The notes beneath the pieces are model-generated. The model was not told where the DNA came from, ran no database searches, and saw only the letters and a list, made by a program, of their open reading frames with translations. Source: Marchantia polymorpha subsp. ruderalis (taxonomy: Eukaryota; Streptophyta; Marchantiopsida; Marchantiales; Marchantiaceae). Taken from it: a stretch of 64,000 nt of DNA. Positions 1 through 64,000 of this stretch are shown here, in pieces. Position 1 is the stretch's first letter. Every line of letters starts with the position of its first letter. The stretch covers positions 9,308,001-9,372,000 of the forward strand of contig AP031358.1 of assembly GCA_037833965.1 (NCBI GenBank), written 5' to 3'. Position numbers and translations under genes: made by a program.

Positions 1-400
1 ATGGCCGCGGCGTGGTACGCTGGCGGATTTCATATTACCAATTCGAGCGTGTGAGTGAAGTTGGCGTCGGCGGAGCGTGAAGCCGCGCGTGAGAGAGAAG
101 GCCGTTATACCTCGGAGCGGGCGCGGCCATCAAGTGATTCGACTTTCACGACCAAGAGCCGACCATGACCTCATGCGAGCGGACAGAGGACGCCCCATTC
201 TTGAATTTGCGATTTCAAATTCTGGTGCGAGCTTCGCGCGTCCACCTTCTAGCTGAGAGACGTTCTAGACATCACCGCGAGGAGAGTTACTCGGTAGCTG
301 GGAGAGAATCGAGATTAGAGTTTGCAGAGAAAACAGAATCGCGAGCAAGAGGCTCGGCCATAGTAGAGAGAGAGTTGCGCAAACCAATTTCAAGAACGCG

Positions 401-3160
401 ATGTCGACATCGGTGAGGCTGCGGATGGTGCCACTCAAGCTCCCGCAGAATGGGTTGCGTGCTTTTGAGGACCGGCTGATTGCAAGGAAACTCGAATTCT
501 TGCTGTGGGGATGGAATTACGTGTGCGCAGATATGGTGCGCGAATGGCTGGACGAGGAACGACAACCTACGCGCGGATTCCGTCCGCACGTGGATAGATG
601 GACTGTCCGCGATTGGGACAGGCATTGGGGAGGTGCGCAGGTGAGGACGGGTACCTCCTGTTTGACAGTGAAAGCGTCAAGGTAACGAAGGCAGACGAGG
701 CCTCCTTCGTGGAATTGTTCAAGCGGGAGAGGTCTTCCAAGAACGGGTACAGGACCCGCGACTACAAAGATCGTTTCCGCAGGACCGTAGCGATGGCGCT
801 GCTGCAATTGTTGCAGCCGCACCGCACTACGTACATCACGTTGTGGCAGGTGTCCTTCGTGGAGCTCACGTTGGCTGGAGCTCCAGTTCACTGGTCGCGT
901 ATCCTGCATAGGGTAATGCGACAGCATGCGTTTGAGGAGCGGGGAGGAACTCTCAATCACCTCTCTCCCTTCTTGATAAATTTTTATCGGTCGATGAATT
1001 GTTTAACCGCAGCCGAGCGTGCTCGATTTCCGCCATTGTCAGTCGACCATCCCGGGAGGTAGGGTCCCCATCACCGACTTCCACTCCACCGGGTCAACAG
1101 GATGCGGGGAGAGACGCATCCGCAGCGCGAGTACCGCGGAAGCGAAGATGGGGAGAGGAACCGGAGAAGGAGCGACATCAAGAATCAGTTGCTCTCACCC
1201 GGAAGCGGCCACTGCACGAGGTCTGCAGCCGGCCGTAGCAGAAGGCGCGCAGGCTTTTGTTACCGGCCAGCAGCGCGGAAACGGCGATGATCGCCACAGA
1301 GAAGGGAAGTCCGTCCCCGGAGAAGGATGGGACTACGCGGACGGCCGAAGGAGCAATAGACCACCCTAAGCCTTCGGCGGAGGAGAGACGACCTTCGGGT
1401 CAGGAGTTATCACGTGCGGCGCGGATGAGTGTGCCGCCTACGCATAGGCGACTCCCTGTGGATAGGCGACCTCTTGCGGACGTGGATTTGTGCCTACGCA
1501 TAGGCAGAGAAAGTTCGCCTACGCATAGGCGGGTGCCTACGCATAGGCAGGACTCACCCCCGGTGCAACGCAGGAAGGGGAAGGAGCCGGCGGAAGATTC
1601 GCCTTCGGCTCAAGGGCCTTCGGGACAAGGCCCTCCGGCGAAAAGATCGCCGAGATATGCGCCTTCGGCGCCAGGGCCTTCGAGCCAGCGAGTTACAACC
1701 AGAGAGCCGGCGGAAGCCGCGCCTTCGGCGGGAAATCCGCCGGAAGATGCGCCTTGGGCGGAAGGGCCTTCGGGCCAACGGACATCGGGCGGGCCGCCTT
1801 CGGCTCTACCGCCTTCGGCGGAAGAAGCGCCGGGATTTGCGCCTACGCGTAGGCCGGACGCATCCCTGGCGCAGGACATAAGGTGGAGCAGGACCGATCG
1901 GTGGAGCGGATTGACTGTCTGCAGGGTGAAATTCGTGCGCGCGATGCACAATTACACCCCGCGCAGGTACATTCCGCACGATCGCCTTCGGCGGTAGACG
2001 CCGGCGGCGAAGAAGTTACAGTCGCGGCACGACAGGCAGACGATGGGGATGTGGCACGGCCGCATTCACCCACCGTCTTGGACATTTTAGCAGGGAGCAG
2101 CGAGGCTGCAGGAGCGCCAGCGGCGGCAGAGCACGCAGACATCTCGCAGCCCCACCCAGGCCAGTCGCCGACGCATTCAATGGCGACCGAAATCCTCAAT
2201 TCGGAGGATGACGAAGAAGGACGATCCACAGAATCAGTGTCGGGATCGAGATCCACCGAGGAGGAGGAGGAATTGGTAGGTGCGCCGGCGGCGGCGCTCT
2301 GTGAGCAGGTAGTACCTCTGCTGAGGTACTTGGATCGCAAGATGGAGAAGTACGCGGACCCTCTCCAGCCTGGGTCCTACGTCGAGTTAGTGCGCACGCG
2401 AACTCGCACTAAAGTCCACACCAGCAAGTTGCTGGCCCGTGTGGACCAGGAACTTAAGGCTCTGCAGGAGAAGCATGAATGCCTGTGGGATCAATACACC
2501 CTCAATAAGAAGGTGTACAAACACTTCGACAGGGTCAAGGATGAGAGGCTGGAAGAGTTCGCCAAGGAGAAGGTGAAGCTCACAAAGGCGCTGGATTCTG
2601 AGCAGGCTTAGAATCGAATTTTGTCAGAAGAGCTCGTGCGACAGATGCGGTTGTTAGAGCAGTGTCAGCTCGCACGGCAGGCGGATGAGGAATTAATCCA
2701 CAAACTGCAATCCGAGTGCGGAGAATTGAGAGCACAGCGTGCGGAGGCCGAATTGCAGTTGGTTGTGGTTGAAGACGATCGCCGACGGGAGGCAGATCGC
2801 ACGAAGGAAGAGATGGCGAGGCGAGTCACCCACTGCCTCAGGGGCTACGCCCACTGGGAAGAAGCGGCGCAGGAGAAACTCACACTGCGTGAGTTAGAGC
2901 TTCGTGCGGCCGGGTTGTAGACAGGTGACAGTCGAAGTCGGCGGCGAGTGGCGAAGAAGCTGGATTCTGTTCTGTTGAAGTCGCGGGACACCATGGCCAC
3001 CCTTGAGACGGAGGTTTCCGCGGTGTTGCGACGTTTGGGACTGCGCAGTCGAGCTGAAGACTGGCAGGATAGGAAGTTAGTGCGCGGCAGTCCGTCGCGC
3101 AGGAGGCGGAGCACAGGTTCTGCGGAGTGTAGTGTAGCGTGGTTCCGTGCAGGCGCGTAG
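401..3160 (+). pseudogene. Copy A of a repeated N-domain/coiled-coil protein family (decayed)
   Basis: I do not recognise a named family. Several reading frames line up with copy B (6465-8644). The order is an N-terminal globular segment (about 401-1062, containing LEFLLWGWNYVCADMVREWL, with a frameshift near 630-640), a basic stretch (KRRWGEE, 1130-1180), a Pro/Ala/Ser/Gly-rich linker (1257-1997), an acidic segment, a VVPLLRYLDRKMEKY block (about 2300-2350), and then a long charged heptad-like coiled coil to 3160. The frame from 1883 to 3160 is continuous except for TAG stops at 2609-2611 and 2918-2920. A CLRGYAHWEEA segment near 2840 and VLRRLGL near 3030 match copy B in order. The N-domain's tryptophan-rich layout reminds me of the 'putative plant transposon protein' domain (PF20167), but that is a guess. 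The stops and frameshifts make it a pseudogene. Any function is unknown; the basic stretch and coiled coil suggest a self-associating nuclear or capsid-like protein. Confidence 0.7.
1434..1854. repeat. Array of short palindromes inside the Pro-rich linker of copy A
   Basis: The unit GCCTACGCATAGGC, with 5-bp arms and a 4-bp loop, recurs at about 1435, 1491, 1516 and 1534. A fully palindromic variant GCCTACGCGTAGGC lies at 1841-1854. Between them, CCTTCGGC/CCTTCGGG words recur dozens of times. In frame they encode PTHRR and PSA/PSG-type peptide repeats. Seen directly in the sequence. Confidence 0.8.
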
Positions 3161-4182
3161 CGTAGTGCAGTGTAGTGTTAGTTAGGACTTAGAAGGTATA
3201 AAGTAGTTCAAGGCGTCTTGCCTTGGGATTTTTCCAGTTTCGGAAGTGCAGATCAGGAACTCATTTTCTGTGCGTGTTTGTGTCCTTAGTTCTGTCACCA
3301 CGCAAGAGGAGCTACACCTTGGCGGTCCGCATTGTGTAGCTGAAGGCCTTCGGCCGAATGTTCAGAGTTAGTACATTGGTTAGAGACTTGAGTAGTTCGG
3401 ATCTACACCTGCGGGTGATTGCCGATGCTTAGAGCCAGTGACGAGTTAGATACTTGAACAGTTTCCCCCTTACCCTTTCGAGTGACTGTTCCTGATTGTA
3501 CTCCTTCGGGATTTTTCCCCTGAATGCCAAAGTGAAGTTTTGCTACTTCGTGTAAACCTTGGTTGTAAATTCAGGTTACACTACAGCAGGTGCCTTCAGG
3601 GTAACTCCTGTAGTAATTCTGGGAATGATAAGTGCCTGAGAATTCAAACTCTTCAATAGACTGTTATGGTGTGTTACTGGATCGTTTCTCAGTTGAGTCC
3701 TTCCGTGCGGACCTGTGTTCTCTGCGCGTTTTGTGAGTTGAGAGTGTTGTTCACCGCGTGTGAGTGACTTCGATCCGAAGTAGGAAGTCCAATCCGGGTT
3801 CCCTACGCTAGCAGAAAACTAGTGGAAGGGTTGTAAAAGCTGGAGTTGGGAGTCACTACCCGCAGCTTTGCTAAGTGTACTCGCGAGAGACTTTCCCCCT
3901 GAAATCTTAAGTAGAGGTCCTAACCGATCTCTGGGTTGTGTTTATGTAGTTTCAGGTGTGTGTGTGTGTGTGTGTGTGTGTTGTGTACGCTGCACTGTGC
4001 GACCTCCGAGCGAGCTCCGAGTGAACACTTGCAGTATTTATGGGAGTGACAGTCGCCTGAGAATTCAAACTCCTCAATAGTCTGTTAAATGTGACACTTC
4101 GTACCCTGTGTGTTCCTCTGTCCCTGTGGGTTCGACCTTTCTACCACTATATTGCAATTTTAGCCTTTAGTGGGTTATTACA
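3161..4182 (+). repeat. Non-coding tail of copy A, with internal duplication
   Basis: No ORF is convincing. The block GCCTGAGAATTCAAACTC occurs at 3633 and again at 4055, each followed by a near-identical TCAATAG-CTGTTA. The preceding 150-200 bp also align (a GTACTC word followed by TTTCCCCCTGAA or TTTTTCCCCTGAA), so the tail is duplicated with a period of about 420 bp. A (GT)n tract lies at about 3956-3981. The last 60 bp (CCTGTGGGTTCGACCTTT at about 4123, then TACCACTATATTG and TTATTACA at 4182) match the end of copy B at 9124-9181. This marks 4182 as the probable 3' end of the element. The tail could be an LTR or a long 3' UTR. Confidence 0.55.
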
Positions 4183-4931
4183 AGTAGTTTCACTGCTCGA
4201 CGTGGAGATGTTTTTCCAAGGTCCAGTTGATAGATTCATGACCGACCTACTGCTGGGAACGTGAGAGCAAGGAGAAATCTAGCAGGCGAGCTACCATTTG
4301 TACGTGTTAAGTTGTTGGTGATAGGAGGGCGATGGAGCTCGAATCGGTATCGCGATGCGATGCTATGTCTCGTGTGTGTTGTCTTGTTTTGTGCTGTGTT
4401 TCTTTTAGACTGGAGAGTCGTTGCTAGCTGTTTGCTTGTGTTTGGATCATCTCCAGTCTTGCTTCCTGGTGCGCGCCCGCTTTGGGGTGACACTGATTTC
4501 CGGAGTAGTTTTACTCATGTGTGCTGTCAATAGCGCGGCTGGACTTGATCACCGGCCGGTCTATCTACGTTTCTCTCACGGTGAGATTGGAGTGATGATC
4601 AGTAGACCGTGAAAGTCTTCTTGCGGTGATGACAGGTTAGGTTGCCCATACCCTTTAGCTAGTAGGGCTAGAGTAGCTTAGTGCGGCACGACATTAGGAG
4701 CAGACATGGCTATTGGCTGGAGTTGTGGAAGTGGTGTAAGTTGAGTTTTTTGTCATCACGGAACAGTTTAGTGATCCTTTTGAGGACCGCGGTGGATTTA
4801 TGCGGAGTGGGTTGAGGTATCGGCTACCTTCACCTATCTCACCAGTTGTTGCAGAGGAGGACTAAGGTGTTGCAGACACAAATTTTTTGATGGTGATATC
4901 GTCCAGTGTTCCAACCCCATTGATTTGAGAC
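4183..4931 (+). other. Leader-like spacer before the gag fragment
   Basis: No supported gene. Short frames on both strands are not conserved in anything I recognise. By position this is the untranslated leader between the copy A tail and the gag-like ORF that starts at 4932. Confidence 0.3.
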
Positions 4932-5504
4932 ATGGACGAGATGTACGTGGCCGTGAAGTGCCCTCGACGGTACTCTGGTGCAGTGGGCACCATCGAGCTC
5001 AATAATTTTATTCAAGAGTTTGACACGTGGTGTGATATGCAGTTTCTGCGTAACTCCACGTTGTTCACACCCTTCTTTGCATGCAAGGGGTTATTTCAAC
5101 ATTTGAAGGGGCCTCCCATGAATGATTATCATGAGTTGGGGAGAGATTATGCTGTAGAGATTAATGCATGGAGACGTCATTGGTCTCCGAATTTATTTAT
5201 CCATTATTCAAGGTGGTGTGGGTACCAGTGGAGGTGCGAGAAGTAGCGTCAGCGAGGGTACCAGTGGAGGAGTTGGCGCAAATGATGCCGGTACCAGCAA
5301 CGGTACGGTTAGCATTGCTGGTGGCAGCATGAGTGGAGATGCTTGTGACGTATCTTCGTTTAGCTTCATTCATGAGTTCTTCAAGAGGTTGAGGAAGAAC
5401 TATCAGGGGGTGAAGACGAAAAAGTTGAGGAGTCTCAAGGAGTTTGAGCGGAAGACTGGTGAGAGTCTTCGGGAGGCATACACTCGTATGCACCGATTGA
5501 TCTC

Positions 5505-5654
5505 AGTTACTCACGGTGTGACTAAGGCACAGACTATCAAGTATTGGTATCGGATTCTGGACAGAGAGTTGCGGTGAAGAGTTACTCACGGTGTGACTAA
5601 GGCACAGGTTGTCAAGTATTGGTACCGGATTCTGGACAAAGAGTTGCGGTGAAG
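5505..5654 (+). repeat. 75-bp tandem duplication within gag
   Basis: Two adjacent 75-bp units start at 5505 and 5580 (both begin AGTTACTCACGGTGTGACTA). They differ at about five positions. The second unit is out of keeping with a working gag because a TGA closes each unit. Confidence 0.9.
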
Positions 5655-6040
5655 AGTTCGTGACGCTACTCTCATGAGCGATGCGTCACCCACATTGGTC
5701 CATGTGTTTGCTCTTTCTGAGAAGATTGAGCTTAACATGGTGGAGGAGAGAGTGATGACGTCTTCATTTGTGAGGAACACGACCACTACCTCACGTATCC
5801 CACATATCACAGCACAATATCGCTTCATGGGTGGTGGTGGTGGAAGTCGTGGAGTTCAGACACGACATCCTTCAGGTAACAAAGAACTTAGTGCGCGGTC
5901 ATCATTGCCTTCATTTTCTAGCTAGCCATAGGGACCATCATGTTAGACATGCGGAGGTGATCATATGAGGAAGGATTGTCCTCAGGAGAGAGGGGGGCAA
6001 ACTTCACAAGATAGGCCACAGCCGTCACAAATGGTGTGTG

Positions 6041-6051
6041 ATCATTGTGGT
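6041..6051. repeat. Left target-site duplication of inserted copy B
   Basis: ATCATTGTGGT here is repeated exactly at 9182-9192. Removing 6052-9192 rejoins the CDHCG of the left gag half to QAGHPQERC of the right half in frame, which is what an insertion predicts. If the element is defined by TG...CA ends, the duplication shortens to ATCAT (5 bp) and the element starts at 6046. Confidence 0.85.
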
Positions 6052-6464
6052 GCCTAGTTTTTTTTTGTTTTTCTTTAAAAATCAATAAAACTTAAATATA
6101 TTTGTGTAGAAATTAGCCGTATGAGTTATAATGAGTAGCTTTTGAGGAGTTATGATAGGATTAGTTAGTATTCGCATACGGCCAAAGATCTTCGGATCTT
6201 CGGCGCAGCCTTTTTTGGACAGTGCAAGAGCTGTGTCTTCGGCGAAGACATCGGAATCAATTTGAAATCGCGCAACGGGTCGAACGACGTTTGCACGCGT
6301 TGAGAACTCTACTGGGCGCGCTAGGAGGCAATGTTATCGCTTCAAGGTTAAGGGCATTACGAGGAGCTTTCGCGCCGACATTGCGATATCGAGCAAGAAC
6401 GAGCGAGAATGAGAGAGAGCAAAATCGACCGACCTTGCTAGCAGCAAAGAAGCGAATTAGAAAC

Positions 6465-8644
6465 ATGGTGCCACCCAAGAAAAGTGACAAGGTGCGGAAA
6501 TTGGTACCCTTGAAGGTGCCCTACGAGGAATTACGACCCTTCATGCGCGAGCTGAGCAAATTGCGTCTTGATTTCCTTGTGTGGAACTGGAATTGCATCT
6601 CGGCGAGTATCTACAAGGAGATTATGGATAAGAACGAGACCAATCCGAGACCATCTACTATCCGATACTATCCGATCACGCCCTCCTCTTTGATCTCGCG
6701 CGAGTTTTCAAGTGCTTGATTACTTCTACCTCCGTTTCAGCTCTTCTGACTTCTAGCGCCAAATCTCCCTCGTCGTCACTCACCACTTTCCTTCTCTTCG
6801 CTAGACGCCGTTTTGGCCTCTCCCGTCTCGGCAGAACGTCGATCTGAACGGATCCTCGGGCTGTCGTCTGTGGTGGGATTGAGGATCCACGGGTATCATC
6901 TTCGGTCCCTTCATTGGACTCAGCTGTCAAGATTTCACGTTCTCTCGGAAATCGCTTCTCCTCCTCCCTTGTAAGCAAATCCATCGGATCCGAGACCAAT
7001 TATCGGATAGTAGCGTGAAAAAGATAGTTGCCCCAATTGTGAGTACACCCGAAGTCGCAGTTGGCGATTCGACACAGCCTGTGGAGATCGAAGGACCTTC
7101 GGGGGTACTAATTGAAGTTCCAGCGGATGTACCGGCGGAACCTTTGAAGGAGGGAACGGAGATGGTAAGTCTGAGAACTCTGTCTTTGGAGCGGACACGG
7201 TCTACGGAGATTGAGAAAATACCTCAACTGAAGAAAAGCGAAGAACTGGTGAAGGAGCTTACACTAAGTGACAAAATACTTGAGCAGGTTGTTGCACAGG
7301 TTGGAGTGACGGTGGTAGATGCCGCGGACATTACATTGCCGTCATCACCTGTGGAAGATGTGAGAACCAAAGAAGAGAAGAAGACTTCAGAGGAGGAATC
7401 GAAGGGGGTAGAGATCACATTTTCCGACTTCTTACATGACAGTGTGGTTCCCCTACTGAAATATCTGGACATGAAGAGAGAGAAGTATGTTGTGTCCAAT
7501 GAGGTAGGATTTTATGTAGAGATGGTGAGGAATAAGACGCAGCTCAAGAAAGCAGTAGCGTTGAAGAGGGAGTGGGATTCCGCAACTAATTTGGCACAGG
7601 AGCGAGCTGCAATCTTGTCAACTTAGTGTGCGGCAGCAAAGGCGGCATTGAAGGAGCGAGAAGCCCAGCTTCGGGAGAAGGAGATTGAGTGCGAAGTGCT
7701 GCAACTGAATTTAGCGAAGGAATCTAGACGGTGTGCAGAGTTAGAAGAGACCTACGGAGGACTTCGCATCTCTAACAAGAATGGGCAGAAGATGATAGTG
7801 GATTTGCTCACAAGGTTGGAGAAATCCAGAGAAGCGTGTGATGGGCCAGTCAAACGATCGGAGCGGTTGATCACAACTACGGAGAGGCGAGAGAAGAAAC
7901 ATGTCGAAGAACTTGCTAAGTTGGAGGTTCGAAGAGCCGAAGAAGTTCGTATCGCCGAAGAACTTCAGGGCAAGATCCCAAAGGCAAAGACGGCGGAAGA
8001 AGATCTTCGTAGCAAGATTTTGGAGATTGCGGGTAAGTGCAAGACGGAATTCCGACGTGCGGAGGAGCTATCAGCGAGTCTAGCGGAGGGAGTCTAGAAG
8101 CATGAAGAGGAGTTTGGCAAATTGGGTCAAGAAATTGGAGGATTGCGAATCGGCCAAGTCTTCGAAGGTCAAATGTAAATTGAAAGTTGAATTGGAATGT
8201 AGGGGGCTGTGGGAGCAGTTAGGCAAAGCGGACATGAGAACGCAGGAATCGCAAAGGAGAATGGAAAAGGCAGAGGAGGCTTACCGTGAGCTACGAGATG
8301 AGTCAACCAACGAGTTGAAGTTGCGTTTGAAGAAGTGTCTGAACGGATTTGCGATGTGGGGATTGCAAACGGTGAAGTGGCTGAAGCTAGATTCACTCGA
8401 GCGACGTTTGACGAGCACCAAGACTAGTGGATCCGTAAGACACAAACAGATTGTAGAGTTAGTTAATTCGTTTTCAGAGGGATTCAATGAGGCGCGCCAG
8501 AATGTAGAAGTAGATATTGTAAATGTGTTGCGTAGGATAGCAGTATATGTAAGTTCAAATGACACTGTAACCGCTACATCCGACGGCACAGCTCTTGAGA
8601 CCGATTCGCCTCAAGACGTTGATATTCCAGAGTTGCCATTGTGA
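6465..8644 (+). pseudogene. Copy B of the coiled-coil protein family (decayed, internally inverted)
   Basis: The ATG at 6465 begins MVPPKKSDKVRKLVPLKVPY and FLVWNWNCISASIYKEIMD, matching the N-domain of copy A. The frame is lost at about 6670, where a segment to about 7012 reads as coding only on the opposite strand. From 7015 the plus frame resumes with an acidic Val/Glu-rich region, then VVPLLKYLDMKREKY (about 7447-7490), then over 300 residues of charged coiled coil. TAG stops lie at 7624-7626 and 8095-8097, and a frameshift lies near 8115. The distal part contains CLNGFAMWGLQTVKWLKLDS (about 8337-8395) and VNVLRRI, and ends with a TGA at 8642. It is longer in the coiled coil than copy A. 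It looks like a structural, self-associating protein. Function unknown. Confidence 0.7.
6676..6999 (-). other. Inverted internal segment of copy B
   Basis: The only sensible coding here is on the minus strand: a Lys/Arg-rich, acidic-flanked stretch (KRRLAKRRKVVSDDEGD). The same place in copy A carries a basic stretch on the plus strand. The junctions carry inverted words: CTACTATCCGAT at 6655-6666 and ATCGGATAGTAG at 7002-7013. This fits an inversion of about 340 bp after the family's normal order was established. Confidence 0.65.
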
Positions 8645-9181
8645 ATAAAGAGTCCCAAGGCTCTTTCCTTGGGGGGCTTTTCTGTCAATTGGCTTGTCTT
8701 GACTGTAAACCTGCATCCACTATGTATCTGTGTGCTGGTGTGTGAACTAGACATCGAGCACAGTGCGATCCTGTTTGTCGAAGTTACCGCATCGAGAGTT
8801 GTGTGTATTCAGCTTGAATGTTTTGAGTAGCCGAGTGCTCCTTGGAATCTAAGCAAATTCAAGTCTGGATATTTGGGTCAGTGTGTTGGGATGTACGCAA
8901 TGCTACAAAGTTTTTCTCCTGAAATATGAGTGTGGGGTCGCAAGCGATTCCTACAGTTGTTGATTGGAAAAGTTTCAGGTTGTGAGTGTGGTTACGCACT
9001 ACTCTGCGGATCTTTGGCTCTAGCTGGGTAGTGACTTCTCGGACTGGCATTGGCCTAAGAAGTAAAACTCCTTAATAGAATGCTAATCTGTGGCAAATCG
9101 TGACTTTTGTGGTTGTTTTCCTGCCTCGTGGGATCGGATCTGTACCATTATGCTCCATTTTGGTATTTGTTTGCCATTACA
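8645..9181 (+). repeat. Non-coding tail of copy B
   Basis: No ORF. AAACTCCTTAATAGAATGCTAA at about 9064 corresponds to the duplicated motif in the tail of copy A. CCTCGTGGGATCGGATCT followed by TACCATTATG corresponds to the copy A end block. The tail is a single unit here, shorter than in copy A. Confidence 0.55.
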
Positions 9182-10406
9182 ATCATTGTGGTCAAGCGGG
9201 TCATCCTCAAGAGCGTTGTTTTGACCTTCATCCGGAGTTGAGGTCTGGAGGTAGAGCTCGTGGCGGTGATGCTCCAAAAGGCCGAGGTGGTAGAGCCGGT
9301 AGGGTGGTAGAGGTACCGGTGCCATTGAGTGTATCGCAGCGAGTGGTACTTCTGCCACAAAGAGCGCTATGGCTGCTCAAATTGAGCAGTTGGAGCAGAA
9401 GCTTGCTGCTATGGTTGGTCTTGGGGTGAGCACTTCCACATCGTACGAGACAGAGGATTTCTTCTATTTGACGAGTGCAGCACAGGTGGAGTCATCAGTT
9501 GGAGTGACCAGAGGTGGTGCTCGCGCTTCAAAGCCACGTGGTGCGACTTTGGATTTGGAACCCTAGAGGGATGAGGGTGGACGTCAAGTCAGACTTCCCC
9601 AATCCTTTTTCTTATCGGAGGTAGTTAGGAGTTCATCTATGAGACCTGCACCACCTAGTGACACTGGAGGTAGAATAGAGATTCTTACATCATTTGTTGT
9701 GGACGCGGACGTGCCATCCGGTGTAGTGATGCGGATGGCCACTTCAGTGCTGAGATCTCCATTGTTTTTAGCCACGGAGCTGATGGACTCTAGTATTGAT
9801 TTGGCTCGAGTATTTCGGGTAGCATCCACGTCGTGTGAGAGTGGAAGAGTCACTGCTACGAGTGTCGAGATATGCGAGAATACAGTTGAGGAGACATCCT
9901 CAACGTCTACATTGATCGAGGAGACGTCTTGGCAGGCGGTAGCGGCAAGGATGGAGTCCTTACCAGCTCAACCAGCCATTGATCGTGAGAGGATTGTCCC
10001 TGGTGTGTGTATGATAGACAACCGGAGTGGCTTATTTTGCTTGGTGAGTTCTACCGAACAAGTGTATGTCCCAGCCAAAGTTTTGTTGAATTCTGGTGCA
10101 TAATCCTTGATGTTGGGCAAGGCTGCATGCATTAGTTTGGATATTCGGAGATCAGAGTTGGAACCTTGCCCATTCTAGATCCAGACATCACTCGGTGGCG
10201 CCAGCGATAGGTCTTACTTTATGACCAGGGAGAGCATAGCGGTGCAATTGAGGCATGATCATGCTCATGATAGCTCGCATTTTGGAGTTCGTGCGGTGGT
10301 TACATCAGCAGAGTCATATGATGTGCTTGTTGGTGGAGCTGTATTATATCCGATGGGTTTTCGGAAGGACTATTGGTCAGAGACAGCTGCCTATTGTCTT
10401 GGTTGA
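9182..10406 (+). pseudogene. Ty3/gypsy-like gag 3' part and degenerate aspartic protease
   Basis: The sequence resumes the zinc knuckle (HCGQAGHPQERCFDLHPEL), then a Gly/Arg-rich stretch, a frameshift, and MAAQIEQLEQKLAAMVGLG (9369 on), a short coiled coil. From 9639 a Ser/Thr/Glu-rich region leads to a retropepsin-like motif VPAKVLLNSGA (about 10067-10101). The catalytic Asp of the expected DSG is Asn, and a TAA follows directly. After further stops a segment around 10221-10390 (YDVLVGGAVLYPMGF) fits the distal part of the protease domain. No reverse transcriptase follows; the element stops at about 10400. With 4932-6051 it forms one gag-protease remnant split by copy B. Confidence 0.65.
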
Positions 10407-11150
10407 TAGTTTTGCAATGGACTGTAAGACCGATTATCGCATGTGTGAAATAAATCTAGAATTAGCCAATGAGTTAATCATGGTTAGAATAGTTATGACT
10501 AAATCTAGCTATTTATGACTAAGTCTAGCTAGTTTAGATATAATGTCTATACTTGGCGGAATAACTAGAAAAGTTCTAGAAGATTTGATTGAGCACTTCT
10601 ATTTTGTCTTGTACAAAAGTCTAGATTCCAAGAAAAAATATTGTTTGACTTCATGTTTAGTTTTGATTGGTTTGACTAAGTAAAGAGTACTCCATTGGCT
10701 AAACTAAGTCTTATGTTGACTTAGTGGAAAGTGGAAGTTCTAGAAGTTGGAAAGGCACAAATAGCATGTCGCCACCTGAATCTAGGTATTAATAAACATC
10801 TAGAAGGTTTAGGAGGTCAATGGCATGTTGCCACATATTGATAACTAGTCAACCTTACTATGGTTTATTTTTGTAAAAGTAAGTTAGATAGAAATTACCA
10901 TTTGTTACTATGGTAAATTCTTAATTAGTATATATATATATATAGAGGTAGGGAAAAGCCTCTCAAGCAAGTTTGGAGAGTTCATATGTAGGGACTTGTT
11001 TCATATATGAAAGAGTGATAAATTTTTTGTACCTTTGAATGTCGATGAGTGTGTGAGTTGGAGTGATACCTTGAAAGATTGTGTGAGATGGTGTTTGGGC
11101 TATGAGTATGATGCGGAATCCTAGTCTTCTAGAACCATGATGAGCGCAGG
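10407..11150. other. AT-rich spacer, possibly LTR-derived
   Basis: No gene. TCTAGAAG words recur, and CATGTCGCCAC and CATGTTGCCAC recur near 10768 and 10824. A (TA)n run lies at about 10929-10943. The style is that of an LTR or untranslated leader of another element, but no second copy lies in the window to prove it. Confidence 0.3.
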
Positions 11151-12193
11151 TTTTGCTTCGAATGAGAAAATCCTGTAAGGTGGAAGCTTACAAAGGAAGT
11201 AGAGCAATGGGAGTGTTAGAGGGATGGATTATGAGGATGAATATTCATTTATCCCATTTTCATGTTTCTGATTATATTGCAGGATTGTTCATGAGATCTT
11301 ATCTTACGGATAAGGCTCTCACATGGTACACAACATGGGAGAGAATGCTTTCAAAACGAGGTGCTACCATTTCGTGCAATGGAATGCAGGAAGGACTTTT
11401 GCAAAATTTTCAAGCGGTGTATTCTTTTCAAACTCCAAGAATGAAGTTGTGGGATCTGAAGCAGAAAGGAGGTATTCATGAGTTTATTGAAGAATTTCGT
11501 GATCTTCAAGTATCTATCATGGATATGAGTGGAGCTGAAGCCTTGGACGTGTTCAAACGAGGCTTGAAGGATCAAATTTGAAAGGAGTTGATGGTAAGCA
11601 ATCCATCTACTGTGAATGAAGCAATCGCAATTGCTCAACGAATTTTGGGTGCTTTTGTTGTCACACACGATAAACCAGTGAGCAATTTTTGAGATCCATC
11701 TGGTCCAACACCGATGGAGTTGGGAAACCTTCAACGTAGAGAAGGTTTTGCACCAACAAGAGTACCACCACCAAGATTTGGAGGTGAGATTCGGCGACGA
11801 GGAGTTCCAAATTTGCAAGAAGGGTATGCAAATAACGGACTAGTTTGAGGAGGAGCTGGAGTTCGTGACAATCGTCAATGCTATGCATGTGGACGAATGG
11901 GTCACATAGCCAAGTTTTGTCGAGTTCGGCCGACACAACAAGGAGGACGGCCCATGCAGCGAAGACCGTTCAACAATATGGAGGGGATAAAGTATGAAGA
12001 GATATAGAGGAAGCAGTTTCCGGAAACGAAGATCATCAGTTCTCTTGTCTCGCGGCCTTACTAATTCTACAAAGCGAAGAAAAGGTGAGGTTGGAATAAG
12101 GCAATGGTTGGGAGCTCATGGAAGGAGTAAGAAGCAAGCTCAACTCATTGTCACTTATGGTTTCATGGAAGTACACAAGGTGAGAGTTTTAAT
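11151..12193 (+). pseudogene. Chromovirus gag, truncated (copy 1)
   Basis: The reading frame gives a capsid-like region (LTWYTTWERML, MKLWDLKQKGGIHEF) to a TGA at 11579-11581, where the second copy has an Arg codon. It then continues through further stops to the zinc knuckle CYACGRMGHIAKFC (about 11879-11920), which is intact here. Gag would assemble RNA-containing particles. This one lacks its N-terminus and is broken. Confidence 0.85.
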
Positions 12194-12458
12194 TGATACT
12201 TGAGCAACTTAGAATTTTCTATCAAGCAGTGTTGCTATGAAGTTAGGTTTGATGTTGATGAAGTACGTGAGTGAAGAAGTTGAATTGCCAAACGGGCAAA
12301 CTGAAGTGATAGAAACACTACCACGGAGTGTAGAATTATCCATAGGTAGATACAAGGAGAGCATTGAATGGAGAGTAATTCGTTTAGCTCGATATGATGT
12401 CATTATTGGAATGCCATGGATGGAGCAATATAATCCGAAGAAAAGTGATTACAAGTAG
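12130..12458 (+). pseudogene. Chromovirus protease (copy 1)
   Basis: A retropepsin-like frame (VRVLIDT, then a TGA in place of the conserved Gly, then NFLSSSVAMKLGLML) continues to VIIGMPWMEQYNP. Relative to the second copy, 14 bp are missing after 12437, which shifts the frame. The aspartic protease normally matures the polyprotein; this one cannot. Confidence 0.8.
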
Positions 12459-12499
12459 TGGATGGAAGATCTATGGAAATAGAATTAGATCTCATAATA

Positions 12500-13990
12500 G
12501 GAATTTAACCCTCTTTGTGATGGGTACATCATCCATTTCTAGAGATGATGTATATTTCCTTGAACTTAAAAGAGATATTGGGTCCACGGACAAACCTTAC
12601 ATCCCGGAGTCCTTGAACAACATTTTTATGGAGTATAAAGATGTTTTTCCAGATGATCTACCTGAAGGATTATCACCAAAGAGGCGAGTAGATCACAAGA
12701 TTAAGGTGATACCTAGAAGTACACCAACTTGCAAAGCTCCATATCGTTTGGCTCCAAACGAATTGGAAGAATGCAAAGCTCAAGTGGAGTAGATGTTGAG
12801 CAAGGGATTCATTCAACCAAGTGTTTCATCTTATGGAGCTCCAGTACTCTTTGTGAAGAAGAAGGATGGATCCATCAGACTATGTATCGATTATCGCGGG
12901 TTGAATCAGCAAACGGTGAAAAACAAATATCCATTGCCTCGTATGGCTGATTTGTTTGATCAACTTCAAGGAGCGAAGTACTTCACCAAGCTAGATTTGA
13001 GAAGCTGCTACAATCAAATTCGAATTGCAGATGAACATGTTCACAAACAGCTTTTCGTACTAGGTATGAACACTTTGAGTATCTAGTGATGCCTTTTGGT
13101 CTCACTAATGCACCAGCTACATTCATGTGATTGATGAACGATATCTTTTGCCCTTATCTAGATAAATCTGTCATTGTTTTTCTAGATGATATATTGGTGT
13201 ATAGCAAAACTTTGAGTGATCATAGAAGTCATTTACGAGAGTTACATCAAGTTTTAAGAGACAATCAATTGTATGCCAAAGCTTCAAAATGTGAATTTGG
13301 CAAGTCAGAAGTAGATTACTTGGGTCATAGAGTTACAGCTACATGAATCCAAGTGATGAGTGAGAAGATAGATGCCATTCAGAAATGAATAGCACATGAG
13401 GATTAAACTCAATTGAAGAGTTTTCTAGATCTCACTGGATTCTATGGTAGATTTGTGAAAGGTTTTGCTCGCCTAGCTCAAGCCTTAACTTCCATGTTAG
13501 GGAAAGGTTAAAAATGGAGATGGGGAACAGCTCAAGAGTTAGCTTTTCAAGCATTGAAAGATGTTTTGTTACACGCACCTTTTCTCAAGTGGTATGATCT
13601 TAACCGTTCTATCAAGTTGGCCACTTACGCATCAGGTACAACAGTAGGTGGCATACTTCAACAAGAATGGGAGGATGGATGGCATCCAGTTATTTTCTAT
13701 TCTCGAAAGTTGATGGCGGCGGAACAAAATTATCACACGACAGAACGGGAGGAGTTAGCCATCGTGTTGGCAACCAAACATTGGAAGCATTACTTGGGTG
13801 ATAAGGAGTTTGTGGTGGAGACTGATCATAAACCCTTGGTTTATTTGGAAACTCAGAAGGATCTATCCAAACGACAAATTCGATGGGCAGAGTGGCGTCA
13901 ACGCTTCAACATGAAGATTGTGTACGTGGAGGGAAAGAAGCAACTTCCAGATGCTCTCACACGCATGCCTTGTTTAGATCATGTTGCAGA
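12500..13990 (+). pseudogene. Chromovirus reverse transcriptase and RNase H (copy 1)
   Basis: RT motifs occur in order: [52 protein letters not shown], a frameshift, [12 protein letters not shown], and the active-site box [11 protein letters not shown] (about 13174-13206). LGHRV and FYGRFVKGFA follow. RNase H follows with a degraded first motif (TYASGTTVGGILQQ, where TDAS is expected), EELAIVLATKHWKHYL and TDHKPLVYL. Stops at 12790, about 13082, 13128, 13344 and others interrupt it. It is the most complete pol segment in the window. Confidence 0.92.
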
Positions 13991-15047
13991 AGTGAAAATT
14001 CAAGCAGATTGGTGGAGCAAGATGTCACAAGCCACAAAGGAGTATGAAAAGATCACTCGGGCACTACAAACTGGAAAGGCAGAGAAATCTCGAGGTTTGG
14101 CGTTTTACAATCAGCGTATATGGATTCCACAAGATCAAAATTTACGCACAATGATTTTGGCAGAAAGTCATGATACATCCATTGCAGGTCATGTGGGAGT
14201 GGAGAAAACCGTGGAAAGTATACAACGAGTGTACTATTGGCCCAAAATACGTGAGGATGTGGAGTCTTATGTTCGAAGTTGTGTTGCTTGTCAACAAAAC
14301 AAGGCAAGTAATCAAAAACCAACGGGTTTATTACAGCCTCTTCCTATTCGCGAAGAGAGGTGGGAACATGTTACCATGGATCTTGTATGTGAGTTACCAA
14401 GGACTTCGTTAGGACATGATTCAGTGATGGTTTTTGTGGACAAATTGAGCAAGATGATTCACATCAGGCCAACCACAAAAATAGTAACAGCTCCACAACT
14501 AGCTCAATTGTATCTAGGTGCAGTTTTTGTGAATCATGGCTTAAACAAAGTGTCAATCACGGATAGAGTTACTCACTTCACTAGTTTATTTTGAAAAACT
14601 TTGTTTAGTTTTTTCAAAACAAAACTAGCAATGTCAACGGCCTATCACCCTCAAACGGATGGACAAAATGGAACCATAGAGTATATGCTACAAGCATTCA
14701 CATTAGAAGAGCAAGAAGAGTGAGACAACCTTTTGCCACTTGTGCAATTTGCATATAACAATTCTGTTAATGCATCCACAAAAGTGTCTACATTTTTTCT
14801 TATGTATAGAGCTCATCCTATAACTCCTTCAAGTTTGATGAGATTTCCCAAATGAGAGGAGTTTTTGACCAAAGTTGCAGCAGTCAACGAATTTGTGGAG
14901 CATATTCACCGAGGACTACATCAGGCCAAGGAGAAGTTGGTATTAGCTCAAAATCGGCAAAAGCAGCATGCCGATGCTCATTGTAGAGAAGTGGTTTTGA
15001 GATTGGAGATCATGTTTGGTTATCTACAACGAATTTGTCTCTTGTAG
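13991..15047 (+). pseudogene. Chromovirus integrase (copy 1)
   Basis: An HHCC zinc module is readable (ESHDTSIAGHVGVEK, then VRSCVACQQNK), followed by catalytic-core landmarks WEHVTMDLVCELP, FVDKLSKMIHI, the ITD region and STAYHPQTDGQNGTIEYML. A TGA at 14592-14594 and others break the core. The distal region (EKLVLAQNRQKQHADAH) leads into the C-terminal part. Confidence 0.9.
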
Positions 15048-15445
15048 GAGCACCAAAGTTGAACCCTAGGTTCATTGGTCCATTTTTGGTTTTGAAACGT
15101 GTTGGTGAAGTGTCATACAAGTTGGAACTTCCGTCACATATGAAAATACATCCAGTATTTCATGTGTCACGATTGCGAAAACATGTACCACGACCAAAAC
15201 AATTCACCAACCAACCAGCACCACCTCCTCTTTCAACCTTGATAGCAAATCATGAGTAGTTTGAGGTAGAAAAGATGCTCAAGAAACATATTCGAGGTCA
15301 TAAATATCCCAAAGTAGAGTATTTGATTCAATGGAAAGGTTATCCATCGTATGAATCAACTTGGGAACCAGCTAAAAATTTAGCAAATGCATCTTTGATA
15401 GTTCAGGAGTTTGAACGTCTGTGCAACGAGGACGTTGCATCTTAA
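15035..15445 (+). pseudogene. Integrase C-terminus with chromodomain (copy 1)
   Basis: PKLNPRFIGPFLVLKRVG and HPVFHVSRLRKHV form the GPY/F-like region. After a TAG at 15257-15259, FEVEKMLKKHIRGHKYPK, YLIQWKGYPSYESTWEP and ANASLIVQEFERL form a chromodomain. The aromatic residues F, W/Y and W are kept. The chromodomain places the element among plant chromoviruses, which use it to target chromatin. It terminates at the TAA at 15443-15445, just before the polypurine tract. Confidence 0.92.
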
Positions 15446-15458
15446 AAGGAGGGAGGTT
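15446..15458 (+). promoter_or_regulatory. Polypurine tract of copy 1
   Basis: AAGGAGGGAGGTT immediately precedes the TG of the 3' LTR. In LTR elements this is the plus-strand DNA primer. Confidence 0.8.
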
Positions 15459-15877
15459 TGTAACCATTTTTAGTTAGTTAGAACTAAAATAGAGGTTACT
15501 CTTAATATTGATGTATATACTTTAGTGTGCACTAGTCATAGCTACCACGTCAGCGATCCGCGCACTTGGTAGGTACACAGTGGATGTGTTAGTTGACAGT
15601 GCCACGTCAGCAATCCGTGTGCTTGTAGTTAAGGATCGGGTGTATTAGTTAGTGTGTTAGTTGGGTGCGCCACGTCAGCGATCCGTGTGCTTGTTAGGGT
15701 TATCCGTCACGTCATCCATCCACTATGAGTGGGATAGATGGTGAGGATTAGATCTTATCTCCTTGTACTTGTTGGTGAGAGCTATATAAGGTAGAGGAGA
15801 ACCATTGTTGGTATCTCTCATTTTTAGAGTTTACTTTCTATCTTCGAGTGAGCTTCTCTCTAAACCCTAGTGTTACA
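15459..15877 (+). repeat. 3' LTR of chromovirus copy 1 (419 bp)
   Basis: It starts TGTAACCAT and ends GTGTTACA. It aligns along its length with 61119-61538. A TATA box (CTATATAAGG) lies at about 15782-15791. The U3 part holds four ACGT-core words: CCACGTCAGC at about 15545, 15602 and 15670, and TCACGTCATC at 15707. Spacing is roughly 40-70 bp. They resemble bZIP-type G/C-box sites and are the probable enhancer. Confidence 0.95.
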
Positions 15878-15894
15878 ATGAGCTACCAAAAAGC

Positions 15895-15937
15895 CATCTG
15901 AGGTAAACCTAAGTGAGAGTCAGGTTTACCTCAGATG
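15895..15937. repeat. Perfect 16-bp inverted repeat, 11-bp loop
   Basis: CATCTGAGGTAAACCT at 15895-15910 is the exact reverse complement of 15922-15937. It begins 18 bp after the LTR end. As RNA it would fold into a stable stem. Confidence 0.95.
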
Positions 15938-16201
15938 CCCGGAGATTGCAGGACGTCTCAGCGAGCTGCTGGCGAGATTTATTACTTGAGATCAATCTCT
16001 TGAATCTTCATATGCAGTCTTGGCATCTGTTCCGGGTAAAACCATAATTAGCATAAACAGATATAGAGTTTTGGAGTCGAAAAAACTTGTAAAAAGAAAG
16101 CTTAGAAGAATGTACTGACCGCAGGTAGGGAAACCAAACGATATCGGTTTTGCAATTTGCTGGCAATCAATTGGAACGAGAGTTGCAATCATGTAGGAAG
16201 G
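15938..16201. other. Spacer between LTR flank and P450 pseudogene
   Basis: No gene is supported. Short frames exist on both strands without recognisable motifs. Confidence 0.3.
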
Positions 16202-17833
16202 ATGGGGTCGTGGGGAGTAGATGTATCAGCTTCGGCGTCTGTGTGTTGTGCTGGGAACACATATTTTGGCTACTTGCTCAAGACATGGGTCCTAAAGCAT
16301 GGAAAGTTGAGCAAGGCGCCTCTTGGAGAGCTAGGCTAGCCATTTAGTTACGATGGACTAAATAAACTCTTGCGCCGACACTCGAAGTCCAGGGAAGTGT
16401 ACAGATGAGAGTAGAGCCCTCTAAGGCGATGTACAGATGAGAGGAGAGCCCTCTAACGCGATGTAGTCGGAGCTCGAGTGTTCGGTGCCACTACGGTGTT
16501 CGCCATGGGATCCAAAGCCCACTGGTGGGTGCTGTTCGGCCAGTCCTGGCCCGTTTCATAAGGGAGGTGTTCGGCCAGGACTCGTCGTGGCCCATGGAGA
16601 GACGTTCCGACACATCCGGCTGTACATGGAACAACTTCTGGGCACAGAAGCTGTCAAGCGCTTCACCGGATCTACATAAGCTTGCATTCTTCGCTACCTC
16701 GAGATGTGACAGCAGCAGGAAGTTGTGAAAGTCCATTCCGAGATCCGCGAGCTGACCTTCAAGATCTGGCTCGAGCTGACCTTGGGCGGTGCACCAAGAG
16801 AGGACTTCCATAACATGAATCAGGAGTGTATCTTACTGAGTCCTATTATGGCCTGCATAAATCTGCCATGTACGCGAAACGGAAAGGCCATGAAAGCCCG
16901 CAACGGAATCCTCGAAGTGATCTACTCCGAGATACGGAGGTGAAGAGCCGAGTAGCATGCCGGCCTTTCTCCTTGGGGTAAGGGAGGGTCTCCTCGAAGA
17001 ATTTGGAACTCGCACGGGATCTGCTCGATCTGTTCAGCTTGACAGTTCAGCTTCAAAGCAGAAAGAGTGGGAATCCACCGACGCCGAAGTTTCCCAGGAC
17101 ACGTTCATCGTCGTACAAGGAGCCCACGGCACCACATCTTCCACTTTGAAGAGGAAGATGCCGTACTCGCGCAATGTCTTCTCGAGACTCTGCGCCTTAG
17201 CACGACAGTACTCCAGATCATCAACAAGCGGACTATGCAAGACACCGAATTCGAAGGATTCACCATTCCGAAAGGCTGGGTGCTGGGTGGTAAGTTGGCT
17301 CTTGATGTGAGTCCAGCTCGATTTGTGTGTTTGGCCGAGCAATCATTCTGTTTGAGATAGTAGCATTGTGCGGGCACTGCTCGGAGTCGAGGTTTTAGGA
17401 TGTTCAGTCGTCGGTCGTTGGTTTGACAATTCCTGCTGCTGCTGATAAGAGCGAACGACGCCTGTTTTGGTTTGAATCAGGTCCCCTGTTGCCCAGGGAG
17501 AACTTGATATCACCCGAAGTGTTCGATCCGAGCAGGTTCAATCAGAATCCCGATCTCTACTCCTTCATCGCGTTCGGCAGAGGGCCCAGAATGTGCTCGG
17601 GAGAGGAATTCGGCATGGCTGTGATGCAACCCTTTCTCTACCATCTCGTACAAAATTCCGACTGGGAGCTGGTCGATCCCGAGGAGGAGTTCACGATGTT
17701 CTTCGCTCCTCGCCCCAAGCACAGCTTACAAACCGAGCTCAAGACAAGTCTCCAAGTGCGCCCCCAACCCCGCCTCTATCCCCAAACTGGAACCGCCGGA
17801 GCACAAACTGTACAATACCAAGGCCTACTGTGA
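16202..17833 (+). pseudogene. Cytochrome P450 pseudogene
   Basis: P450 landmarks appear in the right order but in shifting frames. They are an N-terminal anchor-like segment followed by KAPLGELG (the proline-rich hinge, with TAG at 16337-16339 where Trp is usual), RVFGATTVFAMGSKAH (about 16452-16510), VVAHGETFRHIRLYMEQLLG (C helix), FKIWLELTLGG, an I-helix VVQGAHGTTSST (about 17110-17145), the K-helix ExxR as ETLR (17184-17195), EFEGFTIPKGW with a GTAAGT donor at about 17290, FDPSRF, and the haem loop FGRGPRMCSG with its Cys at 17594-17596. Further stops lie at 16406, 16677 and 16707, and a 32-bp tandem duplication disrupts the first exon. The family is a membrane monooxygenase; the motif style suggests the CYP85 clan, with low certainty. 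An AATAAA lies at 17897. Confidence 0.85.
16399..16462 (+). repeat. 32-bp tandem duplication in the P450 pseudogene
   Basis: Units at 16399 and 16431 both begin GTACAGATGAGAG and contain AGAGCCCTCTAA. It breaks the exon after the REVYR segment. Confidence 0.9.
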
Positions 17834-18111
17834 GCATAATAATTTATAATAGCCAGACGGACATCGATCGATCAAAGGCCCCGAGCGTTCGTGCAATAAA
17901 GTTCGTCTGGTCCTTTGGTCGCCGTCGGCGCACGCAGAAGAAAGAAATCCAAAGGTAATGCTCAAAAGTGACGAGAACGGCCAGTTTTAAGCATGCCGGT
18001 TACGGTGTCTGAGGACAGCAGCGTAATTGGCATGGCAGTCACTCGAGGTGAATGTTCGAGCATGGACTGTGACACTTCCATGCCCTTGTCCTTGTCACGC
18101 TTGTGTCCCCC

Positions 18112-18142
18112 AGTTGTCTCCGATGGTCAATCGGAGACAACT
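18112..18142. repeat. Perfect 13-bp inverted repeat, 5-bp loop
   Basis: AGTTGTCTCCGAT pairs exactly with ATCGGAGACAACT around GGTCA. Confidence 0.95.
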
Positions 18143-19289
18143 TCAAGGATCATGACAGGTCTATCGGCGATGGACCTGTCATTGATCACCCTTGAAAGAA
18201 AATTCCACGGCTGCTCCTTGTACAAGGTCAAGAACACGCAACTGGGAAAAGAGGGATTCAACTTGGGTTGGGAACCAGAGTCTAGGACCCCTTCGGACCG
18301 TCGTACACCGCTGGTTCGGAATGCTGTTCACCGATATCGTACAATTTGACAATTTGGAGAATCGTGATCGGCAAACTGACCAACAGCTGAGATTCCACGG
18401 ACGAGGAACGTACATTGCCAAACTAGTGATCTTACTTTCCCGCTGCCGATCGAACGGTTTAGATTATGATTCTAGTACGTGCTGAACATCTCTGTCATGT
18501 GATTCATTAATCAGTGGGGTCGTGGAATGGTTTGGTATGTTGGGAAACATTTTCCTGAAGAGGTCGGACGACGCGATTGATGAAAAACCGTTCGGATCGC
18601 AGTCTACAGCCATCGCCTGGCCGCATCTAAGAGTCGCAAGTACTTTCTAAAGGAGATTCGTATGAGTTTTAACTCACAAGAGGACATCAATATCTACTGA
18701 GTCACAAATCTAAGGTCCTTTGAACTACAATACAATACAACAACCCGAGGACACTGCTTTGTTTGTTTGTTTGTTCAACTCGGTCCTCGGTCGTATGTCT
18801 GTCGCCATCCAGCTCTAACATTTCTACCAACCCTTTCATTCAAAGCGGTTGTTGTCTAAGAAGTACACAACTGACTCGTCTACGAGCAGTTCTAGACTTA
18901 CACGCCTCTGAATATCAACCCCGTTGGAGATTTGTGCTTAACATTGGTGCTGTGAAACGAAGGTTCGTCAGGTCCATAAGGTCCGTCCGGTCACCATCCC
19001 TAAGCATCCAAGTAAGCCTCAGGCACATACGATTGAACAGCGAATCGGTTTCTCAGCAGGACGCGCAGAATAGCACCCGAACGGGCTTCACGGCCTAACG
19101 GGCTTTCAGGCCGTGATTGTCTGTGTTTGAAACTCGAAAGACCTTGCTTGATGTACATGACTGAATGCTCGGCCGAGCTTCCATCGAATCAGTGGTATTA
19201 GTATTATTAATACTAGTAAAAATAAGTTCGTGTCAACCGCCAAACACTCAAAGGTAATCTCCTGCAGTTGTCAACGACGAGGTGGGTAG

Positions 19290-19417
19290 TCGATTTTTCC
19301 AGAGATTAGCGTCTGAAAGGCGAGATATTCAGACAGATCAGCCCTGAACTTCCTCGACTTTCCCAGGGATCAGTGTCCAAAAGACGAGATACTCAGGCAG
19401 ATCAGCCCTGAACTTCC
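19290..19417 (+). repeat. 64-bp tandem duplication
   Basis: Units begin TCGATTTTTCCAGAGATTAG (19290) and TCGACTTTCCCAGGGATCAG (19354). Both contain CAGATCAGCCCTGAACTTCC. They are diverged, so not recent. A third start (TCGAGATCA) follows. Confidence 0.85.
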
Positions 19418-19555
19418 TCATCGAGATCACCACAGCACGGCTTGCAGCCTTCGAGGTTTTCATAATTGACCATGAAAGTACTACGTGATTCGTTCAACAA
19501 GGGTTACATATGTGAACATGTGTGTGGGTTTCTGGCAACAAGGCCCTGAATGTGC

Positions 19556-19582
19556 CAGTCCACTTACAGTGTAAGTGGACTG
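19556..19582. repeat. Perfect 12-bp inverted repeat, 3-bp loop
   Basis: CAGTCCACTTAC pairs with GTAAGTGGACTG around AGT. It is separated by only 5 bp from the larger hairpin at 19588. Confidence 0.95.
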
Positions 19583-19587
19583 TAAGT

Positions 19588-19630
19588 CGATTTAATACTT
19601 GGTGTAAGTCTTACACCAAGTATTAAATCG
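19588..19630. repeat. Perfect 21-bp inverted repeat, 1-bp centre
   Basis: The arm 19588-19608 (CGATTTAATACTTGGTGTAA plus G) is exactly complementary to 19610-19630 around a single T. It is an almost perfect 43-bp palindrome at the edge of an AT-rich block. Confidence 0.97.
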
Positions 19631-19669
19631 AAAGTTATGGAGTACCTCACCTGGTATGGCATCATAGTA

Positions 19670-20340
19670 GACTATTGTTATCTAGTTTTGGTTTATAAAT
19701 AGTTATTATTTCTAACTTTTATTGATTTTCGTATTTTGAAAGCTTAATAAAATAGAAAATAATTATTATTAAATATTTGATTTTACATTTAATTATTTTA
19801 TTTTACGAAAAAAATATGAATAATTTTTATTGTCAATATAGGTATATTATATCAAATATATTTTCAAATTTTTTATTTTCTTAATCATATGAAAATCATC
19901 ATTCCATATGAGAAAATAATACACTTGCATCATGTATTAACATAGATATGTTGCATCTACTTTTTTTGTTAAAATTTAAACATTATGATTTGGATGGAAT
20001 AATCTCTGTATGTGATGAATTTTTTAACATATTCAAAATTATTTTGACAAGTAACATTCATTTCTAATTATTTTACGTCATATTAAAGTACTGTTATCAT
20101 AAATAGAGATCACATGAAGAATAAAATCTATAGAAAGGTGCATCTTACAACCAATGTTATCTTTATTTATTGGTCTCTATATATATAAATATATATGATA
20201 TTTTTTTTAAATGCCATTGAAATCAACCCCAATAAAATATAATTGAGATTACAAGATCTCTCCATTACCTCTAATAATTATCAGTGATTTTTGCAGTGGG
20301 TAATATTCGAGCATATATCTATTGCTATAAATATTACATA
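19670..20340. other. AT-rich block
   Basis: Long A/T runs and TATATA words with no ORF on either strand. It may be a decayed transposon or a matrix-attachment-like region; nothing in it decides. Confidence 0.5.
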
Positions 20341-22870
20341 GATTTCGAACCAACATGTAACTTCCCCACCTTTGCGAGCATCTTTTTCGTGAGATATATA
20401 TCATCCAGCAGTTTCTGATGTTTTCCTTTGTCTCGGATCAGAGGCTTCAAGACAGGGGAACATGTCAAGAACAGCCCAAATGATACACGAAAGTAGACTC
20501 CAAGTACAGTACAGCACATTCAATACAGTACACAGTGTCCAAGCAAAGGTTCCACCTCCGAACACGTGCTTCTCAAATTCGCGCGTCTGTTCTCTGGCGG
20601 GCAGATCCCAACGGCAGAGCTCCGCTGCTTCGGACATGTGACATGTCAGACCCATGTGCACACTGTGGCAGACTGCGGCTGCCTATCAAGCAGCGGAATC
20701 CTGAATCCCGATCAGACAGCGACAAAGGGCGCGACGCCGTACTGTGAGCCCACGGAGCGAATCCACATGCTCGTTGACCCCTGAGTTACGCCTCTCACGG
20801 GGCCGAGGGACGCGCAGAGCCGGTGCGCTTTGGCCTGCCTGCTCCCTTTTCATTCATGTTCAGGGGCAGTGAGATCCAGGGCAGAACCGATTCGGCACTC
20901 AAGGTCCATCTTCTCTTGGTCAGTCAGGGTGGCCGATGCGGCCGATGACGACCTCGTTCGTTCATTCACTCCACCGCCCTGGGATCCGACCTCGGTCTTG
21001 GGCTTTTACTACTCTCTCTGAAAGTTTCGGGCGTACGTCTTCGATCGAGCTCTTCGGAGTTCGGTCAGTAACAGTTGGGGGCTGGGGTCAGCAACTGCAG
21101 CGCTCATTCTGGTGTGGTAGGGGGGCGGTACAGTCTCTCCAGAGGGGCAAGGGACTGGTCGCCATGCTATAGATGCATTGCGTTGCAAGGCCACGGAGCC
21201 CAGCCTCCCACCAACTTCGCGATGGGTTACAGAACTGGACTATAGGATCCGAGAGCCTCGCTCACTCCTCAGTGTGCATCTCTGGAGCTCTTAACGAGTA
21301 TCTTCGAATCGCGCGTGCTCGCTGTGGTTGGCTAATTCTATATCGATTTCTGCACGACCATAGGTCTCGATGCACATGGAACTAACTGACTTCAGATCCT
21401 GGGGCAGACAGTTTGCTACGTTCTTTTGCAAAAGGCGTAGTGTGTTATGGCGGAGAATGATGGGCCCACTGTGGCATGATCTCCACGAAGTCAGGAACGT
21501 TGCCAGTTGTGACTTCTGATTTGTCATAGAAACTGCCAACCCTAGCGTTCCATGTGACTTTCATCTGTCTGAGGTCGTACGAGTACTAACCTTGCCGTAC
21601 AAAGACAGAAGGAAGGGCATTGCTGACGGAGAGACGAGCACCTGAATTCGATAAAGGATTTTTTGTATCTTTATTAATAAGCTATTTCTTGAGAGCTCGA
21701 CACTGGATCGCTACACCTTTGACAAATACACATTCGAATAGTACACAAACTTCGGCTCGAAAGGAGTACTCTCGCGAGCCAAAAGTAAGATGCTGATCCA
21801 GTTTTCACGCTCTGGGTACTCTACTCTAAGCTAGTCTGTCTACACTATGGGGTGAAGCTTTGGGTAATATACGTTTGGTCTATCATTTCTACACTAGCTA
21901 CCTCTTTCCCGTTTCATTCACGTATAAGTGCGACAAGCTATGTATCCTTGCTTTCGAGTCCCTGATTTGGGAGATAAATCGTGGAGGATCCTCCCTCATG
22001 CCTTCAATCATCTCAATGAATCGCTTTTCCTGTTTGACGGTATTTACTTCTGGTACAAATTTTCACGTATTAGTCCTGGCATTCTATGTCTCTTGAAAGA
22101 TAAAAGAATCCAAAACTCGCTTGTCCTCCACTGTTCGTAACAATCTCAATTTGAAAGACCGAACAAAGCTTGAATCTACCATCCCTTCCCTCTCTTCATT
22201 CCGGGTGTGGTGGTTATGTGTGATTTTCATAACATTATGAAAAGCTTCAAGACATCCAATCCTACCGGTATTCGTCAACTTCTACAACAAACAAAACAAC
22301 TTTCCTAGTTCGATCGTGTAAACAACATTATGATCCGACAACTTCCTTGATTACCCAACCAGCCTACGTGAACTAACAAGTGAAATTTTTGAGTTCACCG
22401 CAGTAAGTGTATGACTGCCAGTACCTTGCAGCAAGACACACTCGTCACCGTAGACATTGAGAAACTTCTAGTGGTTTAACGCCTCAAGAGATGGGTCCCA
22501 AAGCACACACTTGGACTAAAATGAAACTTCAGCTATTCATTGATTTGCTTTGACTGTCCATGGTTACAATCACCAGTCGGATCTGTTCGACGACAAGATC
22601 TACACCTTTTTCTAACTACTCTTACACCTAATATACGTACAACCTGGGGAAGGGTACCAGTTTCTAAGACGTCGACAAAATCATGATCTTATGTTGATCA
22701 AAACTTGATATAATTGAGTTGTCGGGACAACGTAACTTCTTTTCAAGCTTACTCCTACAGTCTCCCGTTGTGAAGTTGTGGGGAACCTAGCAAGACAGTA
22801 ACTGCCTTCAACTCTAGTCCCAGTATGAAATTAAAGCACGACCAGTTGCAGTTCCATTCTGCATCAATAT

Positions 22871-25800
22871 TTAAAGAGCATTCATGGTAGATGAGAATCC
22901 GTATTTACCAGGAGAAACCCTCATCATATGACTATCTTCGTTGTTGGACTGCAACGTCGCTCGGTACAACATGTACCGCTTATGCCTCACTGCAACATTG
23001 CCAATATATCAGTAACATGTCGGTCAAGCAAAAAACTAACAATATCTCCCAGACTTGAAAAGTTTCTAACACCACATCCATCACTGACTTAAGACTTTAT
23101 GTAATATAACTGTGATAGAAGCCACAACAGAGCCGAGAAACAATATCAAAAAAACACATGGTGATGTTGAGAATCTTACTTGCGAGCTGGTGAGGAAGAC
23201 CGAAGTTGTAGTCGTCTTCAGAATTCCTCTTTCTGATACAGAAACATACCAAGAACAAGAAAACCGCTGCTCCGACCAAACTTGCCAGCACAATACCAGC
23301 TTTTGCTCCAGCCGACAATCCGGAGTCCTCCCAAAAATGGGGGCACGTTGGTAGTGATGGCACTCCGCACAGTCCTTGATTTTGTGACAAGCTGCTAGGA
23401 GCAAAAACCACAGTGACTAACGTCTACAGGCCTTCGTGATGGAGAACGACATCATCGCGCATTAACTGCACTGTCTTCAACTACACAATGAGAAGATCAA
23501 ACAACATAGACAAAGCTAAACACCAAGATCTGGACGATCTGTTGTAAACGTGTAGAGATACTTACTTGATAAACCCACCGCGCACACCTATAGAATAAAG
23601 GGCCTCCGGAACGAGCCCAGTCAAGAGATTTTGGTTCAAAAGTCTGCAAAGCACAGAAACACACATTCAATGCAAGTTCCATGTCTTTCGAGGTTTAGCT
23701 GTAGGTCAAACACTAGACCTGTAAATTTCTGCAAAAGGAGAAGTCGCAGGCCAGCCCATACTGTCAATCTCATCCAAGTATGTAGAGATGACGACAAGAG
23801 GATTCAAACTCAGGACACAGATACTTAGCAAAAGGAACCCGGACTCGGGGTTGTGAATCAGAAACAAGTTGTGCCAAAATACTACTACTAGCTGTAAAGA
23901 CACAAGCATAGCGAAAAGTGTAATAAAAAAATTCAGAATCTTATAGAACTTCCAACTCTCCACATACAAATCAGTCAGAAATCAAGTACGGTGAGAATGA
24001 CATACACGCGAGTAAGCTGAGATGCACCCAAGCTGTCGGGTATTATGCCCGTCAAAGAATTAGTGGACAAATCCCTGCATTGCAAATGAAAAACCTTAAT
24101 TTACTAGAGAATTTAGCCTTCAACTGAACTGGAAAATGCAAGGACATTCACGTTAGTGATATATTTCTGATCATCAGTCCATTTTCTGTGTGTGCATGTA
24201 CAATAAACATCTTAGGTCCACAACCAATCTTCATATCAAATTATACTCACACGCTCTCGAGGGCACCACCTCCAAGACCTGATGGAATACTACCGCTAAT
24301 GTCATTGTTGCTAAAATTCCTGCATAACAATTTGTTGATTGTTGGTTTAGCCAAAGAAACCAGGATATTTTGAGGCTAACTGAAAACCCCAGCTTGAGAA
24401 AGCAGACAGACATTTCATCACACTTTTCTCAGATATGATGAAAACCATACACTCCAAGAGTCTGCTCCTAACAAGTGAAATACAAATTCGCGACAACGAC
24501 TCAAGAATCAATACCACTTCAAGAACTATGCTTATAAAATCTTTCATATATCACTTACATAAAAGTCAGATACTTAAGCTGCGTGATTTGGTCGCTTATG
24601 TACCCCTTCAGACCCTGATTGGAAAGATCCCTGAGCAAATTTCAACAATACAAGATAAAACGTCATAACGAAGACAAATTCTCGGACCGTGAGAATCCAA
24701 TTCATGCTGTTAAATGTACCACCATCGCTCATGAGTATAAAAATTAAAGCTCTGCACAAAGACTAATATGTCTAAGGCTACCTTGTAACGAATATAAACA
24801 TCTTCCAACCTGCACACACCAATCGAACAACCTGCTTGTGGAAGAACACGTATAATACTGATCGTGCAAAATACTTACAATCGCATGATAACTAGGGCAT
24901 TGACTTCGTTGTCCAAGGTACAACTGACACCTTCCCAAGCGTCCCAACTCGAAGGGGAACATGGGTCTCCATTCCAACCCATTCGATCAGGGACCTGTAA
25001 AGATGTCTTCAACTGTTGCATAGCAGCAGCTGCAGGATCAAGCAGCCATTGGTACCGAAACCAGGATTGTTTATGCACATGGATATAGTTTGATCATGCA
25101 CTTCGAACTTAATACTGATGTATTCAAGAAATATAAATTTGCACGCAATGTGAACATTACTCTCTCGATTACCTACAGCAAACTGCTCCACGAGTATACA
25201 CTTAGCTCCTCACTTACCACAAGCTAAAACCCTTCCCTTTTCTTAAGAAAAAAAAACCTCCAATGTTTGTATTGGATAAAGGCTTGACCTCCTGCATTCG
25301 TCTACCTCGGCCGATACAAATTTAATGGGGAGAGATAAGCAAATGATAATAGACGACAAATATACGAACCTAAAGCTAAATCATTCACATAACTCACCTT
25401 CTCTGCTGTCCGTTCCAATTTCAACCTCAAGAATTGCCAGAACCTCCATGCCACAGATAAGCGGCTCGCCAATCACAGGCTCAAATGTGACAACCAAGTT
25501 CGTGTCCGTCAAATTGCTGTAGGTGTAGTTCAGCGAGAGCGCCGCATAGTTTCCAGCCAACTTGAAGACATCAACTTCGGTAAATATGACATCCTCATTC
25601 ACAGTAATGTTGAATACTCTTTGACCTGGGCCACTTATACTTGGCTCAAATTCAGCGAAATGAAACCAAAGCATGTAATCCAAGCTAGAGTCTACTGTGA
25701 AGTTGTAACTCATAGAAAGATTGGTTGGTGCAACGCGCGCGCTCTGAAAAAGTCTCTCTGGAAAATAATTCGGAGCGACATTGGTATTCCGAATAGGCTC

Positions 25801-27289
25801 AGTCGTGGTGATGAGAAGTTTGGGAGTCGTGCTGAAGGAAGTATCGATTTCCCACGCTCGACCACCTAACTCCGTATCATTGCTCAATCCTGCACCAAAT
25901 GAACTATTTCCTGCTGTAATACGACCATAATTCACCAGAATGACCTCCTGCCCCGTAGAAACGGCATCGTAAGACAAATTATCCACCTGCAGGATCTCCA
26001 AGGCTCCAAGCAACGGCGAATCTGTCGCCCAGCTGTAGAGGCACACAGTAGCAAATCCATCCTCAACGAAGGCGTGAAGATCCGAATAGGCACCTCGCAT
26101 AGCAATATCATCTGCCCACGGGGACCTCCAGCTGAAAACTACTGTCCCTTCCACCGAAACATCAAAACTTGGTGTCGTCGACTTGTGATCATAGTTATCA
26201 TAAACAAAGAACATCCGGATGAAGTATCTTCCCGTAGGCACCGGCACGACATAGCAATGTTTCTTTCCTAGAGAAATAGGAAAGTATCGGATGGTCCGCT
26301 CTTGCTCTTGAACAAAATTTCCTGGGTCAGAAACAGAAGAAACTGATCCTCCTGTGTAATATGCGTCCGCAATCCATGATTCGTTGAACTGATTCGTAAA
26401 ATCGGTAAACCCGCCGCAATCGATTCGAATAACAACGCCACCTACAGCAGTTATATCGTCTCTCGATCAGTAGAAAGCATATTCAATAGATAAGCTCACT
26501 ATGCATCTCGGAGTCTGCATGATAATGACCACCGGTAACGTTTCATGAGCAGGCTCACATTTCCAAACATTTATTATAAAAATAGCACCTATAGTAAGTA
26601 CTAAGCTATATCCGGGATTCGATGGCCAAGTTTTCACGTCCCCATCACTAGTTGGCACCTGGGGTGGCATATAAGCGAGGGATTCTGGATCGCCTTCTAG
26701 CCTCTCTAAACAACGATGTATTACCACTTCTGAGTCACAATTCCCACTACAACTAGCCAAACGGTAAAATACAAGAAATTCGACACTTCCTCATAGAAAC
26801 TGTCCTGCCATTGTACACACAACGCCTGATCTCGCTCGCAAATCAACAGATCCTGAGACCAGTTACACCCAGCCTCCACATTTAATCACGTCATTCACAT
26901 AATCATTTCGAAATTACCAATGCACCCAAATCCGCCTCGAGGCGCTTTCCCTATCCTCCTCCGCCAATTTTATAACGATAGATCTCATCGAAGGATGCAC
27001 ATTAAAACTGAAATTCACACATTTGCTCTTATCTCACCCCCGCTCAAAACACTACTCAATGCAATATCGCGCTCGCTCAACACAAACCGCAAAGAAACAG
27101 AGATGCCCGAGCAGCGGCGATAAGAGGTGAATCTCTGGCAACAGAACACACATGGACCCAGCAGTGATCAGAGGGGGAAGAAAAGATACCAGGCGTCTGG
27201 GCGGTAATGAGTATTGTGTGGACGGAGAGAAATAACAGCAGCTGCACACTCAGCCGAACGAGGCTACTCCTCACACTCAGAAGCTCCAT
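22871..27289 (-). CDS. RLP4: Malectin-like/LRR receptor-like protein without kinase (RLP4 type), 9 exons
   Basis: Hand-joined exons on the minus strand are 27289-27190, 26441-25398, 25029-24879, 24630-24559, 24319-24251, 24074-24006, 23643-23566, 23391-23180 and 22989-22871. All have GT-AG borders, and together they give 637 codons plus TAA. A signal peptide (residues 1-31, SVQLLLFLSVHTILITAQ) is followed by a malectin-like di-glucose-binding domain (about 35-380, starting VVIRIDCGGFTDF), the WNGDPC-x-C hinge (about 400), four LRR units encoded by 69-78-bp exons (about 430-530), the NQGLCGVPSLPTC cap, one membrane helix (about 559-580) and a 55-residue cytoplasmic tail with RHKRYMLYRATL. There is no kinase. 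This is the architecture of Arabidopsis RLP4 and its relatives, including length and tail. It should act at the plasma membrane as a wall or glycan sensor that signals through a partner. A CT-rich 5' leader lies upstream. Confidence 0.93.
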
Positions 27290-27593
27290 CTTCTGCAGCT
27301 CTCTCCACCCACAGCTAGGTCGCTGTTACCGCTCCTGCCGCCAATGCTTCAATCCTCGGCAACGCGGTCAGTTCTTCTGCTTCTTCCCCATGGAGAAGCA
27401 GACATACCCACTGTCCTCCTCCACTTGTTCCTCAGGAATTGCCTCGATGCTCCTCCCAGCCCTCAGTCCTCTACACTCGCACAACAGCAATGCTGCTCCT
27501 TGCAAACGCCTCGCCTGCCTGCCAGACCAGCAACAACCTTGCACTCCTCCCGCAGGAGAGACCGAAGCGCACGACAAGACCGCGAGAGACACC

Positions 27594-27618
27594 GAGAGAG
27601 AGAGAGAGAGAGAGAGAG
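27594..27618. repeat. GA microsatellite (CT on the RLP4-like sense strand)
   Basis: An uninterrupted (GA)n run lies about 305 bp upstream of the RLP4-like start codon. CT-rich leaders are common in plant promoters and 5' UTRs. Regulatory effect is inferred only. Confidence 0.85.
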
Positions 27619-30600
27619 TCCTCCTCAACAGAGCGCAGCAAGAACAGAGAAAAGCGTTCAACAATGCTCGCGGGAGCAATTAATTGTGGCAGTAATGGAC
27701 CACACAGTGGTGGCCCGAGGGGAGGACACCCGGTGGGAGAGAGACTTGCGCAGTGCGTTGTAGTTCGGCATCAATGCACCTCACGCCGCGGCAGCAGCAG
27801 CAGCGCTCCTACACAGTCCCCATCGTCCGCCATTCTAGCTCACCTCTCATCACGTCAGAGAGCGAGGTTCTTTGTTCCATTCCCCGAAATTTGCGTCCCG
27901 CGCTGTTTTTGGCACCGGCGGGTCCCCAGCTTCGCCGATGCCTAAATCTAAACCTGCAAAAGTGTTGATTTGCACACGTCCCCAGTCTTAAACCTCGGCT
28001 CCTCGGCTCCCCTTCTCCAACCCCGAAATCTTCCTCCTTTTTCCTTCTTCCTCCTCGGTCGTTCCTCGGCCCTACCCCCTCACCGCCGCACCCTCTCGGA
28101 TTAGTCAACAAACTACGACGAGCCTCTCTGACATGCGAACGCTTTTCTAACATGTTAAATCATAACCCCCTTGTCGTTTTCGGGCGAGAAACCACGAAGC
28201 CATATGCACCCGCACGACGTAGTCGTCCAGTCAGTCGTCCTCCTTTTCGACATTTCTCGTGCGTCCACCTCCCCATCCGTCCCCATCCCCATCCCCATCC
28301 GCACCGCTACTTTTGTCTACTTGCGCGGGAAACCATCCTGCATCTCGTTCGTTCATTCGCTCGTTGCCTGGATGGACGGATGCCCCGGCTGCCCGGGGCT
28401 GGGGTTGGTGGTCTGCGCGGCCCTCCGGTTCATGGATGGTCCGACGTGGCAGCCACTTGATGGACGTCTTTTGCTCTGATACCGTTCGTTGGTTAACTTC
28501 GCAGCAGAAATTCGCTGAATCCGTTCCCTTCCCTTGCTGCTCGATGGCCTCGTCTTTTCGTCACCGGCACCACCGACGACGACGACGAAATAGATCCAGT
28601 TCGTGCACGAGGGCAGAGGGAGGTTGCCACAGAGGAACAACGGTTCCTCTGCGTCAGGGAACGAACGTATCTTTGTGCGTATATTTTCTCGAGACCTGGA
28701 GATTGAAAAACAGCATGCAGCAGAAGCTTGGGAGCAAGCACTGGGGTCCATTCAAGCCCATTTCCATTTGTGATTGCTTGCACTAACTTCCAAATCACAG
28801 GATATGGGCAACTGAGCCTTGTGCATGTTCACAAAAGAGTAGTCAGTGGATATTTTAAAACATGGCGTATCATAATTGGAGAAATGCAGAAAGCTCTGCA
28901 GCCAACGCCAGCGAGCGAAAGCAGATGAGAAGCCAAGACTACTAATCATTTAGCAAAGGACGATCAAAAGGAAAGGAAGAGAAGGATTGATGTTCGCAAT
29001 GGGGTTCTATGTGGCTACGGTGGTTAACATGGATTAAAAGTAACAAGAGGAGAAGTGACAAAAGTTCTACATACACACCTTAGATTAAAAGTAAACTGAA
29101 ATTTAGATGAGAAAAGGGTCTCAAAACGACAAGAAGAATTACAAATTAATAGTCGATCACTCCACTTGAAAGACTGGAGGACGATCTATAAGTTTCTATT
29201 AGACCTCTACATACTTCTACCGCAATCGATAAGACATCCGGAGGACATAGCAGTCTTCTCCATACTCGGCAATAAGCAAGACGTGATAACATCCGTGTAA
29301 AATAGAGTGTTCATATACATTCCACGTGATGTTCTTTTACCATTGAAATTGTTCAATCTCGACTCTACGTCAACACAATCAATACAACACATTTTCCAAA
29401 TTTCATCATCAATTTCGTTAACTCGGTCCATCTATTGATACTTGAATATTGAAAAGTCCTGTACTCTTTTTTGTTTAAGAGTCATCTTGATTTTCTTATG
29501 TATTGATGTACTTATCTAATAAAGAAATAGCTCAGAATTTAGAATTAGTACCTCCTGTCAAAAGTTATCATGTTCACTTCTCCATAGCTTGCTTTATAAA
29601 AATTATAGAAGGATGATAACGATAAATGTTGCTTTTGTGAAAATAACTACGACAAGTTTAATCCCACTTGTTGAATATCACTCCAACTAGCAACTCTATA
29701 TTTTAATTGATTATAACTGTCAATTATAGATGGAAAAAGAATTCAGTCTATTCTAAGTCGCTCATAAATCGTTGCATTACCGAACTTCAAAATGATTATT
29801 AAAGTCATGTTTAAACTTCTTCACATCAACAATGGTAATCATAAAGCTAAGCCATCAATAAATATTCAACTTCATTTTGGTCTCACACTTAACTTGTATC
29901 ACTTCCACTTTAAGTATATAAGCTTGGATAGGTTGCCCCACTTAACTATAGATATCACACTGCTGTGTAATAAATTGTTCTTTTTTGATAGATGTTACAT
30001 TGTATTTCGAGATTTGCACTTGATAAAGACACCGTGCAGTCCGAAGCTATCAAAGCATCCCTTCGATATCACTTGGTTATAATATATTTAAATTATTCTT
30101 CAAGGATCTCTTTGCAGATAATTGATAAGGTATAGCCGTTGGCCCGTAAGACGGTGCCTTATTTGCTTTTTTTTATTCATCATTTGATTTGTGCGTAATT
30201 GAGTGCTCTAATATAGGGCATATTGTTAGGCACGCAACTTGCAAAAACCATTGCAGATTGTCAAATACAAGCATACCTTTCGAAATGTTAAACAATTTCT
30301 TCCTGCTTTAGTATGCAGACATAGAAGTTACACCTAAGACCGAAGAATTTTTTACAGACTTTCAAAAGATCCCCAAATTGGACACGAATGTTTTCCTCAC
30401 ATCTTAATATACCAAACACCTCAAGACTAAATAGTATATTAACCAAAAATTAGTCAATGAACTATTGTCAATATATCTTCACTGAATTTCCCATAATTGC
30501 GTATACTGATTGATTAGATCTAAAGTCATACCTTTGGAACCATATTAAAAAACTTGACTATATGAAATTTATTACAATGTAAGTATTCTTCACTTTTAGA

Positions 30601-33600
30601 GCTTTTGATTGTACTCTTTGTCATATAACCCGCTCAAATTTTACTGTGCTTATTTTCTCCCAATACAAAAGTGCGACATTAGGATTTAGTTTCTCTGTAA
30701 TTCCAAAAAATCATATTATTGAAATCATGAACATGAACACCAAAATGAAGATTTATCAATTTCTCTATGTGGACAATTTAAGGAGATGGTACTTCAAATA
30801 TTGAGCTATTTCTTACAAAATTTGGACGAATTTGGAAGAAACAAAGATAACAATCTGATCATCAACAGATGCTACTTTGGTGCATCACTGCAAGGATCAC
30901 TTGAGTAGAGAGCGCTGAGGTGATCTGCAGACTGCAATCGATTGCAAAGATAATATTGCATCTTAGCCAAACACACGGTTTCAAATTCAATACCCCCGGA
31001 TATGCAAGCTAGAAATACACTCAAGGCTTCCTGAAATATCTACAATTGCAACTTGACAGGAAAGCATCAAGAAAGTGCTATCTAGAACACTACTTCTGTG
31101 TAATATACTTTTGGCAAGCAGCAGTTGTGAACCATGGCAATATTCGGGCTGCTGTAGAAACTTCGTCATGGGGAAGAAAGTTGCATGTTCTTCCTTCTTC
31201 AGGGCATCTTGTAAATCACGCATAGTAAATTTCACTGGGCGACAAATTCATATTGCCTCATGCAAGAAGCACTTGCACTCTGATGAGTCAGAACCATCAA
31301 GTGTGCTTCGAATCGACGGCTTCATACTGCACAACCGTTTGTGCGGGCGGTGATGGGTCTTACTTAGTTCTTACAGGGCCCACCTGCCATAGGTAGAGCG
31401 ATGCTGGTTTCCTCGGACCATGTGAAAAATGTCTTTTCTCTCTCTAGTAAGAACCGCAAGCTGAAGGCTATTACTACATTTCAATTTTCCATTTTCCACT
31501 TTCCACTTTTGTTCCATATTGCTGCCTTTCACCTTACCTCCATTATCGTGAGCAAGTTCTTGAAAATTTGGTATTTAAATTAGTTCTCCAGGTTTCTTCG
31601 TTAACCTTTGAGACCTCCTCACAAATCAGCTATCACGGTTGCCTCCTCTCTTCTCTCATACTGAACTTTGTGCAATGATTCGTTTGGTTTAATTTCCTGC
31701 ACAATGTGGAATCTGCTTTGGCAACGCGTGACCATTGCACTCTGGATTCTCTGATTTCCGACAATTGTAGTTACAATTTACGATACACAGTACAATACAA
31801 TACTTGTTATCACTGAATGTAGTGGCATCCTGATTCCCGTGGGATTCAAGGCTTTAATTCGAGATCGGATTACGTAATTGGGTCCACCGGATATCCTGCT
31901 GCCACATTGAAGTATCCGCGGTTTGCTTTCTTTGTCTTAAATTCTTGCAGGAAAGCATTATTTGCAACAGTAGACTTCACAAAATGATATCAACAGTTAC
32001 GACACAACATATCAAGTTCCTTTTGAAACCAATACGATTGGTAATCATCTACGATTTCAACCAATAGCAGAAATATACATCATGCGAAAACGAAATAATT
32101 ATGTTTGCTTCATGATGATACTTCTTAGTTAGCCAAAATCATTTTAGAATGTGTAAATATAAATGATAATATATCGTATCACGAGTCTAAACAAAAAATT
32201 AGTTTCTTAACATCAAGAAAAAAAATTATAAATAAATTTTGTCACAGAAATGAACATCTCGAAATTCAGTTGCATGCAGAACTTTCTGGTCGCAAGAAAA
32301 AGATATTCTGAAAACCAAAAAATAATTCTAATCTTTTTATTGTTGTAATAGTGAATATATTTATATTCATTTGTTGGAAAATATTTTTATAAGTGAAATT
32401 TGCTTACTCATCCACATTTTGATCTTCATACACAATATCATCATTGACTATATGTAACACTTTATGAAAGTTACGTGTCTTCATATTGTGTAAATTTATC
32501 AACTAATTACTTTTCTTTGTTTCGATATGAAACCGAGAAGTGATCATTCGTATTATTGTATTAAAAACATCTTAAGTTCTTCTGCATTGTTAATATATTT
32601 GTTTAACAATTGGAATGTCGATAAAAAAAATTAAAGAAATAAAAACCTAAGAATCAAAAGTTACAATGTGGAAAAAAGATTAAAATTCAATATATATATA
32701 TATATATTCTTGTGCTTAAATAATAAAAAAACTAAGCAATTCAAGTGCGATAGGATGTTGGATTTTCAATCTGTTCAATAGATAAGTGGGCATACATTTT
32801 AATAGATTCACTTTTAGATCAATTTAATTTTAAAAGAATGAATATGAATATTTTTTTCTCAGATCCACTGAATAATCAAACGATTCATGCTTAATAATAC
32901 ATTTCCTTGACTTCATACATTTTAGCAGGTTTCTTTAATATGGAGCGGTTGTGGAATTATTGGATTCGAGACATTCTATAACTGACATCTACCATGAAGT
33001 CTAAACTTATAAAGATTTGAAGCAGATATTGTTTGAAGAATAATCCGTCGAGTTCTAGACTGAATAATTAAAGTCATTTTATAATTTAAATTTGATGACA
33101 GATTATTCGGTAATTCACTTACATACGGTATAATAATACATATTCAATCAGATTTATTTCTGTTAAAATTCTCAATGCTCCAAACCACAAACAAAACGAC
33201 CTCTTTACTCAAAAGGACAAGAACTAGCAATTTGAATGTGTAACGTATGCTGGTTTAATTGTAATATAACAATAAATTCCATGACTGTCCAATTATTTGT
33301 AGCCCTCCTGTAAAAAAAGGTCATAATGTGAGATCAATATTCCAAACAGAGCGAAACTGGGGTTTAAAGTATGCAACTACATAAGATTTCTTTTTCCCAA
33401 TTACCGAGATAGTTTTCAATCTCGTAAAGATTCCAACTTTTTATTTCAAATTCTTAGAGACATAAGGCCGGGAAAAAAAGCTTTGAACTGTGTATGCAAA
33501 GCCTAGTTAAAATTAACACAACACCAAATTCATTCACTTCATAAACTCGCTATCACTTTCAGCCAACTCAGTTGAGGTTATTCAAAATGGTTAGTATTTC

Positions 33601-34182
33601 AAGATTAATAAATTTGTACGCTTGACTACTATGAGTTCAACTCGTCACGGTAAAACGTCCACAGGGAACGTTGGTTTTAACACACACGCATTTAAATCAA
33701 ATTTGTTTGACTGCCTGCTCATTCCCTTTTGCGCTAGTTTTCGAACCTAATCGTCAAAAGAAAGTGAGGTAGGTTCATTCTACATTATATGAAAAGTATA
33801 CATCCCAACGTAGACCTCTATATATTTGGATGATGATTTGAAGTCCCTACTCTGACGGCATTAATCATGAGAAAGAGTGACAGATCTGGTCATTTTCATC
33901 ATTATTATGATGAACAAACATCCTGTTGATTCTTCTGGTTACCACTACGCACTAAGAAGCATCTATTTTTTACAAAGCTTGAAATTCCAAAACTCATCAA
34001 TTGATAAACTTTTGTGAACAATCCCGTTGTTGAGTTACAAAAGATTTTGTAATAAAATGTGATAGATGTAGTTCTCGCCAACACTCCCGTAGTGATATAC
34101 TATCCCGACATGAAGGTCCAAACAGTATTGACTACTGGATGGATAGGTTTCATAGCTCCAGCAATTAATCAGATACAATACA
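27619..34182. other. Gene-poor region, largely AT-rich
   Basis: 27.6-28.5 kb is GC-richer and probably the promoter of the minus-strand receptor-like gene. It includes CCCCATC repeats at about 28269-28300. ORFs there overlap on both strands and have no motifs. From about 29 kb the sequence is AT-rich with a (TA)n run at about 32692-32707. No gene is supported. A 92-codon Cys-rich frame at 31075-31353 is noted separately. Confidence 0.45.
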
Positions 34183-34643
34183 TTATGGATTAGTTGGTAG
34201 ATCAGGTAGAGCAAACTTGCGTGATTGTTGTTTAGAACGTTCGCAAATTGGTATAGTCTGATGGGAAGAGATATCGTTCTTTATGCTATGCTTTTTTTTC
34301 TCTTCATTTGTTGACTTAATATGCAAGAAACTTCCTTGATCGATTCCTATCCGAGAGAACCTAACTTCATATCGACCTAAACGTTTCTCGTGCTCATATT
34401 TGTCCTTGATACATAAAACTGCTGCCCACACGTTCTCATCAGTTCCTGTTAATGCTGAATCTATTCTAGGATCCGAGCTACGCCATTCACATTGTTGTCG
34501 TCCACGTGTTTTACTTGCTCTTCTTGAGTAATCCTCAAGTTTATGCTCACTTCAAGTACTCTATTATACAGTTCCCGGTAGTCGTATTTCAAGCATGCTT
34601 CTGCCGTCTCTCGGGAAGAATATCCTTTGTACGAAAGGTCCAC
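34183..34643 (-). other. Two overlapping minus-strand frames, possible gene remnant
   Basis: One frame (34643-34461) reads MDLSYKGYSSRETAEACLKY and onward, with mixed, non-repetitive composition. A second frame, open from about 34550 down to 34183, reads EWRSSDPRIDSALTGTDENV and KYEHEKRLGRYEVRFSRIG. Both look more protein-like than the surrounding AT-rich noise, but no family is recognised and no splice pair clearly joins them. It may be a remnant of a transposon or host exon. Confidence 0.2.
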
Positions 34644-37600
34644 TCCGACTTACTCCTTACGAGGCGGTTACGTGTTTTTCGTGATATCATCTATCGATAC
34701 ATAAATTCGTTCTTTATTCGATTTATTCAATTTTGTATACACGTTCCTCCATTGAATCCTTCCAAAGCGGAGGAACCAGATAAATAACAAGAATTATGTG
34801 AAGGGTTCATCAGTATTTAATGGATAAACCAAAGGTGGGTAATTGTGGTAGCCCAAGAACATCACCATGGTAAATATGTCTCACCACAAATAAAATAAAT
34901 AACTATGATCAAAGAAGACAATACAAGAGAGACAAATACAAGCCGATCATAGTCAAATTGTTCAGAAATTTACTTTGCACCAACAATCTTCCGTCTTATC
35001 AACCCTCTCAGATGACTTTATCATGAAAAAAATATATACTCCTATTCATATTGTTTGAGCAAAAGAAGTCTCCAATGTGAACAAACGATGCGGGATATTA
35101 AGAAGTGATTTTTCTCATATTTATGATCGCGCTGCAGAATTTCAACTTGTTTTGAGAAAAAATGGGCAAATAAGAGGGAAGGCAAACATTCCAAGAGATG
35201 ACCCATGTATAGAAATCTCCAGCCAAGAAATTAAACACTAAAATCTATTTTTTTCTGACCATCAATTATAAGCAGCTATAAGACAGAATGAACGACAGCT
35301 TATACTCAGGCTTCACAAAAAGGAGAAGTATTAATGGAAGTGTGTCGAAGTTCAAAATGCAAAAGCACGAACCAAGGTACAGAGACCAAAGCGCGTAGAA
35401 GAGTAGGAAGAGATGCGAACAAATTGGCCCCGATATGGAGAACTGGATGCTAAAAAAAACGGAGGAAAACAGAGAGAAAATAAGTGTTTGAGATACACTT
35501 TTATTCTATATAATAGCTCCGTGGTGCAGATGGTCAATTTGTTCTCTTTGGTTACACCACATCAATCAGCACCTCATAAGGCGATAGTAATTATGGAGTG
35601 CTAAAATGCATCATGAGAAGAAGTGAATTGGAAATTGTGTTCCAATTCCCGTTGTAATATCTTATTTAAGTGCCTGGCCTCGTGAATTCACCCCAGATCT
35701 TATGAAATAGATATTCCCATGTGTAGAGGAAACTAATGTGGATAGAAAAACTCATGTAGATTTCACTTATTATGTGAGGTTTATTCTCCACATGTGGGAA
35801 GCAATTTGATAACTCTAAGATGTTTGTCACAAGTGTAAAGTTCATATCTACGGATGGATACGTAAATACTGAAAACTGAGTCCTACATACTTGCATAAGC
35901 TCTTGGATTGTCTTAGCGAGGCAACTCACAACACAGTGTATTTTTGATTTGAAGAAATTGTGAGCACATAATCTCGTCACTGGCGATGTGAATCTTTAGA
36001 TAATTTGGTTCTCATAACTCTGAATATACACCGCACATTCGAATGGTCAACTCGAGGTCTCGATTGCTGATTTATTCCACAGTCTCCGACGTGTTTGCAA
36101 CTGACAATAGCGGGGCGGTGTGTCTCGCTAAAGGAATAATTTGATTAACTCAAATATTACATGAGGAATCTACTTCACGGACCGTCCACTATTTTTAGGA
36201 TGAGGAAGTTCTCTAATTAAAGAGAGAAAGAAAGACACTATCACAGTGAAAAAATCTTTTCTCTAGGAGGCACATTGTCGCCCTAACCTGATCCTCGTAG
36301 GACTCTTCTAACTTTTTATTTGTGTACTCTAGGAAGGTGGAATCGCTACAGAGCGGTTTTCTAATCATGAGTAGGTCGACAGAGGTTCGTAGAAATGACT
36401 CAAAAGGGGGACGATATCATCTACGCTTTTGAGGAAAATGAGTGCGCTCGTTGCTGTTTGATGCTCACAGTGTCAAACTAGCAGAAGTGGCTGCCTAGTC
36501 AACTCTCGTGCAGCCAGCCGCGTAATTTCAGCAGCTTTGTACGAAGTGGTGGTGGTTGTGGTTTTCAACTCATTCTACAGTTTTCCCCCTGCCTTGTCGA
36601 ATTGTAAAATTGCATGCATTATACCGAGAATTATGTGTGACAAAAGGTTAAGTCGCATACGGTACTGTAAAGTGTCTACTTGGACCAAAGAGGATGAATA
36701 TTTCACCCCCGGAAGTCGTTCCTTGACCTCAGCCGTTTTGTTCGAAGTCCTTCTTCTCTTCTTGATTTAAGCTTGACAATTCGCTGATATTGTCGATTGG
36801 ATATGTGTCGTGGAATTTCAGTTGGAATCTAATGGCTGGATTTAGGCTGCCATGTCGATCTTCGCGAGCATTAGATAGACAAGTTGTTGCTTGCACCGAG
36901 GCAGGAAAATGTCCTGGCTAAGGCTATTCGTGGATGTAACGATGTATAATTCGTTGAAGTCTCCGAATAATAAGAAGAAGACAAGGAAACACACCATCTA
37001 ACAGGTTGACATCTCAAGAGGTAGAGGATTTCCATAAATCTACAAGAGTGACAAGATCCCTTGCTAAAGAAGATACATTGCTGTCTGTTACGATTTTATT
37101 CTTGTGTCGTGTTTGTTTCCACCACAGCATGAAATGTTGAAACCACTAGTGTTTGCAGGGCTCGCGACATTTACAAGTATCACAACAATCGGCTGTAGCT
37201 AGACACTTTAGGGACACCGTGGTGTGGGGTTGGGCGGACGGGTGTCTAAACAAAGTGGAGACTTGAACTGGAAATGGTGTACAAAATTATGAAATTCATG
37301 TGTGACAAATTTGACGTTCTAATGAGAATTTCTTATTGCTTAGATAGTTTGTAACAATAAGGCAAAAGGTTGAGAAGCATATGGGCAATATATATACAGA
37401 ACATGAAGGACGTACATCAAGAGCTAGGAAGCGGTGGTAGAAGAGGAAGGGGTCAAAATCCTTAGCTCAACCTTTCAACCAAAAGCTTGGGAATCCAAGC
37501 CGTTGAAGAGCTCGGTATGGTAGATCAGTCAGTCCCTTAGGACACTTTTCAAACGAGTAGGAAGAGTGTCTTGAGAGGTAGTCAAGCCTCACCTGGTAGA

Positions 37601-37917
37601 AATTGACCCTCGTAGTATTGTACATCCGGAAAGGAGTCGGAAGAGAGTACTGCGAAGTAGTCAAGGCTATGCCGGAAAGATTCTTAAGCTCCACACCGTT
37701 GCATCGGACTTCATACAAATGCTTACCACAACTGCAGCAGGTACTGTAGGTGTCTACGAAGCAAAGAAGGAAATATGTTTAGCGGGAAGGATCCAAGGAG
37801 GTTGCTAAAGGTCTGTATGTTTGATGTGTTTACAGCTGCACGGAGTCAGATGGGCCCCCTGGTTGGCAGATCGCTGTCAAACATATCAGACGGAAGGAAG
37901 GAAGGAAGGGAGGGAGG

Positions 37918-37948
<31 letters not shown>

Positions 37949-38079
37949 CGGGCGAGCGGGCTGGCGGGCTGATGTGAGTGTTCGCAAAGTCTAAGCTGTG
38001 AGCGCTCTGTGCACAACGAGGCAGTTACCAGACTTCGGAAAATATTGGAGCAGATACTTGAAGAGAGTGGGGAGAGGGA
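34644..38079. other. Gene-poor region and upstream region of the 38080 gene
   Basis: No supported gene. A (GGAA)n/(GGGA)n/(GA)n tract at 37892-37948 lies about 130 bp before the ATG at 38080 and probably belongs to its promoter or leader. A minus frame at 37467-37718 contains two similar stretches around 37560 and 37640 but has no recognised motif. Confidence 0.4.
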
Positions 38080-38725
38080 ATGACAGACTCGAGCCCCGTA
38101 CCGTCGCTTTTGAACCTTGCCATCGATAGAGCAGCCGCGAATATTGAAAAGTTTCCAACTTTTACCTTTGTCCCTGATCACATCGTGGCAATTCTCTTCG
38201 AGGTAAGCCATTCTGAATTGGTTACTTAAGTTTGTTGGCAGGCGCGGGATTTTTGTTATCCATTTCGTCGGCTAGTTTTTGGTAGAGTGATTCGAGCGGG
38301 GAACTTCGAACAAGTGTTGGAGCGTTTCGCAGACTTGAATCCTCCTGGAGAGATTCTCAAATTCTCTGTGTTTTGCAGACTTTAAGGTGATTTGGTATTC
38401 GCCCTTGTCATCCTCTGTCAAAGGATTGTACGGGTGGACTTCTGTCTCTTTTCTGTATACACACATGAACCATCGATTTGAGAAACCTCTGTTCAAAAAC
38501 TCAACGATTTGAAAGAATCTCGTACCATTAACTAGCAGAGGAATTCAGAGAATGTACCTCTCGTCCTAAATTTTGCGAAAACGTGCATGTTGCAGAAAAC
38601 TCTGGAATCCAGCAAATTGAATGATGCGATACTGAAGAAGTTTCTTGAAACTGACAACAACTGGGTGCGGAAGAGAGTCAAAGACCTTGGAATTCGTCCC
38701 GCCAACCGACCAGTATTGCCTACAG
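38080..38725 (+). CDS. Two exons of an unidentified protein (5' part of a gene)
   Basis: Exon 1 (38080-38202, ATG then 41 codons, GTAAGC donor) and exon 2 (38596-38725, TTGCAG acceptor, GTGAGA donor) join in phase. They encode a helical, non-repetitive segment (SLLNLAIDRAAANIEKFPTF, VPDHIVAILFE, LNDAILKKFLET, WVRKRVKDLGIRPANRPVLP). The pattern, a leucine-rich helix followed by an 'LPxxIvxxLF'-like element, recalls the N-terminal caps of RNI/LRR or elongin-A-type proteins. That is a guess. A possible third exon of 33 bp (39108-39140) keeps phase, but nothing beyond it is convincing before the next gene. It could be a truncated gene, or one whose remaining exons I failed to see. Confidence 0.5.
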
Positions 38726-39673
38726 GTGAGATGCTTCAGTGTTCAACCAGGTATTGTTCTCCGTGATGATTTGTGATGAGAAGAATTATGACCTCTAGTC
38801 GTCTTTAGATTCTCTGTAGACTGATAAAATCTGTTGAAGTTGTGAGTCATGGCAGCCTCTTAAAATTTTATTTCGCTAAGTCGCAACTCTTGTGTTTGCT
38901 GTAGAGTCCTGGGATACTATGTCGAGGACTAGTGAAGATTGGTTCTGGTTTTATGTTTGTTCAAAGTCCTTTTGCACGCAGACGGGACTAAGTGGCCTGC
39001 TGCGTTAGATGCTTGTTTTTACTGATATTAACACAGTTTGGCGCATGCCTTCTGTCACGCAGCATGTTCAGCAAAATCACCAAAACTTGTGTGATAACTC
39101 ATTCCAGGCTTGAGGAGGACGGACGTTAGCCATTATTTAGGTACATTCGCTCCTCGGATTGATGAATTCCGCTAACTTCTTATTATATATGACTGAGTGC
39201 CAACATGGGAAACTTTGAGCGTTCATTTCACTCGCTCTTACTACCGCTACTACCATACCAATGAATGTCCTACCCTGTGACACGATCAGTTTGTGGCCTG
39301 GACTCTCACTCAGGTGATACTCATTGTCAGGTATCTGGTAGCTTACGCTTCATCTATTAAGGCATATTCCCTCTTCTTGAAATTGTCTTACCGTGTAAGC
39401 AGTGTTTTTGGCATTGTAGAAAGAGAACAAGTTACGGTCCTAGCTGCGCTAAAACTTGGAGGCAGCTAATATAGGCACCTCTAATTTGGGAAGGCTTGAA
39501 GTGACGAGTAGACATGTATTGAGTTAGAGCAATAGTTTTATAGAGAAAACTGATGAAGCGTGCAGTTATTTCGATTGTTCTACCCTCTTTTCTACTTTTG
39601 AGTCAAATATGAGACTACAGCTAAGAGTTTTCATCTGGATCCGTCTGCTCTCTGTCACGGCAGACGAAAGAAG
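38726..39673. other. Intron or intergenic sequence
   Basis: No strong coding segment apart from the possible 33-bp micro-exon at 39108-39140. A CACGGCAG acceptor at 39655-39662 suggests that the following gene has an intron in its 5' leader. Confidence 0.35.
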
Positions 39674-40916
39674 ATGAAGGGGAAAAACGTTTTAAAAGTA
39701 GCTCGAGGTCATGTAAGTCTCTGGGAGCAACAACTGAGAGCGTTGTCAACTGCAGCTTCCACTGAGAAGCTTAGTCAAGGGACTAAGTTGAGTCAGAGGT
39801 GCTCTTTCAGTGCTGCTGATGTTACTTCTTACTGTCGTCTCACTGGTGATTCTAATCCAATTCACACCAGCACATCGGCTGCCCAAGACGCTGGATTCAG
39901 TGGGTGTGTGGTGCCCGGCATGCTCTGTGGGAGTTTATTCCCAGCTATCATCGGCTCTCGCTTTGTAAGTTTGGGTCCTGTTGTAAGTTGTGCTCTTAGC
40001 ATGTGACTGTTGCCCGTAAATGGTCCCATTCCCCGCTTGAACTTGTATGTTTGGGATTGATTTGTATGTCATCTTTCTTATCCGGATCGTGGACACTCAC
40101 TTTAGTCAATCTATGATGCTGTAAGTACGTACGGGCTCATACATACCTGGGCAGAGCCGACCTTGAATGCTTGGTACTTAGTTTTTCCTTACCGTTATCA
40201 TTTCAACCTTCTGCTTCCAGTTACAGACATTGAATCTGATTTTGAGAGCAATTCCACCATAACGAATAGGCATGTATGAGTACGGCCACTATTGGGATAT
40301 GCACTGCTTATCCCCTTCTCGCACCCGATGCGTGAGGTGGGCGAAGAGGGGGTTGGGGTGTCGTCTACCATAAAGCTTTACTTTCATATGCGTGTTCCTT
40401 AATTTTATGTGTTAATCTGACAGGCGGGTGCAGTTTATGTTTCTCAAACTTTGACATTCAAAGCTCCTGTGGCGGTTGACGAATATCTCATTGCCGAAGT
40501 GGAGGTGACAGCGATTCAGAATCTGAGGCGGAATGCTAAGTAAGCGCCCCGTGTGTGAGGTTTTCGTTTAGCCTTACTTAAGACGAGGACCGTGTGGACA
40601 GTTTGAACCTGCCTTTTCTCAATCACGGATAAACGACTGTTCCAAACCTCTGTCTTTTCTCGTTTCTTTTGTGATACGTGATACTGCAACACGAATTTTT
40701 ACCTCCAAGATCTCTAGTAGATATGTAGTGCTGAAACCGAATATGTTTAAATTGAGTTTACATATCTTACCACGATTTTTAAGCACATAAGTCTGACTTG
40801 GAATTTTGGGTTTCAGAATCACATTCAGTACACGTTGTTTTACAGACGAAAACGAGCGACTGCTGGTAGAAGGGCAGGCCGTTGCCTTGTTACCATTGAT
40901 CAAAGATCTCGGCTGA
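39674..40916 (+). CDS. MaoC-like 3-hydroxyacyl-thioester dehydratase, probably mitochondrial, 3 exons
   Basis: Exons 39674-39964, 40424-40539 and 40817-40916 have GT-AG junctions and give 168 codons plus TGA. The first ~30 residues (VLKVARGHVSLWEQQLRALS) are basic and amphipathic, as in a mitochondrial presequence. The hydratase-2 motif reads LTGDSNPIH, with the catalytic pair Asp59 and His64, followed by the DAGF...VVPGMLCGSLFP helix region. Exon 2 supplies VYVSQTLTFKAPVAVDEYL, the hot-dog central strand region, and exon 3 supplies ITFSTRCFTD and GQAVALLPLI. The family dehydrates (R)-3-hydroxyacyl thioesters; the single-domain plant version works in mitochondrial fatty acid (octanoate/lipoate) synthesis. 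The acceptor was chosen at 40816/40817 because the alternative 40847 acceptor loses the conserved strand and the natural stop. Confidence 0.93.
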
Positions 40917-43900
40917 GGTTTCTCGCTGCGGTTTGCTTTACTTTCAGGATCTACCTTGAAGTGTGTATACTAGTTGTGATGTGGTGGATATTGTTAGTTA
41001 CACCTCTGTCACTCAGCCTCTAGCCTCCATTAGTTTCACCGTATCACACAGTTAGTAAGCATTTGGGATTTGGTGAGATTGTCACGTCTTCTTGTAAAGG
41101 GATTTTTTTACCGAAGTTTTCTTCCGCGTAATTTGGGCACTTTGCCTCAACCGACATCCAGTTCCATCTTCATATACATTTGTATCCGGCCTTTTTTCAT
41201 ATATCTATTGGTGTAACCTTGATCCGGTTTATTCGGAAATCAAAGAAGATACAAAAGTTGTTCATTAATGAGCATGACCAACGTTACTATGGGTGTAAAT
41301 GGGGGTCTGTAAATAGGGGCCACAATCACTAGAAAGCTAGAAACGAAGACAGGAGAGAAGAAATTCGATGTTTCTGTTGGTGGTTCTGTCATTGTTGCTA
41401 TTTTTTGTGTGGGGACAATCATCTAATCTTTGTTTCTACCATCTCTTTCCGCTGAGTCACTTCGCACTTTACCAAGGTGTTTGTCCATTTCACCGAGGCT
41501 CGTCTTAGAACGTTGAGGGGATCTGAACGGCTTGAGTTAGCTCTTTAGTTTTCACCATAGAGGGATGGCAAAATTTTGATTGCTCAAATCTTAATATTGG
41601 TGATTGCTCACATCTTCATAGTTTTGATGCTGGAGGTTAGTGTCCCCTAATAAAGATCATCTTCTCGGTATCGAGATGGACTGATGATTCAAGGTTTGAT
41701 GAAACACGTCCTGATTGTCTTAGTTACTGAGAATTAAAGCCTGATTACCATATCTTATCACGTACTTAATACCTCTTAGTTGCGGAGAATTATCTGTTAA
41801 CCCGATTTCTACACTGAGCATTCTTGACCGCCCAGTTTCTGACCGGCCATTCTTACGCAAGGGATATCGAAAGGTTGCTTCGAAATTGCGCCCGGTATAA
41901 AAGCAAATTGCACACACTGAAAAGGTCTTCGACATCGTAAAACAAGAGCATTGATTGACATCCAATCCTGATTCGTTTAAAAGCCCTCGAAATTATTTTC
42001 TTCAAATGTACCCTGTTGACCTGTCAGGCGATCACTTTGTACGTGTGGAGATACAACCTGAGCTGGACATTCAGTACGACGGTTATGAAACTAAAACCTT
42101 AAACGTACACGGTATAGTGGTGGACGAAGAACTTTTCATCCGAAATTCGGTGAAATGTCCTCATCTAACCGGATAGCTAAGCACATTCGTCTGACTTGCT
42201 CATATTACGGTTAGATGGGGACAAAGATTTTCACAATATTAAACGTCGAAAGACGTCAAACAGAAGAAGTCTTCCTTGACCGATGCGTCAGGATTCATCT
42301 AGCCTGTAGCGCTGTTGTAATGATCGGCTTGTCGTTGTTGTCGAGGCCCGGACCCCCGATTACGTTAGTCGATGTTGCGTCCGTCAAACACAGGTGGTGG
42401 AGACGAACCTGGTGGTGCCTTATTGCGTGCACCCGGAGGACTCTACCGGGACGAAGTTTGACTATGACCACACAGACCGTTTAGCTCTTTCTCTTCCTGC
42501 TAGAAGTGCTTGACTTCTCTCGAACCAGTAATCTTTTGTAGACCATGACAGTGGCAATTGTACAACAAGTCCGCTTGAAAGGATTTGCGTTATAAGGTTT
42601 CTGCATCAGCAAGAGCAAGTCCACGTTCCATAAGAATAAGGCAACTTGTCATGTTACGAATGATCCACAACGGATCTTTCACGGAACTGCTTGTGTCCAG
42701 GGGAATCGAATGCTCCTCAATTGTAGGCCAATCGAGGAATATGGTCGGTCAGTCCGGAGGACACTTGATAATTGGAGGTTCTTTTCCTGTGCGGCATACA
42801 TAAATCGCTTTTTAGCCCGAGAGCCAAGATACTCATACCAAGCGGGTCAGACACTAGGGCCAGCCCACTTATTATTTCAATTGATAATCCGCAGTGACGG
42901 AATGTTGGAGACTATGATTATACATCACACGAAGAGATCCTACTTAGGACTTTCTACCCCACACCTGTGTACAGGAAGAGGTCGAAAGTACTAAGATACT
43001 GCCCTAGCATCTTCTCGAGAATGTCTTCGGCTAGCCCGAGTCAAAGAAGTCATTGTTCCCGCGAATATTAAAATTGCAATAAACAATAGAATATATTATG
43101 GAAGGTGCAGGAGGTGGATGTAATTTGTCCTGTCCTGACAAAGCTGGCCCGGGCATGAATTTTGATGATTGATGAGCCAAAACAAGTTTGAACAAAATAG
43201 ACTTTCTCTGATTACATACGCAAGGAATCAACACATTCATCTCAATGCTATCCCATATCATCTCTCGCCACGAGATTTTTTTCCCCTCATATGGACGTGC
43301 GAGCCCCTGCCACTCCTGCGAGAGTAGAAAAGAGAGAAGAGTGGAGGAGTGCAGGATGTGAACGGTGGGTTGGATATTCGGAGGTATTTGTATCTGGATA
43401 CTGGATTTGTTCTGGAAAAGCTCCACATTCTTTTTCACACCTATATTCTCAATGAAATCTTAGGTGGCATGTAGAGCTAAATCGGGTTCCATAAAGGCTC
43501 CTTGTGAGAATATTTACACTAATAGAGTATAAAGTCAATATCGACAGTCAGTTTCGTCCAGCTGTCCAGGAATCTATTTTTGAACATCAATCTTGGAATT
43601 TGTTGTGTTCCTATGCTCCCTTTCTCCAAACGCAACGGAGGGCCCAGTTTCAATGTGCAACGTACTTCAGTGAGCTGACTTTGCGAAAGGGTTCCATTAA
43701 AGAATGGCTGGGGCCGCATAGGTCAAGAGTTGCCAGGCTCACTGAGAAATAAGCAATCAACGTTGAGGGTGTCAAAGTTCCTTGGCCTTGTCTGGGGACA
43801 CGTTCACGGAGAACGACTTCACTCGTTGCATACTTTATAGGCTTTCAGATTCTCACACTCAAATATATTCTCACGAGAACCGTTGCAATAAAACCCCAAA

Positions 43901-45210
43901 TGCAATTACAGTTTTTTTGAATTTCAGTCCCATGTTCATTGTTGTACCAGTACCACCTCATCTCACTCGTTCAGACCATCATCAACAAAAGTGCGTCTCA
44001 GATATTGGATGTTAATATCGTTATTCTCGTATACAATATTCACATAATATAAACAACGCAATGACTGTTTGTGCACCTTGTGATGTGTTTGTTTATGCGA
44101 CAGGCAGAGTCTTCCAATATTATAATATATGCAACATCTGTCTGCAGTATTGTCATCAAGCTTCATCCGTTTTCTCTCAGATTGAGGATTCTTGCTAAGG
44201 GATCTTTGCCACACCTACTTTGCCTCCATCCACATAGATGTCACACAAACTGTAAAGAAAACCCCAAGATTCTATATCCGGGCGAATGCAGTAAGAGGTG
44301 GACGCAGGGAAGCAGAACAATGTTGCAGAGTTTATTATTTGAAAATTGAGGGCCAAGCCGAGAGCAAGATGGGCATTGGAGGACAAGGAGCAGCGGCGGG
44401 AGCAGAAAGTAATGCAGATGATGAAGAAGAAGAAGAAGCAGCAACAGCAACAGCACAATCTCTAGTGTTAGCAGTGCCACAGGACTGCTGTAGTGGAGCT
44501 ATAATAAGGCCCAGAGCAGGGTGCACAGCGAGACAACCACAAGAGGGGTCGGGTCCATGCGAAAAGGGCAAAAGGTCCAAATCGTCCCATGGAGCGGGGA
44601 GGTACACTCCCTTCTCGAGGGCCATGCCTGTCTGCCTGGAAGTAAAAAGGAAGCCAAAAGGAAGGCCAAATTGGCGAGGAAGCATGTTCGCATGCAAAAT
44701 TGTCGCCAAAAAGATTTGAACCACAGCTAAGTTAATACACGTTTTTTCACCCCGTTGCATTCTTTCATTCACCTAGCTAAACCACGACCCAGCTACTCAG
44801 CCTATATCTTATATGGTGGCTACTTTCTATTGAGAATATTTTGTTTTTGAACTAGAATGACAAAAATCATTCACTATTATAATTGTGCGAATTTTCACAT
44901 TTGGATTTCACACAAACTGAGTTTCTACTAGCCTCAGGAGGATTTTCATGGTAGCGAGCACAAAAACCTGAATTATCACATGCCAGGGCCATAATAGAAC
45001 CACGGTCTATGCGGTCTAAGAGCTCAGAGTCACCTGAGGAGACAGATAATCGGGGATGAGTGAAGCATGATTTAGCTGCCTGAGGTTTGTCGCTTGCAGT
45101 GACAAAGTACAGTGAGCTGCTTGACTACTTCGTCGTCGTCCTCCTGACAGAATACACGGTCAGAGACGATTTTCTGGAAAGAAGAGCGAGAGCTCTCGCT
45201 TTCGCTGGCG

Positions 45211-45258
45211 CGAGAGAGCGAGAGAGAGAGAGAGAGAGAGCGAGCGAGAGCAAGAGAG
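45211..45258. repeat. GA-rich microsatellite
   Basis: (GA)n with interspersed CGAG units. Apparent Ser/Leu-rich and Arg/Glu-rich ORFs across it are products of the repeat. Confidence 0.85.
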
Positions 45259-46093
45259 GAGGTGCATACGAGGAAGAGATAGAGTGGGAGAAAGATCGGC
45301 AGAAGGTAGGTGAAGATTGTAAATTCCATATGGTCTCGGCGAATCTAACCCCTGAGTATGGTGCCGAGGCATGACGATCACGGGGTGTTTCTTGATCTAG
45401 AGTTGAGCGCAGATTTTTATCGTCCCTGAGCACTTGTGATACAACTTCCCCTCATCTGGTGGTTTTTAGGTTTTTCGGTGGACAGTGCATGGGAGCATTG
45501 CTCGAAGGGAACTGAGGCTGCAAAGATTGGAGACTGAACGTCGGTGTCGAGGCGACTTCGGTCGCCAGAATGAGATCATCCGGATCTCCCGTGAGATTGG
45601 TGTGTTCTGCTTTGCTTCCCTTGACTCACGTGGAAATTTCTAGCGTTAGAATTTGGCAATTGTAGAAAGCAGAGGAGGGAGGAACGTTTCGAAGTTGTTG
45701 TGGCGGGTGGGATCCCGCTGAGTTTCTGTACGGGGTTTCCTCGAGAAACCCGATCCTGATGTGTGAAGCTTCCGAGAGCTGTGGGGAGTGTGAGCAGACA
45801 GAAGGATTGCCCTCCTTTCTGTAATCTGCATGGTCTCACAGTCTCATTATTACCATCCCCCCAATGCGAATGCTCTGGTTACGTGGTTGATGAGCTTGAT
45901 GCCCTGTAGGCAGAGAGAGGGAGAGAGGTAAGACCTTTTCTTCGACTGGTTATGCCCGTCTTGCTACGCCACTATCCTCACGGTGAAGACTGAACTCAAG
46001 TCGATGCCAACCAGAGTTACCATCCTGTCTAGTATGAGGTACTTTTAGAACCTCGGAAGGTAATGAGTGAGTTGTGGGGCGGGCCTGGCCGGT

Positions 46094-46217
46094 GAAGGGA
46101 AGGGAAGGGAAGGGAGGGGGAGGGGAGGGGAGGGGAGGTGTGTGTCTCTGCGACGGATGCAGAAGAGATTTGAGTGAGGGAGCGAGGGCGGGGAGGGGGA
46201 GGGGGAGGGGGGAGGGT
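46094..46217. repeat. GGGGA/GGGA purine tracts
   Basis: Two G-rich runs (46094-46138 and 46190-46217) have enough G-triplets to allow G-quadruplex folding. They lie upstream of the EDR2-like gene on its sense strand. Confidence 0.75.
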
Positions 46218-47281
46218 GTTTCTAAACGCGCAATGGGCGGTGCCTCAGTCGCTGGCGGGTTTGCTCTGGTAATGCTGTTGAAATGGTGAATGTTGTGTGC
46301 GCTCAGGGATGATTGTCTCGATGAGGTCGCCGATTGCGCGGTCGGGGTGAGAAGGAGCGAGCGTGGCGAGGCGTGCAGGGTTGAGGCCAGGGAGACGAGG
46401 CGAGGCGTGGAGAGGCCTGGATGGGTGCCAGGCAGAGGTGAATGAATGCAGAGGACAGCCGGACGGCAGGAACATTGGCGGACTGAGAGAGATGGAGTAA
46501 AGTTTGTGTTGGAGATTTTGTGGTCTGGCGTATCGAGGTCTGGTTTATCGGTTGCGGTGCATGGATAGCGAATTGGCAGCTGTTGTCGTTCCCACTCATT
46601 ATTTGCGCATCTTGTTGACCTGTGTTTCTACCCGAGGCTGAGGCAAGGGCTGGAAGGAAGGACAGATTCAAACTGAGATACAGTCAATTATTTCTTCGTT
46701 TGGGAGATTGGTCGTTCTGACTCGTAGGTCTTCTGCCTGGTAACTTGAGTGCTCCGGCCACTCGTCAATGCCTTTCGATCTGGGACTTTTAACCGCTTTA
46801 CGGAATTCTGTAGCAGTGACGCTTTGAGTTCTAGATTTCCAGATTGGAGATTGTGGTTGTGGTCTGCGGTGTGGACCATGCGAGGAAAGAGCACGCGTGC
46901 AGCTGATGATGACAATTCGAGTATCTGCTCCTGAAACATATCTCAGGAAATAACGAGTTGCAGTCCGACTTTGGGCTGTGACTTACCGCAGATGATGATT
47001 TAAAGACCTCGCGTTCTGGTTGAACACCTGATATTGGATCCATATCGGACAAAGAGGTCTGTGCGAGTTTTCAGGGCGGAGAACCACTTCGTCGTAGTAG
47101 TTCTGAACTTAGTGAGTGTACTCAAAACATTTTGGCAATCGAAAGGCGCGCTCGGTTTAGGGCAAGCAGCATGATCAGTCTCAGCAGGTGCTGTAGCTTT
47201 AAGCAATTGCAGGAGGATGAAGCTCCTGCGGACAAATTTTCCCTCCTTTCTCCCCTATGAAGGTTAAAGCAGGAGAGGGAC

Positions 47282-50200
47282 ATGACGATACCAATAATGG
47301 AGGGATGGATGCACAGGTATGGACGCCGAAGGATCGGCCGTTCCTTTTTTCACAAGCGGTACTTCGTATTGGAGTCTCAAGTTCTTGCCTATTACAAGCG
47401 CAAGCCTTTTGAGAACGGGCGACCGCAGGTGAATCTTGCTGCTATGATCTGCCCTTGCTTTGGTTCCACCTAGGTCATTTTCGTGACATGCCTCATGACT
47501 TTTCTCAATCTCGAAAGACTTCCCCTCTTCATTCTGAGCTTGAAAATTTATTAGAGGCGTAAGGCGTAAGGAAGGTGCAATTTTGGCGATGAACTTACTA
47601 ACAGTTTGGTTACTTGTTATGTACATGAATGGATGTAGTTTTATATTTCCGCATAGCAGGATAGCATTAGTTACCTTAGCGGTAGGATTCTCGCATGTTC
47701 GGCGAAGATGAAATTTCACTCTGACCACCCCGCCCCCTGTGAGAGACATCATCTAAACACTCCTGATTTTGGAAACGTCGGGTTTTTCACATGTCACTTA
47801 GAGGCTAACGTGGGTCCCATGCCTAACTTTGGTGGATACAGTGCGCTTGTGTGTTTTTGGATCCGACATAGTGTCTAATAATTTGCTTTCTTTTCTCTTT
47901 TGCAGGTCCCTTTAAAGTCCCTCAATATCGATGGCAATTGCCGAGTCGAAGACAGAGGACTCGAGACTCACCATGGGCATGTGAGTTTGATTACCTTGGT
48001 CGAAACATGGAAAACATTGTAGTGGATGATTACAAGTATTTAGAAGTTTACGGAATTAGTCAAGATCTGATTACTTCAGAAACTATTACACATTTAATCA
48101 TAGTAGTCAGCTATGTTCTACGAATGCACGTCAGAAGTTCCTTGAGGGTTGCTCTATGAAAACGAAAGAAACCTGAAGTGAATCTTGTGACATTCGTCAG
48201 CCTTTGCTTAGTTCTCAGATGTGTATAGTGTACAGAACAAGAGAAACGACTGAAACAGAGTGATACTGAAGGTTGAATGCTGGTCGACTAAACTGTCAAT
48301 ATCAGAAGTTGTCGTTCAAGTGCGATATGACTGATATATAGAGTGCTTTAGATGCGCCGGTGCAAACTTAACACCATTCTCACTTTCATGACGAATGTTT
48401 TGATTATACTCTCGTTGTCTCTACATTCTGTTCTGTTTTTTACAGGCGGTCTATGTCCTGTCTGTTTTCAACAAGAAAGAACGCGCCCATCGCATCACGG
48501 TAAAATCGATGAGCTCTGTAGCTAGCAACGCCGAGGAAATTAATCTCATGCTCATGTTGGAAATTCTTGGTTGCTTCTTCCTTTACTTTCATCTTGTTCT
48601 CAGGAGCTGCTTGTTTGTTTCTTCTGGCTCCTTTGCTTTGATAATTATCAGATGGCCGCACCAACAATTCAAGAACAATCAGCATGGAAAGAAGTTCTTG
48701 AGCAGGTTATTGATCAGGTGAGCGATTTGTTGTGTTTGACTTGATTTCGATCTAAAAGGAATTTGTCTCTCCTGTGATATTCTTTTGAGATTGTCAATTC
48801 GAGTGTCGTATCTCAACGCATCTGCGATTCTTTCTCGTGAAATATTAGTATAGGTGAGGGATCATTTCGATGCAGCCAATGTTCGTTCTTGTTCGGCCAT
48901 AATGTAAATGTGGTCTGAATTTGAGTTGTCCATTATTCACGAGGGCATTTTGAGTGTCAAGCTTTGGAGTCCTATGAATATAGCGAAGCTCTTCAGCTTC
49001 TCTCAAGTGATCTACCTGGTGCAGAAGAGCATCTCTAGACAGAAGTCAAAACTTACTGTCTGACCAAAGAAAATCTAATGGCGATTTTCTGGGTTGACAA
49101 TTTTCAAGAGTCTATAGCTGACAAAGATGTAAACCAATTAAGCTGCGCCGCATAATATTTTCCATATACCTCCATAGCAAGTTCCGCTTACACCACACTA
49201 GAAAGAAAATGTTCCTTACAAACATAATTCCGCCTGGTTGCCGTGTTAGATGGCCCTCTGAGAAATCGATTGAGTCCATTCCGTTTAGATCGGCCTTTCA
49301 ATGCTACGTGTAATTGTGTCAAAATTGGTCGTATGGATTGTTAAGATTTCATTGGGGTTCAGTTAGATACTCTTGTTGGTGGTTCCCACCATTGACATCA
49401 GGGTTCTTGCTTGCGCATCACTTTTGTTCACTGTAGTTCAACGCATCTCAGTTCCAAGTGTCGGTGGCTTCCTTGATATTAGGTGAACACCGGAAGCTTG
49501 AGGATTGGAGGGCAGTCTGACACTCAACCCAAGAGCAACAACTTCGAGACTGAGAGGACAGCATCATCATCTGATCGGGATAGTCAGTAAGTTTATTGTG
49601 TTGTATGTTTTGCCCAGATCATCGAGGATTTCTTTCTAGGTCAAGCGTATCCAGTTGTGAAAGGTACTCTTAACTTCGATCGGACTGCAGTTTTAAGTAA
49701 AGCTAGTGAGAATTTTCATAATTAATGATGTCAACATTTTTGGAATATTGCGTCAGTTTCAGATGTTTTCAGCTCCCCTCCCCGATCTTTCTGTGAGAAC
49801 AGCAGATCGGGTAATGAGCTGATATACACTGCGCTGCGGACATGTGTACAATAGGTCAACGTCATGCTTCCGGTTCGAGACCGTTGTCTGCTTCATACCA
49901 ATGCTGATCAGTAGTGCTAATGCGAATGTACCGTCATTTTCCAGGGGTACGGGACAAGATGATGACGACGAAAACGACAAAAAGTCCAGACTACGGAAGG
50001 GGGCCAAAGGTATAGTAGTCTGGTGATAGATCTTTGAGGCGTTCTAGGGCATGATCTCTGTGTTTAGACTCATTTGTAGGAGTACATTTGTTCCTATTCT
50101 CAACCATGATGTGTTTTATATCGTACTTGACCAACATCGCATTCCCATCTTCTAGGGCTCCCCGATGCAGTACACGACTGGAGCACTTCAGCTGAAAATA

Positions 50201-53200
50201 GGAAATCAGAACGTGCGCATGGAGCGAGGAAATTTTGGCGATTGGTTAGATGCCAAAATGGTAAGGAGGTAGATATTGACCGGTGAAGCTAAATCACGAC
50301 AATGTACACTCGGGTCTTTGATGTTCGAACGTGGTTACACTAGTGTACTAAAGTGCTGCTTCATGATATTTCAGGCTTGCGATTTTTTGAGGAGATTCCT
50401 GATGGCATTCCGACTGTAAGTAATCTTACTTCTTCAATAGTTTGACTTGGTCCGCAGCTTTAAGCAAAATTCTGGTTCTTTCTGACCTGAACATCATTGT
50501 GGTGCTGATTCTGTTGTTATCGGCTGTATAGTCTGCGGATACTCGCTGAAGTGCTTCTGAATTATGCCGTGACTGTTCGATTGTACAGAGTCGCTACAAG
50601 GAAATGAAAGCTGTTGGAGTTGTAGAGGCATCGTGTAACGACATTTTTGAGCTGATTATGAATATGGATGAGACGCGCTATGAGTAAGGCTCTTCTTCTT
50701 TCATATTTCTTTAAGTACTTGTATTGAAGACGTCATAGTGAATGTCACTTCAAGTATATGCAACAACTGTAGTTTACTAAATCAGACTTGAATGTTGAGA
50801 TTCAGTGGCCGTGTTATAGAGAGTTGCGGATGTTGTCGTAAAACGTGAAATTGTTCTGTGATTTGCGATCAAAATTGATGGATTTCATGATGGGAGTAGG
50901 GGAGTTCTATGTTGCTGCTTCGTCGGCGAGGTTACTGTGGCTCCTGGAGTAACAGGGATGTGGATAGATTGAGCTAGTCCAGATATGGCTTTCTTAGTTT
51001 TGCTCGTCTGTGAACGAGCGCTTGAATCTGTAGGTGTAGACCTTGGCTAATCGACGTCAACTTGGACACCTAGTTCGTCCGTGGCCTTCTGTGAAATAAC
51101 TTGCATGTTTAAATATCACAATAATCTGAATCAAACCCACAATGTGTCATAACCTCGGTGGTCGCGTCATCCTTCCTTAATGGTTATACAGTAGAAAGAT
51201 GAGAAATTTTTTATCCTTGTCAACAATCACTGAAATTGTTGCTCTGAATGTTCGTTTGCACTCATGAGAAGCTTTGATGTCCTATCTTGGCTTGAGCAGT
51301 GTTTGAGGAAAGAGACATAACCGCAACGCACCTAGACAGGCTCTTACGTTTAGTATTTGGTTTTGCTTTACAACATTGTAGTTGTCTTTTATAAACAACA
51401 GGTTTAGAATACGTACGGAGGGACGCGCGCACGTGCCACCTGAGAATTTCTGAATGATGTGTTATAGCTTCGGCAACTTGCAGATGGGATGCCAGCTTTC
51501 ATCATGGGAGTCTGGTCGAGGAAGTCGATGGACACACTGCTATTTATCATCACCGTTTGGAACTAGATTGGTTTCCAACGTAAGTATCCCTTTGCCCTTT
51601 TAAATATTCCTAACCTTAACATAGAATCTAACGGTCCACTTCGGACTGTCGCAAGTTTATTCTCTGAATTAATGGTCTGAGTAAAACTTTAGCGAAATGC
51701 CCTCATTGACAAAACGAGGGCCGTGTTCAAAGCGTGTGTAGAGGCACAATCATACTTAATAACGAGTGAGCAATATCACCTTCTTAGGAGAGAAACGAGG
51801 GAGTTCGGGAGATTGCACATGCCGAAGACCTCCTTCACCACTTCAATAGATTGCGCCTCTACAAACACTTTGTACCTGATTCTTTTTTTGTTGATGAGTC
51901 CCATGAGTTCTTGGATGACTGTTTAACCCTTCCACAAGGAATAAGTTCTATATCATGTACGGACCTCGGCAGCAGTTCTTACCTGTCGCTCTCAGCTTGA
52001 ACACTTGGTCGATGTAGAACCCTCGAGCAATGTGTGAAATGCTTCCAAGTTAATTATATTACTTGCGGGAGCTATTTGCTAATCCCTCACTTTCCACATT
52101 GACTAAAGCTTCTGGAGTTCTATTCCGTATCCATAGAATCCAAGCTTGCATATCCCTTCTGGGTACCTTCGCGGTACCTGCTAATACTTCTCTTCCAGTT
52201 CCACAATTTTTTCATTCTGATCTCGTCTTTTATGGATTGTTATCTGCCTCTTGTTTGGCGTTTGCTCTCAACTACAGACATCGGAATCCGATTTCTCGGG
52301 CTGCATGCAAGTAGGTTGCATATCCATTCTCTATGCGAAGCAAGTTTTGTTACTAACCTGCAGGTACAACTGGAACCTTGATTGACACACGTTTTTCTTT
52401 CTGTTATATCCCCGCCGCTCGTATGGAGTACTTACGCTCTACCTTGCTATTTTGTATATTTATATCTATGTATATGCCTACTTGCTGTTACGTCTCGAAG
52501 ATCCCCAACCGCCAGTTGCTGGGTGCTCTATTCCTGGTCGGGTAAGAGAACAGCTTCACCCCCAATTTCGACCGTACTTGAAAGTGTGACCAGATCTACA
52601 AAACTCTGCACTTTTTTCATAATTGACAGCTTATAGAGTACCTTATGGAGCCGGGGTCTTTTCGTACTCCTTGTTCTGTCTGTCCTTTAGTAGACTGTAG
52701 AGTAGTCAAAGATCACAATATCATCTTTCTTGTGGTGACCACATCACTTTTGAAATGATGTCCTAGACAACCTGCTTTCGAGTTGTGAAACGCTTTATCC
52801 ACCAGAGACAGCTGTGCTAATGATTGGCATTAAAAACAGCCTCTGAAAAGGTCGTGTTTAGTGCATTACCTTCACTCTGATCCAAATTTTGTTTGCGCAA
52901 GGGAATCCAGTGTCAATGAACTTGCACCTACCGATCAGATGGTCCCGGGTGGGAAGTTCCACGTCCTTCGGGGCGCAGTCACTAGGGGTGTCTGCAAGAT
53001 ACATCCTACCTTTCAGTGTGTAGTTCGGGAAGCGTGGAATCTAACCCGGCGGTTGTTCTCAAGATTCCTGACCCACATGAATCTTGGGTAGCATTTCATC
53101 GACTTGCAGCTGCTTCGTTGAATCGTCACGGAAAATATTCACGTTGTTACGTTGAGACCAGTGACTGCATCATGTGGAAGCCGATGAGCTTTCCTCCTTT

Positions 53201-56200
53201 ACCCAATATTATCAGTATCAGGGATGGTTTGTAATTAAGAACGGGTTAGAGGTGATGGTTTTTTGTTTCTTATGAGGAGACGTTCGCTCTGCCTAAATTT
53301 TACTGCTAGCGATCAAAGCCCTCCATTTCAAGTTAGTCTACGTGCACGAAAGATCATATCTCTGTGGGAGGTCAGTTGTTCACCCCATCTATCCTAGACA
53401 ATCACATTGAATTGGCGGGAACCTTCGCTCACCATCCGAGTCACCTAGTTCAGTGAAGAATTCAACGGGAAGAGCAACACACATGGTAGATAGTATGATG
53501 TAATGGACAGAGATGCTTGCTCCAAGATGAGGACGTAAAGCTTGGGTATATTTCTGGAGACAAGTAGTATGCCCAGGTTTGTCGGGAGTCGGGTGTACAC
53601 GTATGTGATGGGAGGTGTATCTGAGTAGGGTTGGTAGTGAACGGCATTCTGAAATCTGGGGAGAGCCTTCAGACTTCCAATTCGAGCACTCTGAGACAGG
53701 CACTGCTCAATTTATATGTAGGCGCTGCCTTTAAGCAGTAGCTTGCCCGAAGTAAGACCGTTCGTTACGTACGTTGACCATTACCGCCCTGATCAGCCTC
53801 TTCATCAAGCTGCACAAAGGCCCGGAGAAGAACTTAGTCACAAGAGAGATGGATTTTACTAAATCCACTAGAGACCTTATCTGTGTAGAACACAGGACAA
53901 AACAGACGGGATTAGAAACTTAAGAACTAGGGAAATGTCATTAAGAAGACAGGACTCACAGTAAGGGAAGCAACTTTCGAGCGAGTTTGACTTATATTTA
54001 ACTAGGAGGACCTTCCGAAGGTCGAATTTGTGGGTTTGGTAGCACGACACCATATTTTACCATGACCTTATTTTCTGGTTTTAATTCATGATTTCTCTTG
54101 AGCTGTTTCTCGTAAAGACCACTGATCTAGAATGTTCACAATATTCACAGCCTGTCTAGATGTAGTTGTGTTTTTACTATTGCACATGATGATATTTTGA
54201 TTCCTGTAATAACAGTTCACAGTGTCAAATGAGAGGCACTCTCATTTGACATTTGACATTTTGTACTCTGGTCTAAATGTTTGAGTTGATCAATTCTCAC
54301 ATTATATCCGATTTTAGTTTTTTCGTTCATGCTGTATTTGGCAACAACCGTAACGTCTATGTTATTTGCCGCTAATGTGTTTTTGCCTGCAAAACTTGGA
54401 ACATGTTGTTTCTTGTGCAGATTCATTTGGCCTCGCGACCTCTGCTACTCGCGTTACTGGCGGCGTAATGATGATGGGAGTTATGGTACGGTTGTTTAGG
54501 AGCCTGAGACCCGTCGCCAAGGCGAGGCTTTTGTATATTTTGTCCTTGTTGTTTCTGACATATAAGCATAAATTCAGTAGCTTTTGATATAGATGGACAG
54601 TCTCATAATATATATACAATGAAGCAAGATGCAGCAACATTTTTATTGAAGTGGCAGATTAACTAGCAACGGTTCTGCTTTGTTTGATTGCGCAGTAATT
54701 TTGTTTGTTTCCAGGGAGCATAAGAGCTGTCCTGAGCAGCCTGGTTGCGTCCGTGCACATATGGAAAGTATGTTCTTGGCTTACTGAGTCCTTGTGTGAT
54801 TTGTCTGTGGACTGCAAGTTTGCGTTATAATATTTTCCAGCTACAATGTATGATAATGTTTATGGGCTGCTGTGTAATACGAATAGATGTTTTTCTGAAC
54901 AAAGTAATCGATCGTACTTTTTCGGACTAAGAGGCCTTTGAATCCTTGGTTTGTGCTTTGATGACTTTGTAGGTGGAGGCTACACTATATCACCCCTTAA
55001 ACCTCGACCCGGATCTGGGGAACCTAGATCGCGAGTGCAGCAATTAGTACAAATTGATTTGAAGGGTTGGGGCATCGGTCTTCTCCCTTTCTGTCATCAA
55101 CATACTGTGATACAAATGCTAAACAGTATAGCTGGTAAGAGCCTTGACTTTGAGATGTTCTATTTTGAAGAAAGTTTTTCGTAATTTTTTTTTGACAAAT
55201 CAATATTCGCAGCCATGCAATCTGTATTGACTCGAAACTGTCCCAAATAACGGGCTTCTGGACTGAAGAGATTTCTTGCGTAGAGTGATATACCAAATAT
55301 CAAGTCAAAAGCCGAGTATGAGCAATGAGCTGCTTAGGTATTTGGGGTGCTAGATTTCAAGTCAAACGGGAGTTAGTGCCTAGCTTTTCATGAAATTTCA
55401 AACGAAGGTCATTTGTCGTGACATGTGTTTCTGAAGTCTTGAAACTTTCTCAAATAATGGGCCACGTAGACTAAGATATACATGGTTTTAGCTGGTAACA
55501 CCAGAATCGAAGTCAAAGCCAAGGGTAAGCTTTGAGCTGTAGGTACCTAACAGCAGTATTGATTGCCTCTTCGTTTCTTTCGACATCCATGTCCGTCTGC
55601 CGTCTCTGAAAGCTGCTATTAGAATAGGAGAGGAGTTTGATAATATGCTTCTTTCCGAATGAGAGACCCTTCTGTTCAAAGCAAATCGTGTAGGTGATGC
55701 AGGCTGTAATTCAAATCACAAGGTTTTGGACGAGCCATATGACTGTTTATATATATTGTGTATTGACAACTGGTTTCACCTATTTACTGCAGGCCTAAGA
55801 GAATGGTTCTCGGAAGGTCAAGTACCTCCTCCTATGCAGAGAGTAGTGAAAATGACCCCAGAAATTATTGAACCAAGGAAAGGCAGGAAACGGTCTGCTA
55901 TTCCCGCCAGTGTTTCCATGGACGCAATTTCTGACAGTGCTGATAGAATAATGGACGGCATGCTCGATGACACTGAAGACGACGACGATGATCCCGTACC
56001 GCAAATCACTGACGAGGTAAGTAGGTGTCAATTTACGGGTTTTATCGTTGTATAGATTATCATGCTCTAAAACTTCCTCCAAATATTGTACACCATTCTC
56101 ACGACTTTCCAATTGAACCCTGTGGCAGCTCTTCAATGCTGCCCAAGCCAAGCCAAACGAAGTCTCAGGTGTGCTTTTCGTTCCTGGACCTCTGAAGGGA

Positions 56201-58347
56201 GCCCAACGTCTCGTGGAGACAACCAACTCGTTGTTTTGTCGATTAATTTAGAAGCAGCTTATGCTTTATGTTTTCACTTTACGCGGATTGGATGGAAGAG
56301 GTTTTATATCTCAATGGTCATTACGAACTCCGTCGATTCGATCTGACCTTTGAGTCTGTTATTGTTATGCATTCCGTGTCTAGATTGCTCCACTTCAGGT
56401 ATTGTTCTTAGTTATAGCCGTTAATGCATGGTGCCTGAACCATGTCTCTCGTTGCAGTTCGTACACCTGACGAGGAGCCTTCATCGCAACCCTCAGTCCG
56501 TTTAGATCTATCAACAGTGCGTGGAACACTGCAGAAGGGTCATGTCGAGACCGGTCGAAATTGTTGGAGCATCCCCAGTAGCACCCTTTTCCGCGTCCGC
56601 AGCAAGCGATTCCTTGTAGATAGGTCAAAGGTGATCCTATCGTTGCCTACTTGACTTCTTGCCTCCCGGGATTGCCGAGAAAGATATATTTGTATCTTTA
56701 TCTAACTGTACTTTGTGAAATTGATGATTTTGATTTTCTGGTTTTAAGGGCTTTTGAAGATTAGAAACTGGCAAGTCGTATGTCTAATTGGTTGCGTATC
56801 GTTTAGCAGTGTCCAGCAGGTGAACCTCTGATGGAGCTTCTTGCCGTGGATTGGTTCAAAGATTCGAAACGTATGGATCACCTAGCTCGACGAAAAGGTT
56901 CTCCTGCACAGGTAACACACGCTATGTCGCACGTAGGCATCGTTCTCTTCTTTCAGGGATAGCCACTATGGTTTAACTGTTGGGTTCCAGGGGCGTTGCT
57001 TCATGTGAGGAGAGTAGGAAACTCCCTCATGACTTCGTTATGTCTATGCTGATGTTTTATTCGTAGAATCATGGATCTGAGAAGAGCTAAACTGGTGAAT
57101 CTCTTTCTGAGGAGGGTTAGTGCAATAAAGGTCTGCAAGTAGAAATATGTGAACTTCCGTTTAAACTTCGACTCGATGAACTTGTAGTGTGTTGGTTAAG
57201 TTACTCTAAAATAGCAGTTCTAAAAGCTGTTTTCTTCCAGGCAGCAGCGGAGAAAGGCCTCTTCACCATCGCGTTCAACGTGCAGGTTTTTATTTTAGCT
57301 TTTTCCTTATATTTGTGCATATCAGACGATGCTTTATTAGCCCCTTTCAGTGACTGGGCATTAGCGACCATGAATTTTTTGCCGTGGCTCTGATGCAGGT
57401 CCCAGGGTCAGCTCATTACAGTATGGTTTTCTATTTTGTGGCCGTTAAGCCAATTGTTCGGGGTTCTTTAGTTCATCGGTTTGTCGAAGGTGACGATAGC
57501 TATCGGAATAGCCGCCTCAAGCTCATTCCTTCGGTCCCAAAGGTGTGATTCTACGCTTTGGATTGGAGCATTATTTACTTTTCACATGCAGTGACATAAA
57601 CGATTTTCAAGCTAATTTTCACCTGTCGTTATTACAGGGGTCTTGGATAGTCAGACAGAGCGTTGGTAGCACCCCGTGCATTTTGGGAAAAGCTGTAGAT
57701 TGTACTTACTATCGTGGTCCACAGTATCTCGAGGTAAATATGAGCTGCTTTGATTCGTGGTTTAAAGAGTTGTCTGATTACTGGTTATCATACAGACGTA
57801 TATACTCGCACACGTGGACTTTGCCTTCTGAAATGTGTTCTGCATGTAATCACTTGTCAAGGGGGCGTGCTTTTACTATACGCTGATTTGAAGGGGATCT
57901 GTTGGTATTCTGTTGGATAGTTGGAAGATCTGTTACTTATGTTGGTATCTTACAGGTAGATGTGGACATTGGCTCGTCCACCGTTGCGAATGGTGTGCTG
58001 GGACTAGTTTTTGGCGTTGTGACTTCGTTGGTTGTGGACATGGCCTTCCTTGTTCAGGTGTGCCCTTTGTTTTGTTCGTAATTGCACGAAGTTACTAAGA
58101 CATTACTCGGCTGGATTTTTTTGATATTGGGGAGATTCTTTTATATAGGACGGTTCGATCCACTCCATAGAAACAACTGTCTTGAGTAGAGTCTGTTATC
58201 TTATGGGCTGACACTGGCATTTTAATTTTCGGTGCTTTTGGGCAGGGTAATAGCACAGAAGAGCTACCCGAACATTTGATTGGTGCAGTGCGAATATCTC
58301 AGCTCGAGCTTTCGGCTGCCATGACACCTCCTCCAGAGGACCCTTGA
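47282..58347 (+). CDS. EDR2: EDR2-type PH/START/DUF1336 protein, 22 exons
   Basis: Exons: 47282-47428, 47906-47980, 48446-48499, 48652-48717, 49483-49586, 49945-50009, 50156-50260, 50375-50415, 50589-50683, 51484-51579, 54421-54485, 54696-54767, 54973-55134, 55793-56016, 56129-56168, 56458-56630, 56807-56911, 57241-57285, 57399-57542, 57638-57733, 57956-58057, 58246-58347. All borders are GT-AG; they total 2178 bp, or 725 codons plus TGA, close to the roughly 720 of Arabidopsis EDR2. A PH domain (1-114, EGWMHRYGRRRIGRSFFHKR) is followed by a START domain (about 190-390, with FIWPRDLCYSRYWRRND and QIDLKGWGIGLLPF), an acidic linker (about 430-460) and the EDR2 C-terminal domain (about 500-715, NCWSIP, AVDWFKDSKRMDHLARRKG, GSWIVRQSVGSTPC, GVVTSLVVDMAFLVQ). 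In Arabidopsis EDR2 binds PI4P at membranes and restrains salicylate-dependent cell death. No disruption is seen. Confidence 0.96.
51580..54420 (+). other. Intron 10 of the EDR2-like gene (2.8 kb)
   Basis: It is far longer than the other introns (roughly 75-1450 bp). No transposon domain is readable, but it contains a perfect hairpin (54224-54250). The exons on each side are intact and stay in phase. Confidence 0.85.
54224..54250. repeat. Perfect 12-bp inverted repeat, 3-bp loop
   Basis: GTCAAATGAGAG pairs with CTCTCATTTGAC around GCA, 170 bp before the exon 11 acceptor of the EDR2-like gene. A further ATTTGAC copy follows directly. Confidence 0.95.
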
Positions 58348-60439
58348 CTGAGGTCAACCAAGCCTTATGAGTTACTGGCTCGTAACTTACCCTTAAATTC
58401 TTTCCACTTTGTAGAGCTTCCTTGTGCTTCTGCAGAGCTCCAAATAAAAGGCATATTTCGCCAATTTTGAAGATACGTACGTTCAAATTGATTTGGGAAC
58501 TTGTTGAGTTGACCAATTCTGTGCAGGAAATGATTAGAACAAGTGATGCCCACTCTGGCTCACAAGAGTGCGTTGGTTTTGGGAACAAAGCAGAAAGTGT
58601 GGAGCTTTGTTAGCACTTTGACTGCGGGTAGTAGAAGGGGGGCCTTACCTACGGGGCTAGGAATCGTGGGGAGTTATTCCCACCAGCCGACCAACAGTCG
58701 TTTTGCATAGGGAGATTTGTGTGGATATCCTGGACGTAGAAGGTTTCCTATTCCGAAGTCAAGGGCCGCACGAACGATCCACACTTACTCCGTATTCGAT
58801 GATCATTTATCTATTGTATACGTGTGGTAAGAGTTGTGGGAAAAGCATCTGATCTATTTCTATTCCTCAACTGCTGCTGTTCAAGCAATCTTGTGATACT
58901 GATTGTCTTTTTTCAACATGTAAATTACTGGATGAAATATCCTAAGCGAGACATTTGTCATGTACGACTCTCAGTGCACAATTGGGTTTATCAATATCTC
59001 AGACTGAGCCCACTGCGATGTTTGTACCCCAGATTAAGAGTCCTCATCGGAGGCGAATGTATCATGTTCAATTTCTTCACCAACGTAGGCCGAGAACGGG
59101 AAATTCATTAGTGTGCTTCTTCAAATTTCGTAGGGAAAGTTTTCAGAGGGAAATGGTGGTCAAGCTCAGAGCCTGGGGTCTAAACTCTCGGGACTTCGTC
59201 TATATTGGCTTTATGGAACACAAATCTGAAGATTACACGATATGGTAAACATTGATATGTCAACAGCTGAAGGTTTTGGACCTTGTGTGAATTTGAACAC
59301 ATTTTTACGAAAGAAGTAATTCACGTTCGTATTACCCTTTACAATTTACTTTTTTTGGGTTTCGTTTGACACGAAAAAGACTGATGTTCACTACAATTAA
59401 ACGCTTTGTACTTGAAATTAGTGCAATTACCAAATGATGAACTCGTGAGCAAAGGCAGGAACATACAACTTGTTCATTGTCGTAGCAGCCAAAGGTAATT
59501 TTAATCAACTTGGACCATGCGCTTAGGGTCTTTACAGCGTTTCACTTTTAAAATGGAGAGAATTGTGTAATAGATATACATCTTTGAAATGATAGGTGTC
59601 ACAAGAGATCCGTATCTAGGTTAGTGAGAGGGCGAGAAAGGGAGATTGACTTAGGGTTTACTGAGGTTCAATGTTGTATCTAAATAAAGAAGATGCCCAT
59701 CAACTCGTAGGTCTCACAGTTGAGTACTGATGGTGCCGAAGTATACTAGAGTGAGGGATAACTAGCCCTCCCCCCGAAGGTTTACTCGAGCATTTGATTT
59801 GAAACTCTACAAATGGAAACTAGCATACCCTCTACTAACGTTCGTTAATATTTTCGAGCAAGTTTCAACGAGTATGCCTTGGGAGCAAAAAGTAGTTACA
59901 AGTGGTTAAATTCAGGTTTCAACAAAGATTCTTCAAATTTCTAGCAGACACAAAGTTGTGTGTAGTATAATTGGGGTACTTTAAGAGAGATAACAAGAGA
60001 ACTATAAATATTAAACTGTAGTTTGAGGAAGGAATGCAAATTTGGGGAAAAAATTAACATTTACTTTGTACATATATGTAAAGTTGTTTGTTAATCAAAT
60101 AACATTTGGTTCATAAATATTTTACTTTGACAAATATGTGAATAATGTCATTTGGTCTATGTAATATTTTAATTATTTTTCAAAGATTCATAAATAATAC
60201 ATTTGAATATGTTATTGGAAAATTTATGAAATATTTTATAGATAATTTTTATGTATAAAAGAAGAAGTATTATTTTGATCATTTGATTTAAATACTCAAA
60301 CATTTAGAATAAACCAAAACTTCACTTAATCCAAAAAAATGCATTTTTGGATGAGAAAAAATCTCATTGTTAGAACATATCATTTTCAAGAATAGTAAAA
60401 GATTGTATCTAGGGAAACTCACAAGGATTATGGAGTTAT
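58348..60439. other. 3' flank of the EDR2-like gene and AT-rich spacer
   Basis: The first part should hold the 3' untranslated region. From about 60000 the sequence is strongly AT-rich. No further gene is supported. Confidence 0.4.
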
Positions 60440-61118
60440 CTTTTCGATGACGTTAATCAAATTGAGACAATTCCTTGGTATGATAGTCTACTATCGGAGG
60501 TTCAACTTGTACTTTTCTAACAAAACTCATGCCTTCACGAGTTACATGAAAAAGGGTACGAAATATTAGCTCATCTTCAACAATGAAGAGACAAAGTTGG
60601 ATTTTGAATCACTCAAGAAGACGTTAGTGATTGCTCCAATTTTGGCAAAACGTGATGGGTGATAGATTCTCTTTTTCATTCCTTATACGGATGCATCAAA
60701 TATTGTTGTATGATACACTTTGAGTCAATTTGTTGATGAAAAATATGATGTTCCAATTGTATATGCTAGTAAACAGATGATACAAGTAAAGAAAAAATTT
60801 CAATGACTAAAAGAGAGAATTTAGCTGTTATATTTTCACTTACAAAATTTTGACACTATCTTTTGGGTGGAAGAATTACTATTGTGATTGATCAGAAGAC
60901 ATTGAAATATATTTTCAACAGGCTTAATGCTGAAATAAGGATAGCTAGATAGAAGGTACTACTAGTAGAGTTTGACTTTACAATAGAAGAAATATCTGGC
61001 AAGAACCGTGTTAATGCAAATTTGCTATCAAGAGCATATGATGAGGGACTTGATCAATCAGTGGATGACACTTTTCCGGATGAAGATTTGCTGGTCATGG
61101 ACACGGTGTACAGGAGAA
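60440..61118 (+). pseudogene. Old Ty3/gypsy RT-RNase H fragment
   Basis: Through many stops one reads LRQFLGMIVYYRRF (RT end), LDFESLKKTLVIAPILA, the RNase H start YTDASNIVV, QMIQVKKKFQ, ENLAVIFSLTKF, and EISGKNRVNANLLSRAY. It is clearly a different lineage from the chromodomain element, and more decayed. It stops exactly where the LTR at 61119 begins, so the chromovirus inserted into it. Its remainder is presumably beyond the window. Confidence 0.85.
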
Positions 61119-61538
61119 TGTAACCATCTTTAGTTAGTTAGAAATAAAGTAGAGGTTACTCTAAATATTGATATAGATACTTTAGTGTGCACTAGTCATA
61201 GCTGCCACGTCAGCGATCCGCGCACTTGGTAGGTACAAAGTGGATGTGTTAGTTGACAGTGCCACGTTAGCAATCCGTGTGCTTGTACGTAAGGATTGAG
61301 TGTGTTAGTTAGTGTGTTAGTTGGGTGCGCCACGTCAGCGATCCGTGTGCTTGTTAGTGTTATCCGCCACGTCATCTATCCACTAGGAGTGAGATGGATG
61401 GTGGGGATTAGATCTTATCTCCTTGTACTTGTTGGTGAGAGCTATATAAGGGAGAGGAGAACCATTGTTGGTATCTCTCATATTTAGAGTTTACGTTTCT
61501 ATCTTCGAGTGAGCTTATCTTTAAACCCTAGTGTTACA
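61119..61538 (+). repeat. 5' LTR of chromovirus copy 2 (420 bp)
   Basis: TGTAACCAT...GTGTTACA, aligned with the copy 1 LTR. The TATA box CTATATAAGG is at about 61442-61451. ACGT words are kept at about 61205, 61330 and 61369. The second one is changed to CCACGTTAGC (about 61262). Confidence 0.95.
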
Positions 61539-61539
61539 A

Positions 61540-61551
61540 TAGTATCAGAGC
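61540..61551 (+). promoter_or_regulatory. Primer-binding site (initiator tRNA-Met)
   Basis: AGTATCAGAGC lies 1-2 bp after the LTR and is the common plant element sequence complementary to the 3' end of initiator tRNA-Met. It fixes the 5' LTR boundary and the element's polarity. Confidence 0.88.
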
Positions 61552-62152
61552 GATCTTGCTCTTTCCTTGAGTGTGGATTACCTTTCATGGAATAACAACT
61601 TAGTGATGATGGAGTGTAGTCTTGAGAGTGTATAGAGGCTGGCAGAGGTCATTCATCTGCATGTAGAGAGAGGTGGAAGAGGGAAATTGTGGTTTTGGAG
61701 ATATGGACGTGATTGACTGGAATCCAGTACCGCACTGGCCAATTCCTAACCTATTCGATATTCACCTTCGTTGCATGGAGAAACATCATTTTTGGATGTA
61801 CCTTGTGGCTTGTTGGGATGCAGATTTTGTGACTAGAGTGATGGAGTCAAGAGTGCTACTGATTCTTCCAATAGTTACTTATGGGGAGACTTGAGATTGT
61901 ACTATATACATTTTATACTGAATGTTTCATGAATTTGAATCGCGAACCACCTGTCCCGGTTCGATTCAGCACTTATGTAGAGATTAGAACAGTATATAGA
62001 CAGAAGATAATATGGAGAGATTTTCTTGTGAGAAATTATAGAGAGTAGTACTATAGAGCTTCGATAGAATCACCTGCACCTTTTGTGACTACTTTGTTGA
62101 GAGGTCACATAGTGATTATACTCACTTTGTATTAGAGGGAGTGTGAGAAAGC
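61552..62152 (+). other. Leader between primer site and gag, with a 73-codon ORF
   Basis: An ORF at 61673-61894 (MEEGNCGFGDMDVIDWNPVP and onward) precedes gag. No domain is recognised. It may be a chance frame, an upstream regulatory ORF, or captured sequence. Copy 1 lacks this region. Confidence 0.35.
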
Positions 62153-63316
62153 ATGGGGACATCAATTGATATGGGTGAGGTTCTCAATGCAATCATGGCG
62201 GAGATGAAGGAGTTGAGAAAAGCGATAGTAGATGGGCATACAAAGCAACAAGCCATGGAAGATAAAATCTTCGCATTGGAGAGTGAAAAAGTAGAGAGAG
62301 AGAGAGTTGGAGAGATGGAAGTTGAACCTCAAGTTCAAGCTTCCCAAGTTAAGCCAGAACCAACTCCTATTAATGCAGTAGAGGCAAATAAGAGACATAT
62401 TCAAGAGATTGAAGATCAAGTAAATCTTTTGCTTCGAATGGGAAAATCCTGTAAGGTGGAAGCTTACAAAGGGAGTAGAGCAATGGGAGTGTTAGAGGGA
62501 TGCATTATGAGGATGAATATTCATTTATCCCATTTTCATGTTTCTGATTATATTGCAGGAATGTTCATGAGATCTTATCTTACAGATAAGACTTTCACAT
62601 GGTACACAACATGGGAGAGAATGCTTTCAGAACGAGGTGCTACCATTTCGTGGAGTGGAATGCAGGAAGGACTTCTGCAAAATTTTCGAGCGGTGGATTC
62701 TTTTCAAATGGCAAGAATGAAGTTGTGGGATCTAAAGCAGAAAGGAGGTATTTATGAGTACATTAAAGAATTTTGTGATCTTCAAGTATCTATCATGGAT
62801 ATGAGTGGAGCTGAAGCCTCGGACGTGTTCAAACGAGGCTTGAAGAATCAAATTCGAAAGGAGGTGATGGTAAGCAATCCATCTACTGTGAATAAAATAA
62901 TTGCAATTGCTCAACGAATTTCGGATGCTTTTGGTGTCACACACGGTGAACCAGTGAGCAATTTTCAAGATCCATCTGGTCCAACACCGTTGGAGTTGGG
63001 AAACCTTTGACGTAGAGAAGGTTTTGCACCAACAAGAGTACCACCACCAAGATTTGGAGGTGAGATTCGGCGACCTGGAGTTCCAAATTTGCAAGAAGGT
63101 TATGCAAATAACGGAATGGTTCGAAGAGGAGCTGGAGTTCGTGACAATCGTCAATGGTATGCATGTGGACGAATGGGTCACATTGCCAAGTTTTGTCAAA
63201 TTATGCCAACTTTACAAGGAGGGCGGCCCATGCAGCGACGACCGTTCAACAACATGGAGGGGATAGAGTATGAAGAGATGGAGGAAGCAGTTTTGGGAAA
63301 CGAAGATCACCAGTAA
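62153..63316 (+). pseudogene. Chromovirus gag (copy 2), interrupted
   Basis: The ATG at 62153 starts MGTSIDMGEVLNAIMAEMKE with an N-terminal coiled coil (KEL..AIVDGHTKQQAMEDKI), then the capsid-like region shared with copy 1. The 285-codon frame ends at a TGA at 63008-63010, where copy 1 reads through. The following frame (63089-63316) carries the zinc knuckle, but its first Cys is Trp (WYACGRMGHIAKFC, 63155 on). The frame then ends at TAA. Confidence 0.9.
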
Positions 63317-63399
63317 TCTTGCCTCGCGGCCTTACTGGTTCTACAAAGCGAAGAAAAGGCAAGGTTGGAAGAAGGCAATGGTTGGGAGCTCATGGAAGT

Positions 63400-64000
63400 A
63401 GTAAGAAGCAAGCTCAACTCATTGTCACTAATGGTTTCATGGAAGGACACAAGGTGAGAGTTTTAATTGATCTTGGAGCAACTGAGAATTTTCTATCAAG
63501 GAGTGTTGCTATGAAGTTAGGTTTGATGTTGATGAAGGACGTGAGTGAAGAAGTTGAATTGCCAAACGGGCAAACTGAAGTGATAGAAACACTATCACGG
63601 AGTGTAGAATTATCCATATATAGATACCAGGAGAGCATTGAATGGAGAGTAATTCGTTTAGCTCGATATGATGTCATCCTTGGAATGCCATGGATGGAAC
63701 AATATAATCCGAGTGTAGATTGGAGAAGAAAAGTGATTACAAGTAGTGGATGGAAAATCTATGGAGATAGAATTAGATCTCAGAATAGGAATTTACCCCT
63801 CTTTGTGATGGGTACAGCATCCATTTCTAGAGATGATGTATGTTTCTTTGGACTTATAAGAGATATTGGGTCCACGGACAAACCTTACATCCCGGAGTCC
63901 TTGAACGACATTTTCATGGAGTATAAAGATGTTTTTCCAGATGATCTACCTGTAGGATTACCACCAAAGAGGCGAGTAGATCACAAGATTGAGGTGATAC
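63400..64000 (+). pseudogene. Chromovirus protease and start of RT (copy 2), partial
   Basis: An open frame reads VRVLIDLGATENFLSRSVAM (the active-site Thr of DTG is Leu), VILGMPWMEQYNPSVDWRRK, then DDLPVGLPPKRRVDHKIEV at the RT start, and runs off the window. The 14 bp missing from copy 1 are present here. Confidence 0.85.

What the first reader, a model, noticed from the sequence alone, without database searches (positions are those of the whole stretch)
165..9181. Two diverged copies of an unnamed N-domain/coiled-coil protein family that behaves like a mobile element
Both copies share an ordered plan (Trp-rich N-domain, basic stretch, acidic or Pro-rich linker, PLL(R/K)YLD.K.EKY block, long coiled coil, GYA/GFA-x-W block, VLRR end) and a common non-coding tail end. 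One copy clearly inserted into another element. No transposase or polymerase is encoded with it. It may be a non-autonomous element with a structural, Gag-like protein, or a host gene family spread by retroelements. I believe related proteins are numerous in liverwort genomes, but I know of no described function.
Basis: partly seen in the sequence, partly recalled or inferred. Interest (0 to 1): 0.8.

Follow-up and report, generated by a model that had tools for sequence, protein, structure and literature searches.

The report
Giant retrotransposon LTRs carrying a gene
The two odd liverwort "genes" are leftover single end-repeats (solo LTRs) of Ty3/gypsy retrotransposons whose unusually long LTRs contain a conserved protein gene, which makes the end repeat itself a gene cassette.

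The parts
1..4182 (+). Copy 1: solo LTR, family 1 (whole LTR is C9:9306964-9312182, 5,219 bp; its first 1,037 bp lie before the window)
   Evidence: start TGTGGTACCCC, end GGTTATTACA, TSD AGTAG on both sides; 30 of 31 tail matches of 91-96% identity end at window 4178-4187
401..3157 (+). Copy 1 LTR ORF, broken (in-frame stops and frame changes); N-domain to about 1059, Pro-rich linker about 1060-2290, PLLRYLD block about 2310, coiled coil to about 2900
1370..1992 (+). Motif cluster in the linker: GCCTACGCATAGGC at 1436, 1492, 1517, 1535, GCCTACGCGTAGGC at 1841, and GCCTTCGGC (either strand) at 1370, 1601, 1661, 1721, 1796, 1811, 1984; a second cluster lies upstream of the window
3197..3228 (+). 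TATAAAG followed by a CAAGGC...GCCTTG hairpin just after the ORF; candidate promoter or poly(A) signal at the U3/R border
   Evidence: same in 6 sites of 5 family-1/L047 sequences that the script listed
3603..4087 (+). Two copies (3603-3666, 4024-4087) of a 64-bp block; the second is the only significant DNA match to copy 2
4183..4187 (+). TSD AGTAG of copy 1 (3' side)
4183..6045 (+). Host gypsy-like element between the two solo LTRs (gag-like ATG at 4932, broken)
   Evidence: continuous with both outer flanks in L062, 84-88% identity
6041..6045 (+). TSD ATCAT of copy 2 (5' side)
6046..9181 (+). Copy 2: solo LTR, family 2 (3,136 bp; relatives about 3.5 kb)
6465..8644 (+). Copy 2 LTR ORF, broken (in-frame stops, a deletion and an inversion)
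6681..6984 (-). Segment of copy 2 inverted relative to all six relatives compared; adjacent about 430 bp missing
8644..8680 (+). AATAAAG plus hairpin directly at the ORF stop, counterpart of 3197-3228
9041..9101 (+). Non-coding block shared with copy 1
9182..9186 (+). TSD ATCAT of copy 2 (3' side)
9187..10440 (+). Host gypsy-like element resumes (protease-like region by eye, broken); end approximate
   Evidence: matched in L062 from 9197 to about 10075

Best explanation
Both copies are solo LTRs: what is left after recombination between the two LTRs of a Ty3/gypsy retrotransposon removes the interior. Two families are involved, with LTRs of about 5.1-5.4 kb (family 1) and about 3.5 kb (family 2). 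Each LTR contains an ORF spanning roughly 2.6-2.8 kb in the gag-pol direction (shown). The LTR's 5' border (purine tract|TGTGG) lies upstream of that ORF, so the ORF is present in both LTRs and stays behind in solo LTRs (shown by anatomy). The ORF was kept by purifying selection while the families were active (shown). It most likely lies in U3, expressed from the 3' LTR or from a solo LTR, much as mouse mammary tumour virus encodes Sag in its LTR (inferred). The protein, with a helical N-domain, a disordered basic linker and a coiled coil, most likely binds DNA motifs in its own LTR and regulates or de-silences the element (inferred, about 0.35). The confidence below is for the anatomy and selection, not for this last step.
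For: Perfect 5-bp TSDs in 11 of 11 units whose two ends were located: copies 1 and 2, L039-L044, L048, L049 and the C2 array. Empty sites of both copies in L062. 1,233 exact ATTACA-N{1,30}-TGGCGCCGCTGCC junctions, 0 in the reversed control; 22 of the 100 listed copy-1 tails (of 2,839) run into the leader (by eye); 37 family-2 tail-leader junctions at up to 2 mismatches, 0 in the control. Purine tracts GAGGAGGGGGGCA|TGTG (L051, L052) and GGGGAGAGGAGTA|TGTG (L054). Gag and RT-RH-INT ORFs between LTRs. Array C2:31339940-31390058: four PBS junctions of 11,184-bp period, TSD TGGTG outside. dN/dS of the LTR ORF 0.13-0.42 in 48 of 48 pairwise values, which are not independent. The part upstream of the ORF is unconserved but the last 1 kb 76-86% identical between subfamilies. 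Palindrome arrays in three family-1 LTRs: 9, 6 and 10 against about 0.1 expected, 0 in the 5.8-kb interior.
Confidence: 0.88

Rival explanations
1. A non-autonomous stand-alone element (TGT...ACA ends, 5-bp TSD) with one structural protein, mobilised in trans by a gypsy integrase.
For: The two window copies have no gag-pol; in the tail listings no family-2 unit ran into a leader, but both patterns excluded that leader by their own letters, so this support is void.
Against: Units of both families joined to PBS, gag-pol and PPT exist; a lone unit with TG..CA ends and a TSD is what a solo LTR is.
Confidence: 0.03
2. The ORF lies in R, between a promoter near the LTR start and the ATAAA/hairpin after the stop, so that the short LTR-only transcript is the ORF mRNA.
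For: AATAAAG abuts the stop codon in family 2 and a hairpin follows in both families; it would make every solo LTR a complete gene.
Against: The region upstream of the ORF is the least conserved, as expected of U3, and the distal 1 kb the most conserved; an R region of 2-3 kb would be extreme.
Confidence: 0.25
3. A host gene was captured by the LTR and is carried as a passenger.
For: It has no match to known retrotransposon ORFs.
Against: The ORF is in two deeply diverged families with purifying selection between subfamilies; units whose two ends I read are LTRs. A host locus was not searched for as such.
Confidence: 0.06
4. The LTR ORF is the liverwort counterpart of the sense ORF of Athila elements (PF20167/PF03078), moved into the LTR when the PPT came to lie upstream of it.
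For: Same place (3' of pol, sense); passages of PMC11728184 place PF20167 in a sunflower Athila sense ORF.
Against: No HMM match among the families listed for 40 proteins or for 10 proteins. The PF20167 genome search is uninformative by its own note and the PF03078 search never ran.
Confidence: 0.2

Closest known systems
Ty3/gypsy LTR retrotransposons of plants without a chromodomain (OTA-like)
   Same: LTR ends, 5-bp TSD, PBS, PPT, gag then RT-RH-INT; non-chromoviruses can have LTRs up to about 5 kb and extra ORFs (PMC6317226, passages)
   Different: Here the extra ORF is inside the LTR; no second RNase H was listed; lineage not tested by a tree
Mouse mammary tumour virus Sag in the LTR
   Same: An exceptionally long LTR because the 3' LTR encodes an accessory protein (PMC3026287, passages)
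   Different: Vertebrate retrovirus, about 1.3-kb LTR; homology of the proteins was not tested
Antisense TRP28 (PF04195) ORFs of Retand elements
   Same: Extra protein of unknown function 3' of pol, with predicted DNA binding (PMC11963269, passages including the abstract)
   Different: There antisense and between pol and the 3' LTR; here sense and in the LTR; no PF04195 match listed
VANC anti-silencing proteins of VANDAL transposons
   Same: TE-encoded protein; arrays of short family-specific motifs in non-coding element DNA (PMC5735166, passages); weak fold match of the N-domain to VANC21
   Different: Mutator-like DNA transposons in Arabidopsis; no DUF1985 match listed; palindromes seen only in family 1 and its sister

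Membership tests
Solo LTR | One LTR flanked by a perfect TSD, with an empty site in a relative | tested here: met
   Copies 1 and 2: TSDs AGTAG and ATCAT, empty sites in L062
LTR retrotransposon, Ty3/gypsy | Paired LTRs, PBS and PPT | tested here: met
LTR retrotransposon, Ty3/gypsy | gag and pol in order RT-RH-INT | tested here: met
   L051 and L052: PF03732, PF19259, zf-CCHC; RVT_1, RT_RNaseH, Integrase_H2C2, rve. Protease only weak: PF13650 at 23.7 bits, under its cut-off of 24.3, in L052 and not listed in L051
Tat lineage (OTA) | Additional archaeal-type RNase H | tested here: not met
   No second RNase H family at E <= 0.01 in 2 of 2 pol ORFs
Athila or other OTA lineage | RT-RH-INT phylogenetic position | not tested
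   No named reference set was at hand
PF20167 / PF03078 / PF04195 extra-ORF proteins | HMM match of the LTR ORF | tested here: not met
   None for 10 proteins at E <= 10; not among the 25 of 35 families listed for 40 proteins. Genome search for PF20167 empty but without a positive control; for PF03078 unanswered
Gag / capsid protein | Gag or capsid HMM match of the LTR ORF | tested here: not met
   (listed families); the family's own gag is in the interior
VANC proteins | Shared fold with VANC21 | tested here: inconclusive
VANC proteins | DUF1985 HMM match | tested here: not met
   Not listed
VANC proteins | Dense short motifs in non-coding element DNA, changing between families | tested here: inconclusive
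   Present in family-1 LTRs and, with other letters, in the sister subfamily; about half of them lie in the coding linker; absent from five family-2 LTRs
VANC proteins | Causes loss of methylation of its own targets | not testable with these tools
   Needs transgenic plants and methylomes
MMTV-Sag-like LTR gene | Accessory ORF within the LTR, in U3 | tested here: inconclusive
   ORF within the LTR: shown. U3 rather than R: inferred from conservation and TATAAA only
Cut-and-paste DNA transposon | Long terminal inverted repeats and a transposase | tested here: not met
   No long inverted repeat at the ends in self-comparison of the two copies (copy 1 there without its first 1,037 bp); interiors encode RT and integrase

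The most novel reading that the evidence does not exclude
Liverwort Ty3/gypsy elements carry, inside the LTR, a sequence-specific self-recognition gene: a coiled-coil dimer whose N-domain is VANC-like and binds palindrome arrays in its own U3, opposing silencing. Because the gene sits in the LTR, solo LTRs remain as gene-plus-target cassettes, and protein and target are copied together and diverge together.
Probability: 0.25. Interest if true: 0.88.

Novelty: new variant of a known kind. Interest (0 to 1): 0.64.

Why it matters
Plant LTRs are usually treated as non-coding. A selected gene inside the LTR means that solo LTR formation does not remove it, so deletion of the element leaves a gene family behind, and annotation counts its pieces as host genes (dozens of M. 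polymorpha 'hypothetical proteins'). LTR finders with a length limit may miss such elements (inference; passages of PMC9985172 report 222 full-length LTR elements in M. polymorpha). If the protein recognises its own LTR, Marchantia would be a tractable system for how retrotransposons counter silencing.

Tried and rejected
Stand-alone DNA transposon or non-autonomous element: held for a while because copies 1 and 2 show no terminal direct repeats of their own and the family-2 tails have no shared downstream sequence; dropped. On checking I found that the patterns could not have matched the family-2 leader; an unbiased pattern then gave 37 junctions. PF20167, PF03078, PF04195: no match listed; the PF20167 genome search was empty but no control rang; the PF03078 genome search was asked six times and never answered. 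Fold searches: no Foldseek hit at E <= 0.001 in PDB (both models) or viral structures (one model); the VANC21 row came only from the VIA second look. PDB profile searches: nothing relevant (Beclin-1 E 0.83, Utp6 E 0.16). NCBIfam: only weak hits, best E 0.047, in the coiled-coil half of one of three proteins. An isolated full-length family-1 element on C1 (L055, L056) and the 3' end of the L054 element (L058) could not be closed with a TSD. Palindromes in family-2 LTRs do not exceed shuffles. Literature: phrase searches for LTR-internal ORFs (3 and 14 papers) listed no plant case by title and abstract start; I looked at passages of two of the plant papers (PMC8775202, PMC7302162), where the phrase means something else. 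A Marchantia search with solo LTR and ORF terms held no paper. The library is open access only and searched by phrase, so this does not show absence.

Full report
Setting. The window lies at C9:9308001-9372000 of a 241-Mb, nine-contig genome. Every named database protein close to the units is annotated Marchantia polymorpha, so the genome is M. polymorpha or very near to it (inference).

The units and their ends. A 73-residue piece of copy 2 gave 150 matches, the 150 that were scored out of 6,455 first-look candidates. Comparing six fetched relatives with copy 2 showed one sharp unit of about 3.5 kb, 75-92% identical in the main aligned pieces, beginning TGT and ending TTACA (TTATA in L040). 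Copy 1 belongs to a second family whose unit is about 5.1-5.4 kb (lengths from coordinates). Of 31 matches to copy 1's tail (91-96% identical; 40 of 4,139 candidates were scored), 30 end at window 4178-4187 and one earlier. Copy 1 starts 1,037 bp before the window. In 11 of 11 units whose two ends I located, the flanking 5 bp match: AGTAG, ATCAT, AATGG, AAGCA, AAAGT, CACGC, TCTTC, AGTGA, GGGAA, AGGTA, TGGTG. Not closed: L050 (rearranged at its 5' side), L047 (not tested), the L054 element and one C1 element. A relative of the element that hosts both copies (L062) runs through both insertion points without interruption.

They are LTRs. The exact copy-1 tail occurs 2,839 times; of the 100 places listed, 22 (by eye) continue with TAAGAA..., which leads to a PBS-like TGGCGCC; the label PBS for this word is recalled, not from a call. 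Of those 100 places 78 lie on C1, part of which seems present three times, so 22 of 100 is not a genome-wide ratio. The junction ATTACA-N{1,30}-TGGCGCCGCTGCC occurs 1,233 times, 0 in the reversed control, mainly (in the 100 listed) with two leader types: TAAGRAGCC... (as in L051 and L052) and TAGATAAAT... (as in L054). Nine of the 100 listed 5' ends (of 4,966) are preceded by GGGGAGCA (by eye). In three interiors a purine tract stands directly before the 3' LTR. L051 and L052 carry a gag ORF with a weak protease match in L052 and an RT-RNaseH-integrase ORF; L054, the family-2 example, carries broken gag-pol and behind it the family-2 LTR with the N-domain ORF. At C2:31339940-31390058 four PBS junctions of 11,184-bp period and TSD TGGTG at the outer ends show an array of four interiors and, by the period, five LTRs; the LTR parts compared there are identical (507 of 507 and 95 of 95 bases). 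I did not read every LTR of that array.

A correction to my own path. Two early tail listings for family 2 (searches places) showed no leader, and I first took this as evidence for a stand-alone element. Their patterns exclude the family-2 leader. A pattern of tail plus leader gives 37 places at up to 2 mismatches, 13 exact, 0 in the control. So family 2 has full-length 5' LTRs too.

The LTR gene. In copy 1 the ORF starts about 1.4 kb into the LTR and ends about 1 kb before its end; in copy 2 it spans 420-2,599 of 3,136 bp. Unbroken it would have about 860-920 codons (spans in L040 and copy 1). L047 keeps one 801-codon frame from the N-domain to the C-terminal end. Between copies dN/dS is 0.13-0.42 for N-domain and coiled coil in both families (48 of 48 values, not independent), lowest for the N-domain between subfamilies (0.13-0.22), less so for the family-2 coiled coil (0.21-0.41). 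gag (0.19) and pol (0.07) were compared only between L051 and L052; family-to-family dS is saturated. So selection acted on the LTR protein. Copies 1 and 2 themselves are broken.

Where in the LTR. Between the L048 LTR and L047 the first 1.6 kb is unalignable (45-55% or gapped), most of the N-domain region is 65-71%, and the last 1 kb is 76-86%. Within families conservation is flatter (L048 and L049 81-96%, L040 and L039 69-86%). Directly after the ORF, family 1 has GGTATAAAG (6 sites in 5 sequences) and family 2 TGAATAAAG (6 sequences; L039 was not listed by the script), both followed by a hairpin-forming stretch. I read this as the U3/R border, with the ORF in U3, but a poly(A) reading is possible.

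Motif arrays. GCCT-N6-AGGC occurs 9, 6 and 10 times in three family-1 LTRs (mostly GCCTACGCATAGGC) against a shuffle mean of about 0.1 and maximum of 2, and GCCTTCGGC 15, 11 and 14 times on both strands. Both are 0 in the 5.8-kb L052 interior, the L054 interior, 54 kb of the window and five family-2 LTRs; the 3' part of L050 has 0 and 1, L047 has 1 and 2. The sister subfamily (L052, L053) has GCCTGTGCACAGGC and GCCTGCGCACAGGC instead. The words were chosen from k-mer counts in the same LTRs, so the shuffle figures are after the fact; counting every near-perfect 14-bp palindrome gives 20 against a shuffle maximum of 16 in copy 1 and 7 against 5 in the L052 part, but 12 against 16 in L048. The two palindromes occur 2,166 (both strands) and 8,821 times in the genome, 0 in reversed controls. 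Copies by descent are not independent; the independent facts are the multiplicity within an LTR and the change between subfamilies. They lie in the unconserved upstream part and in the Pro-rich linker of the ORF, partly as repeated segments. A plain repeat origin without function is not excluded.

Known work. A review of extra ORFs in plant LTR retrotransposons treats ORFs in the internal region (PMC7264820, parts 1 and 2 of 3 read; PMC11963269 and PMC6317226, passages). MMTV is a known case of an accessory gene in an LTR (PMC3026287, passages). VANC proteins bind dense short motifs in their own elements and cause loss of methylation (PMC5735166, PMC10398659, passages). Phrase searches for LTR-internal ORFs listed no plant case.

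Verdict. Ordinary in kind (solo LTRs of gypsy elements), unusual in that the LTR holds a conserved gene. The anatomy is secure; the function is a testable guess.

Noticed in passing
G000 contig C1 (5.6 Mb): 45 of the 150 copy-2 protein matches (by eye) lie on this contig, 2.3% of the genome; possibly the sex chromosome (recalled karyotype, not tested).
   Followed up: no
G000 C1 about 2.2-3.3 Mb: A stretch of roughly 0.37-0.39 Mb seems present three times with the same LTR flanks (e.g. tails at 2225524, 2618986, 2985069); amplicon or assembly effect.
   Followed up: no
G000 C2:31339940-31390058 and C2:29864104-29902246: Tandem LTR-interior arrays of constant period (11,184 and 19,051 bp), seen from LTR-PBS junction spacing.
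   Followed up: partly
G000 C8:12514301 and C8:12515040 (5' end of L048): The LTR start with the same 8-bp flank occurs twice, 739 bp apart, so the 5' end of the L048 unit and its flank seem duplicated.
   Followed up: no
window 11151-12712 and 62427-64000; 15459-15879 and 61119-61540: Pieces of another gypsy element in two copies at both ends of the window (92.4% and 93.8% identical).
   Followed up: no
window 6681-6984: Copy 2 holds an inverted segment beside a deletion; words like ATCGGATAG recur at the junctions.
   Followed up: partly
window 25381-26466 (-): Long ORF that looks like a malectin-like receptor ectodomain (by eye, no search).
   Followed up: no
P0012, P0033, P0035: Annotated M. 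polymorpha proteins that join LTR-ORF pieces with gag, RNase H or integrase domains; probably chimeric gene models over LTRs or LTR insertions.
   Followed up: no
window 3603-3666, 4024-4087, 9041-9101: The only significant non-coding DNA match between the two LTR families, duplicated in copy 1; role unknown.
   Followed up: partly
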